DNA of 64,000 nt from Mesostigma viride (taxonomy: Eukaryota > Streptophyta > Mesostigmatophyceae > Mesostigmatales > Mesostigmataceae), in the NCBI GenBank assembly GCA_009746045.1, contig RPFO01000667.1, positions 6,677,046 through 6,741,045 of the forward strand, in the 5' to 3' direction. Below the pieces are notes generated by a model. It did not search any database and had not been told where the DNA came from. It worked only from the letters and a program-made list of their open reading frames with translations. This document shows, one piece after another, positions 1 through 64,000 of this stretch. The position numbers were made by a program, and so were the translations under genes. Position 1 is the first letter of the stretch, and each line of letters starts with the position of its first letter.

Positions 1-295
1 GGGGGGTGCTGGCATGAATAAAGAATGTGGGGGTGATGGCATGAATAAATAATGTTGGGGGGTGCTGGCCATAATATTAATGTGGGGGTGTGATGGCATG
101 AATAAATAATGTGGGGGGTGCTGGCATGAATAAAAGAATGTGGGGGTGTGATGGCATGAATAATGAATGTTGGGGGGTGCTGGCATTAATTTAAAATGTG
201 GGGGGGTGATGGCATGAATAAATGATGATAAAGTGTGGGGGGGTGATGGCATTATAATTAAATGTGGGGGGATGATGGCTGATATAAATGATACG
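1..295. repeat. G-rich minisatellite, about 10 units of 27-32 bp
   Basis: The units share a core of TGTGGGGGG followed by TGCTGGC or TGATGGC and an AT-rich half (ATGAATAAATAATG). The two core variants alternate through the first six units, which indicates an older dimeric unit. Copies are diverged. The array meets the next one head to head near 290-300, where the G-rich strand switches. Confidence 0.85.
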
Positions 296-2590
296 TAGCA
301 TCACCCCCCAATGTATTGATACGTAGCAGCCCCCCCCACATGTATTGATACGTAGCAGCACCCCCCCACATGTATTGATACGTAGCAGCACCCCCCACAT
401 GTATTGATACGTAGCAGCACCCCCCACATGTATTGATACGTAGCAGCCCCCCCACATGTATTGATACGTAGCAGCACCCCCCACATGTATTGATACGTAG
501 CAGCACCCCCCACATGTATTGATACGTAGCAGCACCCCCCACATGTATTGATACGTAGCAGCACCCCCCACATGTATTGATACGTAGCAGCACCCCCCCA
601 CATGTATTGATACGTAGCAGCACCCCCCCACATGTATTGATACGTAGCAGCACCCCCCCACATGTATTGATACGTAGCAGCACCCCCCCACATGTATTGA
701 TACGTAGCAGCACCCCCCCACATGTATTGATACGTAGCAGCACCCCCCCACATGTATTGATACGTAGCAGCACCCCCCCACATGTATTGATACGTAGCAG
801 CACCCCCCCACATGTATTGATACGTAGCAGCACCCCCCCACATGTATTGATACGTAGCAGCACCCCCCCACATGTATTGATACGTAGCAGCACCCCCCCA
901 CATGTATTGATACGTAGCAGCACCCCCCACATGTATTGATACGTAGCAGCACCCCCCCACATGTATTGATACGTAGCAGCACCCCCCACATGTATTGATA
1001 CGTAGCAGCACCCCCCCACATGTATTGATACGTAGCAGCACCCCCCCACATGTATTGATACGTAGCAGCACCCCCCACATGTATTGATACGTAGCAGCAC
1101 CCCCCCACATGTATTGATACGTAGCAGCACCCCCCCACATGTATTGATACGTAGCAGCACCCCCCCACATGTATTGATACGTAGCAGCACCCCCCACATG
1201 TATTGATACGTAGCAGCACCCCCCCACATGTATTGATACGTAGCAGCACCCCCCACATGTATTGATACGTAGCAGCACCCCCCACATGTATTGATACGTA
1301 GCAGCACCCCCCCACATGTATTGATACGTAGCAGCACCCCCCACATGTATTGATACGTAGCAGCACCCCCCCACATGTATTGATACGTAGCAGCACCCCC
1401 CCACATGTATTGATACGTAGCAGCACCCCCCACATGTATTGATACGTAGCAGCACCCCCCCACATGTATTGATACGTAGCAGCACCCCCCACATGTATTG
1501 ATACGTAGCAGCACCCCCCACATGTATTGATACGTAGCAGCACCCCCCCACATGTATTGATACGTAGCAGCACCCCCCCACATGTATTGATACGTAGCAG
1601 CACCCCCCCACATGTATTGATACGTAGCAGCACCCCCCCACATGTATTGATACGTAGCAGCACCCCCCCACATGTATTGATACGTAGCAGCACCCCCCAC
1701 ATGTATTGATACGTAGCAGCACCCCCCCACATGTATTGATACGTAGCAGCACCCCCCACATGTATTGATACGTAGCAGCACCCCCCCACATGTATTGATA
1801 CGTAGCAGCACCCCCCCACATGTATTGATACGTAGCAGCACCCCCCCACATGTATTGATACGTAGCAGCACCCCCCCACATGTATTGATACGTAGCAGCA
1901 CCCCCCCACATGTATTGATACGTAGCAGCACCCCCCCACATGTATTGATACGTAGCAGCACCCCCCCACATGTATTGATACGTAGCAGCACCCCCCCACA
2001 TGTATTGATACGTAGCAGCACCCCCCCACATGTATTGATACGTAGCAGCACCCCCCACATGTATTGATACGTAGCAGCACCCCCCCACATGTATTGATAC
2101 GTAGCAGCACCCCCCCACATGTATTGATACGTAGCAGCACCCCCCCACATGTATTGATACGTAGCAGCACCCCCCCACATGTATTGATACGTAGCAGCAC
2201 CCCCCCACATGTATTGATACGTAGCAGCACCCCCCCACATGTATTGATACGTAGCAGCACCCCCCCACATGTATTGATACGTAGCAGCACCCCCCCACAT
2301 GTATTGATACGTAGCAGCACCCCCCCACATGTATTGATACGTAGCAGCACCCCCCCACGTGTATTGATACGTAGCAGCACCCCCCCACATGTATTGATAC
2401 GTAGCAGCACCCCCCCACATGTATTGATACGTAGCAGCACCCCCCCACATGTATTGATACGTAGCAGCACCCCCCCACGTGTATTGATACGTAGCAGCAC
2501 CCCCCCACATGTATTGATACGTAGCAGCACCCCCCCACATGTATTGATACGTAGCAGCACCCCCCCACATGTATTGATACGTAGCAGCAC
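296..2590. repeat. C-rich 29/30-bp minisatellite, about 76 copies
   Basis: The unit is CATGTATTGATACGTAGCAG followed by CA, 6 or 7 C and A. Units are nearly identical and differ mainly in C-tract length (29 versus 30 bp), with two CACGTG-type variants near 2360 and 2480. All long reading frames here are translations of the repeat. On the other strand the G-tract core resembles that of the 1-295 array. The array stops exactly where the dispersed repeat at 2590 begins. Confidence 0.95.
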
Positions 2591-2744
2591 AATTTTAGTC
2601 AGCCTACCATCCACGTTGCGGCAAAAGATCACCTTTTTTTGTGTTTCGGCAAAATGAAGATTTCTTGCAAACTATCGTTATGCAGGCAGGTAGCAACGTC
2701 CGATGTTATAATCCGGCAGGTAGCATGCAAACGTCGAAACGATA
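2590..2744. repeat. Dispersed direct repeat, copy A
   Basis: Begins ACAATTTTAGTCAGCCTACC and ends CATGCAAACGTCGAAACGAT. Matches 3151-3311 in the same orientation with scattered substitutions and small indels. No coding sequence recognised; it may be the end of a mobile element. The following stretch, 2745-3150, holds no gene I can support. Confidence 0.75.
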
Positions 2745-3150
2745 TGAAGGGGAAAAAAAGCATCAAACAGGAGCACCGATTAGAAACGCAGCAAATGCAG
2801 TATGTGCACATCTACACCTATAACCTAACCAGACCAAAGGCATAGCAAACATGGAAAGGGTGACCCAAGTGAAAGCCTAGCACCACCATGATCGACATGT
2901 GCGAGACCAAGAAACGCTCCATGGCAACTAGACTAAAGGGATGGATGCCAGATGTGGATTAGGATCGGCTTAGCTGACTCTACCGAGATGTCTGCAGGGT
3001 TTAGCTAGCAACGAAAAGAAGGAAGCCAGACATTTTTATCACTCTTGCTGCAACATAGAGTTTCTTGCGATGGCAGCAAGGACATGTCTTCGCCCAGCTG
3101 GCTAACTGTGTCGTCGGCGTGCATGCGCTGTTTAGTTGCCGTTTTTGATA

Positions 3151-3311
3151 GAACAATTTTAGTCAGCCTACCATCCAGGATGCGGCAAAAGCTCACCTTT
3201 TTTTCGTTGTGCGGCGAAAGCAGACCGATTTCCTTGTAAACTTCCGGCACCAGGCAGGTATCAACGTAGGATTTTATAATCCAGCAGGTAGCATGCAAAC
3301 GTCGAAACGAT
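3151..3311. repeat. Dispersed direct repeat, copy B
   Basis: Second copy of the repeat at 2590-2744. It runs into a possible small exon (3312-3635, 107 codons, unrecognised product) that I do not call as a gene. 3640-4050 is AT-rich with nothing recognised; a T-arm-like stretch near 3675 does not fold into a complete tRNA. Confidence 0.75.
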
Positions 3312-4135
3312 ATGGCAGCTCGTATCAGCTATGGGGTCTCTCTGCGGCTGCGCTTCTTTTTCGATGGGCGATGGGACGGTCGCAATTCGCAAAACGGACG
3401 CGGCGTCACAGGGCTGAACGGTATTGAAAAAATTGGAAACGTGGCATCCTCGTTCCTCCCCACGGAACTGAAAACTGGAAGCGCGGCGCTGGTGCAAAAG
3501 CTCGATCCCATCTTTTGGAACCAAGCTAGCGGATTGGACGACATCCAATATGCCGTCACCCGTGCTTGTGGCCGCAGGTATAAAAAGAGACGACCTCCAG
3601 CCCATTTACCTGGGAACATTCGGATGTTTGGCTGACATCGTTACCATGCGTCAATGTACAATGAGGTTCTGGGTTCGATTCCTGGTGTGGTCATGGAAAT
3701 AAATTTTTTTCTGCACATCTACTGAAATCAGTCATAGCACCAAACAATCACGCTGCAGCGAGACGCTATAGCCCTGGAGCCCGCTGATAAACCTGACATC
3801 CGGTACGTCTTACTATCATAGATTGCCGAACTATATAATAATAATAGTCTATACCACTTTTTCTTGTAAATGATTTACTAAATAATGATTCTATATACTT
3901 TAACATACCATATTATTAAAGTATGTGGAATTTAACCATGCTATTCACAATATATTATAAAATCTTTTGCAAAATATACTGTAATTAGTATATATATTTT
4001 CTGATAAACAATTTTATCAATGCTACTGTGTTATTTTTGTTATTCTCGCCATGCAGGTATCTGAGTGTTCTGGGAGAACTAATAAGAGAATGAGCCGCGA
4101 AGGTGAGGAAAACCTGAAATCTTTTCGTCCTTATT

Positions 4136-4395
4136 GGGGTCTCTCTGCAGCTAGACCATTTATAACCACAAGCAATAGCTTAAATTCAAGGGTCTCGCTG
4201 CAGCTAGACCCTCTTTATGGTTGCTATAAAATTAATGAATCAGAAGTCTGTGATTTAACAATCGCACGCCGCAATGAAGGGTCTAGCTGCAGCGAGACCC
4301 CAATCTTGGTCGGGGTATGCTAAGTTCACCACATCAGGTAATCTTTTCGTCTAACGGAAAAAGCCCCTCTAAGGGTCTAGCTGCAGCTAGACCCC
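4136..4395. repeat. Cluster of short CTGCAG-centred palindromes
   Basis: Four near-palindromes of about 22 bp, with arms GGGTCT and AGACCC around AGCTGCAGCT or a variant, lie at 4136-4157, 4190-4211, 4279-4301 and 4373-4395. The same motif recurs in the introns and 3' flank of the next gene (near 6035, 6983, 7067, 7146, 7225, 7299 and 8151). Confidence 0.8.
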
Positions 4396-4409
4396 AATCG
4401 TGGTAAAAA

Positions 4410-7400
4410 ATGATACACTTTCGAACTTTGTCTGTAATTGTCGCTTTTCCCAACGATACTCGATTTGCATGGATTTCGTTGTGCCGGTCGTCATGGCATG
4501 CAGCACGCGAACGGGTGGGAGTTTTCGCCCTTGCGTCCGGTCGTCCAGGATTCAGTGCAATTAAGTTGAACACCGGGACGAAGCAGTCAACTGGCGCAAA
4601 AAGGGTTTTCGGAGATGAGAACCAGAATCCAGCGCAGCCTGAAGCCAAGGAAGTCAAGCGGCCGGGAGAATACTCGAAATCAAAGAGGGTTATTGGGGAA
4701 TATTTCGCTGACCAGGCGTTTGAAGCGGCTCAGGCGATGACAAAACCCGAGGGGCGGGGGCCGGCTTTCGACCAGATGATTGCTGGCTTTAACTCTAGGG
4801 CCGCTGAACTAGGTCACGGGAAGTATCATGAGGAGGCGAAAAAGCTTTACAATCAGGAGCGGATGGCAGAACTGAACAGGTTCTGGGTGGCTCGGATTAA
4901 CGGCTTTTTTGATGGTCTGACCAAAAGCGACGCAGACAGAGACGTCAGGATGGTGCTGATGTCCACGCTTTACTGTGGTGACGACTTGGAGAAGGAGTTT
5001 TCGGCCGCGGAGTTGGAGAACCTGACGGGGATGGACGCCAAGAAGATTCGCGGAATTCGCGCGATACGAAGGCAGCAGAAGTTGGACTACCTCAGACACG
5101 CGCAGGCTCGCAAGGGGCGCCCTTTGCCGCAATTCGTGATTGACGCGATAGTGGACGCGTGGATGCACGATGATGAGTCGCGCGCCTCCTCCCAGATGAA
5201 GGATGTCAAGCGCACTTACAGCAGGGAGGGTCGTGGCAATCACGGGGTGCTCGTCGCCGTTGAGGGAGCGCGCTATTACATGACCTCCAAGGAGGACATG
5301 TACAATCACTTTCTCGAAAAGCATGCGTACTGGAACAAAAGGAGTAACCAGTATGATAAGGACGTGGGCATTCACGTGGGCTACACGACCTTCTGCAAAT
5401 ACGCGCCCGATTGCATCAAGGGCAAGTGGAAGGAGAGGAACCTGTGCGCGTGTGAGAAGCACGTCACCATGCAGTCGGCCATGGGGGCGTGGACCAAGCA
5501 CTCCAATGCGAACCACGGCAAGAACTGCAAGTGTGGCGCGGAGTGTGCGGGATGCTCCAAGTACAGAGAGCCGGACGGTACTTGCGGAATGTGGAAAGCC
5601 ATTCACTCGACGGACTGGATCAAGCACTTTCACTGCCCGGTGTCCGCCGAGACTGACGGCAGGGATAACGGGCTGCGTGAAGGGGGCGGAATGGGCGGGG
5701 GGATGGAAGAGGGGGAGGGGGAAGATGAATGGCGGGGACGGGACCTGGAAGACCTCGACATTTCTGAGAGGCTGGTGGAGGACGAAGATGGGGTGCCGAG
5801 GACGGAGAGGGTTCACCGCATACTGAAGATGGCGTGTGTGGAGGGGTTCTGTCCTGAGGAATCATGCGGCATCCATAATAACTGGGTGCAGTGTGATCGG
5901 GACAAGAATTCCACGGAGATTCTGAATTGGTTCAAGTTCGAGATGGTGGAGCAGACTGTGACCCGACGGGTGAATGTGAGTTGGTTTCGATTTTATTTCT
6001 CCGTTAATATGTTGTTGACTTTTTTTTTTGTGACCTATAGCTGCAGCGAGACCCTTTGTGAGTTGCAGTTATCTTATCGAAATGCGATTTTATTGCAAAT
6101 CGAAACTGTCTGCGGACCTTTGCGAAACAGGGCGAGACCGATGGCAGGGCGGCGAAGAAGGTGAAGCGGCCCGAGCAAGTCCAAATGAGGTCCACCCCAG
6201 CTGAGCTGCGGGACGAGATTCTTAAGATGTGGGACAAGTTCACCGTGCACTGCTTTACGGCCTGGTCGCAGGCGGATACAATCAAGGATCGGGAGAAGAA
6301 TCTGAGAGAGGGGGACGTGCTCGTGCACGGCGACTGGGCCGAGAACTACGAGAACAGCAGCTACGTCCAACTGCAGTCGCAGTACTTCCACAAGCGCAGC
6401 CACATCCTGATGCCCATGATCGTGCGTTATCGGCTCAACGGCGAGCTGGAAAAGCGCGTCTTCTTTTTCCTGGGGGATTCCAGTATCAAGCGGGGCGAGC
6501 GCGCACTCGTATACGCTCTTCGCAAGATTCTGGAAACCCTGCGGGTAGAAGTAGGGGTAGAGGTGCGAAACCTGTACATGTGCTCGGACAACTGCGCGGT
6601 GCAGTTTAAGTCCAGGTACGTGATTAACCAGATTAACGGTCTGCTCATGGGGGATCCCGACCTGCAGGCCTTTGAGTTCCACTACATGGGGGAGCAGCAT
6701 GGGAAGGGGGAGGTGGATGGTCAAGGAGCGAAGTGCAAGTGCGTCTTGAGGGAAATGCAGAGGATTCCCGAAAACCAGCACATACTTGAGACCCACCAGC
6801 TAGTCGCCTACTTGAACCAGAACTGGCAGGGCGGCAAGACATCGAGCAGGGAGTCGGCCCGCGCGCGGGCCGAGAACGTCACTCGCCACTTCTTCCTTTT
6901 ACCCCCGGTACGGAATTGTGTGTTATTTCAGGTTTTAAGACGTCAACTGCCGCTGTTCTATAAAAATTCAAACCCAATAAAGGTATCTCTGCAGAGAGAC
7001 CCTATATACTGTCAATGGGTTGCTTTTCTTTTAGGTATGAAATTTCGCTTGTTCTATCGGTATGAAGGGGTCTCTCTGCAGCTATACCCTGTGTCGAATT
7101 TCGATCACTTGATATCTTGTCGTACGTTGTTATTATGATTCGAATGGGGTCTCTCTGCAGCTATACCCTGTGTCGAATTTCGATCACTTAATATCTTGTC
7201 GTACGTTGTTATTATGATTCGAATGGGGTCTCTCTGCAGCTATACCCTGTGTCGAATTTTGATCACTTGATGTCTTGTCGTTATTTTTTTTTTTGTAAGG
7301 GGTCTCTCTGCAGCTATACCCTGTTTTATTGATTTTTGGTCAATTTTGCTAACTTGAACGGTATTCTTTTTGCCCTAACTATTTGATGACAGGACGTCGA

Positions 7401-8139
7401 GTCCGGCCGACGCGCGGAGGTGGAGGAGGTGCCTGGCATCAAGAAGGCGCATTGGTGGCGACTGGACAAGTCCGACCCTGGCCTTTTGATGATTAGGCGC
7501 TATTCCTGCTACTGTCCGCCCTGTTTGGCTGGGCGGTTTGAGGGATGTCTAAGCGAGTGGTCGTTTATCATCGAGTTCAATGATGCAGGAAGCTCGATGA
7601 AAACTGTCCGTTTGCTGCCACCGAGCCAGCCCAACCCTCCGGTTCGCATGGTGACGCGGGGGGAGCAGCTGAAGGACAAGCGGGAGGCGATGGGCCGGCA
7701 GATGAGACTCCACGACTATGTGGCAGTTCCATCGGACAAGGACACGGATCACGATCCCATCCACCCGTTCTGGTTGGCTGAGGTTGTAAGCGAAGCCGGG
7801 CCGATCGTGTTAGACGAGAACTTCGAGAGGTGGGTCGAGGGCCGGAACGGACGGGAGAAGGAGCTGTTCCTCGCCGGGAACGGCATTCTTCCCGTTCGGA
7901 TTTGGAAGCGGGATAAGCATGACCCCCTGCATTTCACGCTCAACGTTGAGGATTGGCCACCGTCACGCCAGCCCGAGCTTGTGAATTGCTATCTCTGCGT
8001 CGCTCCGGCTCTCCGGCTAGAAGCACGCGTGCGCAGCGACGGAATGTGTGCCGACATCAGGATGAGCAAGGAGCTCGACAAGTGGCTTACTGCGCTGGTG
8101 ATCAAGGATGAAGCCCCGGAGGGGCCGGCACCGACTTAA
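4410..8139 (+). CDS. Three-exon transposase-like protein (putative DDE-type)
   Basis: Exons are 4410-5975, 6131-6907 and 7393-8139. Junctions are AAT|GTGAGT...ACAG|GGC and CCG|GTACGG...ACAG|GAC, all phase 0, giving about 1029 residues. Exon 1 has a basic helical region and a Cys/His-rich stretch at roughly residues 345-400 (CACEKH, CKCGAECAGC), a likely zinc-binding module. Exon 2 carries HGDWAEN (about 587-593), CSDNCAVQFKS (about 674) and EQHGKGEVDG (about 710-719). The spacing of these acidic motifs fits a DDE/RNase H-fold transposase or its domesticated descendant; that is inference from motif layout. Exon 3 ends with a compact Trp-rich domain I do not recognise. The first ~70 residues are less convincing, so the true start may be downstream or on another exon. 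No terminal inverted repeats are identified, so mobility is unproven. Confidence 0.6.
7067..7325. repeat. Tandem 79-bp repeat in intron 2
   Basis: Four units start at 7067, 7146, 7225 and 7299. Each opens with the palindrome-like GGGGTCTCTCTGCAGCTATA and continues with GTGTCGAATTTCGATCACTT. The last unit is shortened and holds a T-run. The array lies between the splice sites of intron 2 of the transposase-like gene. Confidence 0.9.
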
Positions 8140-8426
8140 ACAAGAAATTGGGGTCTCGCTGCGGGTAGACGACGCCCTAGTTTCGGCTCGTATTATATCT
8201 TTAGAGTGGGGCTTCAGTAGGGTGTAAAAAGGTGGCCGCATATATTGTATATATTTTTCGAGATCTTTCTGAGGTCAAGTTTAAGGGTAGTTGATAATTT
8301 TTTGCGGCCTTCAATTAACAGTTATTTTTTACTGCAACATAATTTTATGCTGTATATTTAAATAATGATAAGGATTTCGATATTTTTTTGCACAATCTAT
8401 TCGACATTTGTTTCTGCATGTCGAGA

Positions 8427-8640
8427 ATTTATTGCTCCACCCCCACAAAAAAAATCGTTCCGGAACTGTTCGAAGCGAATAGCACTGACAGGATTCGAAC
8501 CCGGGTCCACCTTAATGTTCGGAGTGAGGTAGGCCAGCCATCATGTTCCGCACTCAAATCTGGCTCGGGTCCGATCCCTCCATTGCTCTTCGCTTCGAAC
8601 AGCTCCGGAACAAGTTAGGTGTGGGGTTGGAGCAATAAAT
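8427..8640. mobile_element. Foldback / MITE-like element, 214 bp
   Basis: The left arm (8427-8483) starts ATTTATTGCTCCACCCCCAC and ends TGTTCGAAGCGAATAGC. The right arm (8585-8640) is its imperfect reverse complement, ending GGTTGGAGCAATAAAT. The roughly 100-bp loop holds a tRNA T-arm-like string (GGATTCGAACCCGGG). No coding capacity. It could be a non-autonomous DNA transposon or a transcribed hairpin. Confidence 0.7.
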
Positions 8641-8960
8641 ACTTATTTGCCGGGCGCAGTTGTCATTCCGCCTAGTACAATTGCGTCACTAGTACAATTT
8701 TTGTCTGGGTACGGTACGAACCAATAACGCAATATTTAGTATCTAATCGCCGCTGCTCTTGCTGAATTTTATCCGGAAGCTGAAAAAGGTGTCCGGTGAA
8801 GCGAATACTAGTGACTGGTGGTCGTGCCCTTCCATTACTCCTTATCGACAAATTTTGGGTTCTACCTGCAGTTATAACCCTTGCGCGTCTGGCTGTCGGG
8901 GTCACCAATTTCCTGTCGATTGCAAGCAGCCAACCTTGCCGAAATTTAACACTGTCACAA

Positions 8961-9398
8961 ATGGAGCAGAGCAATATTTTCGGTTCTCAGCATACCTATG
9001 TGATGGTCGACAAAAATGAGCACGCTGCAAACATCAGAATTGATGTAGAGTTGCTCGGACCTTCTGCACAGTGGGGTGCAGGTGTCATTGCGTTCGGCAA
9101 TGGCATGATCGATCTGGTGCCACCCGATTCAGATTTGAACCCTGCTTACCAATGCGTGCCTGACAATCAGGCGAGAGTGGTGGTGGAGAGCACGGAAATT
9201 CCGGGCTCTCCCAATGTATCAATGATGCGCCTGAGGGCCGAGGCCCAGCAGGAGTTCCTGGCTGCTGCGGAGAACGGCGGGGCCAAGTGGAACACCAAAA
9301 TGTATACAGGCGAGCCTCCCAACTACAGGGGAGACCAGTACCAGGGAGTGTACTCCTTCGGCGATTTTGACATCGACGGATGGGGCACCTTTTTCTAG
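8961..9398 (+). CDS. Hypothetical small protein, 145 aa
   Basis: The first ATG in a clean frame encodes a protein starting MEQSNIFGSQHTYVMVD. It has no signal peptide or membrane segment and ends with an aromatic, acidic tail (FGDFDIDGWGTFF). I do not recognise it. An AATAAA signal lies about 90 bp downstream (near 9486). It sits upstream of a lectin-like gene on the same strand, and the short spacing and lack of evident introns are unlike the other genes here. A longer frame upstream of the ATG uses only non-ATG starts and looks like 5' flank. Confidence 0.45.
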   Translation: MEQSNIFGSQHTYVMVDKNEHAANIRIDVELLGPSAQWGAGVIAFGNGMIDLVPPDSDLNPAYQCVPDNQARVVVESTEIPGSPNVSMMRLRAEAQQEFLAAAENGGAKWNTKMYTGEPPNYRGDQYQGVYSFGDFDIDGWGTFF

Positions 9399-9628
9399 GC
9401 GCAATGCCTAAGTTGTCAAATACTCCGACAATGTCAAAATTGCGAATGATAAAATTACGGACATGTGCACATATATGTACTGATTCAATAAAAACTTTCG
9501 GCAATTTTGTTCCCGGCATTGATAATCAATAGCTGCTAGCAAGCCAAGGACTTCAAAAGTGGCAATAGATCGATGTAGGTCGTCGATAAACTTGTCTAGT
9601 CGTCATATTTCGGTCGCAAAATTCGTGC

Positions 9629-10717
9629 GTGGCCTGCAGGCATCGGACAAAGTGCACGCAACAGCAGGAGTCGGTTGAGTTCGAAGCACGGCAGACACAA
9701 AATTTCGGCGCAAAGTCCGTCGGGCGAAAAATTCGCTCGGCTGCCAAATTTTCGGCAAGAATTTCGGCGCAATGTCCGGTTTTCGGACGATTGAAATTAG
9801 CGTTTTTTTCTTGCAAAAATCTACCCCATTCCGCGTGGGACCACCCTGCAAACACGGTGATAGACGCATCGTGGGGGAGTGGCAACGCGGCCTCCAATAC
9901 GCTTTCATTCACGTACTCGTACGACCCAGCCCTCGACCCCGCGCTGTACGCGTGGTACGACCCGTCGGACGGCAGCACCCTGTTCAGCGACACCACGGGG
10001 ACCGCCGTCCAGAGCACCGCGGGCGGCAACGTGCTGCGGATGAACGACAAGAAGAACCTGGCCTCGGGGTATCACGTAACGCAGTCCAATTCCGCGAAGA
10101 CGCCCATTCTGGACACCACCGAGCTCAACGGGAAGACGTCCCTCCGCTTCATCTACCTCCGCTCGGGACTTCTGACCTCGCCCTCTACATTCTGGGGATC
10201 TATCGGAACCAAGTCGTGCATGGTGATGGTCGCCAAACAGCTGACGACCGCTACCTACCCCGATACCAACAACCCCGGGGCCACGGACGTTATCAGAGGC
10301 TACATGATAGGAAGCACAACGGTGAGATCGAATCGATTCGTGTACCAGGTGGCATCGGGTGAAGTCATAGCCGCGACACCGGGTCCTGGGACAGCCCAGA
10401 TATACGTCACGATGGCATCAAGACCTAATTTTTTCGACAACAAGCAGCACGTCCTCGCGCTTTCGGTGGACACGGTATTGAACACTTGCACTACCAGATT
10501 TGACGGACGTACCGCAAACGCAGCTGCCGGGTCCAATCCCGAAACGTTACCCGGCAATCTCGCAATTGGTGGCGATACGACTAACGCAGTCCGCGCCTTT
10601 GATGGGTGGATCGGCGAGATCCTCATCTACAATACCGCCAAGACCTCCGCCGAGTTGGAGCTGATCCGCGGGTACCTCGTGGCCAAGTGGGGCACTCCTG
10701 CAACACTGCCCCCATAG
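9629..10717 (+). CDS. Lectin-like (LamG / concanavalin A-fold) protein
   Basis: The reliable coding part starts near 9863 and ends with TAG at 10717, about 285 residues. It has the layout of LamG/ConA-like jelly-roll proteins: an opening with LYAWYDPSDGSTL, a central KTSLRF strand, a long loop, then DGWIGEILIYN and a closing IRGYLVAKWG. That closing motif is typical of secreted bacterial and viral lectin-like proteins. The frame has no early ATG and its first 75 codons look non-coding, so an upstream exon or acceptor is likely. Ligand unknown. The next small gene starts 54 bp later, after an AATAAA-like signal. Host gene or virus-derived structural gene are both possible. Confidence 0.55.
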   Translation: MACRHRTKCTQQQESVEFEARQTQNFGAKSVGRKIRSAAKFSARISAQCPVFGRLKLAFFSCKNLPHSAWDHPANTVIDASWGSGNAASNTLSFTYSYDPALDPALYAWYDPSDGSTLFSDTTGTAVQSTAGGNVLRMNDKKNLASGYHVTQSNSAKTPILDTTELNGKTSLRFIYLRSGLLTSPSTFWGSIGTKSCMVMVAKQLTTATYPDTNNPGATDVIRGYMIGSTTVRSNRFVYQVASGEVIAATPGPGTAQIYVTMASRPNFFDNKQHVLALSVDTVLNTCTTRFDGRTANAAAGSNPETLPGNLAIGGDTTNAVRAFDGWIGEILIYNTAKTSAELELIRGYLVAKWGTPATLPP

Positions 10718-10770
10718 ACATAGGATGCAAGACAAGAACTAAATATCTCTTCTATATATCACAATAAAGC

Positions 10771-11013
10771 ATGGAGTATCCCACTTTTTATCAGATTTTA
10801 CTAGACAGCAACAAGGCACTCTCCTTTGACGCCACAACGAGACGAGCAGAATTTGTCATCAAGCCAGACCCGAGAGCCCCAATCATCGACGAGGACTGGC
10901 GAGGAGGTGGGCACGCAGCCTATCTAGTTAACATCCAGGCACGACCCCGACCGCACCGGCCGCGGGTACCACAGCCGAGCCCTTGCCAGGTACCACATAT
11001 GGGGCAAGCATGA
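10771..11013 (+). CDS. Hypothetical protein, 80 aa, possibly truncated
   Basis: The frame starts at ATG and reads MEYPTFYQILLDSNKALSFD, then a charged stretch (VIKPDPRAPIIDEDWRGG). The last 25 residues are Pro/Arg-rich and low in information, and a LINE tail follows within 10 bp, so the original 3' end may have been lost. A TATA-like TCTATATATC sits about 20 bp upstream. Product not recognised. Confidence 0.35.
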   Translation: MEYPTFYQILLDSNKALSFDATTRRAEFVIKPDPRAPIIDEDWRGGGHAAYLVNIQARPRPHRPRVPQPSPCQVPHMGQA

Positions 11014-11021
11014 GGGGTAAA

Positions 11022-11297
11022 ATATAATTAATTAATATAGACACGTGACTGCGTCATGTGAGCATAAGCCTCAGGGGGAGGGGAACATGGCCGGAATGGA
11101 TGATGCTAGCTATCTAGGTCCTAGTTACAGTGGTGTGGGCACCACGGCCCGAATCGCTATGAATGCCATACACGGTCTCACGCGGAGCCCCCACAGACTT
11201 GGGGGTGGTCTCCTTCATCACTACTTGCCATCTATCCTTGCGAACCATCTGCCTCCATATTACATGGACAAACCAGGCCGAGTCAGCCCGGGTGTGA
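11022..11297 (-). mobile_element. LINE 3' end, 5'-truncated
   Basis: Begins on the plus strand with an AATTAATTAAT tail and continues ACACGTGACTGCGTCA, matching the elements at 43432-44103 and 45436-45738. It contains only the last part of the reverse-transcriptase frame and the 3' UTR. The copy ends at CCCGGGTGTGAG. I see no clear target-site duplication. Confidence 0.8.
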
Positions 11298-11720
11298 GTT
11301 AACGCCAAGCGCATTGGCGTGTTCCTGATTCGGCATATCTCTGCGATTCCAGCGGCACCGGAACGAGTTCATTTCGACAAGTATCAAGAAAGTTAATATG
11401 GTGTTCCGACTTCCCGGTCGCGCGCGAGCGCGAGCCGGCTGTTCTTCTAAGTCGTGCGTGAATATGTGCCGAGACCTTGACGCTAATTGAAGCCCCCAAA
11501 AACTGACAATCACCGCCGCTAGCGTGCATTCTAATTCATTCCTCGCGACGAAAATTTCATATTGGACCCCCGTGGCAATGGTCATCAATAAAATCATCAA
11601 CATTGTGCACAAAACGCACACACTCCGCTATGAAATAACATAATAAACTCGTTAAGTAAATTCATGATTTTCTCTGCATTCCCCATGCTATCTTTGTCTA
11701 GTTTGCCTGAAAGGTCGTCG

Positions 11721-11823
11721 CCATGGCCAGCTCCGGTGCGCGCACCATGCATCACTTTTTCACGGTACGGACGAGTACCGCGAATTTTTTCGGCACCAAA
11801 AAATTTGCGCCAGGACCCTCACC
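11721..11823. mobile_element. Terminus of a TTAA-type transposon
   Basis: This stretch (GGTGCGCGCACCATGCATCA, then an ACGGTAC-containing part) is related to the right terminus of the TTAA element at 20541-22449 and, like it, abuts a TTAA (11824-11827). The other end was not found; 11298-11720 may be its interior. No coding capacity seen. 11830-12400 holds nothing I can support. Confidence 0.45.
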
Positions 11824-12401
11824 TTAATATATCATGATAACTAGCTATGGAATTACGGGCACCCTATTCCAATACCGTGCCCGGATTGGATGTGTAGCGA
11901 ATGCATGTTCAGATAATATAACATGACAATATAGCATGACCACCGTCAAGAGTTCATCTCTACGACTGAAGTCAGGTGTAGACCTGACAAAACCCCAAAC
12001 TTGGAAAGTGTCTTTCACGCAGCCAACTCAGGGAGGAACTGCTCACCACACAAACAGCCTTTATCATGTTAAACAACCATCTGTACGCCTGCATGTGGCG
12101 TCTCGGTGCAACGCCTGCCAACAACTCGGTGATCCGCCGAGGTCCCTTACCATTTGATCAACAATAACAACCCGGGATCCCTTACGGAGCCATGTGATGC
12201 ACAGGGTGGCGTCAGTCGTGCCCCAGGGGGCAACGGGTGCGCATGGCACTGTCGAGGCAAGGCACCCTTCAAGAGGACAAAGGCAGTCCACGCGATATCT
12301 TCAACGTCGTGGGTGCATAGGTCAGCAGATTCTCGGCCAGTGGCACAAATGCTGGCAGCCGGATGGAAAAACGACCATTATTTGTTGCAATGGCCGCCCA
12401 G

Positions 12402-13436
12402 TTAACACCCAAGTATCTTAAGGTGGAATTCCAAGGTGTCTCCATCGCAGATATCTTGGCCCTCGAGCGTGTCATGAATCTGCAAAACCGTGCCATCCCA
12501 CACGAGACTACATGAGTCCGCGGCTATGCCCATGGTCTGAGCCAATGCGCGCATTAGCTTGCCAATCTTGCACGTCCGACGAGCCTTGAAGAGCATTTTA
12601 TTACCTGTATCTAGAAGGACAAAGACTGTAATGGCAGCGTCAGGGTGCTCCTTGGAAAAAGGCTTGGCAACCAGGCCTGGGGCCCAGCGAGCATCCGCAA
12701 TAACGTGGTCATACTTGGTCGGCAGAGGCTTGCCATCCATGGTGAGACCCCGGCCATCGAAACCAAAGGTCTTCAACGGAAATTCAGCGGATTGGACGGC
12801 TCGCTGTGGCCAGACAAGCTCGATAGCGCTGGCACGGATCCCCGTCATGTCACTCAACGTGGCAAGAATCTCAGTTTCCGACATGGTCCGAGGCAGGCTC
12901 AATGTCGCATACTCGGAACCGTCATGCTGGAATTGTACCGTGATGTCCGGTGATGGAAGGCCGGACGCCCATAGCTTCGACGGCGGCCCAGGGAAAGCTT
13001 TGGCATATGCATCCATGGTGTTGTGAATCCGGGCGCTTCGCTTGGCAGGAGGGCCTGCCGCTGCGTTGGGATCATGGTCGATGATGTCTCCACAGATTGC
13101 CTGGCATACTTCGCTGTAGAGGCGAGGAAAGAGAAGCAAACGGTGCCAGACTTCGTCTACCAACCAAGTTGGACTCAGGTTACTCGGGTCTTCGGCTTGA
13201 GCCTTCAATAAAAGGAAGCGTATGAGCTCGACTATGCACTCCTTTGCTTCGAAATCCTTTAGGCTGTTCCCAGAATCAGTGGAGTTGCTGAGAAACTGTA
13301 AGAACGGGGACCAATCTAAAGAGGCCACACCTGTCGCAATTTTCAGGACTTTCTTAGAAACGCCGTTCTCCCCTGCAATGAGCTTGGCCGTCAGAATTGC
13401 AGGCTTTCTAACACTACGGTCTGAGCTTCTCTTCAT
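12402..13436 (-). CDS. Protein with WH-motif helical domain and SUMO-like C-terminus
   Basis: 344 residues, uninterrupted, ATG start MKRSSDRSVRKP. Residues about 85-125 carry SPTWLVDEVWHRLLLFPRLY and IIDHDP, a VDxxWHxxxL...Y...DH pattern like that of glycine-rich-domain (GRDP/DUF1399-like) proteins. Residues about 262-344 (ITVFVLLDTGNKMLFKARRT to the end) read as a beta-grasp domain of the SUMO/Rad60-SLD kind, including a CSLVWDGTVL strand and a DGDTLEFHLKILG end. A middle segment (about 165-215) may be a second, diverged beta-grasp. It ends ILGC rather than with a processing GG, so it is probably a fixed scaffold domain, not a conjugated modifier. Function unknown; the domain calls are by eye. 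Confidence 0.65.
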   Translation of the reverse strand: MKRSSDRSVRKPAILTAKLIAGENGVSKKVLKIATGVASLDWSPFLQFLSNSTDSGNSLKDFEAKECIVELIRFLLLKAQAEDPSNLSPTWLVDEVWHRLLLFPRLYSEVCQAICGDIIDHDPNAAAGPPAKRSARIHNTMDAYAKAFPGPPSKLWASGLPSPDITVQFQHDGSEYATLSLPRTMSETEILATLSDMTGIRASAIELVWPQRAVQSAEFPLKTFGFDGRGLTMDGKPLPTKYDHVIADARWAPGLVAKPFSKEHPDAAITVFVLLDTGNKMLFKARRTCKIGKLMRALAQTMGIAADSCSLVWDGTVLQIHDTLEGQDICDGDTLEFHLKILGC

Positions 13437-13647
13437 TCTTTTCTTGCGGCATGCCTAGGATCCCATAATTATTATGTATGCACGATGTATGTTCAAGCAC
13501 AGCTGCAAGTCGAAGACCTTCACCCTCGTACTTCCGCGTTCTTCGCCAAAATTATGTTGTTGGAGAATGGTAAGCTGTTATGATAGACAAATCATCATTG
13601 TTGTTTATTTGGTTGGTTTTGGACTGCCTTGTTGTTGCCCACGCCTC

Positions 13648-13699
13648 ACATGGGCAGCAGCCACTAAAGATTCTCTGCTGCCCATGGGCGGCGTGGGAC

Positions 13700-13768
<69 letters not shown>

Positions 13769-13785
13769 TGGGCAGCAGAGTATCG
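13648..13785. repeat. (AAC)n microsatellite beside a short hairpin
   Basis: CATGGGCAGCAG (13648) pairs with CTGCTGCCCATG (ending 13686), and CATGGGCAGCAG recurs after about 68 bp of (AAC)n (13700-13767). Frames across it (poly-Asn, Thr, Leu or Val) are repeat translations. Confidence 0.85.
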
Positions 13786-14799
13786 ATACAGAGGTACATA
13801 CAGTACTTCAGAACAGGGTACAGAATCATCAATACCATGTTCAGGGTGAACAACCGCACGGTTGGGTCCCTTACTTTGGTTTACAGGCTGTACACCCGGG
13901 CCGCATACTGTACTGTACGTGTTGCGGAACTCGTTGCGGAACCCATTCATCTCTGAAAGTTGAGAAATTGAGGAACGGGGCAGATTCTCCATTGACAAGA
14001 CGTTGAGAAACGGGGCAGATTTTGAGAGCGACTACAATCATACTGGTGATTCCTTTTCGATGTCGGCCGAATGACATGACGTGACGCGGCCACGCGGGTT
14101 TGTGATACCTATATCCACGAGACCCCACATATTGCATGTGCAGGAATATCCCGCGGAGTAAGTCCGGCCATGAAGCATTGTGTTCTTCAGACATTGCCGA
14201 AATCTTCGAAAGCTCTTCAACCCTCTCCGAAATCTTTGACCTCCTTTCTCCGTCGATGAGCTGATCGCCAATTTAAAGGTATGGTCTCTTGGTGGTCTCG
14301 CTTCCCTGGCTATGTAGAGCAGAATTATGACGGAAGTGCATGAGCATGCGTTTGCTGTGTTTGTATGCTGGGTAAAACAGTCTGCATATAATGACTGGGG
14401 CCGTGCATTCGTGTCTAAAAGTGCACGTAGCGATAAGTTTATCGGCTGTGATGAATGTACGTGTCATATCTGGGTGGCTCGCGGAGCCACTTCCTCTGTA
14501 TCGAAGATAGCAAAAGCCAAACTTTAGGGGGTTCCGCACGACGCTCTTTTGTCAGCTTGTGGATGCCTCATTAGGATTTTGACGTCCATCATTTTGTCGC
14601 CGTGCCATTAAAGAATACGTGCAAAGCAGATACGTTTCGTGCGTATGACGGTGAGCATGGGAGGCTTTAAGGAGTGATTTCCTGGGATGAATGGGCTCGT
14701 AGGGCATTGCTTGAACCGCTGCAGCTCTGTGATGTTTGCTTGCGTACGTGGTTTTGGGCCCTGCAGGAAAGCCCGCCGCCGCCTCGCGCCAGGAGTATA

Positions 14800-15036
14800 A
14801 TGGATCCGAGAAATCGACACATCAGCGTGGAGGAGCTTGCGATCAATGCCATGAGACTAGAGACGGTCGAATTCCACCTGAACCACTTGAAAGAGACTCG
14901 GTTGCGCAGGTGTCAGAAGAACAACGGAGCATTCAAGGGGATTGGCCTGGGCCTCAGCCCGATGGTCCTGTTCGCGTCTCTCTCTCTCACGTTGCTCGTG
15001 GATCTGGCCACGAGTAAGGCCAAGCACAGGATGTGA
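14800..15036 (+). CDS. Hypothetical small membrane protein, 78 aa
   Basis: The ATG lies in GTATAATGG. The first 45 residues are charged and helical (SVEELAINAMRLETVEFHLN, a possible short coiled coil), followed by one hydrophobic segment (LSPMVLFASLSLTLLVDLAT) and a basic end (SKAKHRM), so a tail-anchored membrane protein is plausible. The frame is open further upstream without a better ATG. No homolog recognised. 13786-14799 and 15037-15689 hold no other gene I can support. Confidence 0.35.
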   Translation: MDPRNRHISVEELAINAMRLETVEFHLNHLKETRLRRCQKNNGAFKGIGLGLSPMVLFASLSLTLLVDLATSKAKHRM

Positions 15037-15955
15037 CTGGCGTGCTTTCATCTGGCATCCCAAGGGCAGCGGCAAGGATCCCCACAAAAAAATCAACACG
15101 GAGCAGCTGCATGTGTCACGGAGCTCAACACAGAAATAACTCCGCGTCTAGTGGGCATCAAATACTTGTAGTAAATGGACAGTGAGATGAAGGAAGAGCT
15201 AGTTTCTGTACATATTAAAATTCAATACTGCTACAATTATAAATAAATTGACTGGTAATTCCATGTAAACGGCAACAGCCACGGGTGCCTAGCGAGCCGA
15301 GCTTTACGGCACGTCAGTCTTGTGCGTCAAGCCTCAGTCGAGCGAGCTCCCGGCCGCAAGGGGCTCCGGCCCCGAGACAGACTGCGGCAATTGACAACTA
15401 TATTGAATTAATAGTACTCCTACACACAGATCTCGAGTGATTTATCTAGTACCAAATCCGAAAGGCTTGCATCACTCCCCGGACAGGAGAACTTTTGCGG
15501 ATGACTGTAGGTGTAAGTTGGCGATGCCATGGTAACCGGAGACGTCCGTCCTATAGTCAGCAAAATTGGTGCGAGAGGTCCCCAGTTCGATTCCGGTCGG
15601 ATTCATTTGCAGATCGCGTTTTCCGCGTTTTCCGCGGCCTGGCACTGAACGCAAAGGTTTTCACCTTTGCGGAGTGTCTGATTAGAATATTGAATTGAAT
15701 TGAATTGAATTGAATTGTAACATAACTCCGTTGGGAGAATATGTAGCACATATCCCTGAGAAGGGGCATATGGCTTTTAATACATTCTGGGCTACTTCCT
15801 GCAAGGGTGGGAATGTAAGCTACCCGTGCTCTAGGTGCACCAGGGCACCTGCACCCTCATGATCTATGCACGCTATGCCCAGCTAAGGGGGAGCATGTCA
15901 TGTGGGGGAAGATCGTCATGGCTATACAAGAGCTAGGGCATGGCTTCTCAACAGA

Positions 15956-17960
15956 CCACTTCCAGGGTAGCCACGAGCCACGAGCCACGAGGTAGCCATG
16001 GCTGACGGCGGAGCTCATAACTTTCACGTTTGAGCACCGAATTTAGCCGTGAATATCACAATCGACGCGTCTTTTTATGACGCACATGCTGATATAATTC
16101 TCCGAAGCTATTACGCAATATACGATGAGCAAACGCCTCTCGACGCAACGCAGCCTGGCGGCTGCGCTTAGCAATGAAAATACGTCTGCAGCCCCGGCTG
16201 CAGCTTCGCCAACCGGTCCAGAAGGCAGCGGCGCCACTAGCCAAGCTCTAGTGGTCGCCCAGCCCCCGCTGGCCGCCTCGCCAGCAGCGTCGCCTGAACC
16301 CAAGCGCAGTCGCCCTGCCGAGCCGACCTGGGAGGAGTTCGACTTTGACGCCAGCCAGCCCGGCTTTTTTGACAAGCTCAACCCCGACAAGATCCTGAGC
16401 TACGTGTTTTTCGGATCGTATGCCTCGCTTCTCGAGATGTGCAAGCAACTCTTCCATCAGGGCCGCCTCACCGATGCTTTCCAGAGACGCACCCACAACT
16501 TCGACCAAATCCTCAAATGCCGCCGCCCCCACCTTCAGATTCGCGTCCTTTTCTCCCTCCTCGGCCGCTCCCTCGAGGAGCTTTGGCCCCCAAAGCCCCT
16601 CACCACCACCTTAACCGAATCCTCCATCCGCTCACTCCTCAAGGAGGCCCTCGAGCAGCACGTGGCCCCCATCGCAGCAGATGTGGCGGTCATGGGCAGC
16701 ACGTTGGCTGCCGAGCTCCCCCTCCTCTCCACCGCCACCTCCACCATCTCCACCGCCACCTCCACCCTCCTCGCCTCCTCCACCGCCACCACCTCCACCT
16801 CCGACGCCATCACCGCCCAGCTCCGTGACATCGACCAGCGTCTTAAGGACAACGCCATTGCTATCGAGGTTCTGCAGAATACCGCAGGCCTCACCGCCCA
16901 GGCGGTGAAGGACATTGCCGCCAAGCCAGCCTCGGCTGGCCTGGCCGGCGATGCTCCTCCCATCACCACCTGGGCGGACATGCTTAAGCAACATACCACC
17001 TCCACCACCTCCGCCGTCGCAGCCCAGCTTCAACGGCAGACGCTTGACCTCCGCGAGGAGGCCGAGCTCGCCAAGCGCAGCCTCAACGTCATTGTCAAGA
17101 ACTTCAAGATGGAGGAAGGTGAGAATTCCGAGAAGCTTTTGCGTGCGTTTGAGAGAGAAATCCTTAGTCGCATGGGCCTTAACGGTGAGATAGAGCTGGC
17201 TGCCCACCGCCTTCCCCGCGCGCGGGGTAAGGCAGGGCCGCCCCCGCTCCTCCTCACCTTTAAGACCCCGGCGGACAAGATTTCTTTTCTCAGACGCCGC
17301 AAGCGGCTCGAGAAGACTCTCTTCACCCTTGATGACGACTTGACCCTGGCGCAGCAACAACGGCGACGGGAGCTATGGCCGACCTACCTCCAGCTCCGGC
17401 AGACCAAGGCGGGGCAGCCGGTGTACTGGAAGGGGGCGGCCATCTACGTCGGCCACAAGCCCTGGCAGGCGACCCCCCCCCCCCCGCGGCCCCAGCGACT
17501 CCAGACGCCCCAGCTTAGGGGAATACAGCAGTAGTAGTGCAGAATAGATAGACCGTGGCCATGTACATGTACGCCTCCTAGAGGCACTATCCCAGCTAAG
17601 CCCCGCGCTTTATTTAATCATGTACATGTGTGCCTATGATGTGCCACACTCCAGACGATGCATAGCCTTATTTAGTAATGTTGTGCCCATGCAGGGAGTC
17701 ACTCTCTGCTGAGAAGCCATGCCATAGCTCTTGTATAGCCATGATGATCTTCCCCCTCACAGGCATGCTCCCCCCTTACCCGGGCATAGCGTGATAGACC
17801 ATGAGGGTGCGGGTGCCCTGGTGCACCTAGAGCAAGTGTTGTTTACATTCCCACCCTTGCAGGAAGTAGCTTAGAATGTATTATAGGCCCATATGCCCCT
17901 TCTCAGGGCTATGTGCTACATATACTCCCAACGGAGTTATGTTCCTAATTAATTAATTAA
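15956..17960 (+). mobile_element. Full-length ORF1-only non-LTR element, copy 1
   Basis: Flanked by the perfect 11-bp duplication TTCTCAACAGA at 15945-15955 and 17961-17971. It has a 5' UTR with repeated GAGCCAC units, one intact ORF, a 3' UTR of about 400 bp and an (AATT)n tail. No reverse transcriptase or endonuclease is encoded in its 2005 bp. It landed in the 3' UTR of the older minus-strand copy. Confidence 0.85.
16125..17534 (+). CDS. L1 ORF1p-like RNA-binding protein, intact (copy 1)
   Basis: 469 residues. The N-terminus is MSKRLSTQRSLAAAL, followed by a Pro/Ala/Ser-rich linker. A conserved domain of unknown fold follows (about 65-170, with FFGSYASLLEMCKQLF and VLFSLLGRSLEELW). A Ser/Thr-rich hinge (about 195-225) leads into a helical segment with heptad-like hydrophobics (DIDQRLKDNAIAIEVLQNTA). 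The C-terminal third matches the RRM plus CTD layout of L1 ORF1 proteins: a strand at LNVIVKNF, the AAHRLPRARG signature, LLLTFKTPADKISFLRRRKR, then DDDLTLAQQQRRRELWP and VYWKGAAIYV. Known ORF1 proteins coat element RNA and act as chaperones; that role is inferred here. Copy 2 is nearly identical at the N-terminus, so the family was active recently. Confidence 0.75.
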   Translation: MSKRLSTQRSLAAALSNENTSAAPAAASPTGPEGSGATSQALVVAQPPLAASPAASPEPKRSRPAEPTWEEFDFDASQPGFFDKLNPDKILSYVFFGSYASLLEMCKQLFHQGRLTDAFQRRTHNFDQILKCRRPHLQIRVLFSLLGRSLEELWPPKPLTTTLTESSIRSLLKEALEQHVAPIAADVAVMGSTLAAELPLLSTATSTISTATSTLLASSTATTSTSDAITAQLRDIDQRLKDNAIAIEVLQNTAGLTAQAVKDIAAKPASAGLAGDAPPITTWADMLKQHTTSTTSAVAAQLQRQTLDLREEAELAKRSLNVIVKNFKMEEGENSEKLLRAFEREILSRMGLNGEIELAAHRLPRARGKAGPPPLLLTFKTPADKISFLRRRKRLEKTLFTLDDDLTLAQQQRRRELWPTYLQLRQTKAGQPVYWKGAAIYVGHKPWQATPPPPRPQRLQTPQLRGIQQ

Positions 17961-17993
17961 TTCTCAACAGAGAGCATCTCTCTGCATAGGCAT

Positions 17994-20023
17994 TGAATTG
18001 AATTGAATTGAATTGTAACATAACTCCGTTGGGAGTATATGTAGCACATAGCCCAGAGAAGGGGCACATGGCCTATCATACATTCTAAGCTACTTCCTGC
18101 AAGGGTGGGAATGTAAACAACACTTGCTCTAGGTGCACTAGGGCACCTGCAACACCCAGAGTTTCAGGCAACACCCAGCTAAGGGGAGCCTGTCATAGGT
18201 GGGGAAGATCAGCACAGCTATACAAAAGCTAGGGCATGGCTTCTCAGCAGGGAGTGACCCCCTGCATGGGCACGGCATAATTAAATAAAGCTAGGTATCA
18301 TCTGGAGGGTGGCTCATCATACTACGTAGGCACACATGTACATGACTAAAAAAAAGGCTGGTCTAGGCTGGTATAGTGCCTGTAGTAGGCGGGCATGTAC
18401 AAGGCCACTGTCTATCTATTCTACACTACTGCTGCTGTATTCCCCTAGGCTGGGGCTGCCGGAGTCGCTGGGGCCGCGGTGGTCGAGGGGGTCGCGTGCC
18501 AGGGCTTGTGGCCGACGTAGATGTCCGCCCCCTTCCAGTACACCGGCTGGCCCGCCTTGGTCTGCCGGAGCTGGAGGTAGGTCGGCCATAGCTCCCGTCG
18601 CCGTTGTTGCTGCGCCAGGGTCAAGTCGTCGTCCACGGTGAAGGGAGTGTTCTCGAGCCGCTTGCGGCGTCTGAGGAACGAAACCTTGTCCGCTGGGCTC
18701 TTAAAGATGAGAAGAAGCGGAGGCGCCCCTGCCTTACCCCGCGCGCGGGGGAGGCGGTGGGCGGTCAGCTTAATCTCACCAAGGAGGCCCATGCGTGCAA
18801 GGATTTTGCTCTCAAACGCACGTGCAAGCTTCTCGGAATTCTCACCTTCCACCAGGTCGAAGTTCTTGAGGATGGCGTTGAGGCTGCGCTTGGAGAGCTC
18901 GGCCTCCTCGCGGAGGTCAAGCGTCTGCCGCTGGAGCTGGGCTGCGACGGCGGAGGTGGTGGAGGTGGTATGTTGCTTAAGCATGTCCGCCCAGGTGGTG
19001 ATGGGAGGAGCATCGCCGGCCAGGCCAGCCGGGGCTGGCTTGGCGGCAATGTCCTTCACCGCCTGGGCGGTGAGGCCTGCGGTGTTCTGCAGAACCTCGA
19101 TAGCGATGGCGTTGTCCTTAAGACGCTGGTCGATGTCACGGAGCTGGGCGGTGATGGCGTCGGAGGTGGAGGTGGTGGCGGTGGAGGAGGCGAGGAGGGT
19201 GGAGGTGGCGGTGGAGATGGTGGAGGTGGCGGTGGAAAGGAGGGGAAGCTCGGCAGTCAGCGTGCCGCCGATGGCCGCCACATCTGCAGCAATGGGGTCC
19301 ACGTGCTCCTCGAGGGCCTCCTTAAGGAGTGAGCGGAGGGAGGATTCGGTTAAGGTGGTGGTGAGAGGCTTGGGGGGCCAAAGCTCCCCGATGGAGCGTC
19401 CAAGGAGGGAAAAGAGAGCGACATGCTGGAGGTAGGGGCGGTGGAGGCTGGGAATGGTGTCGAAACAGGAGATACGAATCCAGCGAGGGTCAAAGAGGCG
19501 ACCTTGGTTGAAGAGCTGCTTGCAGAGTGCAAGAAGCGAGGCGTGCGTTCCCTGAAACACGCAGACCAGGATGCGTTCCGTGGTAAGCGTGTCAAGGAAG
19601 CCGGGCTGGCTGGCTTCGGCGACAAAGTCGGCCGCTATCCAACTCGGCTCGGCAGAGCGACTGCGCTTGGGTTCAGGCGACGCTGCGGGCGAGGCGGGCT
19701 CAGCAGGGGGCTGGGCGACCACTAGAGCTTGGCTAGTGGCGCCGCTGCCTTCTGGGCCGGTTGGCGAAGCTGCAGCCGGGGCTGCAGACGTATTTTCATT
19801 GCTGAGCGCAGCCGCCAGGCTGCGTTGCGTCGAGAGGCGTTTGCTCATCGTATAGTGCGTTATAGCTTCGGAAAATTATATCAGCATGTGCGTCTAAGAA
19901 AGACGAAGCGATTGTGATATTCACAGCTGAATTCGGTGCTCAAACGTGAAAGTTATGAGCTCCGACAGCCATGGCTACCTCGTGGCTCGTGGCTCGAGGC
20001 TCGTGGTAATTAATATACGAATA
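17994..20023 (-). mobile_element. Full-length ORF1-only non-LTR element, copy 2
   Basis: Flanked by GCATAGGCAT at 17984-17993 and 20024-20033, a 10-bp target-site duplication. The (AATTG)n tail is at the plus-strand left end, so the element is in minus orientation. One intact ORF and no reverse transcriptase in 2030 bp. It lies only about 20 bp of host element away from copy 1, tail to tail. Confidence 0.85.
18445..19848 (-). CDS. L1 ORF1p-like RNA-binding protein, intact (copy 2)
   Basis: 467 residues with the same domain order as copy 1. The first 48 residues are identical, then the 70-170 segment is markedly diverged (SWIAADFVAEASQPGFLDTL, GTHASLLALCKQLF) while the coiled-coil and RRM/CTD parts are again close to identical. 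That patchwork suggests recombination or selection on the middle domain. It keeps AHRLPRARGKAG, DDDLTLAQQQRRRELWP and YWKGADIYVGHKPW. Confidence 0.75.
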   Translation of the reverse strand: MSKRLSTQRSLAAALSNENTSAAPAAASPTGPEGSGATSQALVVAQPPAEPASPAASPEPKRSRSAEPSWIAADFVAEASQPGFLDTLTTERILVCVFQGTHASLLALCKQLFNQGRLFDPRWIRISCFDTIPSLHRPYLQHVALFSLLGRSIGELWPPKPLTTTLTESSLRSLLKEALEEHVDPIAADVAAIGGTLTAELPLLSTATSTISTATSTLLASSTATTSTSDAITAQLRDIDQRLKDNAIAIEVLQNTAGLTAQAVKDIAAKPAPAGLAGDAPPITTWADMLKQHTTSTTSAVAAQLQRQTLDLREEAELSKRSLNAILKNFDLVEGENSEKLARAFESKILARMGLLGEIKLTAHRLPRARGKAGAPPLLLIFKSPADKVSFLRRRKRLENTPFTVDDDLTLAQQQRRRELWPTYLQLRQTKAGQPVYWKGADIYVGHKPWHATPSTTAAPATPAAPA

Positions 20024-20178
20024 GCATAGGCATAGCATGGCTAAATTCTTAATGCAACATCCATGGGGGTCCCATTATAGACATGGCTTGGCTAAATGCT
20101 GAAGGCATAATCCATGGGGGCCATTATGGGCGCACATGCGCGTGGGCCACATGCTAGGCTAAGCCTGACTAATCTACA

Positions 20179-20536
20179 CTACTGGTATATATTCCTAGTC
20201 TGAGGTGGCAGGAGGGGGCTGCCAGGGCGCTTGTGGTCAACGTGGATGACCGCCCCCCTCCAGTGTACCGGCTTCCCCCGTGCGCTCTGCCGGAGCTGAA
20301 GGTAGGTCGGCCATAGCTCGCGTCGCAGCTGTTGCTGGGCCAGGGTCAAGTCGTCGTCCAGCGTGAAGCGAGTCTCCGAGAGCTTCTTGCGGCATTTAAG
20401 GAACAACAGCTTGTCCGCCATGTACTTAAAGGTGAGGAGCACGGGTGCCGGGCCAGCCTTCCCCCGCGCGCGGGGGAGGCGGACAGCCGACATGTCCAGC
20501 TCACCAGTGAGTAGCATGGGGGCAAAAATGTCGCGC
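20179..20536 (-). pseudogene. ORF1p-like C-terminal part, separated by a transposon
   Basis: Encodes the RRM/CTD part (LTGELDMSAVRLPRARG, DDDLTLAQQQLRRELWP) and ends at TAG near 20180. Its upstream half is at 22454-23461. The frame runs directly across the two pieces when the 20541-22449 insert and one TTAA are left out, so the gene was colinear before the insertion. Confidence 0.8.
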
Positions 20537-20540
20537 TTAA

Positions 20541-22449
20541 GGGGACTCGCACGTCCAAAAGCCTGAAAAACAGACTTTAGTGAGTATCAGTTCCAATGCA
20601 CATGGGAACCATCTAGTGATGATTGGGTACCATAAATATGATGTTTGGACATTCATACCACCACTTGTTGGGGGTACTACCCCCAACCACGCACCGGTGG
20701 CGAGCTAAAAATAGAAAAAGACGCTATTTATGAGATATTTTGCCCAAGACAAACCACTTGTCTAAATGACCTGCCCATACATACCTGCAAAGTTCCCCCA
20801 CTTTTTTTAAAGCTGGGCTATTTACATGGCCAAAATTGTCACATTTGTTTGAGTTATTAATTTTCCCGCAAAATGGGTACTTTTTTGAGCCAAAAAAAAT
20901 AAATCAAATCATTAACACATCAGATTGGGTCATCCATACATGCGATATTCCACTGAGTGGGGGGAAACACAAGCCCAAAGTTTGAGCTCATTCTGACAAG
21001 CGTAGCTCAAGTTATTGATTTTCCTGTGATGCCACCTGGGTAGACGCTAAAAGAGAATTGAGCTAGTGCTGAGCCAAAATGACATCTGTTTTGCTACCCT
21101 TGACACCCAAAAACATGCCCACTTTGATCACGGAGTGTGAGGAGGATGTCCGGAGCGTCATACGCCCCACCCCTCCATCGGCACAGCCAGCCTTGTGAGT
21201 CTACCCTTAACAACAAGGCTGGTAGGACGACACGCCTGAGCAGCATATGTCATGCCTATCTCAGGCTAATAATGTGTGATTTTGTGCCAACAACCAAGTT
21301 GTTCCACCCAACAACACATTAAAAACCCTGTTCCAAAATGCCCAACAAGCCGGACATGTGGAGGACCACACACGCAGTATATAAAGAGAAAAGAAGCTGA
21401 CTTTTTATCCAGCCAACCTGTGGCTAGCTGCTCTGGTTAGCATGACAAAGGCTATCATTTACTCAGTGGGAAAGGTGAAGAGACCATTGGAACAACCTAC
21501 CTGACGCATGTGCCACCAAAGCATTGTGTCCCGCAAAATGCACTGACTGCCTCCTTTCAAACAAGCACGAGCCACTTTCTTTAGGAGACAGGTGCCAGCT
21601 CGTCAGTGTCTGGGGAAAATGATGCCGGTGCTTAGGAAGACCGCGTGAATTTCCTCGAACACAACTGTCTATAAAGCAAAAGAAATTTCAGAGAAGCATG
21701 GAAATAAAAGCATTACACCTTCCCGACAGGTTGTGGGCCACGCGCTGCAGCAAGCCAGCCACATCACAGACGAACTTGCTAAAAAACATCCAGGAATCTA
21801 GCGATGCAGCGCCAGGACCCGCAAGTTCATGGCTGCATCTGGCCGGAAAGAAGGCAAAAAGCTTACGCTCAACGAGCTAAGAAAGCAGGAAAGCGCTATC
21901 TTAGGACGTTTAATACAAGAACGTACCATAACGGGCATTTATTCGTGCCCAGGCGCACAAGAAAGGCCACCCTTTCATGGAGAGGTCGGGCGCGCATCGC
22001 GCAGGCCTAATGTTATCTTACCGCAAAATGACGGGAAAGGTAAAGATAGCAGCGGGAATTTTTACGGCTTTAGAAACATCATTAAACTAGCTTCCATTAG
22101 GACCATCAAAACTGGCAACAATCGACAATCACAACTGCAGGCATCCATTATACTTTATTCATCCCGACAGAAATTCAGGCCGGACCCCCCCTGCCGATGG
22201 TAAAGAAAAAGAGCCCGCGACATTATAGATCGCAACTATCCCACCATAAATTAGAATCAGTAACTAATTTTCTCCAAGAACCGAGCATTTTTTCTGCTTT
22301 CCGCGAGCCAGATTTGTCACGTTTCGTCTAAAAGCAGTCACCATGGCCACTTCCGCAAGGGGTGCGCGCACCGTGCACCCACTTTTCACGGTACGGAGGG
22401 TACCGCGGAATTTTTTTGGCGCGGAAAATATTCGCCGCGCCGAGTCCCC
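20541..22449. mobile_element. TTAA-target (piggyBac-like) non-autonomous transposon, 1909 bp
   Basis: Flanked by TTAA at 20537-20540 and 22450-22453. The ends are short inverted repeats, GGGGACTCG on the left and CGAGTCCCC on the right. TTAA duplication is the hallmark of piggyBac-superfamily elements. The inside has only short frames of no recognisable product, so a transposase must come from elsewhere. The insertion falls inside the ORF1-like coding sequence, which proves the boundaries. A related terminus lies at 11721-11823. Confidence 0.8.
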
Positions 22450-22453
22450 TTAA

Positions 22454-23461
22454 ATGCCTCAAGAAGGCTCGTGGAGGTCTCACCTGCCGGCTGGTCGAAG
22501 TGCTCGACGAGGACATTGTGGCTGCGCCTGGCGATGTCGGCTTCCTCGCGAAGGTCGAGGGCTTGTTGCTTGAGTTGTGCCGTGATGGTGGAGGTGGTGG
22601 AGGTGGTGTGATGCTTAAGCAAGTCCGCCCAGGTGGAGGGAGCATCGCCGGCTGGGCCAGCAGGTGCCGGCTGGGCGGCGATGTCCTTCACCGCCTGGGC
22701 GGTGAGGCCGGCGGTGTCATGCAAGCACTCAAGGGCGGTGGCGGTGGCTTGAAGGCGTTGGTCGAGGTCGAGGAGCTGGGCTTTGATGTCGGCAGTGGAG
22801 GCGGAAATGGCAGTGGAGGTGGAGGCGGCGGTGGTGGAAATGTGAGGAAGTTCAGTAGCCAGCGTGCCACCCATTGCTGCTACGTCGGCAGCAAGGGGGG
22901 TCACGTGCTGCTGGAAGGCTTCCGTGAGGATGGAACGGAGTGTGGGGGCGGAGATGGATGGAGCCCAGATCTCGCCGTCAGAGCGCTGGAGAAGGGAGTT
23001 GAGGATGGCGTGCTGGAGTTGGGGGCGGGGGCACCCGAACAGCGTGCTGATGTTGTTCCAGCGGCGGCCGTCCGGGAGGAGGAGGCGATTGTTGTCGTGG
23101 AGATGGAGGCACAGGTCATAAAGCGAGGCGTAGTCCCCGTAGAGGATGCAGTGCAGAGCATCGGACGGAGACATGTTGGTCCAGTCGTGATCATCGACCT
23201 GGAAAGGTTGGAGCCGACAGCGCGGTTCCGAGGGGCGTGAAGACCCTCCTGTTTTATCGGCTGAGCGGGCGCGTTTAGGGTCAGGCGATGCCGATGGCGA
23301 GGCATTGAGCCCGGGAGGTTGCTGGGCGACCACCAGTGCACGACTAGTGTCACCGCTGCCTGCCGCACCGGAGCTGGCAAAGCTGCAGCCGCAGCTGCCG
23401 CATTTTCATGGGCGAGCGCATCCGCCAAACTGCGTTGCGTCGAGAGGCGTTTGCTCGTCAT
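22454..23461 (-). pseudogene. ORF1p-like N-terminal and middle part, frameshifted
   Basis: Begins MTSKRLSTQRSLADAL at 23461. After about 40 residues the frame shifts by one and continues (VAQQPPGLNASPSASPDPKR) through the middle domain (YGDYASLYDLCLHL), the hinge and the coiled coil to LLEAF next to the TTAA insertion. Protein divergence from copies 1 and 2 is high throughout, marking an older subfamily. Confidence 0.75.
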
Positions 23462-24503
23462 ATATTGCGTTTTAGATTCGGAAAATTATATCAGCATGTG
23501 CGTCTTAGAAAGACGAAGCGATAGTGATATTCACGGCTAAATTCGGTGCTCAAACGTGAAAGTTATGAGCTCCGCCGTCAGCCATGGCTACCTCGTGGCT
23601 CGTGGCTGCATGCGTACCATCGGGGTTAATGCTCCGACAACTATATACTGCATGTCAAATTACATGTCGATCAGCCGGCCACGCCGGCCGGCCTGTGATC
23701 GAGGCCCTGCATGCCTGGGCTCACTCGCCGCTCATGTGCAGACCAGTGTCAATAATGTGTAATTAAAAAACAGGTGGTGCACGATGGCCTCGCCATGTAT
23801 CTGGTGTCCTAAATCATTTTTGTTTTGAGAGTTTGACAAGTCAGTTCTGCCATCAAGCAACAACACGTAAAAGCTGGTCTTGATACTTAATTGCAAAAGA
23901 AGCCATCGAATTATATTTTTTATAGCTTTGCAAGGCAACCTCTTTTCAGGGCTGGATAGGTGAACCCACTAAGGGGCCCAGCAGGTGTTGCTGCAGTTAT
24001 ACCTCACCCCAGTGCACTGCATGCACGCTGATGGGTCGCGAGCGGGGCGCTGACAGCATGTGGTGGACAACATCTGGGAGGAACTAATCAACAATCTGAC
24101 AATGAAGAGGTTGCCGGGCCCTTGCTTGCACTGCATGCATGCTACGGTGAATCTGTGACGCACTTGGGTGAATGCCCACAGCACATGTGGACTGGCGCGT
24201 GCTTGTTGTGTCTGCAGTAAGTGCAGTGGTGTGAAAGGGAGTGCCCGCAGTGGAATCGAGGCAGCCAGCGTTGCCATGCAAGAAAATGCGAGGACCCTGA
24301 CAGCCGTCAGCAGTAAGTTTCGGCCTCTGTGCACTGACAAGGTAGACTCCTCTGTGCACCAGTTGAAAAGGTAGTTGAACCGCTCGTATCATTTCAGGAG
24401 CGAACCTTTGTCGGAGGAGGCCTCCTTTGTGGAGAAAAACTAAGCTGCCCGCCGCAAAACGTGCGACTGCAAGCGCCGATTTACGCGCCTGGCTAATGAG
24501 CAG

Positions 24504-24812
24504 CTACCGGCCCTTTGTGCTTGGGATGCTAGCAGGTGCCTGGCCTGTGCTCGCAGGCTCGGCATCGGTGAGCAGAGCAGACAGGGTCAATAGGAGAACG
24601 GGAGCCAAAAATGTAATGCCAAGACCCCAACCAAGGCCTTGTATCAATCCAGCCTTCAGGCCCGTGCTGGAGAAGGGGCTGCCCTCCCAGCGGCCTTGCG
24701 AAGCGGTCGAGAGCGGTCTAATATCGCCCCCAAGTCTGTGCAGGCGACGCTCCAGTCCCCTGATGTCCTCCTGAAGCTGCCCTATGTCACGTCCGAGATC
24801 TGAAGCCGCCAT
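24504..24812 (-). CDS. Small membrane protein with coiled coil, 102 aa
   Basis: Starts MAASDLGRDIGQLQEDIRGL, a heptad-rich helix running to about residue 35. A Gly-rich turn and one hydrophobic segment follow (GLGWGLGITFLAPVLLLTLS, about 62-85), then a short polar tail. This could be a single-pass organelle or endomembrane protein. The frame extends upstream of this ATG without extra information. Family not recognised. 23615-24503 has nothing else I can support. Confidence 0.45.
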   Translation of the reverse strand: MAASDLGRDIGQLQEDIRGLERRLHRLGGDIRPLSTASQGRWEGSPFSSTGLKAGLIQGLGWGLGITFLAPVLLLTLSALLTDAEPASTGQAPASIPSTKGR

Positions 24813-24989
24813 GCTGGCGTGGCCAGGCTGCGGTCTTTTCGTGCAGGGCCTGGACCAGTGACCGACGCAAGGAAGCATCCCATCATGCATGCATAGTGGG
24901 TTGTATTGTATTAGTCTCTTGCCTTTGTTGGATGGTTACGAAATGCTGTTGGTGGTGGTTGATAAAGAGTCGCTGGCAGTGTCATACAG

Positions 24990-25255
24990 TGTTGCTTGCA
25001 GGTTCACATAGTGTTGCTTGCAGGGTCATATAGTGTTGCTTGCAGGGTCATATAGTGTTGCTTGCAGGGTCATACAGTGTTGCTTGCAGGGTCATATAGT
25101 GTCGCTTGTAGGGTCATACAGTGTTGCTTGCAGGTTCATACAGTGTTGCTTGCAGCTTCATATAGTGTTGCTTGCAGGTTCATATAGTGCTGCTTGCAGG
25201 TTCATATAGTGTCGCTTGTAGGGTCATATAGTGTCGCTTGCAGTTTCGTGTAGTG
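24990..25255. repeat. 22-bp tandem repeat, about 12 copies
   Basis: The unit is GGGTCATATAGTGTTGCTTG followed by CA, with GGTTCATAC and GTCGCTTGTA variants. 25260-26800 is otherwise without a recognised gene. Confidence 0.9.
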
Positions 25256-27037
25256 TCCTGCAAGTGCCATTCCACGCGGGCAATCAGTGCGCTATAAAGC
25301 CTGAATGTTACTTGTTTCAAGCACAGAACGCTTTGCTAGGCACACAGACTGAACATCATGACGCAAGAATGGCGTCGGAACCCGTGCAAGGCATCCGGTT
25401 GCCGAAGAGCATGCTGAAACCCTAGTTGCTTGGCATGCGACGGTGCCTCTCAAATACTGCAATAGTGGCTGGGTAAACCACCCAAAGCCCAGGTATATAC
25501 TTGGGAATCATATACTTGCAATTAGGAAATGTATGCATAGGCACTTGAGCGTAAGCCCAGTGGGTACAATCATAGCAAATGCACGTACGCAGTTACGTAT
25601 CAGAGAACGCCAAACCAGGGAAACGAAACCCTGCATATAAATATACCACAGCTATTTAGATTATTTCATGTTGCCAGCAAACATACCTGAAAGGTGCAGC
25701 GAGGTCGCCGTCAAGATGGAGGCTTTCAGGAAGTGGGTAAGGTCCCACAATAAGCCATGCTTTGCAGCCCGGGTTGATTACTCCGCCGGAGCTTGCCGCG
25801 CATGCAATATACCGGCTTTCCACCGGGCCGCGTCACGTCAACCTGCACAGGAAGAAAGTCCGGCTGCATTCAGCCTGGTGATGGCAAAGGTAAACTCAAC
25901 TTCGAAGGCCAAACGCGGAAGCGGGCGACAGACATGAGGGCAGGATGCGAGAAGCCAAGGAGTAACCAGGCAAAGGTTATAACTCATCGGCACACGTTGA
26001 CAAGACTCGTTTAGACTACTATTGGCCCGGGCTATGACCTGTGTTTTCAGGGAACCTAAGGCGCCGGGCATGATATCGACTTGCTGAGATGACGCGCAAT
26101 GCTACAATGCAGGGCCTGTAAATGTGCAACCTGGTAAGTGGAAACCCTTGGGCACAACGCGACTCGGGAGTCGAGACTAGAGACGTGACTACTAGCTTGA
26201 GAAAACAAAACATCGCGATAACTGTTGACCGCGACGTGGCCTGTACTCGGTAAACGAAACCTGCAAAGTTGGCACTCGATCTGCCCGTTGTTTGGTGGAG
26301 AAGCTACGGTAACTGGCTACAATCCTAGGTATCATAGGTAGCATCTTGGGTACTTTCAGTGTAGGCGTGGGCAACAACAACAACAACAGTGTCGTACTTC
26401 TATGCGTAGAGCTGTGACAGGACAAGGGGCACGTCCTGTCATGGTCCTGTGACTCCTGTCACGCTTTTTTGGATTGACGCTTTGGTAACGCGGACCTGCG
26501 CTAGTTCACCAGTTACCATGCCGCCACTCAGGCGTATTTAGTCGCACAACAACCTTGCAACGACTTGAATTCGGGAAAACGTTATGTTCGGGGAAACTGC
26601 ACCCAGCATTGCAGCTGGTTGCGCGCGGCTCGCCTTCATGCGATGGTGGGTTTTGTAACCAGGATGATCGCCAATTATTAAGTGACTCGCGTGCAGCCCA
26701 GTTCGCGGATTCGTCGCCGAGTCCTCATCATTCACTCAGCGCGCGCGACCTCGATCGGACCGGACCCTGTACCTCGGACCAGCTCTTGTACCGTCATCTT
26801 ATCGCTCGGAGCAGGTAATGAGGTTTGCGTCTGGAAAAAGCATGTCTCTCACGGCCGGGGCGAGTAACTGTACTGACTTCGACGGAAGTTACATCGTTGA
26901 CTGAGCTCGCGGGATCTGCACGACTGACCATATTATTGTGTTCCGCTGCCATACGCCATTTATATCGACTCCGTAGTCAGCTTCCAACGGGTTTGGATCC
27001 TCGACTATGCTACGGAGGCAACGGCCAATCGAAGGAA

Positions 27038-28429
27038 ATGACGAAAGGAAGATTTACCACTCGTCGTCCCAAGGATGCAGAGGCCGGCTTGCACAGTGCA
27101 TTTAACCACATTTTTAGAGGGTACGCTGCCGGATTCGAAGCTTTCGCATCCCTGCCACACCTCGTTGCCAAAGGGGGTGGGGCAAAGGGGTTCCCCATCC
27201 GCTTGCTTTCAGGCGTGGCAACGGCTGTCGCGCTGCCCGTTGCTGGGCTGGCGGTGGGCTTGTGCCAATTTGGCCGAGGCATACTGAACACCCCGGAAGC
27301 TATTGAGGCGTCGAATGCCGGGAAGACATGGGAACCAGAAAAAGGCATCTGGTACGAGTACCGCTTGAGTGAGGAAGCAGAAGAGGTAAGGGCGAGGGAG
27401 CAAGCCAACGAGTATGTTGGCGCCGCCACTGTTGCTGACAACCGGCTATATGATGCGCTTGGCGTGGCCACGACCGCAACAAGGGCGGAAATTAAGGACG
27501 CTCACTGCCAGCGTGCGCCCCCTCTGCACCCCCGCAACCACCCCAATGACCCCGAGGCGCGCGCAAGGTTTCGGCAGGTCAGTGCGGCGTATTGGGTGCT
27601 CTCCGATTCCCGCTTGCGTGCGCGCTACGACGCCGAGGGCACCGTCGATGCAGCTGTGCCCAACGGCCCAGTGGGTTCAGAGCTGTACTTTGACATTGTC
27701 TTTGGCACCCGAGGCATGGAGCCATGGGCAGGCCAGGCATGGCTGGCCACACTGACACAGTGGCAAGAAGTGGAGCCTTCAGGCGAGGAGAAGGCACGGA
27801 GGAAGCAACGAAGGCGCTGCCGTGAGGTGGCGTGCGCGGTGCACCTGCGCGATGTCCTGGCGCAATATGTGGAGGGGCAGGTGGCGGCAGCCGACCGACC
27901 GAGCTCTGTGAACCATGCCATTGCGGGCGCGGTGCGACCTGTTATAGAGGCGGCGTTTCGAGCGCAGATGTGGGAGGAAGCGAGGCATCTGGCTTCCACA
28001 CCCTTTGGGGGATCCGTTCTGGCAGCGTTGGCACACATATTTGAGGAGCAGGCGGTCAAGTTTTTGCACTTCAAGTTTGGGCTGACGACGATGCGCGAGA
28101 AGGCACACGCATTTAAGTCCCGCAGCCGCTTTCAGGGCGCAATTGAAGAGGTGGCCCGTGCAGGCACAGAGCTAGATGTCATTGCGACAAAAATTCGGGC
28201 AGTATGGTTCTTCTCCATACTAGAGGTGGAGGAGGTGGCACGTGCGGCGTGTGTTAGGCTGTTCAGAGACTTGGATGTCAGCTTGGGCATGCGGCGTGCG
28301 CGTGCTCAGGGGTTGCTGATAATAGCCCGGGTGTTCAAGGAACACTCGCGGCCGCTTGAGGTGGGCATGGTGGCGCTACAGGATCTCTTCATTAAGCGCC
28401 TGGCACAGCTGCAAGGCACGGTTGACTGA
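27038..28429 (+). CDS. DnaJ-like protein with C-terminal DnaJ-X domain, degenerate HPD
   Basis: 463 residues from the ATG at 27038; the frame is open upstream without another ATG, so a 5' exon is possible. Residues about 20-115 are a Gly/Ala-rich segment with amphipathic helices. The J domain spans about 136-199 (RLYDALGVATTATRAEIKDA, then FRQVSAAYWVLSDSRLRARY). The catalytic HPD tripeptide between helices II and III reads HPR (164-166), so stimulation of Hsp70 ATPase is doubtful. From about 240 to the end the protein matches the helical DnaJ-X module of plant and fungal J proteins (LRDVLAQYVEG, WFFSILEVEEVARAACVRLF). Likely cytosolic or membrane-associated; role unknown. Confidence 0.7.
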   Translation: MTKGRFTTRRPKDAEAGLHSAFNHIFRGYAAGFEAFASLPHLVAKGGGAKGFPIRLLSGVATAVALPVAGLAVGLCQFGRGILNTPEAIEASNAGKTWEPEKGIWYEYRLSEEAEEVRAREQANEYVGAATVADNRLYDALGVATTATRAEIKDAHCQRAPPLHPRNHPNDPEARARFRQVSAAYWVLSDSRLRARYDAEGTVDAAVPNGPVGSELYFDIVFGTRGMEPWAGQAWLATLTQWQEVEPSGEEKARRKQRRRCREVACAVHLRDVLAQYVEGQVAAADRPSSVNHAIAGAVRPVIEAAFRAQMWEEARHLASTPFGGSVLAALAHIFEEQAVKFLHFKFGLTTMREKAHAFKSRSRFQGAIEEVARAGTELDVIATKIRAVWFFSILEVEEVARAACVRLFRDLDVSLGMRRARAQGLLIIARVFKEHSRPLEVGMVALQDLFIKRLAQLQGTVD

Positions 28430-29036
28430 GGGACATATGCTGACTGGCCTTTATACGGTGCCGAGGTGGATGTTGTTAGCCTGGTCAGGAATTTTAGAGT
28501 CTAACAGAGGTGGGTGGTTGAGTGAAGGTGCAGGTGGATATCAAGCGACCAATGGCGACCTGCGAGTGATGCAGGATATCTACCGACGCCGCAGGATGGA
28601 CGCAGAGTTGATTTTTCTAAAGTCTTGCTGTCTCTCCTGCGTGGCCGGTCTAATGGCCGGCAGCTGGCAAGTCCCAAAGCTACTTTCAACCATGCTCAGG
28701 CTTTCAAATCATATTCTTTGGCTTTCAAAAGGGACGTACGTTGAAATTATAAACATGCATATTTGCATAGAAGCGCCACATGATTGGTTGTCTCATGGGT
28801 TGTCGACCAAGTGCCGAACTCCATTCAATTTATATACACTTCAAACTTATCACATGATTCTACCTAATAACCATTTACAAATGAGAACTACAATATGCAA
28901 GACACAAAAGCCAGCTGAAGAAACTTGGTAGTCTATCAGGTGGCCCCAAGCTTGCCGAGTCTTCCCCCTCAAACCCTCTTAGTGCAGCAATCTAATCACC
29001 GGGGCTCTTGCCTCAGCCATAAGCACAGAAACCCCG

Positions 29037-37827
<8,791 letters not shown>

Positions 37828-37890
37828 CTGTGGGGGGGAGGAGGTATTGATGCATCATGACGGTAGATACGTATAGTTTATGATGGTGGC

Positions 37891-38289
37891 GGTGGGTGGG
37901 TGGGTGGGTGGGTGGGTGGGTGGGTGGGTGGGTGGGTGGGTGGGTGGGTGGGTGGGTGGGTGGGTGGGTGGGTGGGTGGGTGGGTGGGTGGGTGGGGGGG
38001 GATGGGTGGTGACGGCAGCGGAGGTGGTGGTGGTGGTGGTGGTGGTGGTGGTGGTGGTGGTGGTGGTGGTGGTGGTGGTGAGGAGGAGGAGGAGGAGGAG
38101 GAGGAGGAGGAGGAGGAGGAGGAGGAGGAGGAGGAGGAGGAGGAGGAGGAGGAGGAGGAGGAGGAGGAGGAGGAGGAGGAGGAGGAGGAGGAGGAGGAGG
38201 AGGAGGAGGAGGAGGAGGAGGAGGAGGAGGAGGAGGAGGAGGAGAGGAGGAGGAGGAGGAGGAGGAGGAGGAGGAGGAGGAGGAGGAGA
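37891..38289. repeat. (GGGT)n, (GGT)n and (GGA)n block
   Basis: GGGT 37891-37997, GGT about 38025-38080 and GGA 38081-38289, upstream (coding sense) of the first recognised tweety-like exon. Poly-Arg, Glu, Gly and Ser frames here are repeat translations. Confidence 0.95.
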
Positions 38290-38784
38290 ATCACGATGAA
38301 AATGGTGATGAGCAGAGGGGGAGGCTGTGTGGGCAGGGATGGCATGTTCACCAGCACAATCATCACTAGGTTATAAAAACAGTTGTCACTATGACAGTTC
38401 CCAGAGGGGAGGCTGTGAGGGTGTGGCACACGGTGCATGTATGCATCCACAGACAGATATGGGGATGAGAGCATACGCACAACAGCGGGCAAAGGGCAGG
38501 AGGCATGCGGTTGGGAAGACGACTGTTGAGTGAAGGAGGCGTGTGCATGGGCACGCGGGTGCGCACAGGTAGCTTGCAGGCAGGAGGGGGACAGGAAGGG
38601 AGGGAAGGAGCGACACGCAGCGACAAGGGAAGCAAGGGCAGTGCACAGAGGGGGTGAAAGAAGGGGGGGGGGGGGGGCCTACAGCTGGGGGTAGGATAGG
38701 GGTAGGTAGGGCGGTGGGGAGGGGTGGAGGAAGGGAGAAAATGGGGGGAAATGGAGGAGGGGGGGGAGAAATGGGGGGGAGATG

Positions 38785-39016
38785 ATGGGTGGGTGGGTGG
38801 GTGGGTGGGTGGGTGGGTGGGTGGGTGGGTGGGTGGGTGGGTGGGTGGGTGGGTGGGTGGGTGGTGGGTGGGTGGGTGGGTGGGTGGGTGGGTGGGTGGG
38901 TGGGTGGGTGGGTGGGTGGTGGGTGGGTGGGTGGGTGGGTGGGTGGGTGGGTGGGTGGGTGGGTGGGTGGGTGGGTGGGTGAGTGGGGAGAGCGAGAGCG
39001 AGCAAGAGAGAGGGGG

Positions 39017-39098
<82 letters not shown>
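38785..39098. repeat. (GGGT)n and (GA)n block
   Basis: GGGT 38785-38986 with two one-base slips, then (GA)n at 39019-39098. 39100-40427 has no gene I can support; a frame at 39508-39765 starting MSTANSGPSTASG is unrecognised. Confidence 0.95.
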
Positions 39099-39100
<2 letters not shown>

Positions 39101-40439
39101 ACCGGCGAAGAGGGGGGGAGAACGGACGATCTACGGAGGGAGGCGGCCAGGGTATAAGGCAATTCATTCTCAACGCGGTTTAGACCTTGTACATGCGTGC
39201 GCTTGTAAACTGCGTGATTGTGCAACACGACAAGCAAATACTTTCAGGTAAATGAGTCAGAAAAGAGGGTATATCCGTGGGATTTCCGAACTAGTAGCGC
39301 CGCAAATCTGTCCGCACTGCTAACGTCGCGTGCACGCAATTGCAAGTGCAGGCTGAACTTGAAATTGATATGCAGCATGCTCGTACCGTCCAGTAATGCT
39401 TGTCGTCAGGCTGAAATCCCTGGTCGTACGTCTTAAAGCTGTTTGTTACGTCTCTCCGTTTTATCAACGACAGGAGTCGTCTAGTTTGGGAAACCTCTAT
39501 AGTCGACATGTCGACCGCGAATTCTGGCCCCTCTACTGCCAGTGGTACGCCCGACAGCAGTTCTTGTCCTATACGTAGAAGAGCTGACGACGTCCTAGAT
39601 AACCCCGTCATTCGCATACCCCAAACCGTGACGCGCAACTTCTTAATTTACCGTAAACATCTAACAATTCTTACTGCTTTCTACACGTTAGTTAGTAACT
39701 CTAACCTTTATCATTTTGGCTTTTACCAAGGAAGTTGCCTGGCCAACACTCCATCCCAGCGTTGAATTCGAACTTACATGCGCCTTACCCAATAAATAAA
39801 ACTTTTGCCAGCCATGGCCGTTATATCCTGTTGCAGTTTATTCTTGAAACGTGCCTGTGTGTTGTGAACGTTAACCTCGATATTATCAGGCCATCTTGGC
39901 CGTGGGGGGTCGCGATGAGCATGAGCCTGCCGCGTGTCCTGGGGAGTTTGCTAAATATGGCCGTGCTTGCCGCTTGGCCGGGCCATCGTCCAATCCAAGG
40001 AAGGGAGACGGACAGATGGCGGCAGGAGATCTGAGTTGCGGAAAAGTCGAGGGAATAGTACGAAAAAGTACTCTTTGAGCTTGGTAGCTGTAAATAATGC
40101 AATCCAATAGGATACCGACACGTAACTTTATACAGTCTAGATTCCGTAGCAATATGTACTGGAGAGCGATATTTGAGAACGGCACAAAAACGCTGATTAT
40201 GGAACCTTATTTAATAGAATGTCGGCCATCTGCTTGTCGGGGATTGATGACTTCTTGGGAACAAAGTCAACAAACCAGCTAAAAAGAAGCTTACGACAAT
40301 TTCTACTGTTCGCTCGACCCTGGCTTGACCATTAGCAGGATAATACTCATAATAGGTAATATATATACGTGCATTGTTCAGAACTTCCACGCTACAGGTT
40401 TCGTCGGCGGTCATCCTATTATATCACAACCGTTAGTAA

Positions 40440-40730
40440 TTGAATTGAATTGAATTGAATTGAATTGTAACATAACTCCGTTGGGAGTATATGTAGCACA
40501 TAGCCCAGAGAAGGGGCATATGGCCTATCATACATTCTAAGCTACTTCCTGCAAGGGTGGGAATGTAAACAACACTTGCTCTAGGTGCACTAGGGCACCT
40601 GCACCACCCAGAGTTTCAGGCAACACCCAGCGAAGGGGAGCCTGTCATAGGTGGGGAAGATCATCATGGCTATACAAGAGCTAGGACATGGCTTCTCTAC
40701 AGAGAGCATCTCTCTGCATGGCATAGCATT
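40440..40730 (-). mobile_element. 5'-truncated copy of the ORF1-only element (solo 3' end)
   Basis: Flanked by ACCGTTAGTAAT at 40428-40439 and 40731-40742, a perfect 12-bp target-site duplication. It has the (AATTG)n tail and the family 3' UTR (GTAACATAACTCCGTTGGGA). Truncation from the 5' end with an intact tail is diagnostic of target-primed reverse transcription. 40743-42110 holds no gene I can support. Confidence 0.9.
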
Positions 40731-42110
40731 ACCGTTAGTAATATCTTAACGTAATCATTCAGAGCATGAGTTGCTCCTTTTTATAGTGTTAAATTCTCGT
40801 GTGCTGCCGCCAAGTTCATGCTGGCAGTTATCAATCTTTGATTAGTACAGCGACTACTTTGTTACAGTAGTTGATGTTGTAATGGTACTTTTATCAGATC
40901 ATGCCCGCAGTTGCCCTACCTAGCTGATCAATTGATAGTTTCATTCGGTTGGGCACTCGTAGGTTGTATCATGGTACGTAATGTCCTGCCTACATTTTAC
41001 CGCCCAGCTCAACCTTGCCAGCTTTTCTTAACCAACCAGCTAACTAGTCTACTCTATTTTGGTAACCGACACCCCGCGCGCCAGTGCCCAGCCCAAGGTA
41101 TTCTAATTTAGCAATCACTTACCCCCTTGTCAATTAACAAGTCACCCGTATTGTATAGTTACAAATCCCTGCATCCACCGGCCAGCTTGAGCTGGTGTTC
41201 AGCTTACCGTGAAGAAAACAACCAGGTAACTAATTTCAATACTGTCCTCTTATGGTTACTATGCCTCTTGCGGTTGCCTGCAGCTCAAGCTATTTATTTT
41301 CGTGAGTCACGAGCTATGAGCTAACTATTCGTCTCTGATACTAAAAACAAACACCGTGCGTCCCTGCTCTCAGCCCAAAATCGTGGTGAGCCACCTGCCC
41401 CGCCAGATCCTCGATCAAGCGCGCCGAGCTGAACATCTACGACCTCAGTTTACCAGGCGGACGTGGGCAATTAGAGGTGCTTCATCTCCCCGCGCTGTTC
41501 GGCCACGGACGGACCCAAAGACAACCTCAGCGACATGCATCGCTCGGAGGACATCCGCGATGCGTATGGGGTGGGTGGCTTGGTAGCTCAAGAATCACCT
41601 GTGTTTCCTATTCTTTCGGTCAGACAACTCATCGGCATCCGCCCAAGGTCAGAGCAGAACTTCTGATCAGAGGACCTACGTGGGAAATGCCAGAAGAGGG
41701 GGGGTTGATGACCTGCAGACTAATGCCTTTTGATCCCTTTTGATCCCGTGTGGATGATTTGTGCCATTTGTATAGACAATGAGAAATGGGCTGCCGTCTG
41801 CGATAAGCTCCTTCCTGTGGGGCATGCCCCTTTTTTCTCCCCACGGGCCTCGCGGCCCATTGGTAGAATGCAGGGTAGAAGTCCGCAGGTGGAGGTTATT
41901 GCCACCGAGGATAGCCGCTACACTACCGCCTCGTCTGCCATTACAGCAGAGGACAGCTCAGATGAGGATTATATCCCCACCTAGTGACTATATGGTTGGG
42001 GCATGATGCAGACGAAATTTGTAACTTTCGTGCAATTATTTTTTCTAATGAGATTAGCATAGTACTCCATGGCATGCCCATGCGCATGACACGCAAGTAC
42101 TTACTTACTT

Positions 42111-42285
42111 CCTCACTCACTCACTCACTCACTCACTCACTCACTCACTCACTCACTCACTCACTCACTCACTCACTCACTCACTCACTCACTCACTCAC
42201 TCACTCACTCACTCACTCACTCACTCACTCACTCACTCACTCACTCACTCACTCACTCACTCACTCACTTACTTACTTACTTACC
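42111..42285. repeat. (CTCA)n tetramer array
   Basis: About 39 units, bordered by short CTTA runs on both sides. Confidence 0.95.
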
Positions 42286-42471
42286 ATTTGTATACCCGTT
42301 TGGTATACAGCCAACTTTTAACCCCATGGTACATGAAGTCTGTCCTTTTTTGGAAGAACATTCGCCATGCCCCTCCCCAGTCCCCACCGTCACAGGGGTC
42401 ATCACCAGTCACTAGTCACCACCTCACCGCACACTTTGTCAGGCCCTACGCTTGCCAAGATGCACAAATTC

Positions 42472-42778
42472 TTGGGAGGGAAGGAGGGAGGGAGGGAGGG
42501 AGGGAGGGAGGGAGGGAGGGAGGGAGGGAGGGAGGGAGGGAGGGAGGGAGGGAGGGAGGGAGGGAGGGAGGGAGGGAGGGAGGGAGGGAGGGAGGGAGGG
42601 AGGGAGGGAGGGAGGGAGGGAGGGAGGGAGGGAGCGAGGGAGCGAGGGAGCGAGGGAGCGAGGGAGCGAGGGAGCGAGGGAGCGAGGGAGGGAGGGAGCG
42701 AGGGAGCGAGGGAGGGAGGGAGCGAGGGAGCGAGGGAGGGAGGGAGGGAGGGAGGGAGGGAGGGAGGGAGGGAGGGAG
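42472..42778. repeat. (GGGA)n with GGGAGCGA variant block
   Basis: Pure GGGA to about 42630, then a GGGAGCGA higher-order block, then GGGA again. This is a purine-only strand over more than 150 bp. Confidence 0.95.
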
Positions 42779-42802
42779 CACAACGGTCCGAGCCGCGCCA
42801 AA

Positions 42803-42931
42803 ATGCAGCCTCGTAAGAAGTACCCGAAAGTGGCGCCCAATGCGAGATTTTGGTGTGCGTGTGCACGAGTCACGGTGACCAAATTCCGGGCGTCAGGCAT
42901 GGCGGCCTGGCAGGCGATGCTGAACGTGTAA
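42803..42931 (+). CDS. Short open frame, 42 aa, unrecognised
   Basis: Starts MQPRKKYPKVAPNARFWCAC and ends at TAA. It could be an upstream exon of the zinc-ribbon gene that follows, but the splice phases I tried do not fit. Confidence 0.2.
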   Translation: MQPRKKYPKVAPNARFWCACARVTVTKFRASGMAAWQAMLNV

Positions 42932-43063
42932 AAAGGCTGAAATTTTAATCAGAGCCTCAGAAGATGTTAATATAATGGATCCGCCAATATTTTTTCTCGA
43001 AAAAAAATTGCGGAATCAAACAGTATGTTGCGTCGTTCACAGGTGGGTGCCTGATCGGTGGCA

Positions 43064-44159
43064 GATTTTCTCTCAACCCCACCTAACCGCGACAAAGAAT
43101 TTCCTGATGAAGTGCACCCTAACATCGGGTTTTTGATCGTAAACGATGCATTTTTTAATTTTAAAGGCCTTGACCGAACGACCTTTTTCATTACCGCTGC
43201 AATTTTGTTGTCCCGAGCTACTGCGTATTTCCTACCAAAGTCGTGGCTGTGTCAGGCTTGGCAGACTCATAGTTCGTATATATTTGCGTTTGCCCCGTTC
43301 GTCATGTTTAATGCAGTCTTTTTTGGCACTAAAGACGCCCACAGCGTCGGGGCTGTTACAAACCTCCCGACATGCACAAACTGCGGGCAGCAGGTGAACG
43401 CCGCAACAAATTTCTGCTGCGGGTGTGAGAATTAATTAATTAATTAATAGACACGTGACTGCGTCACGTGAGCATAAGTCCTCAGTGGGAGGGGAACATG
43501 GGATGGAATGGATTGTATAAGCTATCTAGGTCCTAGTTACAGGGGTGTGGGCACCGCGGCCCGAATCGCTATGAATGCCATACTTGGTCACACGCGGAGC
43601 CCCCACAGGCTTGGGGGTGGTCTCCTTTATCACTACTTGCCATCTATCCTTGCGCACCATCTGCCTCCATACTACAGACAAACCAGGAGGCTGCCCGGGT
43701 GTGAGCCCGTCACGTCTAGTGTAGCACATGTCCATGCCGAGTCTATCACGAAAAGTCCACGGGTGGCGGCCCTGCCGCGCGCGGCCGGGGGCACGCCAGG
43801 TGAGGACGTATCGCCCAGGCTGGGCGGGCTTGGTGCCAGCTAGTCTATCTGATGTATCTACCTGATCTGTGCGGGCCAGGTGCCCGGCTAGGCCCAGGCG
43901 CCTGTGCCTAATAATGTGGGAAACATAGGGCAAATCAGCGTACAAATCCTCATTACTAATGTGCAAACCAAAGGGGATGTTAAGGGCCTTGCGCAGCAGC
44001 TTGGTGACGGCGCCGTCGAATCGTTGCTCCAGCTCCTGCATCAGTGTCCACGTCTCGGCGCCGTAGGTCAGGATCGTCAGAATGACGACCTTGAAGAGGT
44101 CACGCGGGTGTGAGAAAACAGACCTCAAATGCAAGGCAGTAATGGATTATCAATGCACG
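43064..44159 (+). pseudogene. Zinc-ribbon membrane protein exon interrupted by a LINE
   Basis: The left part (43064-43431) encodes two hydrophobic segments (TTFFITAAILLSRATAYFL and SYIFAFAPFVMFNAVFF) and a zinc ribbon (CTNCGQQV ... FCCGCE). A possible acceptor (GGTGGCAG) precedes it. The apparent stop right after CEN is made by the LINE's AATTAA tail. Beyond the insertion (44117-44159) the frame continues with 14 codons (TDLKCKAVMDYQ) and ends at a consensus donor, CACG|GTAAGT. So an exon of a host gene has been cut by the insertion. Other exons are not identified. Function unknown; zinc ribbon plus membrane anchor is seen in many small signalling or quality-control proteins. Confidence 0.55.
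43432..44103 (-). mobile_element. 5'-truncated LINE with 13-bp target-site duplication
   Basis: Flanked by GCGGGTGTGAGAA at 43419-43431 and 44104-44116. The minus strand encodes the C-terminal end of a non-LTR reverse transcriptase: TILTYGAETWTL, LLRKALNIPFGLH, HIIRHRRLGLAGHLART and a Trp/Arg-rich end, with the frame closing near 43526. The 3' end is GTCACGTGTCTATTAATTAA. The motif set is that of jockey/RTE/CR1-like LINEs. Confidence 0.85.
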
Positions 44160-44539
44160 GTAAGTCTCACATTCTTATCTTGGGGAAAATTTACTCCTTG
44201 ATGCAGCCTTGACCTGACATGGAGGAATTTTTCACTAGTTCCCCATCTCCGGAGTCTCGTTTTGTCGACAACATCTTCTCTTACGGGAAGTGCGTCATTC
44301 AGCGCGCGACAGTTTGATGGCGAGCCGTCACCTTAAGTATACCAAGTGGTCCAACACAGATTTCCATCGATCGATCAATGTACCCTCATGAATTATTCTG
44401 ATGAATTATTGGCTAACTTGTGCGCATCTGCACGCAACTGACAATACCATTCTGTAGCAAGCTGCATCTCGGCCATCTAGTCAATAAGTTAACAAAAAAA
44501 TTTTGCCGGGCTTATTTTGCCGTTATTCGTCTGGCCCGC

Positions 44540-44700
44540 ACAGGTACGTAGACACATCAGATAGACTAGCTGGCACCAAGCCCGCCCAGCCTGGGCGATA
44601 TGTCCTCACCTGGCGTGCCCCAGGCCGCGCGCGGCAGGGCCGCCACCCATGGACTTTTCGTGATGGACTCGGCATGGACATGTGCTACACTAGACGTGTT
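44540..44700 (+). mobile_element. Internal LINE fragment, inverted relative to 43432-44103
   Basis: Encodes VDTSDRLAGTKPAQPGRYVL and FRDGLGMDMCYTRR, matching the reverse complement of about 43737-43860. The fragment lacks the 3' tail, so it is a rearranged piece, not a simple insertion. 44701-45430 has nothing else I can support. Confidence 0.75.
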
Positions 44701-45435
44701 TAACACGTATGGCTATTTAGAATAGCGCCTTAATGATTGAGAATGAATGCGAAAGACCTTTGACTTCCTATGCGTCACAGCGCACGATGGTGGCTTAAGA
44801 ATACTTGTCACACAATACGAATAAGCTCAAACCCGGAAAACCGGTTTCGTATATTACAATGTTACCACACAGATTAAAACACTCAATGCGGGAAGACTTA
44901 CACCCAGTAGGCGAGGGATTCACACTCGAGCCCACAGGAGGATTACACTCCAGGATTAACAATGGTAAATCATCTGTAGAGCAACGTGGTAAATTACGAT
45001 ACAAGGTCCGGATTGCTGGCATAGCTCGTGCCTTGCCTATTTTGTCCCTTCGTCCCCGTTGGTGGCTGCGCCTGGCGCTGCCAACCAGGCATGACGTCAG
45101 GTCCGCGGGGACGGGCTTCTCGAACCGTCTAGAACACATTAAAGACCAGTACGGCTAGAGGCCTCTCCTGAAAAATATCCAAATGTCCGCAGGTACCATC
45201 ATAACGCATGTGCAGGGCCAAGTGCCTGGCTGTCCCGTAACTCCCGTTCAGGCGCTGGGTCTGCCTACGGCGCAAAGGCCAAGTTCGTCAGCAAAACTTC
45301 TACACTTACTTCCACACGGATTGCCTCGGCTGCCAACTATACTATGGCCTCGGCACTGGCGCCGGATTACGGTCGGCGCCGATCGACCGGGACGGATAGT
45401 TTAATACCACAAATGGCATGTTGCATCCGTGCAAC

Positions 45436-45738
45436 AACGTGACAGGTTCATATACCCGGGCAGCCTCCTGGTTTGTCTGTAATATGGAGGCAGACGGTAC
45501 GCAAGAATAGATGGCAAGTAGTGATGAAAGAGACCACCCCGCCCAAGTCTGTGGGGGCTCCGCGTGTGACCGCGTACATATGGCATTCATAGCGATTCGG
45601 GCCGCGGTGCCCACAACCCTGTAATTACTAGCTAGGACCTAGATAGCTTACACCATCCATTCCATCCCATGTTCCCCTCCGGGCACTGAGGACTTCTGCT
45701 CACGTGACGCAACGTCACGTGTCTATTAATTAATTAAT
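45436..45738 (+). mobile_element. LINE 3' end, 5'-truncated, plus orientation
   Basis: Same 3' sequence as 43432-44103 in the opposite orientation, ending CACGTGTCTATTAATTAATT. No intact frame; no clear target-site duplication. 45740-46616 holds no gene I can support. Confidence 0.8.
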
Positions 45739-46616
45739 GCATGGAGAATGATTAATTAAAATTTAAAGAACTAATCGCGCGCTCCCGTTGGGGAGTCACA
45801 GTCTCACGGAGCACAATAATACCGAGCTTTTCATCTCTGTATGTTGCACACTGCAGAAGGGGGCCGAGACAGATGTACGTCTTCCCTCATGCCCGGAGGC
45901 AAGCCACAGCTGCCATCGAAACTAATCACGAGGAGAGTCTGGCATAACTGTGGGTGCACTAATGCTGAAATTTGCGTGCCCGGTGACATGGCGGGGGCGT
46001 TGTCTGGCACCATGTTCAAAACATGAAGACTGAAGTGCGCGGGTGGACATGCAAGTGCATAGGCTGAACAACTGAAGGTAGCCGACAATACGTACTGACG
46101 TATGCTGAGCAATACACCCGGTGCACTTCGAAGGCCATGCATGTGGCTAGGGTTTCTCCTTGATATTAGATTGGTTGAATATAGTTCGTTTTCGGCTAGG
46201 AGGCGTGGCCTTTGCATGACGGGCAAGAGGATTTCAGCCGTGGGCAACCAAGCACACATGTCGTCGGGCTAGTCCGGCGAGTGGGCACGTGAACCGGCAC
46301 TCCCGGTCACACACGACACCATAGAGATAGTCAGCTGCACCGCCTCATGTCGGCGAATTAACCCACAGTTCCATCGGAATCGTTTCAGCCGCCGGCACTT
46401 CATCTCCGCCTTTCCTCAACCTCGTTTTCAGGATCATACTCATCGTTCCTGCATTTTCAGTCCTCTTCCACTCAGGTTGTGGCTTTTTGAAAGCCACGAA
46501 TGTACCCGGGGATGGGACGCTTCGGCTGCCTTAATGCCTACAAATTCAATACTGATGTCCCCCCGGCTCTCACCTTCCTCCATCATTCCGCTGACATTGC
46601 ACTCCGTGTCTGTGTC

Positions 46617-48670
46617 TTGTTCTTGTTCTTGTTCTAGCTTGTTCTAGCTTGTTCTTGTTCTTGTTCTTGTTCTAGCTTGTTCTAGCTTGTTCTTGTTCTT
46701 GTTCTTGTTCTTGTTCTTGTTCTTGTTCTTGTTCTTGTTCTTGTTCTTGTTCTTGTTCTTGTTCTTGTTCTTGTTCTTGTTCTTGTTCTTGTTCTTGTTC
46801 TTGTTCTTGTTCTTGTTCTTGTTCTTGTTCTTGTTCTTGTTCTTGTTCTTGTTCTTGTTCTTGTTCTTGTTCTTGTTCTTGTTCTTGTTCTTGTTCTTGT
46901 TCTTGTTCTTGTTCTTGTTCTTGTTCTTGTTCTTGTTCTTGTTCTTGTTCTTGTTCTTGTTCTTGTTCTTGTTCTTGTTCTTGTTCTTGTTCTTGTTCTT
47001 GTTCTTGTTCTTGTTCTTGTTCTTGTTCTTGTTCTTGTTCTTGTTCTTGTTCTTGTTCTTGTTCTTGTTCTTGTTCTTGTTCTTGTTCTTGTTCTTGTTC
47101 TTGTTCTTGTTCTTGTTCTTGTTCTTGTTCTTGTTCTTGTTCTTGTTCTTGTTCTTGTTCTTGTTCTTGTTCTTGTTCTTGTTCTTGTTCTTGTTCTTGT
47201 TCTTGTTCTTGTTCTTGTTCTTGTTCTTGTTCTTGTTCTTGTTCTTGTTCTTGTTCTTGTTCTTGTTCTTGTTCTTGTTCTTGTTCTTGTTCTTGTTCTT
47301 GTTCTTGTTCTTGTTCTTGTTCTTGTTCTTGTTCTTGTTCTTGTTCTTGTTCTTGTTCTTGTTCTTGTTCTTGTTCTTGTTCTTGTTCTTGTTCTTGTTC
47401 TTGTTCTTGTTCTTGTTCTTGTTCTTGTTCTTGTTCTTGTTCTTGTTCTTGTTCTTGTTCTTGTTCTTGTTCTTGTTCTTGTTCTTGTTCTTGTTCTTGT
47501 TCTTGTTCTTGTTCTTGTTCTTGTTCTTGTTCTTGTTCTTGTTCTTGTTCTTGTTCTTGTTCTTGTTCTTGTTCTTGTTCTTGTTCTTGTTCTTGTTCTT
47601 GTTCTTGTTCTTGTTCTTGTTCTTGTTCTTGTTCTTGTTCTTGTTCTTGTTCTTGTTCTTGTTCTTGTTCTTGTTCTTGTTCTTGTTCTTGTTCTTGTTC
47701 TTGTTCTTGTTCTTGTTCTTGTTCTTGTTCTTGTTCTTGTTCTTGTTCTTGTTCTTGTTCTTGTTCTTGTTCTTGTTCTTGTTCTTGTTCTTGTTCTTGT
47801 TCTTGTTCTTGTTCTTGTTCTTGTTCTTGTTCTTGTTCTTGTTCTTGTTCTTGTTCTTGTTCTTGTTCTTGTTCTTGTTCTTGTTCTTGTTCTTGTTCTT
47901 GTTCTTGTTCTTGTTCTTGTTCTTGTTCTTGTTCTTGTTCTTGTTCTTGTTCTTGTTCTTGTTCTTGTTCTTGTTCTTGTTCTTGTTCTTGTTCTTGTTC
48001 TTGTTCTTGTTCTTGTTCTTGTTCTTGTTCTTGTTCTTGTTCTTGTTCTTGTTCTTGTTCTTGTTCTTGTTCTTGTTCTTGTTCTTGTTCTTGTTCTTGT
48101 TCTTGTTCTTGTTCTTGTTCTTGTTCTTGTTCTTGTTCTTGTTCTTGTTCTTGTTCTTGTTCTTGTTCTTGTTCTTGTTCTTGTTCTTGTTCTTGTTCTT
48201 GTTCTTGTTCTTGTTCTTGTTCTTGTTCTTGTTCTTGTTCTTGTTCTTGTTCTTGTTCTTGTTCTTGTTCTTGTTCTTGTTCTTGTTCTTGTTCTTGTTC
48301 TTGTTCTTGTTCTTGTTCTTGTTCTTGTTCTTGTTCTTGTTCTTGTTCTTGTTCTTGTTCTTGTTCTTGTTCTTGTTCTTGTTCTTGTTCTTGTTCTTGT
48401 TCTTGTTCTTGTTCTTGTTCTTGTTCTTGTTCTTGTTCTTGTTCTTGTTCTTGTTCTTGTTCTTGTTCTTGTTCTTGTTCTTGTTCTTGTTCTTGTTCTT
48501 GTTCTTGTTCTTGTTCTTGTTCTTGTTCTTGTTCTTGTTCTTGTTCTTGTTCTTGTTCTTGTTCTTGTTCTTGTTCTTGTTCTTGTTCTTGTTCTTGTTC
48601 TTGTTCTTGTTCTTGTTCTTGTTCTTGTTCTTGTTCTTGTTCTTGTTCTTGTTCTTGTTCTTGTTCTTGT
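46617..48670. repeat. (TTGTTC)n hexamer array, about 2.05 kb
   Basis: About 340 near-perfect hexamers. The first 75 bp contain CTAGCTTG variants; the rest is uniform to 48670. Frames of 669 and 674 codons (Arg-Thr and Phe-Leu dipeptides) come only from the repeat. 48680-49690 has no recognised gene. Confidence 0.98.
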
Positions 48671-50639
48671 TTGTTTTGCTGTTCTTGTCATTTTTCTTTT
48701 TCTGTTACTGAGGGAGCTAGGCTGGGCTGCGCGCAGTGTGTGCTACTCTCGTGTTTTTTCTGTGGGCACTTGAGAGACTACTAAGGCAAGGATAGGGCCC
48801 CCCACACGGCAATATCAGCCTTTGCTTTTGTTTACCCTCCCATATCTCTTTACAAACGCCAAAAAACACAAAGCTGGCAGGAGCACGGTGACTCATCTGG
48901 AACATGACTGAAGGGAAATCTTTTCGTTACAGGAAAGAGGTGTCAAGTATGACAATTGGCAGGCCCCCCCACCGGGAATACCCATGTTCCGAGTCCTTTC
49001 AGCTGTGTTGTTAGCCACATCCTGCCCGGCCCGGGGAGATGCATCATGGACCACCGGCCGCTATCGCGTAACGGATGTTACGCAGTGAACATTGACTTAC
49101 CTCAAGATGCTCCGCTCTGGTTCTGTTTGATGTCTTAGCTCTCAGTGCCTCTGAATCAACATGAAACACCTTATGACTTTCTGGCATGCTCTTACCCTCC
49201 ACACAATTATACGGCAATCAAGTGGCATTGATTTCCGGAAGTACACTGCTATTTCTCGGCAGTTCCTCTCTCGTTTCTCCTCAAAGGAATGGCGGAAGCG
49301 TCGTTGCATCAACACGCGCCATAACCAATGATCACTGCCAGGATGACCATACTCTACGTTGCCTGACCGGCGCCTGCAGCGCAAGCATTTGTCGCTTACC
49401 AACTCCACTCGCCCACATCCCGAAAGCACCCGTCGCGTCATTTATGCCATTTACAACCGCAGGTACCCTCAACGTATCTACGTACGTCGGCCGGCCAGAC
49501 GCAACGGGATGCCTTGACGCGTTTTCAGGAACACATGTGGAACGAGTCACCGAGCGGGGGGGCAGTCCTGTGGCGGGACGATTGGATGGGAACTAATATC
49601 TTTGTCTGTGGTTCCGCTTACAGCACAGTCTGTAGATAGCAGCTGATGTGAACATGCAGAAAACTTAGGACCGCTCCGGGCGGCACGCCGCCTTCATATT
49701 GGCCGCCCTGCCGCCAACGACGACACCCCCCTACATGGCGCCATGGCCCAATACGGGTGGTGGGAATGGCGGATCGTACCCTTGGAACATGTCCCCGGCA
49801 CCTTTACCGGCGCAGCTTTCCGCAAAGCCGCAGGGCATCGGGAAACTTTTTGGAAACGAATTTCACATGCATTTCTGCCCCACGGTTTTTGCATTGAAGG
49901 CAAGAGCTTCAAAGCTCGGTCTCGCCGCCGCCCGCCTCCCCCCCGTCCCCGCCCTCTTATTCTGATTATGTACGCCCTCTTATGTTCATCCGTGACTGGC
50001 GTCTGAAGCATTATCTCCACCCACTGATATCGCCCATGTTATCCCCACAGCATCGCCCCTGCCCCTAGCTCCACCTTCCACACATGTGTCCCCCGCTCCT
50101 TCTCTTTACTCCACCAGTCTCCGCTGCCTACGTCACATGTCTCGGCTTATGCAACGTGGCAACTTTCATGCATCCTATCTCGAAGCCTGGAGCTTGAAGA
50201 AGCTTACCAGCTTACACATTGCCGTCGGGTCGTGCTCCCCAGCTGATCTGCAAGTCCCCCGCTTCCATGCCACTAGTCTGCGAGGCCTTCTCTCACGTAT
50301 CATCCGGCACCGTGTCAATGCCGGAATGCAGATGCACTGCGTACGCGTCGTTTACTGATCTCCCCTTTCATTCATGCTGCGATGCATGGATGAGCTGTGT
50401 TTGCCCCACATTCTGCATTTGCAGCAAGTGCAGGCTGCGATGCCGCTCGAGGTGCGCAACACTTTCGGCACTCCCATTGCCGCCTGGCATTACTCTCCCA
50501 TGCACCTTGGGACGAATGGTTTTCAGCAACGGGAAGGTCAGCCGCGGTACAACGCCCATGCACCGAGCGGGCCACTCATCTCGGGCAGGGCCCTGCCCCT
50601 GCCAACAACAACGGTATTTCAAGCACCTTGATCCCACCT

Positions 50640-52260
50640 CACAGCACGTCATGACCGCTGACCTCAGCATCCTGCCGAGCCACACACTTGTAGACCTTTT
50701 TGCCAAAGGCACCAAGTTTCGGCCGTGGGTCCAGCGCACGTGTGCCATAGAGGTGAATACATTGCTCTCAACATCACTGCGCAAATTCTGCAATGCCGTT
50801 TGCACGGACCTACACGGCTAGTTGCTCCCCTTCAGCCATTGATGGACCCGTGGTTTAGCGCCGTCATTCACGAATGCAATGCACGTCTCACAAGGCTTGA
50901 TTACCGTCTCCGGCAGGTCCACCGCACCACCTGGCTCTTAACACCACAGATAAAGCACTTCTTGACCACTTCAAGCAGCCTGGACTTTATCATCACGTGT
51001 GTTGACAAGAGTGCCAACAACTTTTCTTTTATCTGCAAGAAGCACTACCTTGCTACTACTTTGCAACACGAGTTGGCGTCCAGCCCTACCCATATGTTCA
51101 GCGTGCACAGTACGTCCACAGCCAGTATCACTGCACTGCTCATCGGGCTTTTCTGCACACCCAATAGATTGTTGCTTGGGCATTCCTTCAGCGGCAGCGA
51201 CGCGCCACCGCCACTACGTTCCCATATCTGTATCTCCCTAGCTCTGAAGCTGCACAAAACTCCTGTTGCTTTGCGCACCATTGCTGCGTCGCATTCCGCC
51301 CCACTGATGCCTCTATCGAAACTCATCTGCCATGCTTTGAATGCTCTTCTCCCCGAAGCCAATGCATTATGTGTGGAGGTGCTGTCGAATGCCGGGTATG
51401 AATGCGCTGGTAGTTGGATCGTCATAGACTCAGCCCAAGTACGCCTACGCCTTGCCGCCCTTAGCCGTTCTAAGACAGCAGCAGAGAAGCGTATACCTAT
51501 GCCCATAGCCACCTATGATTTCACCACTCTATATACCGCACTAGATTTGCACGATTTGAAAGCTCGTTTATATAGCCTCCTTACTTGTCTGTATGCACGT
51601 AGGCCTCACGGGCGCAACCACCTGCACGTGCGTGTTTCTCAGACCAAGCCCACGGCAACGTGGCTCTCAGGGATTGCGGCAGGTGCTATCGTGCGGGATG
51701 CTTATTATAATTATACTATCACGAAGGCTGACCTTGTTCATTGGATCTCCTATCTTGTTGATAACATGCACCTTCATTTGTTTTTAGGGCACTGTATACC
51801 AACAAGCTATCGGCATCCCCATGGGCACTAACTGTGCCGGGCTCCTTGCAAACCTCTATCTATACACTATGAGATTGCATTCATGGAGAATCTCATTGCC
51901 TCAAATGATGATGTTCTCATCAGGCGTTTTATCCACACATGTCGATACATTGATGATGTCATTGCTTTCGACAACCCTGATTTCGCAACCCATTTGTATA
52001 TCACAGCTGGTCTGCCTGGCATCTACCCGCAAGCGTCCCTCACGTTAAAGCTCACGTCGGAGGAATCATACTAGTTGCAACTACCTCGATCTTAACATTA
52101 CCCATCACAAGAAGGGCTGGCGTAGGGCTGTCTATGATAAGCGCAAGGATCCTAAATATCAGCAAATTATTCCTTTTATTCGCTACCCCGATATTCACAG
52201 TCTCCTTTCCCATACAGCAAAATATGGTGTTGTTCTTAGTTGAGTTGCATCGTTTTTCCC
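50640..52260 (+). pseudogene. Decayed reverse transcriptase (Penelope-like or related)
   Basis: Conserved blocks occur in order across at least three frames: LALKLHKTPVALRTIAAS, PIATYDFTTLYTALDLHDLK (first catalytic Asp), AIGIPMGTNCAGLLANLYLY, FIHTCRYIDDVIAFDNPDFA (catalytic Asp pair) and YLDLNITHHKKGW followed by AVYDKRKDPKYQ. The MGTNCA and YIDD boxes and the KLHK start fit Penelope-like elements and related RTs. Frameshifts lie just before AIGIPMG and just before the segment containing FMENLIASNDD. No GIY-YIG endonuclease recognised. Upstream (49690-50640) may be 5' element sequence. Confidence 0.65.
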
Positions 52261-53110
52261 GTAGACCTTTGTTCTTATCGTGTCGATTTCATCACGACTC
52301 TTGTTGAACTCTTGCATAGTTTGTTGGTCAAAGACTATGAACGAGACATTATGCTCTGTCAAGTCCGGTGTTTTTTGCAACGTCACCCACATCTGTTCGA
52401 TGCTGCCCCTTGGCACAAGCTCTACAAACAGGTCGTGGACCGGCTGGATCGCGTAGTATCTCCGCACATCTGAACCCTGTGATGCCAGCTCTCCTTTGCG
52501 GACGTTCCAAGCTTGGCACTTGATTCGTTGTCCACATCGTCGCGTCGCTGCAGCAACACGATGTTTTCTGGCATACGCGGGCTTTTGGTTCCCGCCGCTC
52601 ATTTGAAAGTGCTGTCCTCCGGATTTTTGCCTTTGCACCGTGTGCAGTTCTTGGACGTTTGGAATCATGGCATAGCTAACGTAATGACTGACTAGCTAGA
52701 CCTTTTCAGTGGTTTTCCATTGGCGGGTATTTCCTCGTAAATGGTGGGAGAGCGATCGCAGCAATGGTGCTCACCACTAGACACTCCCGGCCAGTTAGGC
52801 TCGAAACACACGCCCTGATCAAGCAAGCTGTTTCCGGCCCCACCGTCTAGGTCATCTAGTCGCTCTACACGTAAAGCCAGCCATAATTTCAATGCACAAG
52901 GCTACACATTTCGATCTCCATTCATAAATTCATCATCATGAACGACTCGAAAACGCGGACAAGATCTCGGCAGGCTCGAGCTACCATGGTCCAGATTCTC
53001 CCGATTTCTGGCCTGCGCTGGTTCTCTCTTTGATACTGCAATCCGTCAACATTAATTACGCGGCAACCCTATCTGAACCTGCTTCTATAGACATCATGGA
53101 TCCTGTGATG

Positions 53111-53400
53111 TCACGAGGGTGGAACCCATAGCGGCTTTAGGTCCCCGCCCTGCCAGTGGACTTTGGGCTTCTCGGGGGATGGCTTGTGGCAGATGAAGGT
53201 GGGCCACAGCTTGCGACGCTGCTGTTGCTGCGCAGGAGTCAGGTCACAAGTTGTCCAGCGACCATGGGGTGGAGTGCAGAGTCTTGCGTTGCAAAAGGAA
53301 GCGCATCTTACCCTCTGGGGAGTCAAAGGTGAGCAGTGTGCTGGCAGGGGAACGTTCCGGAGAATGATAACCCCAGATTGTTGAGCCAGAGGAAGCTAGC
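53111..53400 (-). pseudogene. Degenerate ORF1p-like C-terminal remnant
   Basis: The minus strand keeps FDSPEGKMRFLLQRKTLHST in one frame and DLTPAQQQQRRKLWPTF then VHWQGGDLKPL in another, matching the C-terminal CTD of the ORF1-only family with frameshifts. No tail or duplication visible. This is the most diverged member in the window. Confidence 0.6.
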
Positions 53401-53790
53401 TATCCCCACTGACCATGCGCTTCTCCGCTAAGTTGCCAAATGCTGCTCAGAAGAAGAAAGCGCACTAGACTCAGTTTGACGTTCCCAGCTATCGCCACCC
53501 CCGTATCAGAAAGCCGGCAGTAGCTACTAGTTAGACAGCGACTCATTGCTGTTTCCTTGATGACATCAATGAAGGCACATGACATGCTCGACAAACTCTG
53601 TGTCCAGATTGGTGACGAATATACATGAACGCCATAGACAAAAGTGGGTTGATGGTGAGAAGAATATATACTTGGTGCATTATGCACCAAATAAAATGTC
53701 GGCCGAAACACAAGAAATGCAAATTCAGCCCGTGCCTGCTAGCGGTGTGCAATGCATCCATGGCAACCTGGCCAGCAGTCTGCCGCATGC

Positions 53791-56241
53791 TTACTGGGCA
53801 ATACCCTGCAGCTTGCGACCAAGGTAATTTTCCTGCTCCAGCCGGCCCTTCAAGCTAATCCATTCAAAGTATGAAACAGCCACCGCTCTAAACCCACCTT
53901 TTTCTAGCAGCTGCCTTTTGAAAAGAGTCACCGCTGTGATGGCCCCGGAATCTTGGTAGAAATGGGACGGCCCATCCACCTCCACGGCCACCTTCCCATC
54001 CACCAGGATATCGACATATGAGAGGCCATGGAAGAAAGGGACCTCGTTTTTGTGGGCAATGCCCATACCCTGCAGAACCCTGGAAACCTCCAGGTGAAGG
54101 TCAGATGACGACGGCCCTGGCTGCTGCTTGCTTTGCACGGCTGTACCTTGCCACCTCTCGAGAAGAGCAGAGCAAAAACGGTCACGCGCATGATCACTGG
54201 CGTCCACGCAGGCAAGGATGTACTGGCAGACTTGCTTAAGCTGCAACCAAAAATCTTTATCAGTTGGCTGCGTGAGCTTGGTCCAGGCAACCATAAGCGC
54301 CCTGGCTGCGTCACTGTCAGGCCTTCCTGCCACTGCAAGCGCCCACAGCGTATTTGCAGCATCTTGCTCCACAAACCCTTCTGCCACCCACTCCGCCATC
54401 CCTGCTTCTGCGGCCTCATAAACAAGCTCAAAACGGCCCTTGCCTTGTTCCACAGCGCTTGCACAAGCCAGGGCAGACCCCCGCAGCACCCGCACCTCCA
54501 CCCACGCCTCCACCGCAGAGTACAGTGCAGGGGTCCCCTTGCCCGCGGTGGCAAAAGCATGCGCAAGGTTAGAGACATTCTGCGGATTGAAGCCGTCCAG
54601 TCCCCTGCCAAGTGCCTCGTCCTGCACTGCCCCCAACAGCCCAGAAGCCTCCCTGCCTGCCTTGGCAAAAGCCCATGCCATGTTCGACATGTTTTGAGCG
54701 GTGAACTCTCGCAGGCCCCTTGTGCCCACCTCGACTTCCACGGCTGCAAACAGCCCCGGAGCCCCAACGCTTGCTTTCACAAAGGCCCACACCAGGTTTG
54801 CGATGTTTTGTGGGTTGAACCCTTGGAATCCCCTGGCCAACATCTCCTTGTCAACAGCTGCAAAAAGCTGCAAGGCTTCCTTGCCTGCCGTCGCAAACGC
54901 CCACACCAGGTTTGCGATGTCCTGTGGGTTGAACCCTTGTAATCCCCTGGCCAACACCTCCTTCTCAACAGCTGCAAAAAGCTGCAAGGCGTCCTTGCCT
55001 GCCGTCGCAAACGCCCACACCAGGTTTGCGATGCCCTGTGGGTTGAACCCTTGTAATCCCCTAGCCAACACCTCCTTCTCAACAGCTGCAAAAAGCTGCG
55101 AGGCTTCCTTCCCTGCTTTTGCAAATGCCCACACCAGATTTGCGATGTTTTGTGGGTTGAACCCTTGCAATCCCCTGGCCAACATCTCCTTCTCAACAGC
55201 TGCAAAAAGCTGCAAGGCGTCCTTGCCTGCCGTCGCAAACGCCCACACCAGGTTTGCGATGCCCTGTGGGTTGAAACCTTGTAATCCCCTGGCCAACACC
55301 TCCTTCTCAACAGCTGCAAAAAGCTGCGAGGCTTCCTTGCCTGCCGTCGCAAATGCCCACACCAGGTTGGACATCTCTTGCGGCTTAAACCCTTGCAGCC
55401 CTCTAACCAACACCTCCTTCTCAACAGCTGCAAAAAGCTTCAAGGCTTCATTCCCTGCTTTTGCGAACGCCCACATGATGCCCGCGACTCCCCTTGCATC
55501 CATGCTGCTCAATCTCTTCATGGCCTCCCCCTCCATCCGGTCCAGGCCTTTGCTCGCGTCCCCCCCTAGTTTTGGCAGGTTGCGTGCCAGGGTGTCCAGA
55601 TCGCGGTTGGTGAACGAGCCCGGGTCATCCTCCCACCGCGCCCACACCTGCTCGAGGAGCTGGGAGAACCTGGGGTCCCTGGCAAGGCCGGTGGACCTGA
55701 GCTCGTTCAGGGCTGCTAGCAGGTCCACCGTGCGAACAGCATCGTTTCTGGACCGCACATCCGCCAGCCAGCGAAAGATTTCTTCCGGCTCCAGACCCTT
55801 CAAGGTGGGGGCGTTGACCGTCCTAACCGCCGGGCGGGGCGTCTGAGGGCGTGATGAAACTGGTTTGGGCTTGTCCTTTCCAGACCGGTCGCGCAACCGG
55901 GCGCTGATGGGCAGGGTGCATCTGCCCTTGGCCGTTGAGAATGTGCATGGGAACTTGAGGTGCTGCGCGTGTCGCGGCCAGGGGGAGACTCGGGTGATGG
56001 GCGGCGGCGCTCCCAAGGAAAGGGGGTAGCAAGGTCGGGTCGTGAAGCGCACGCAGCCTGGACAAGGTGGCCATGTGGGTGGGCGCGGCGCAATCGCAGA
56101 GACCAAGGGAAAATGCAGCGAATTAAATTTACACAATCTGCACGCGGTCAACTTGTGAGGTGAGAGGGGATACTGTTGTGGAGAAGAGGAAAGACAGCGG
56201 CTGCAGAAGATATATCTTTGCTCCAATCCAAGGAATTTCAA
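53791..56241 (-). CDS. RAP-domain protein with ten 38-residue helical repeats
   Basis: 816 residues, no intron. The N-terminus is basic and Ser/Pro-rich (about 1-120), suitable as a chloroplast or mitochondrial transit peptide. Residues about 145-240 form a charged helical lead-in. About 245-625 are ten repeats of the pattern FNPQxIANLVWAFATAGK; repeats 2-6 are almost identical at protein and DNA level. The RAP domain is at the C-terminus (VDILVDGKVAVEVDGPSHFY ... VAVSYFEWISLKGR). RAP proteins with such repeats bind organelle transcripts and act in RNA stability, processing or translation; the target here is unknown. The identical repeats suggest recent tandem expansion or gene conversion. 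The start is the first ATG and could be later. Confidence 0.85.
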   Translation of the reverse strand: MKFLGLEQRYIFCSRCLSSSPQQYPLSPHKLTACRLCKFNSLHFPLVSAIAPRPPTWPPCPGCVRFTTRPCYPLSLGAPPPITRVSPWPRHAQHLKFPCTFSTAKGRCTLPISARLRDRSGKDKPKPVSSRPQTPRPAVRTVNAPTLKGLEPEEIFRWLADVRSRNDAVRTVDLLAALNELRSTGLARDPRFSQLLEQVWARWEDDPGSFTNRDLDTLARNLPKLGGDASKGLDRMEGEAMKRLSSMDARGVAGIMWAFAKAGNEALKLFAAVEKEVLVRGLQGFKPQEMSNLVWAFATAGKEASQLFAAVEKEVLARGLQGFNPQGIANLVWAFATAGKDALQLFAAVEKEMLARGLQGFNPQNIANLVWAFAKAGKEASQLFAAVEKEVLARGLQGFNPQGIANLVWAFATAGKDALQLFAAVEKEVLARGLQGFNPQDIANLVWAFATAGKEALQLFAAVDKEMLARGFQGFNPQNIANLVWAFVKASVGAPGLFAAVEVEVGTRGLREFTAQNMSNMAWAFAKAGREASGLLGAVQDEALGRGLDGFNPQNVSNLAHAFATAGKGTPALYSAVEAWVEVRVLRGSALACASAVEQGKGRFELVYEAAEAGMAEWVAEGFVEQDAANTLWALAVAGRPDSDAARALMVAWTKLTQPTDKDFWLQLKQVCQYILACVDASDHARDRFCSALLERWQGTAVQSKQQPGPSSSDLHLEVSRVLQGMGIAHKNEVPFFHGLSYVDILVDGKVAVEVDGPSHFYQDSGAITAVTLFKRQLLEKGGFRAVAVSYFEWISLKGRLEQENYLGRKLQGIAQ

Positions 56242-56745
56242 ACCACCTCCCGCTGCTCACGGCCACCGGTGCCCATGCGCCAACCCCATTCTCGCGCGCT
56301 ACGTAGGCCCAATTCGTAGTGGCATGCTCATACCTTGTAGGGTAAGCCATGCTCATCTTACGGCTAAAAAAGGCTTACTCTTCCTGAGGGGTGCCAAATT
56401 TCCTTACAGCCATTCGGTCTGGAATTGGTTGTAGAATTCCGCCACGAGGCATCAATGGGGTGAGATACCAAGCAGGAGATCTATTTCAATTGCTGTTATC
56501 CACCAGTCAAACAAGTTGATCAATGACATACGTGCCAGCTCTCAGTGGCTGCCTTGCAAACCACCCAGGAGTGCAAATAGCATGCCCAAAAAATGCCCAA
56601 AGAACATGCCCTGAACGTTAGTTTAAAAGCCTAGAAAATGTGGGTCACAGAAAGCCCAACCTCATCGCTGACTATAAATTATGCGTGCAAGGTACGTGGC
56701 AGCGAAATTTGGCATAATGTGACACTCTAGCCAACAAAGAATTCC

Positions 56746-57040
56746 TTACCTTGATAAAGGACAGTAGAAAAGCGCTTCCATGCAGCCCCAGAAACTAGAA
56801 AAGGCAGCATCGTTCAACGGTCTGAGATAGGTGCTTACACGATTCCACATAACATCTGCACGTCCAGGGCCAGGAATCTCATTCTGGCGGGCTCTGCGTG
56901 CGTACCTGGCATGGCTGGCGCCTTGCACTCGTAAACTCGAGGAAGTAAGGCACCGCCGTGGACGGAGACGGTGGCGTCCATGAGGATATCAGTTAGGCTA
57001 TCAGTTAGCCAGGTCCCGTAAGGACCCTCCCTTTCCAACT
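56746..57040 (-). other. Possible exon, unrecognised
   Basis: The minus strand reads through TDSLTDILMDATVSVHGGAL and LPRVYECKAPAMPG, then a donor-like G|GTACGC. No partner exons are recognised in 56250-58180, where I see nothing else beyond short frames. Confidence 0.2.
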
Positions 57041-58210
57041 ATCAAGCAGACGACGCCAAAGATCCTACCGACGTCGCCCGAACAAGATTAGCAGTCATGC
57101 GAGCGTGCTGCTGCACGCGAATGCTACCTCAAAGCATCGTCGCAGCTTTCCGTGCATCTTAACGCTCGGCAAGCCATCCAGCAAAGCCAGCTAAACGCAT
57201 GCACGCCTTGGACGCATTATGCTGCGGGGAATTCCTCTTCTTGCTCCGCTGACACTGGATTATGATGCAATGGCCAGGTCGATGGGTTGAACATAGCAGA
57301 AAGATCTCGCATTCTCGCACTCACAATCTCGCACCTATGCTTCCTGCGGCAGCCAAAGCGCCGACAGTGCCCGCAAGATCACCCCTCAAGTGTTCGGGCC
57401 CGGAAACTGCTCGGGTGTTCGGACTCGAGCTGCCATCCCCTTAACCGGGCTCATTTCTGAAAAGGGTCGCAATCCAAAGGCAAACCAGGATTTGATAGCC
57501 ACAGGACTGTCCAGCTCCCATCGGTCGCGCGCGTTATGACCTATGTGATGAGAGGACCTGCCTGCCTTTCCCTATCAGCTCGCCTGTCTTGTCCGTTTGT
57601 CCAAGAAAGGCGAACGGTCCTGTGGGCGCGCCCGCGCACGTGACCTGCTGGCGACAGCACACACGGCTGCTGGCGGATGGCAGCAACTCCGAACCCAGTG
57701 ATTGATGTGGCCCGTTGCTGACTTGGCAAGGTCCAGATTCGCCCCGTAACAACTCTTACGTCAATCGCCCCGGCGCCATGCATCATGGTGCGCTGCTAGA
57801 TGATGTCGGGGGGTCCTATCATCAAGAACCAGGTCCTATCAACCGAGTGACCGACGGAAAGGCCAGCAGCATTGCAGCCACTCGCCAAGCCAGCAATGAG
57901 CAAGGCCACGTCTTGTACGACAACAGCTACATTTCCCCCGAAGCGTTTAAGCACCTCTGCGGTCTGCCTCATGCAGCGGAGGGTGCGGCATATTGCTGTG
58001 CAGCCTGCGGGCATACCGTGGTCATCAGTGCTCTGTCATGCGGCTAACGCCGATCTATTTGACGCGGGCGCACGTAATTAAGAGGCGTTCGGCTTAAAAT
58101 CGTGGATTGTTAACATCGGGCTCGGGCGCTAATGCCAAACCCCTGGTTTCCCTGGTGTCGACTTATACTTCCACGCATTTCTTGTGGAATTTCATGAAGG
58201 TATAATCAAC

Positions 58211-58921
58211 ATGGTATCGAGAAGAGTGCAAGCGGTTCCGGCTCTCCAAAATTCAGATTATGAGCTGTTTGCTGTCGATACTGAAACTACAGGACTGAAG
58301 CCAACCGATACGATCCTTGAAATTGCTGCAGTCCACATTCCGGAGTTTGCGCGGGCATGCTCGCCTGCATCGAAGATTGCCCCTCGTAGCCATGCTGATC
58401 CTGTGGCTCCAGTCTTTTCCTCTTTAGTAAACCCGGGCTTTTCTTTCTCGTCTAAGAGCCAGGCGAGCGCAAAACATGGGATCACGAATCCGATGGTCGC
58501 GTCGAAGCAACCGTTTGACGAAGTTTTTAGAAATTTGCATGCGTGGGTGCGTCAACACTGCGGCCACGGCAGCGGGGATCGAGTAGAGAAGGTCCCGTTA
58601 CTGGTGGCGCATAACGCTCACTTTGATCTAAGAATGATCAGGAAGTCCTTGCCTCCTGATTACTGGCAGGACGGGCAACCGTCAGTCCATGTCGCGTGCT
58701 CGCTTCCCCTGGTGCGAGGTTGTTGGCCCGAAGCGGGCAGGTACAAACTTGAGCACCTAACGAAACTCCTTGACCTGCCATTTCCTGTAGCTCACCGTGC
58801 TGAAGCAGATGCCCATGCCCTAGCCGGCGTCATGCACCGTGTAGCACAGGAGATAGGGTGGGCCAAGGTGTTTTCCGTTCTCCAGCCATTCATGAAGGTG
58901 ATACGCCAGGCGCCGAGGTGA
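58211..58921 (+). CDS. DEDDh (DnaQ-like) 3'-5' exonuclease
   Basis: 236 residues from the ATG at 58211; an in-frame GTG 27 nt upstream is less likely. All motifs are present: Exo I DTETTG (D23, E25), Exo II LVAHNAHFD (D139) and Exo III HRAEADA (H195, D200). The active site should thus bind two metal ions and release mononucleotides from 3' ends. Between Exo I and II there is a Ser-rich insert (about 45-90) not typical of the compact bacterial epsilon subunit. No helicase or polymerase domain is attached, so a stand-alone TREX/DnaQ-like nuclease of unknown substrate is most likely. 58922-59490 contains no gene I can support. Confidence 0.8.
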   Translation: MVSRRVQAVPALQNSDYELFAVDTETTGLKPTDTILEIAAVHIPEFARACSPASKIAPRSHADPVAPVFSSLVNPGFSFSSKSQASAKHGITNPMVASKQPFDEVFRNLHAWVRQHCGHGSGDRVEKVPLLVAHNAHFDLRMIRKSLPPDYWQDGQPSVHVACSLPLVRGCWPEAGRYKLEHLTKLLDLPFPVAHRAEADAHALAGVMHRVAQEIGWAKVFSVLQPFMKVIRQAPR

Positions 58922-59497
58922 TCCACCACGGAATTATGGATTGGTCTCCACAGGCCCGGCCGCAGGACGAGCATCACGCCTATTTCGCACGACCACAAGG
59001 TTTAGCCAATGTCTACCATACATAGAAATGGTCATTGCTGAAGATCGAATTGGGCTTGTTATAACTAGCACTTTTGCTTCTATCTATGATTGTCCGGTGT
59101 ACTGAGCATGGCCTGCTGTGTTTGCCATGCAATTCTGGCAGTGTAGGTCTAGATGGCACCCACCAAACAGGGGTAAGCATGCACTGGCCTCAAGGGCATG
59201 CCCTGGAGCCTGGTAGAAGCAACTTTTCTTCCAAATGGGTTAAGAAACTGTGTCGCCTCTTCCTGGCATGGCTAAAGCGTCGTGCGCGCATGCACACATG
59301 CTTGTGATACTGTCACCAGTGAGGTACGTACCTGGTGTTGGCTCACAACTGTTACTAAACGACTTTAATTCCTATTAGAAGTTACATGCTGCGCCGCACG
59401 TTTTACTGCATGTGGCTCAATTAATTCATGTAATGCATGAACATTGTGCATCGAGTAACAATCTGGTACACCTGAACATGATGTAGCCCTCGGCATG

Positions 59498-59718
59498 GCC
59501 CCCACCCACACTCCGCCTCTTAGACGACGCCGAGTGTTACGCCGCGGGTCTCTACCGCCTCCTCTACCTATACCGCAACCTAAACCACGTCCCAAGGACC
59601 CACGTCTAATTCTACCTAAACTAGTGGGGCCACCGATTGAGGAACTACCCTGTGCGAAAGTCAGACGCGACGAATCAGATCTCAATGCATTTACATGTGT
59701 ATAACTATAATATGCCAT
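59498..59718 (-). pseudogene. Gag-like start of an LTR element
   Basis: The minus-strand frame starts MAYYSYTHVNALRSDSSRLT and continues into Gly/Arg-rich sequence (RGSLGRGLGCGIGRGGG). It matches the frame at 63762 on the other strand. It sits about 60 bp from the palindrome TGTTACGTCGCGTAACA at 59779-59795, where the gypsy pol also breaks off. Confidence 0.45.
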
Positions 59719-60653
59719 CAACCACTTATGTCGTGACCAATTCAATTCAGGAATACGAAGGAAACACCTAACCAGCCTGTTACGTCGCGTAACAACCTGC
59801 TGTAGCCGTCTGTAGCTACTACGAATGGTTTTGTAGTATCCGGAAGGATGAGGACAGGAGGAGTGAGGAGAAGGGATTTTAAACAAACAAATGCCGACTG
59901 ACATTCATCACTCCAAACAAAAGGGATATCTTTCTTTAATAAATGATTAATGGGCGCCGCTATAGTGGCAAACCGAGGGATGAAACGTCTATAGTAGGAG
60001 GCAATACCTAGGAAACTACGCACACTCTTAACATCTGTAGGGGTAGGCCAATCTTGAATAGACCTAGTTTTATCCGGGTCGGTAGCAAGACCGGCATATG
60101 AGAACACATGACCTAGGAAGGGTACACTCCTACCGGAGCGTACTAAAGTTAGCACGGCGAGCCCATAAAGAATTTTCTGCCATTATTTCTAATACTTTCT
60201 TTAAATCGCGGAGGTGTGTTTCAAAGTCTGGGGAATAAATAAGAATATCATCTAAATAGGCCTGGGCACATGCACGGTCGTGCTCAGCCAGAGAAATAGA
60301 AGAGAAGGATGGATCTTTTAAATCAGAGGACACCTGGGGAAGGTCACTGTGTGTTGCCCATTACAGGCCTAAGAACTTCATTCATTAACATTTGAAAGGA
60401 AGCGGGAGAATTGCACAAACCCATGGCAGCTACTCTGAACTGATAGTGACCAAAAGGGGTAGCGAACGCGGTTTTGTGGCAGTCTTCGGGCGCTATGCGC
60501 AACAAGGAGCTACGAGCCACGAGGTAGCCATGGCTGACGGCGGCGCTCATAACTTTCACGTTTGAGCACCGAATTTAGTCGTAAATATCACAATCGCTTC
60601 GTCTTTCTAAGACGCACATGCTGATGTAATTTTTCGACGCTATTACGCAATAT

Positions 60654-62223
60654 ATGACGAGCAAACGCTCCTCGACGCAACGCAGCCTGGCGGCTGCACT
60701 CGGCAATGAAAATACGTCTGCAGCTCCGGCTGCAGCTTCGCCCTCAGGTCCGGCAGGCAGCGGTGACACTAGTCGCGCACTGGTGGTCGCCGAGCCCCCT
60801 CCCGGGCTTCCTGCCTCGCCTTCAGCCTCGCCCGAGCCCAAACGCAGCCGCCCAACCGAACCTAGCTGGTCTGAGTACGACTTTGACGTTGATGAGTTAT
60901 TTTCCACCTTCGACGTCAACAGACCCGGCTATTTCGACAGGCCACACATTCGGATACTGGAGCTCCTGTTTTATGGGTCGTATGCCTCCCTTCTTGACCT
61001 GTGCCAGCGCCTCCAACTCAACAAATGCTTCCGCAGCCAGTCTGACGGCCACTAGTTTCAGCTCCGCTCAGCTGACCTGTCTGGCTGGTCGCGACCGCGC
61101 CTTCAGCTTGCCGCCCTCAAGATTTTCCATCCTTCAACGCTGTTCCGCGGACCTCTGGCAACCCGTTCCCTTGACCGAATTCACCCTCCTCCACCACCTC
61201 TCACAGCACGTGACGCCCCTCGCTGCCAAGTGCAAGCTTTGGGTCGCAAGCTGGCTGCTGAGCTCCCCACCATCCCCACCGCCACCGCCACCGCCACCGC
61301 CACCGCCACCGCCACCGCCACCGCCACCGCCACCGCCACCGCCACCGCCACCGCCACCGCCACCGCCACCGCCACCGCCACCGCCACCGCCACCGCCACC
61401 GCCACCGCCACCGCCACCGCCACCGCCACCCTCCTCGCCTCCCCCCCCCCCCCCCCCGCCTCCACCGCCTCCATCACCGCCCAGCTCCACGACATTGACC
61501 AGCGCCTTAAGGACAATGCAATCGCCATCGAGGTCCTGCAAAACACCGCAGGCCTCACCGCTCAGGCGGTGAAGGACATTGCCGCCAAGCCAGCCCCGGC
61601 TGGCCTGGCCGGCGATGCTCCTCCCATCCCGACCTGGGCGGACATGCTTAAGCAGCACGCCACCTCCACCACCTCCGCCGTCGCAGCACAGCTCCAGCAG
61701 CAGACGCTCGACCTCCGCGAGGAGGCCGAGCTCGCCAAGCTCAGCCTCAAAAGCATTGTCTTGAAAGAACTTCGACATGGAGGAAGGTGAGAATTCCGAG
61801 AAGCTTGCACGCGCGTTTGAGAGAGAAATTCTTAGTCGCATATGGGCCTTACTGGTGAGATCGAGCTGGTCGCCCACCGCCTTCCCCGCGCGCGGGGTAA
61901 GGCAGCTAGGGGCGCCCCCGCGCCTCCTCACCTGTAAGAACCCGGCGGACAAGATTTCCTTCCTCAGACGCCGCAAGCGGCTCGAGAAGACTCACTTCAC
62001 CCTTGACGACGACTTGATCGACTTTGGCGCAGTTGAACAACGGCAACGGGAGCTATGGCCGACCTACCTCCAGCTCCGGCAGACCAAGGCGGGGCAGCCG
62101 GTTTACTGGAAGGGGGCGACCAGATCTACGTCGGCCACAAGCCCTGGCATGCGACCCCCGCGGCCCCAACGACTCCAGACGCCCCAGCTTAGGGGAATAC
62201 TGAGCAGTAGTAGTGTAGAATAG
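60654..62223 (+). pseudogene. ORF1p-like gene of copy 3, several frameshifts
   Basis: Starts MTSKRSSTQRSLAAALGNEN. The first frame ends at 61055, the second covers the hinge and coiled coil (61230-61790) and the third the RRM/CTD part (61777-62223). Small insertions of 1-7 nt relative to copies 1 and 2 cause most breaks. The Ser/Thr hinge has expanded into a (CCACCG)n array. Confidence 0.75.
61270..61431. repeat. (CCACCG)n expansion inside the ORF1-like hinge
   Basis: About 27 hexamers, read in frame as alternating Thr and Ala, at the site of the short Ser/Thr/Ala hinge of copies 1 and 2. A poly-C run follows (61441-61457) and shifts the frame. Confidence 0.9.
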
Positions 62224-63344
62224 ATAGACCGTGGCCATGCACATGTAAGCCTCCTACAGGCTCTATACCAGCTGACTCACGAGTCTCATTTAGCCATGTA
62301 CATGTGTGCCTATGCTGTGCCACACTCCAGATGATGCCTAGCCGTTTTTGTATGTAGTTAAGCTGTGCCCATGCAGAGAGCTGCTCTCTGCTGAGATGCC
62401 ACGCTCTAGCTCTTGTATAGCTATGATGATCTTCCCCACCTATGACGGGCTCCCCTTAGCTGGGAGTTGCCCGAGACTCTGGGTGGTGCAGGTGCCCTAT
62501 AGTAGTGCATGCACCTAGAGCAAGTGTTGTTTACATTCCCACCCTTGCAGGAAGTAGCTTAGAATGTATTATAGGCCATATGCCCCTTCTCAAGGGCAGC
62601 CTATGTGCTACAGATACTCCCAACGGAGTTATGTTCCTAATTAATTAATTAATTATGCGCAACTGCCAAAAACCATCTGCACAGTCTAACACGGTAAAAC
62701 ACGTAGAACCCTTAACCCACCTTATTAAATATGTCATCAATACGAGGCAAAGGATACTTATTAACAGACTTAACTGTAATATCATTTAGTTTCCTATCAT
62801 CTGTAAGTAGACGAAACTTGCCGTTTGGCTTAGGCACTAAAAGCTCACCAGCTGAGTAGGGGGAGTTACTAGGCTCTATTAATCCTGCTTCTAATAATGA
62901 TACTAATATCTGTTTTAGTTCCTTTAACTCGGTCGGGCGGCACTCGATCGGGCCCATGCGGTACATCGGAGCATGAGTAGGAACAGCACCGTCTTTTATT
63001 ACTACACGGTGTAAAACAGAACGATGAGGGTATGAGGCCGGGGGTCTTTTCTTCAAAGACTTATTAAGAGGAATCTATTACAGCCATACATCTTACTAGT
63101 TCGTTCTCAGAAAATCCAACTCCTATGGTATCTACTGTACTTACATCTATATCCACACTTTTGGTGCATGGGGATAGGTATTTCTTGGACTTCCAACTGA
63201 AGGAACATACATAATAGGTATCCATATTCTTTTAGTTCAGATCGCAACTTGAATCATTAGACATTAACACACAACAAATAACATTAATACTTCAGGTATA
63301 GGTCGTATGACGTATAGGAGGATCCACAGGTGTAGGAGGAGTAA

Positions 63345-63884
63345 TTGTTACGTCGCGTAACAATTCGTTGTAGTTACGGACGTAAATTAGGTCCTTGGCC
63401 TCGGCTGTTCTTAGGTTACGTGCAGTTCTAGTTGGGACATGATTGTCCCCGTAACAGTACTGTGGTATATTGGGTGCCTTTGGGCGCCGCGCCGCGTACT
63501 TTATTAGTGGTCCTTATCCTTTTGTAGAATGTAGTGGACCGGCGTGCATCTGTGCACCTGCTTGTGTTTCTGTGTTTCTGCAGGCGAGGGCCAGGTCGGC
63601 CCGAGCCTGTTGGACCGTTGGTGACCATTTATGCACGTTCCACTCCTTGTGTGGTCACTCGGCGTGTGTTAAATGAATTAACACATATAGCTTGGGTCAC
63701 GGCAGTGTAGTTGTGTTTCCTTCCTCTTTTCCTGGAGTAAACGGGTTTGGTTAAATGGCCTATGGCATATTACAGTAGTACATATGTAAATGCATTGAGA
63801 TCTGGATCGTCTCGTTCGTCTTTCGCTAGGGGTTTAACTAGAGGCGGCCTTACTAGTCTAGGTAGTATCAGGACAGAGAGGTAG
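63345..63884 (+). mobile_element. Start of an LTR element: palindrome, leader and gag-like frame
   Basis: TTGTTACGTCGCGTAACAA at 63346-63364 repeats the palindrome of 59779-59795. About 400 bp further on, a frame at 63762 starts MAYYSSTYVNALRSGSSRSS and stops after 40 codons at 63884, homologous to the minus-strand frame at 59718. The region between may be an LTR plus leader. The element continues beyond the window. 63060-63340 has no recognised gene. Confidence 0.4.
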
Positions 63885-64000
63885 AGGTGGCGGCCGAGGC
63901 TTGCGGCGTAACAATGGACTCGGAGGTAGTTTAGATAGAGAGCGAGACGACGATCCTTTGCAACATACGTCATTGAATCAACCCTTCCGCGGCTGGGAAA

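Follow-up and report, generated by a model that had tools for sequence, protein, structure and literature searches.

The window, a stretch of 64,000 nucleotides from a contig of Mesostigma viride (RPFO01000667.1, positions 6,677,046–6,741,045), contains three full-length copies (A, B and C) of an element family which we refer to as alpha. Copies A and B are about 2.0 kb each and have one sense ORF apiece (469 and 467 aa), overlapped by antisense frames of 242–280 aa. Copy C has the same ends as A and B, but its ORF is broken by in-frame stops and frame changes, so that the intact gene which the initial annotation assigned to all three copies is present in two of them. The same annotation counted three copies only; these were all found, but the window also has a fourth copy and a 5'-truncated 3' end. 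The features are listed in Table 1.

Table 1. Retroelement copies and related features in the window. TSD, target-site duplication.
Feature	Position	Strand	Remarks
Fourth copy (subfamily 2), 3' end	15696–15955	-	A and B are inserted in this copy
Copy A, full-length ORF1-only element, alpha family	15956–17960	+	TSD TTCTCAACAGA at 15945–15955 and 17961–17971
Copy A ORF, 469 aa	16125–17534	+	Coil, RRM-like region, C-terminal region
Copy A 3' hairpin, ACATA-T-ACTCC-CAAC-GGAGT-TATGT	17918–17942	+	Matches LINE-I hairpin; followed by repeat tail
Fourth-copy piece between A and B	17961–17993	-	
Copy B, full-length element	17994–20023	-	AATTC-type tail; TSD GCATAGGCAT at 17984–17993 and 20024–20033
Copy B ORF, 467 aa	18445–19848	-	
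Fourth copy, 3' part of ORF and 3' UTR	20024–20540	-	
DNA element within fourth-copy ORF	20537–22453		Flanked by TTAA; inverted ends TTAAGGGGACTCG
Fourth copy, 5' UTR and 5' part of ORF	22449–23607	-	
Alpha 3' end, 5'-truncated	40446–40732	-	
LINE-II 3' part	43430–44134	-	ORF2 C-terminus, short 3' UTR, hairpin CACGTGACGCAGTCACGTG, TTAAT tail
Copy C, full-length, ORF broken	60503–62649	+	TSD TATGCGCAA at 60494–60502 and 62654–62662

Target-site duplications could be read in the sequence for A, B and C and define both ends of each element, as had been proposed. For copy B, the duplication is 6 bp long as found by script and 10 bp by eye. Among the loci read, 26 rows were detected as full-length, corresponding to 25 elements because one was counted twice; in 16 of these rows the two flanks share at least 8 bp, compared with 5.2% of mismatched flank pairs. 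This count, the hairpin survey and the dN/dS analysis were performed without L001–L004, whose sequence is already covered in part by the window or by the larger loci L009–L011, and without L006, which is on another contig but has nearly the flanks of L018; one further count left out these loci and also L007. The 3' end of the elements is constant, whereas the number of CCACGAG units at the 5' junction varies. In copies L037 and L038, the target duplication is separated from the CCACGAG units by about 14–18 extra bases (by eye), and an extra 5' stretch, CCACTTCCAGGG, is common to A and L010. Varying transcription starts may account for these bases.

Between the defined ends, neither reverse transcriptase (RT) nor endonuclease was detected by ORF list, Pfam or tblastn, and none was seen in copies L015, L037 and L038 either. 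The Pfam search of the A and B ORFs gave no family at E ≤ 1, and at a cut-off of E ≤ 1e-4 the ORF2 of a resident LINE (LINE-II, see below) had no tblastn match within any of the three copies. Sequence reading, ORFs and tblastn thus confirm that A and B are complete, with an intact ORF, a repeat tail and target duplications, and have no detectable RT. The absence of RT within ends defined by duplications is real and not a matter of truncation, as first suggested. These observations support the assignment of the alpha elements to the ORF1-only, non-autonomous non-LTR retrotransposons.

The fourth copy is divergent and runs on the minus strand from 23607 to about 15696. Copies A and B and a TTAA-flanked DNA element, which we take to resemble a non-autonomous element of the piggyBac type, are inserted into it. 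A separate truncated element at 15696–15955 was ruled out, this stretch being the 3' end of the fourth copy, which is the host. The window further contains a satellite with a 30-bp unit repeated about 77 times (289–2590) and a TCTTGT hexanucleotide array of 2 kb (46615–48703). Runs of a TTTAGGG-type telomere-like repeat occur inside contigs, in the window (33727–33802) and in L013.

Abundance of the alpha family and selection on its ORF

The genome (440 Mb, 2,243 contigs) was searched for further copies. All 40 scored DNA matches to 1 kb of copy A, taken from 4,402 first-look candidates, were 99–100% identical. When the ORF protein was used as query, 88 of 91 scored matches were stop-free; these 91 are the best-scoring of 24,430 candidates, so that decayed copies are under-represented. 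Their identity ranged from 100% down to 87%, with near-identical groups at about 100%, 88% and 87%. For the exact 19-base 3' end of alpha, 4,883 occurrences were counted genome-wide, against 0 for the reversed control pattern; this number refers to 3' ends, those of truncated copies among them, and related elements may be included. The alpha family is young and abundant. One copy each of the 88% and 87% groups (L037 and L038) showed the succession of ORF, 3' UTR, hairpin and tail without RT, and a copy of a divergent subfamily (L015, 61% amino acid identity) has the same layout, with the ORF leading directly into the 3' UTR. A search for relatives in viral contigs gave 136 pattern matches, none of which was confirmed.

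Selection on the ORF was analysed as dN/dS according to Nei–Gojobori, a rough method, with several of the sequences being fragments. The value for A versus L015 was 0.41 (bootstrap 0.32–0.52), and four other pairs from different subfamilies gave 0.35–0.49, every upper bound being ≤0.70. For A versus B we obtained 0.58 (0.42–0.79), for A versus L037 and L038 0.46 and 0.51, and for the partial ORF of a second family, beta (see below), 0.52 against A and 0.46 against L015. Values within groups were nearer to 1: 0.49–2.49 across 14 subfamily 2 pairs with low dS, 0.84 for B–L037, 0.85 for B–L038 and 0.70 for L037–L038. They fit neutral decay after insertion, but they also limit the claim of selection. 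The pair A versus L022 (0.88) was discarded as a neutral control, its value being inflated by two frameshifts in L022; the bounds between subfamilies remain below 1 without it. Judged by the values between subfamilies, the alpha ORF is under purifying selection at this level, and so the protein is selected. This was the outcome of the dN/dS check that had been suggested along with the initial annotation.

The protein had been described as L1-ORF1-like. A phmmer search of the ORF against PDB gave no significant match (best E 1.1) and, as with Pfam, the description thus finds no backing there. Its basis is the comparison with LINE ORF1s from this genome: the RRM regions of the alpha protein and a LINE ORF1 are related (hhalign probability 96.4, E 1.4e-9, one pair compared), and blastp of the LINE-I ORF1 against the A ORF gave an E of 1e-6. 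Amino acid identity of the alpha ORF to the ORF1s of LINE-I and LINE-II is about 24–28%. The predicted structure of the whole ORF is of low confidence (mean pLDDT 46), and its secondary structure fits the order coil, RRM, C-terminal domain. The alpha protein is probably an RNA-binding protein of the ORF1 type.

Resident LINEs and the 3' hairpins of three ORF1-only families

The genome carries LINEs with both ORF1 and ORF2, LINE-I and LINE-II. LINE-I (L036) is apparently complete. It has a 5' UTR and an ORF1 (391 aa), and two frames that overlap each other (596 and 615 aa) match the LINE-II ORF2 at 40% and 55% identity, respectively; the 615-aa frame spans the RT. The two frames (2714–4501 and 4351–6195 of the L036 reverse complement) represent a split ORF2; the split may be a programmed frameshift or one that the source element carries. 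The 615-aa frame recurs in 31 among the 150 matches listed (counted by hand). The 3' ends of LINE-I and copy A can be aligned over 46 columns, and the hairpin lies within this stretch.

LINE-II (L032–L034) has tandem 168-bp repeats at the 5' end, which resemble the promoter monomers known from some LINEs. Its ORF1 measures 490 aa from the first ATG and its ORF2 1,222 aa. The Pfam search of this ORF2 gave a match to RVT_1 and none to an endonuclease; from our reading of the sequence, the N-terminus of ORF2 in LINE-I and LINE-II looks endonuclease-like. Against PDB, the LINE-II ORF2 matched the RTs of L1 (E 2e-11) and R2 (E 2.2e-11) about equally well. The 5' UTR of copy A is 81% identical to LINE-II over 58 nt and 69% identical to LINE-I over 87 nt. 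A strictly bipartite system of alpha and LINE-I was ruled out, as LINE-I and LINE-II carry their own ORF1.

For LINE-III, no ORF1 was found upstream in the two copies of which the 5' part was read. Both start at the same base near ORF2, and both may simply be truncated. Another intact LINE (L029/L030) has an ORF1 of 560 aa and an ORF2 of 1,472 aa, for which the endonuclease and RT matches in L030 are above the Pfam cut-off and the zf-RVT match is weak. It was excluded as a partner of alpha by its unrelated 3' end.

Two further ORF1-only families, known from truncated or interrupted copies only, have hairpins of the other LINEs. Beta (L017/L031) ends in CACATGACGCAGTCACGTG, one base off the LINE-II hairpin. 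The beta 3' end also occurs in L012 and in L016, where the hairpin is identical to that of LINE-II. Gamma was read in L035 and, as separate pieces, in L023; it terminates in the LINE-III hairpin CTCCCCAACGGGAG, from which L023 departs by one change. Copy L035 has ATGTACAGTGT at both ends (by eye). The matched pairs alpha/LINE-I, beta/LINE-II and gamma/LINE-III were each reached by none of 2,000 shuffles, while the six mismatched pairs were reached by 17–743 of 2,000. Hairpins of types I and III are alike, gamma versus LINE-I being reached by 17 of 2,000. All hairpins are predicted to fold, the weakest being that of beta L031 (z -0.48), and those of alpha and LINE-I differ by paired changes in the stem.

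The stretch of 3' sequence which matches between the ORF1-only elements and the LINEs is only about 30–45 nt long. The families have in common with their partner LINEs a 3' end able to form a stem-loop, as in a LINE/SINE pair of the stringent type. The tails of alpha are of the TTAAT or AATTC type and differ from the LINE-I tail ATAATTTAATTT; LINE-II and LINE-III have the TTAAT type. Because the alpha tails do not match the LINE-I tail exactly, the true helper of alpha may be a relative of LINE-I.

A tree based on about 110–165 aa places the alpha, beta and gamma proteins in one group and the LINE ORF1s in another (support 100/98). Gamma enters this tree with a short stretch of L009, one of the gamma rows being filled to 45%, and the program issued a warning on long branches. 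Runs of short repeats were seen in L031 (3440–3830, GTGAGAAA-type) and, similarly, in L009 (GTGGTAAAA).

Probable origin, candidate helper and relation to known elements

We consider it likely, with a probability of roughly 0.7, that alpha is a non-autonomous, ORF1-only element which uses its own protein together with a helper of the LINE-I type, and that its lineage did not arise from LINE-I by deletion but has changed helper via its 3' end. On the alpha RNA, an ORF1-type gene lies between a 5' UTR related to those of the resident LINEs and a 3' UTR that terminates in a hairpin followed by a tail of short repeats. The element would be transcribed from its own 5' region. The protein, as selection on the ORF suggests, would then coat the RNA by which it is encoded. 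The enzymes of LINE-I or a close relative would recognize the matching hairpin, as the 3' ends suggest, and reverse-transcribe the RNA at a nick in the target. The resulting insertion would leave target duplications of about 9–13 bp and a tail of the TTAAT or AATTC type, which are seen in the sequence.

Recognition of the alpha RNA by a LINE RT is suggested by the hairpin match, so that alpha would be mobilized in trans. Three families which group together, each with the hairpin of a different LINE (I, II and III), suggest a change of helper; an ORF1-only lineage could switch helper by changing its 3' end. Alpha, beta and gamma would thus probably represent an old satellite lineage which has used several helpers. 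If this is true, ORF1-only elements can persist as satellites and are not just dead-end remnants of LINEs. ORF1-only families and candidate helpers co-occur here in one genome, with alpha copies that are young, intact and many, and the three pairings of family and LINE hairpin could allow RT recognition to be separated from the contribution of the protein.

The main alternative, clearly less probable, is an origin as in HAL1 in the strict sense: an internal deletion removed ORF2 from a resident LINE whose ORF1 was alpha-like, and the shortened elements then spread. Homology of the 5' UTR and of ORF1 with LINE-I and LINE-II fits this origin, as does the repeated emergence of HAL1s in mammals (PMC5753468). 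However, the two LINEs of which the ORF1 was read, LINE-I and LINE-II, are far more distant in this gene, and at 27–28% amino acid identity the elements are therefore not one internal deletion of either LINE. The three ORF1-only families cluster despite having three different LINE hairpins, and the LINE ORF1s included in the tree fall outside this cluster, so that the families are not LINE-I copies with one deletion. Also, no alpha-like ORF with an RT directly downstream was found among the loci read, a small part of the copies. As far as it went, the check for RT-bearing relatives that accompanied the initial annotation turned out in its favour: in elements of the A type and in L037, L038 and L015, the ORF is followed by the 3' UTR, and the ORF1s of LINE-I and LINE-II are very different.

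A more far-reaching reading is that one old satellite lineage has changed helpers through exchange of 3' hairpins, and that in one pair at least, gamma and LINE-III, the helper itself would have no ORF1. We regard this as improbable. If true, it would be a truly bipartite retrotransposon, with RNA-binding protein and enzyme on separate replicons joined by a common 3' signal.

Less probable still is a SINE-like parasite for which only the 3' hairpin matters, with the ORF as a passenger without a role. Its 3' end in common with LINEs would be the classic SINE/LINE arrangement, which is known in Chlamydomonas (PMC3747384), and dN/dS near 1 within groups fits it as well. The values well below 1 between subfamilies and the stop-free state of nearly all scored ORF matches, though these are the best-scoring copies, speak against it. 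That the protein acts in trans or is domesticated by the host, with selection at a few loci only, is least probable of all: it is conserved and the sole product of the element, but many near-identical intact copies in several groups are unlike a single domesticated locus.

Under the preferred reading of an element with its own protein and a LINE-I-type helper, it is a fair inference that each RNA needs its own protein (cis-preference), because a purely trans-acting protein is not expected to persist in so many source lineages. Retention of an ORF in an element without RT bears on cis-preference, which is an open question for LINEs. The initial annotation had reached the same idea. Selection on the ORF makes it a fair conclusion, though one already published for HAL1, whose long-kept ORF1 was read as a need for both ORF1p in cis and ORF2p in trans (PMC3627910).

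The design itself is not new in kind: HAL1, HeT-A and TRE5-A.2 share it. As far as searched, what is new is the set of ORF1-only families matched to helpers by hairpin. In the open-licence literature, screened by title and opening of the abstract, no ORF1-only element from an alga was found. A paper on Alexandrium names repeat matches HAL1-2a_MD and HAL1-3A_ME, which do not amount to a described element of algae.

HAL1 derives from L1 and has a poly(A) end. Alpha has instead a specific 3' hairpin and a repeat tail, its ORF1 is far from the LINE ORF1s read, and three families are matched to three LINEs. The two are alike in being non-autonomous and in long conservation of the ORF; HAL1 encodes ORF1p only, as alpha probably does, with an RT taken to act in trans (PMC5753468, PMC3627910). 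HAL1 has had several origins in mammals (PMC5753468). Among the HeT-A, TAHRE and TART elements of Drosophila telomeres, HeT-A resembles alpha in layout, with Gag as its sole product and no pol, and TAHRE has Pol together with a Gag similar to that of HeT-A (PMC5537684). HeT-A is added to chromosome ends in head-to-tail arrays, whereas alpha is found at dispersed sites with target duplications, and the LINE-I ORF1 is not alpha-like. TRE5-A.2 of Dictyostelium also has no ORF2 and is mobilized in trans by the ORF2p of TRE5-A.1 (PMC5633606), a mode which would apply to alpha as well; TRE5-A integrates near tRNA genes (same source). The SINEX/RandI and L1 pairs of Chlamydomonas are short elements with the 3' end of a LINE (PMC3747384); SINEX elements are classed there as SINEs, whereas alpha encodes a protein under selection.
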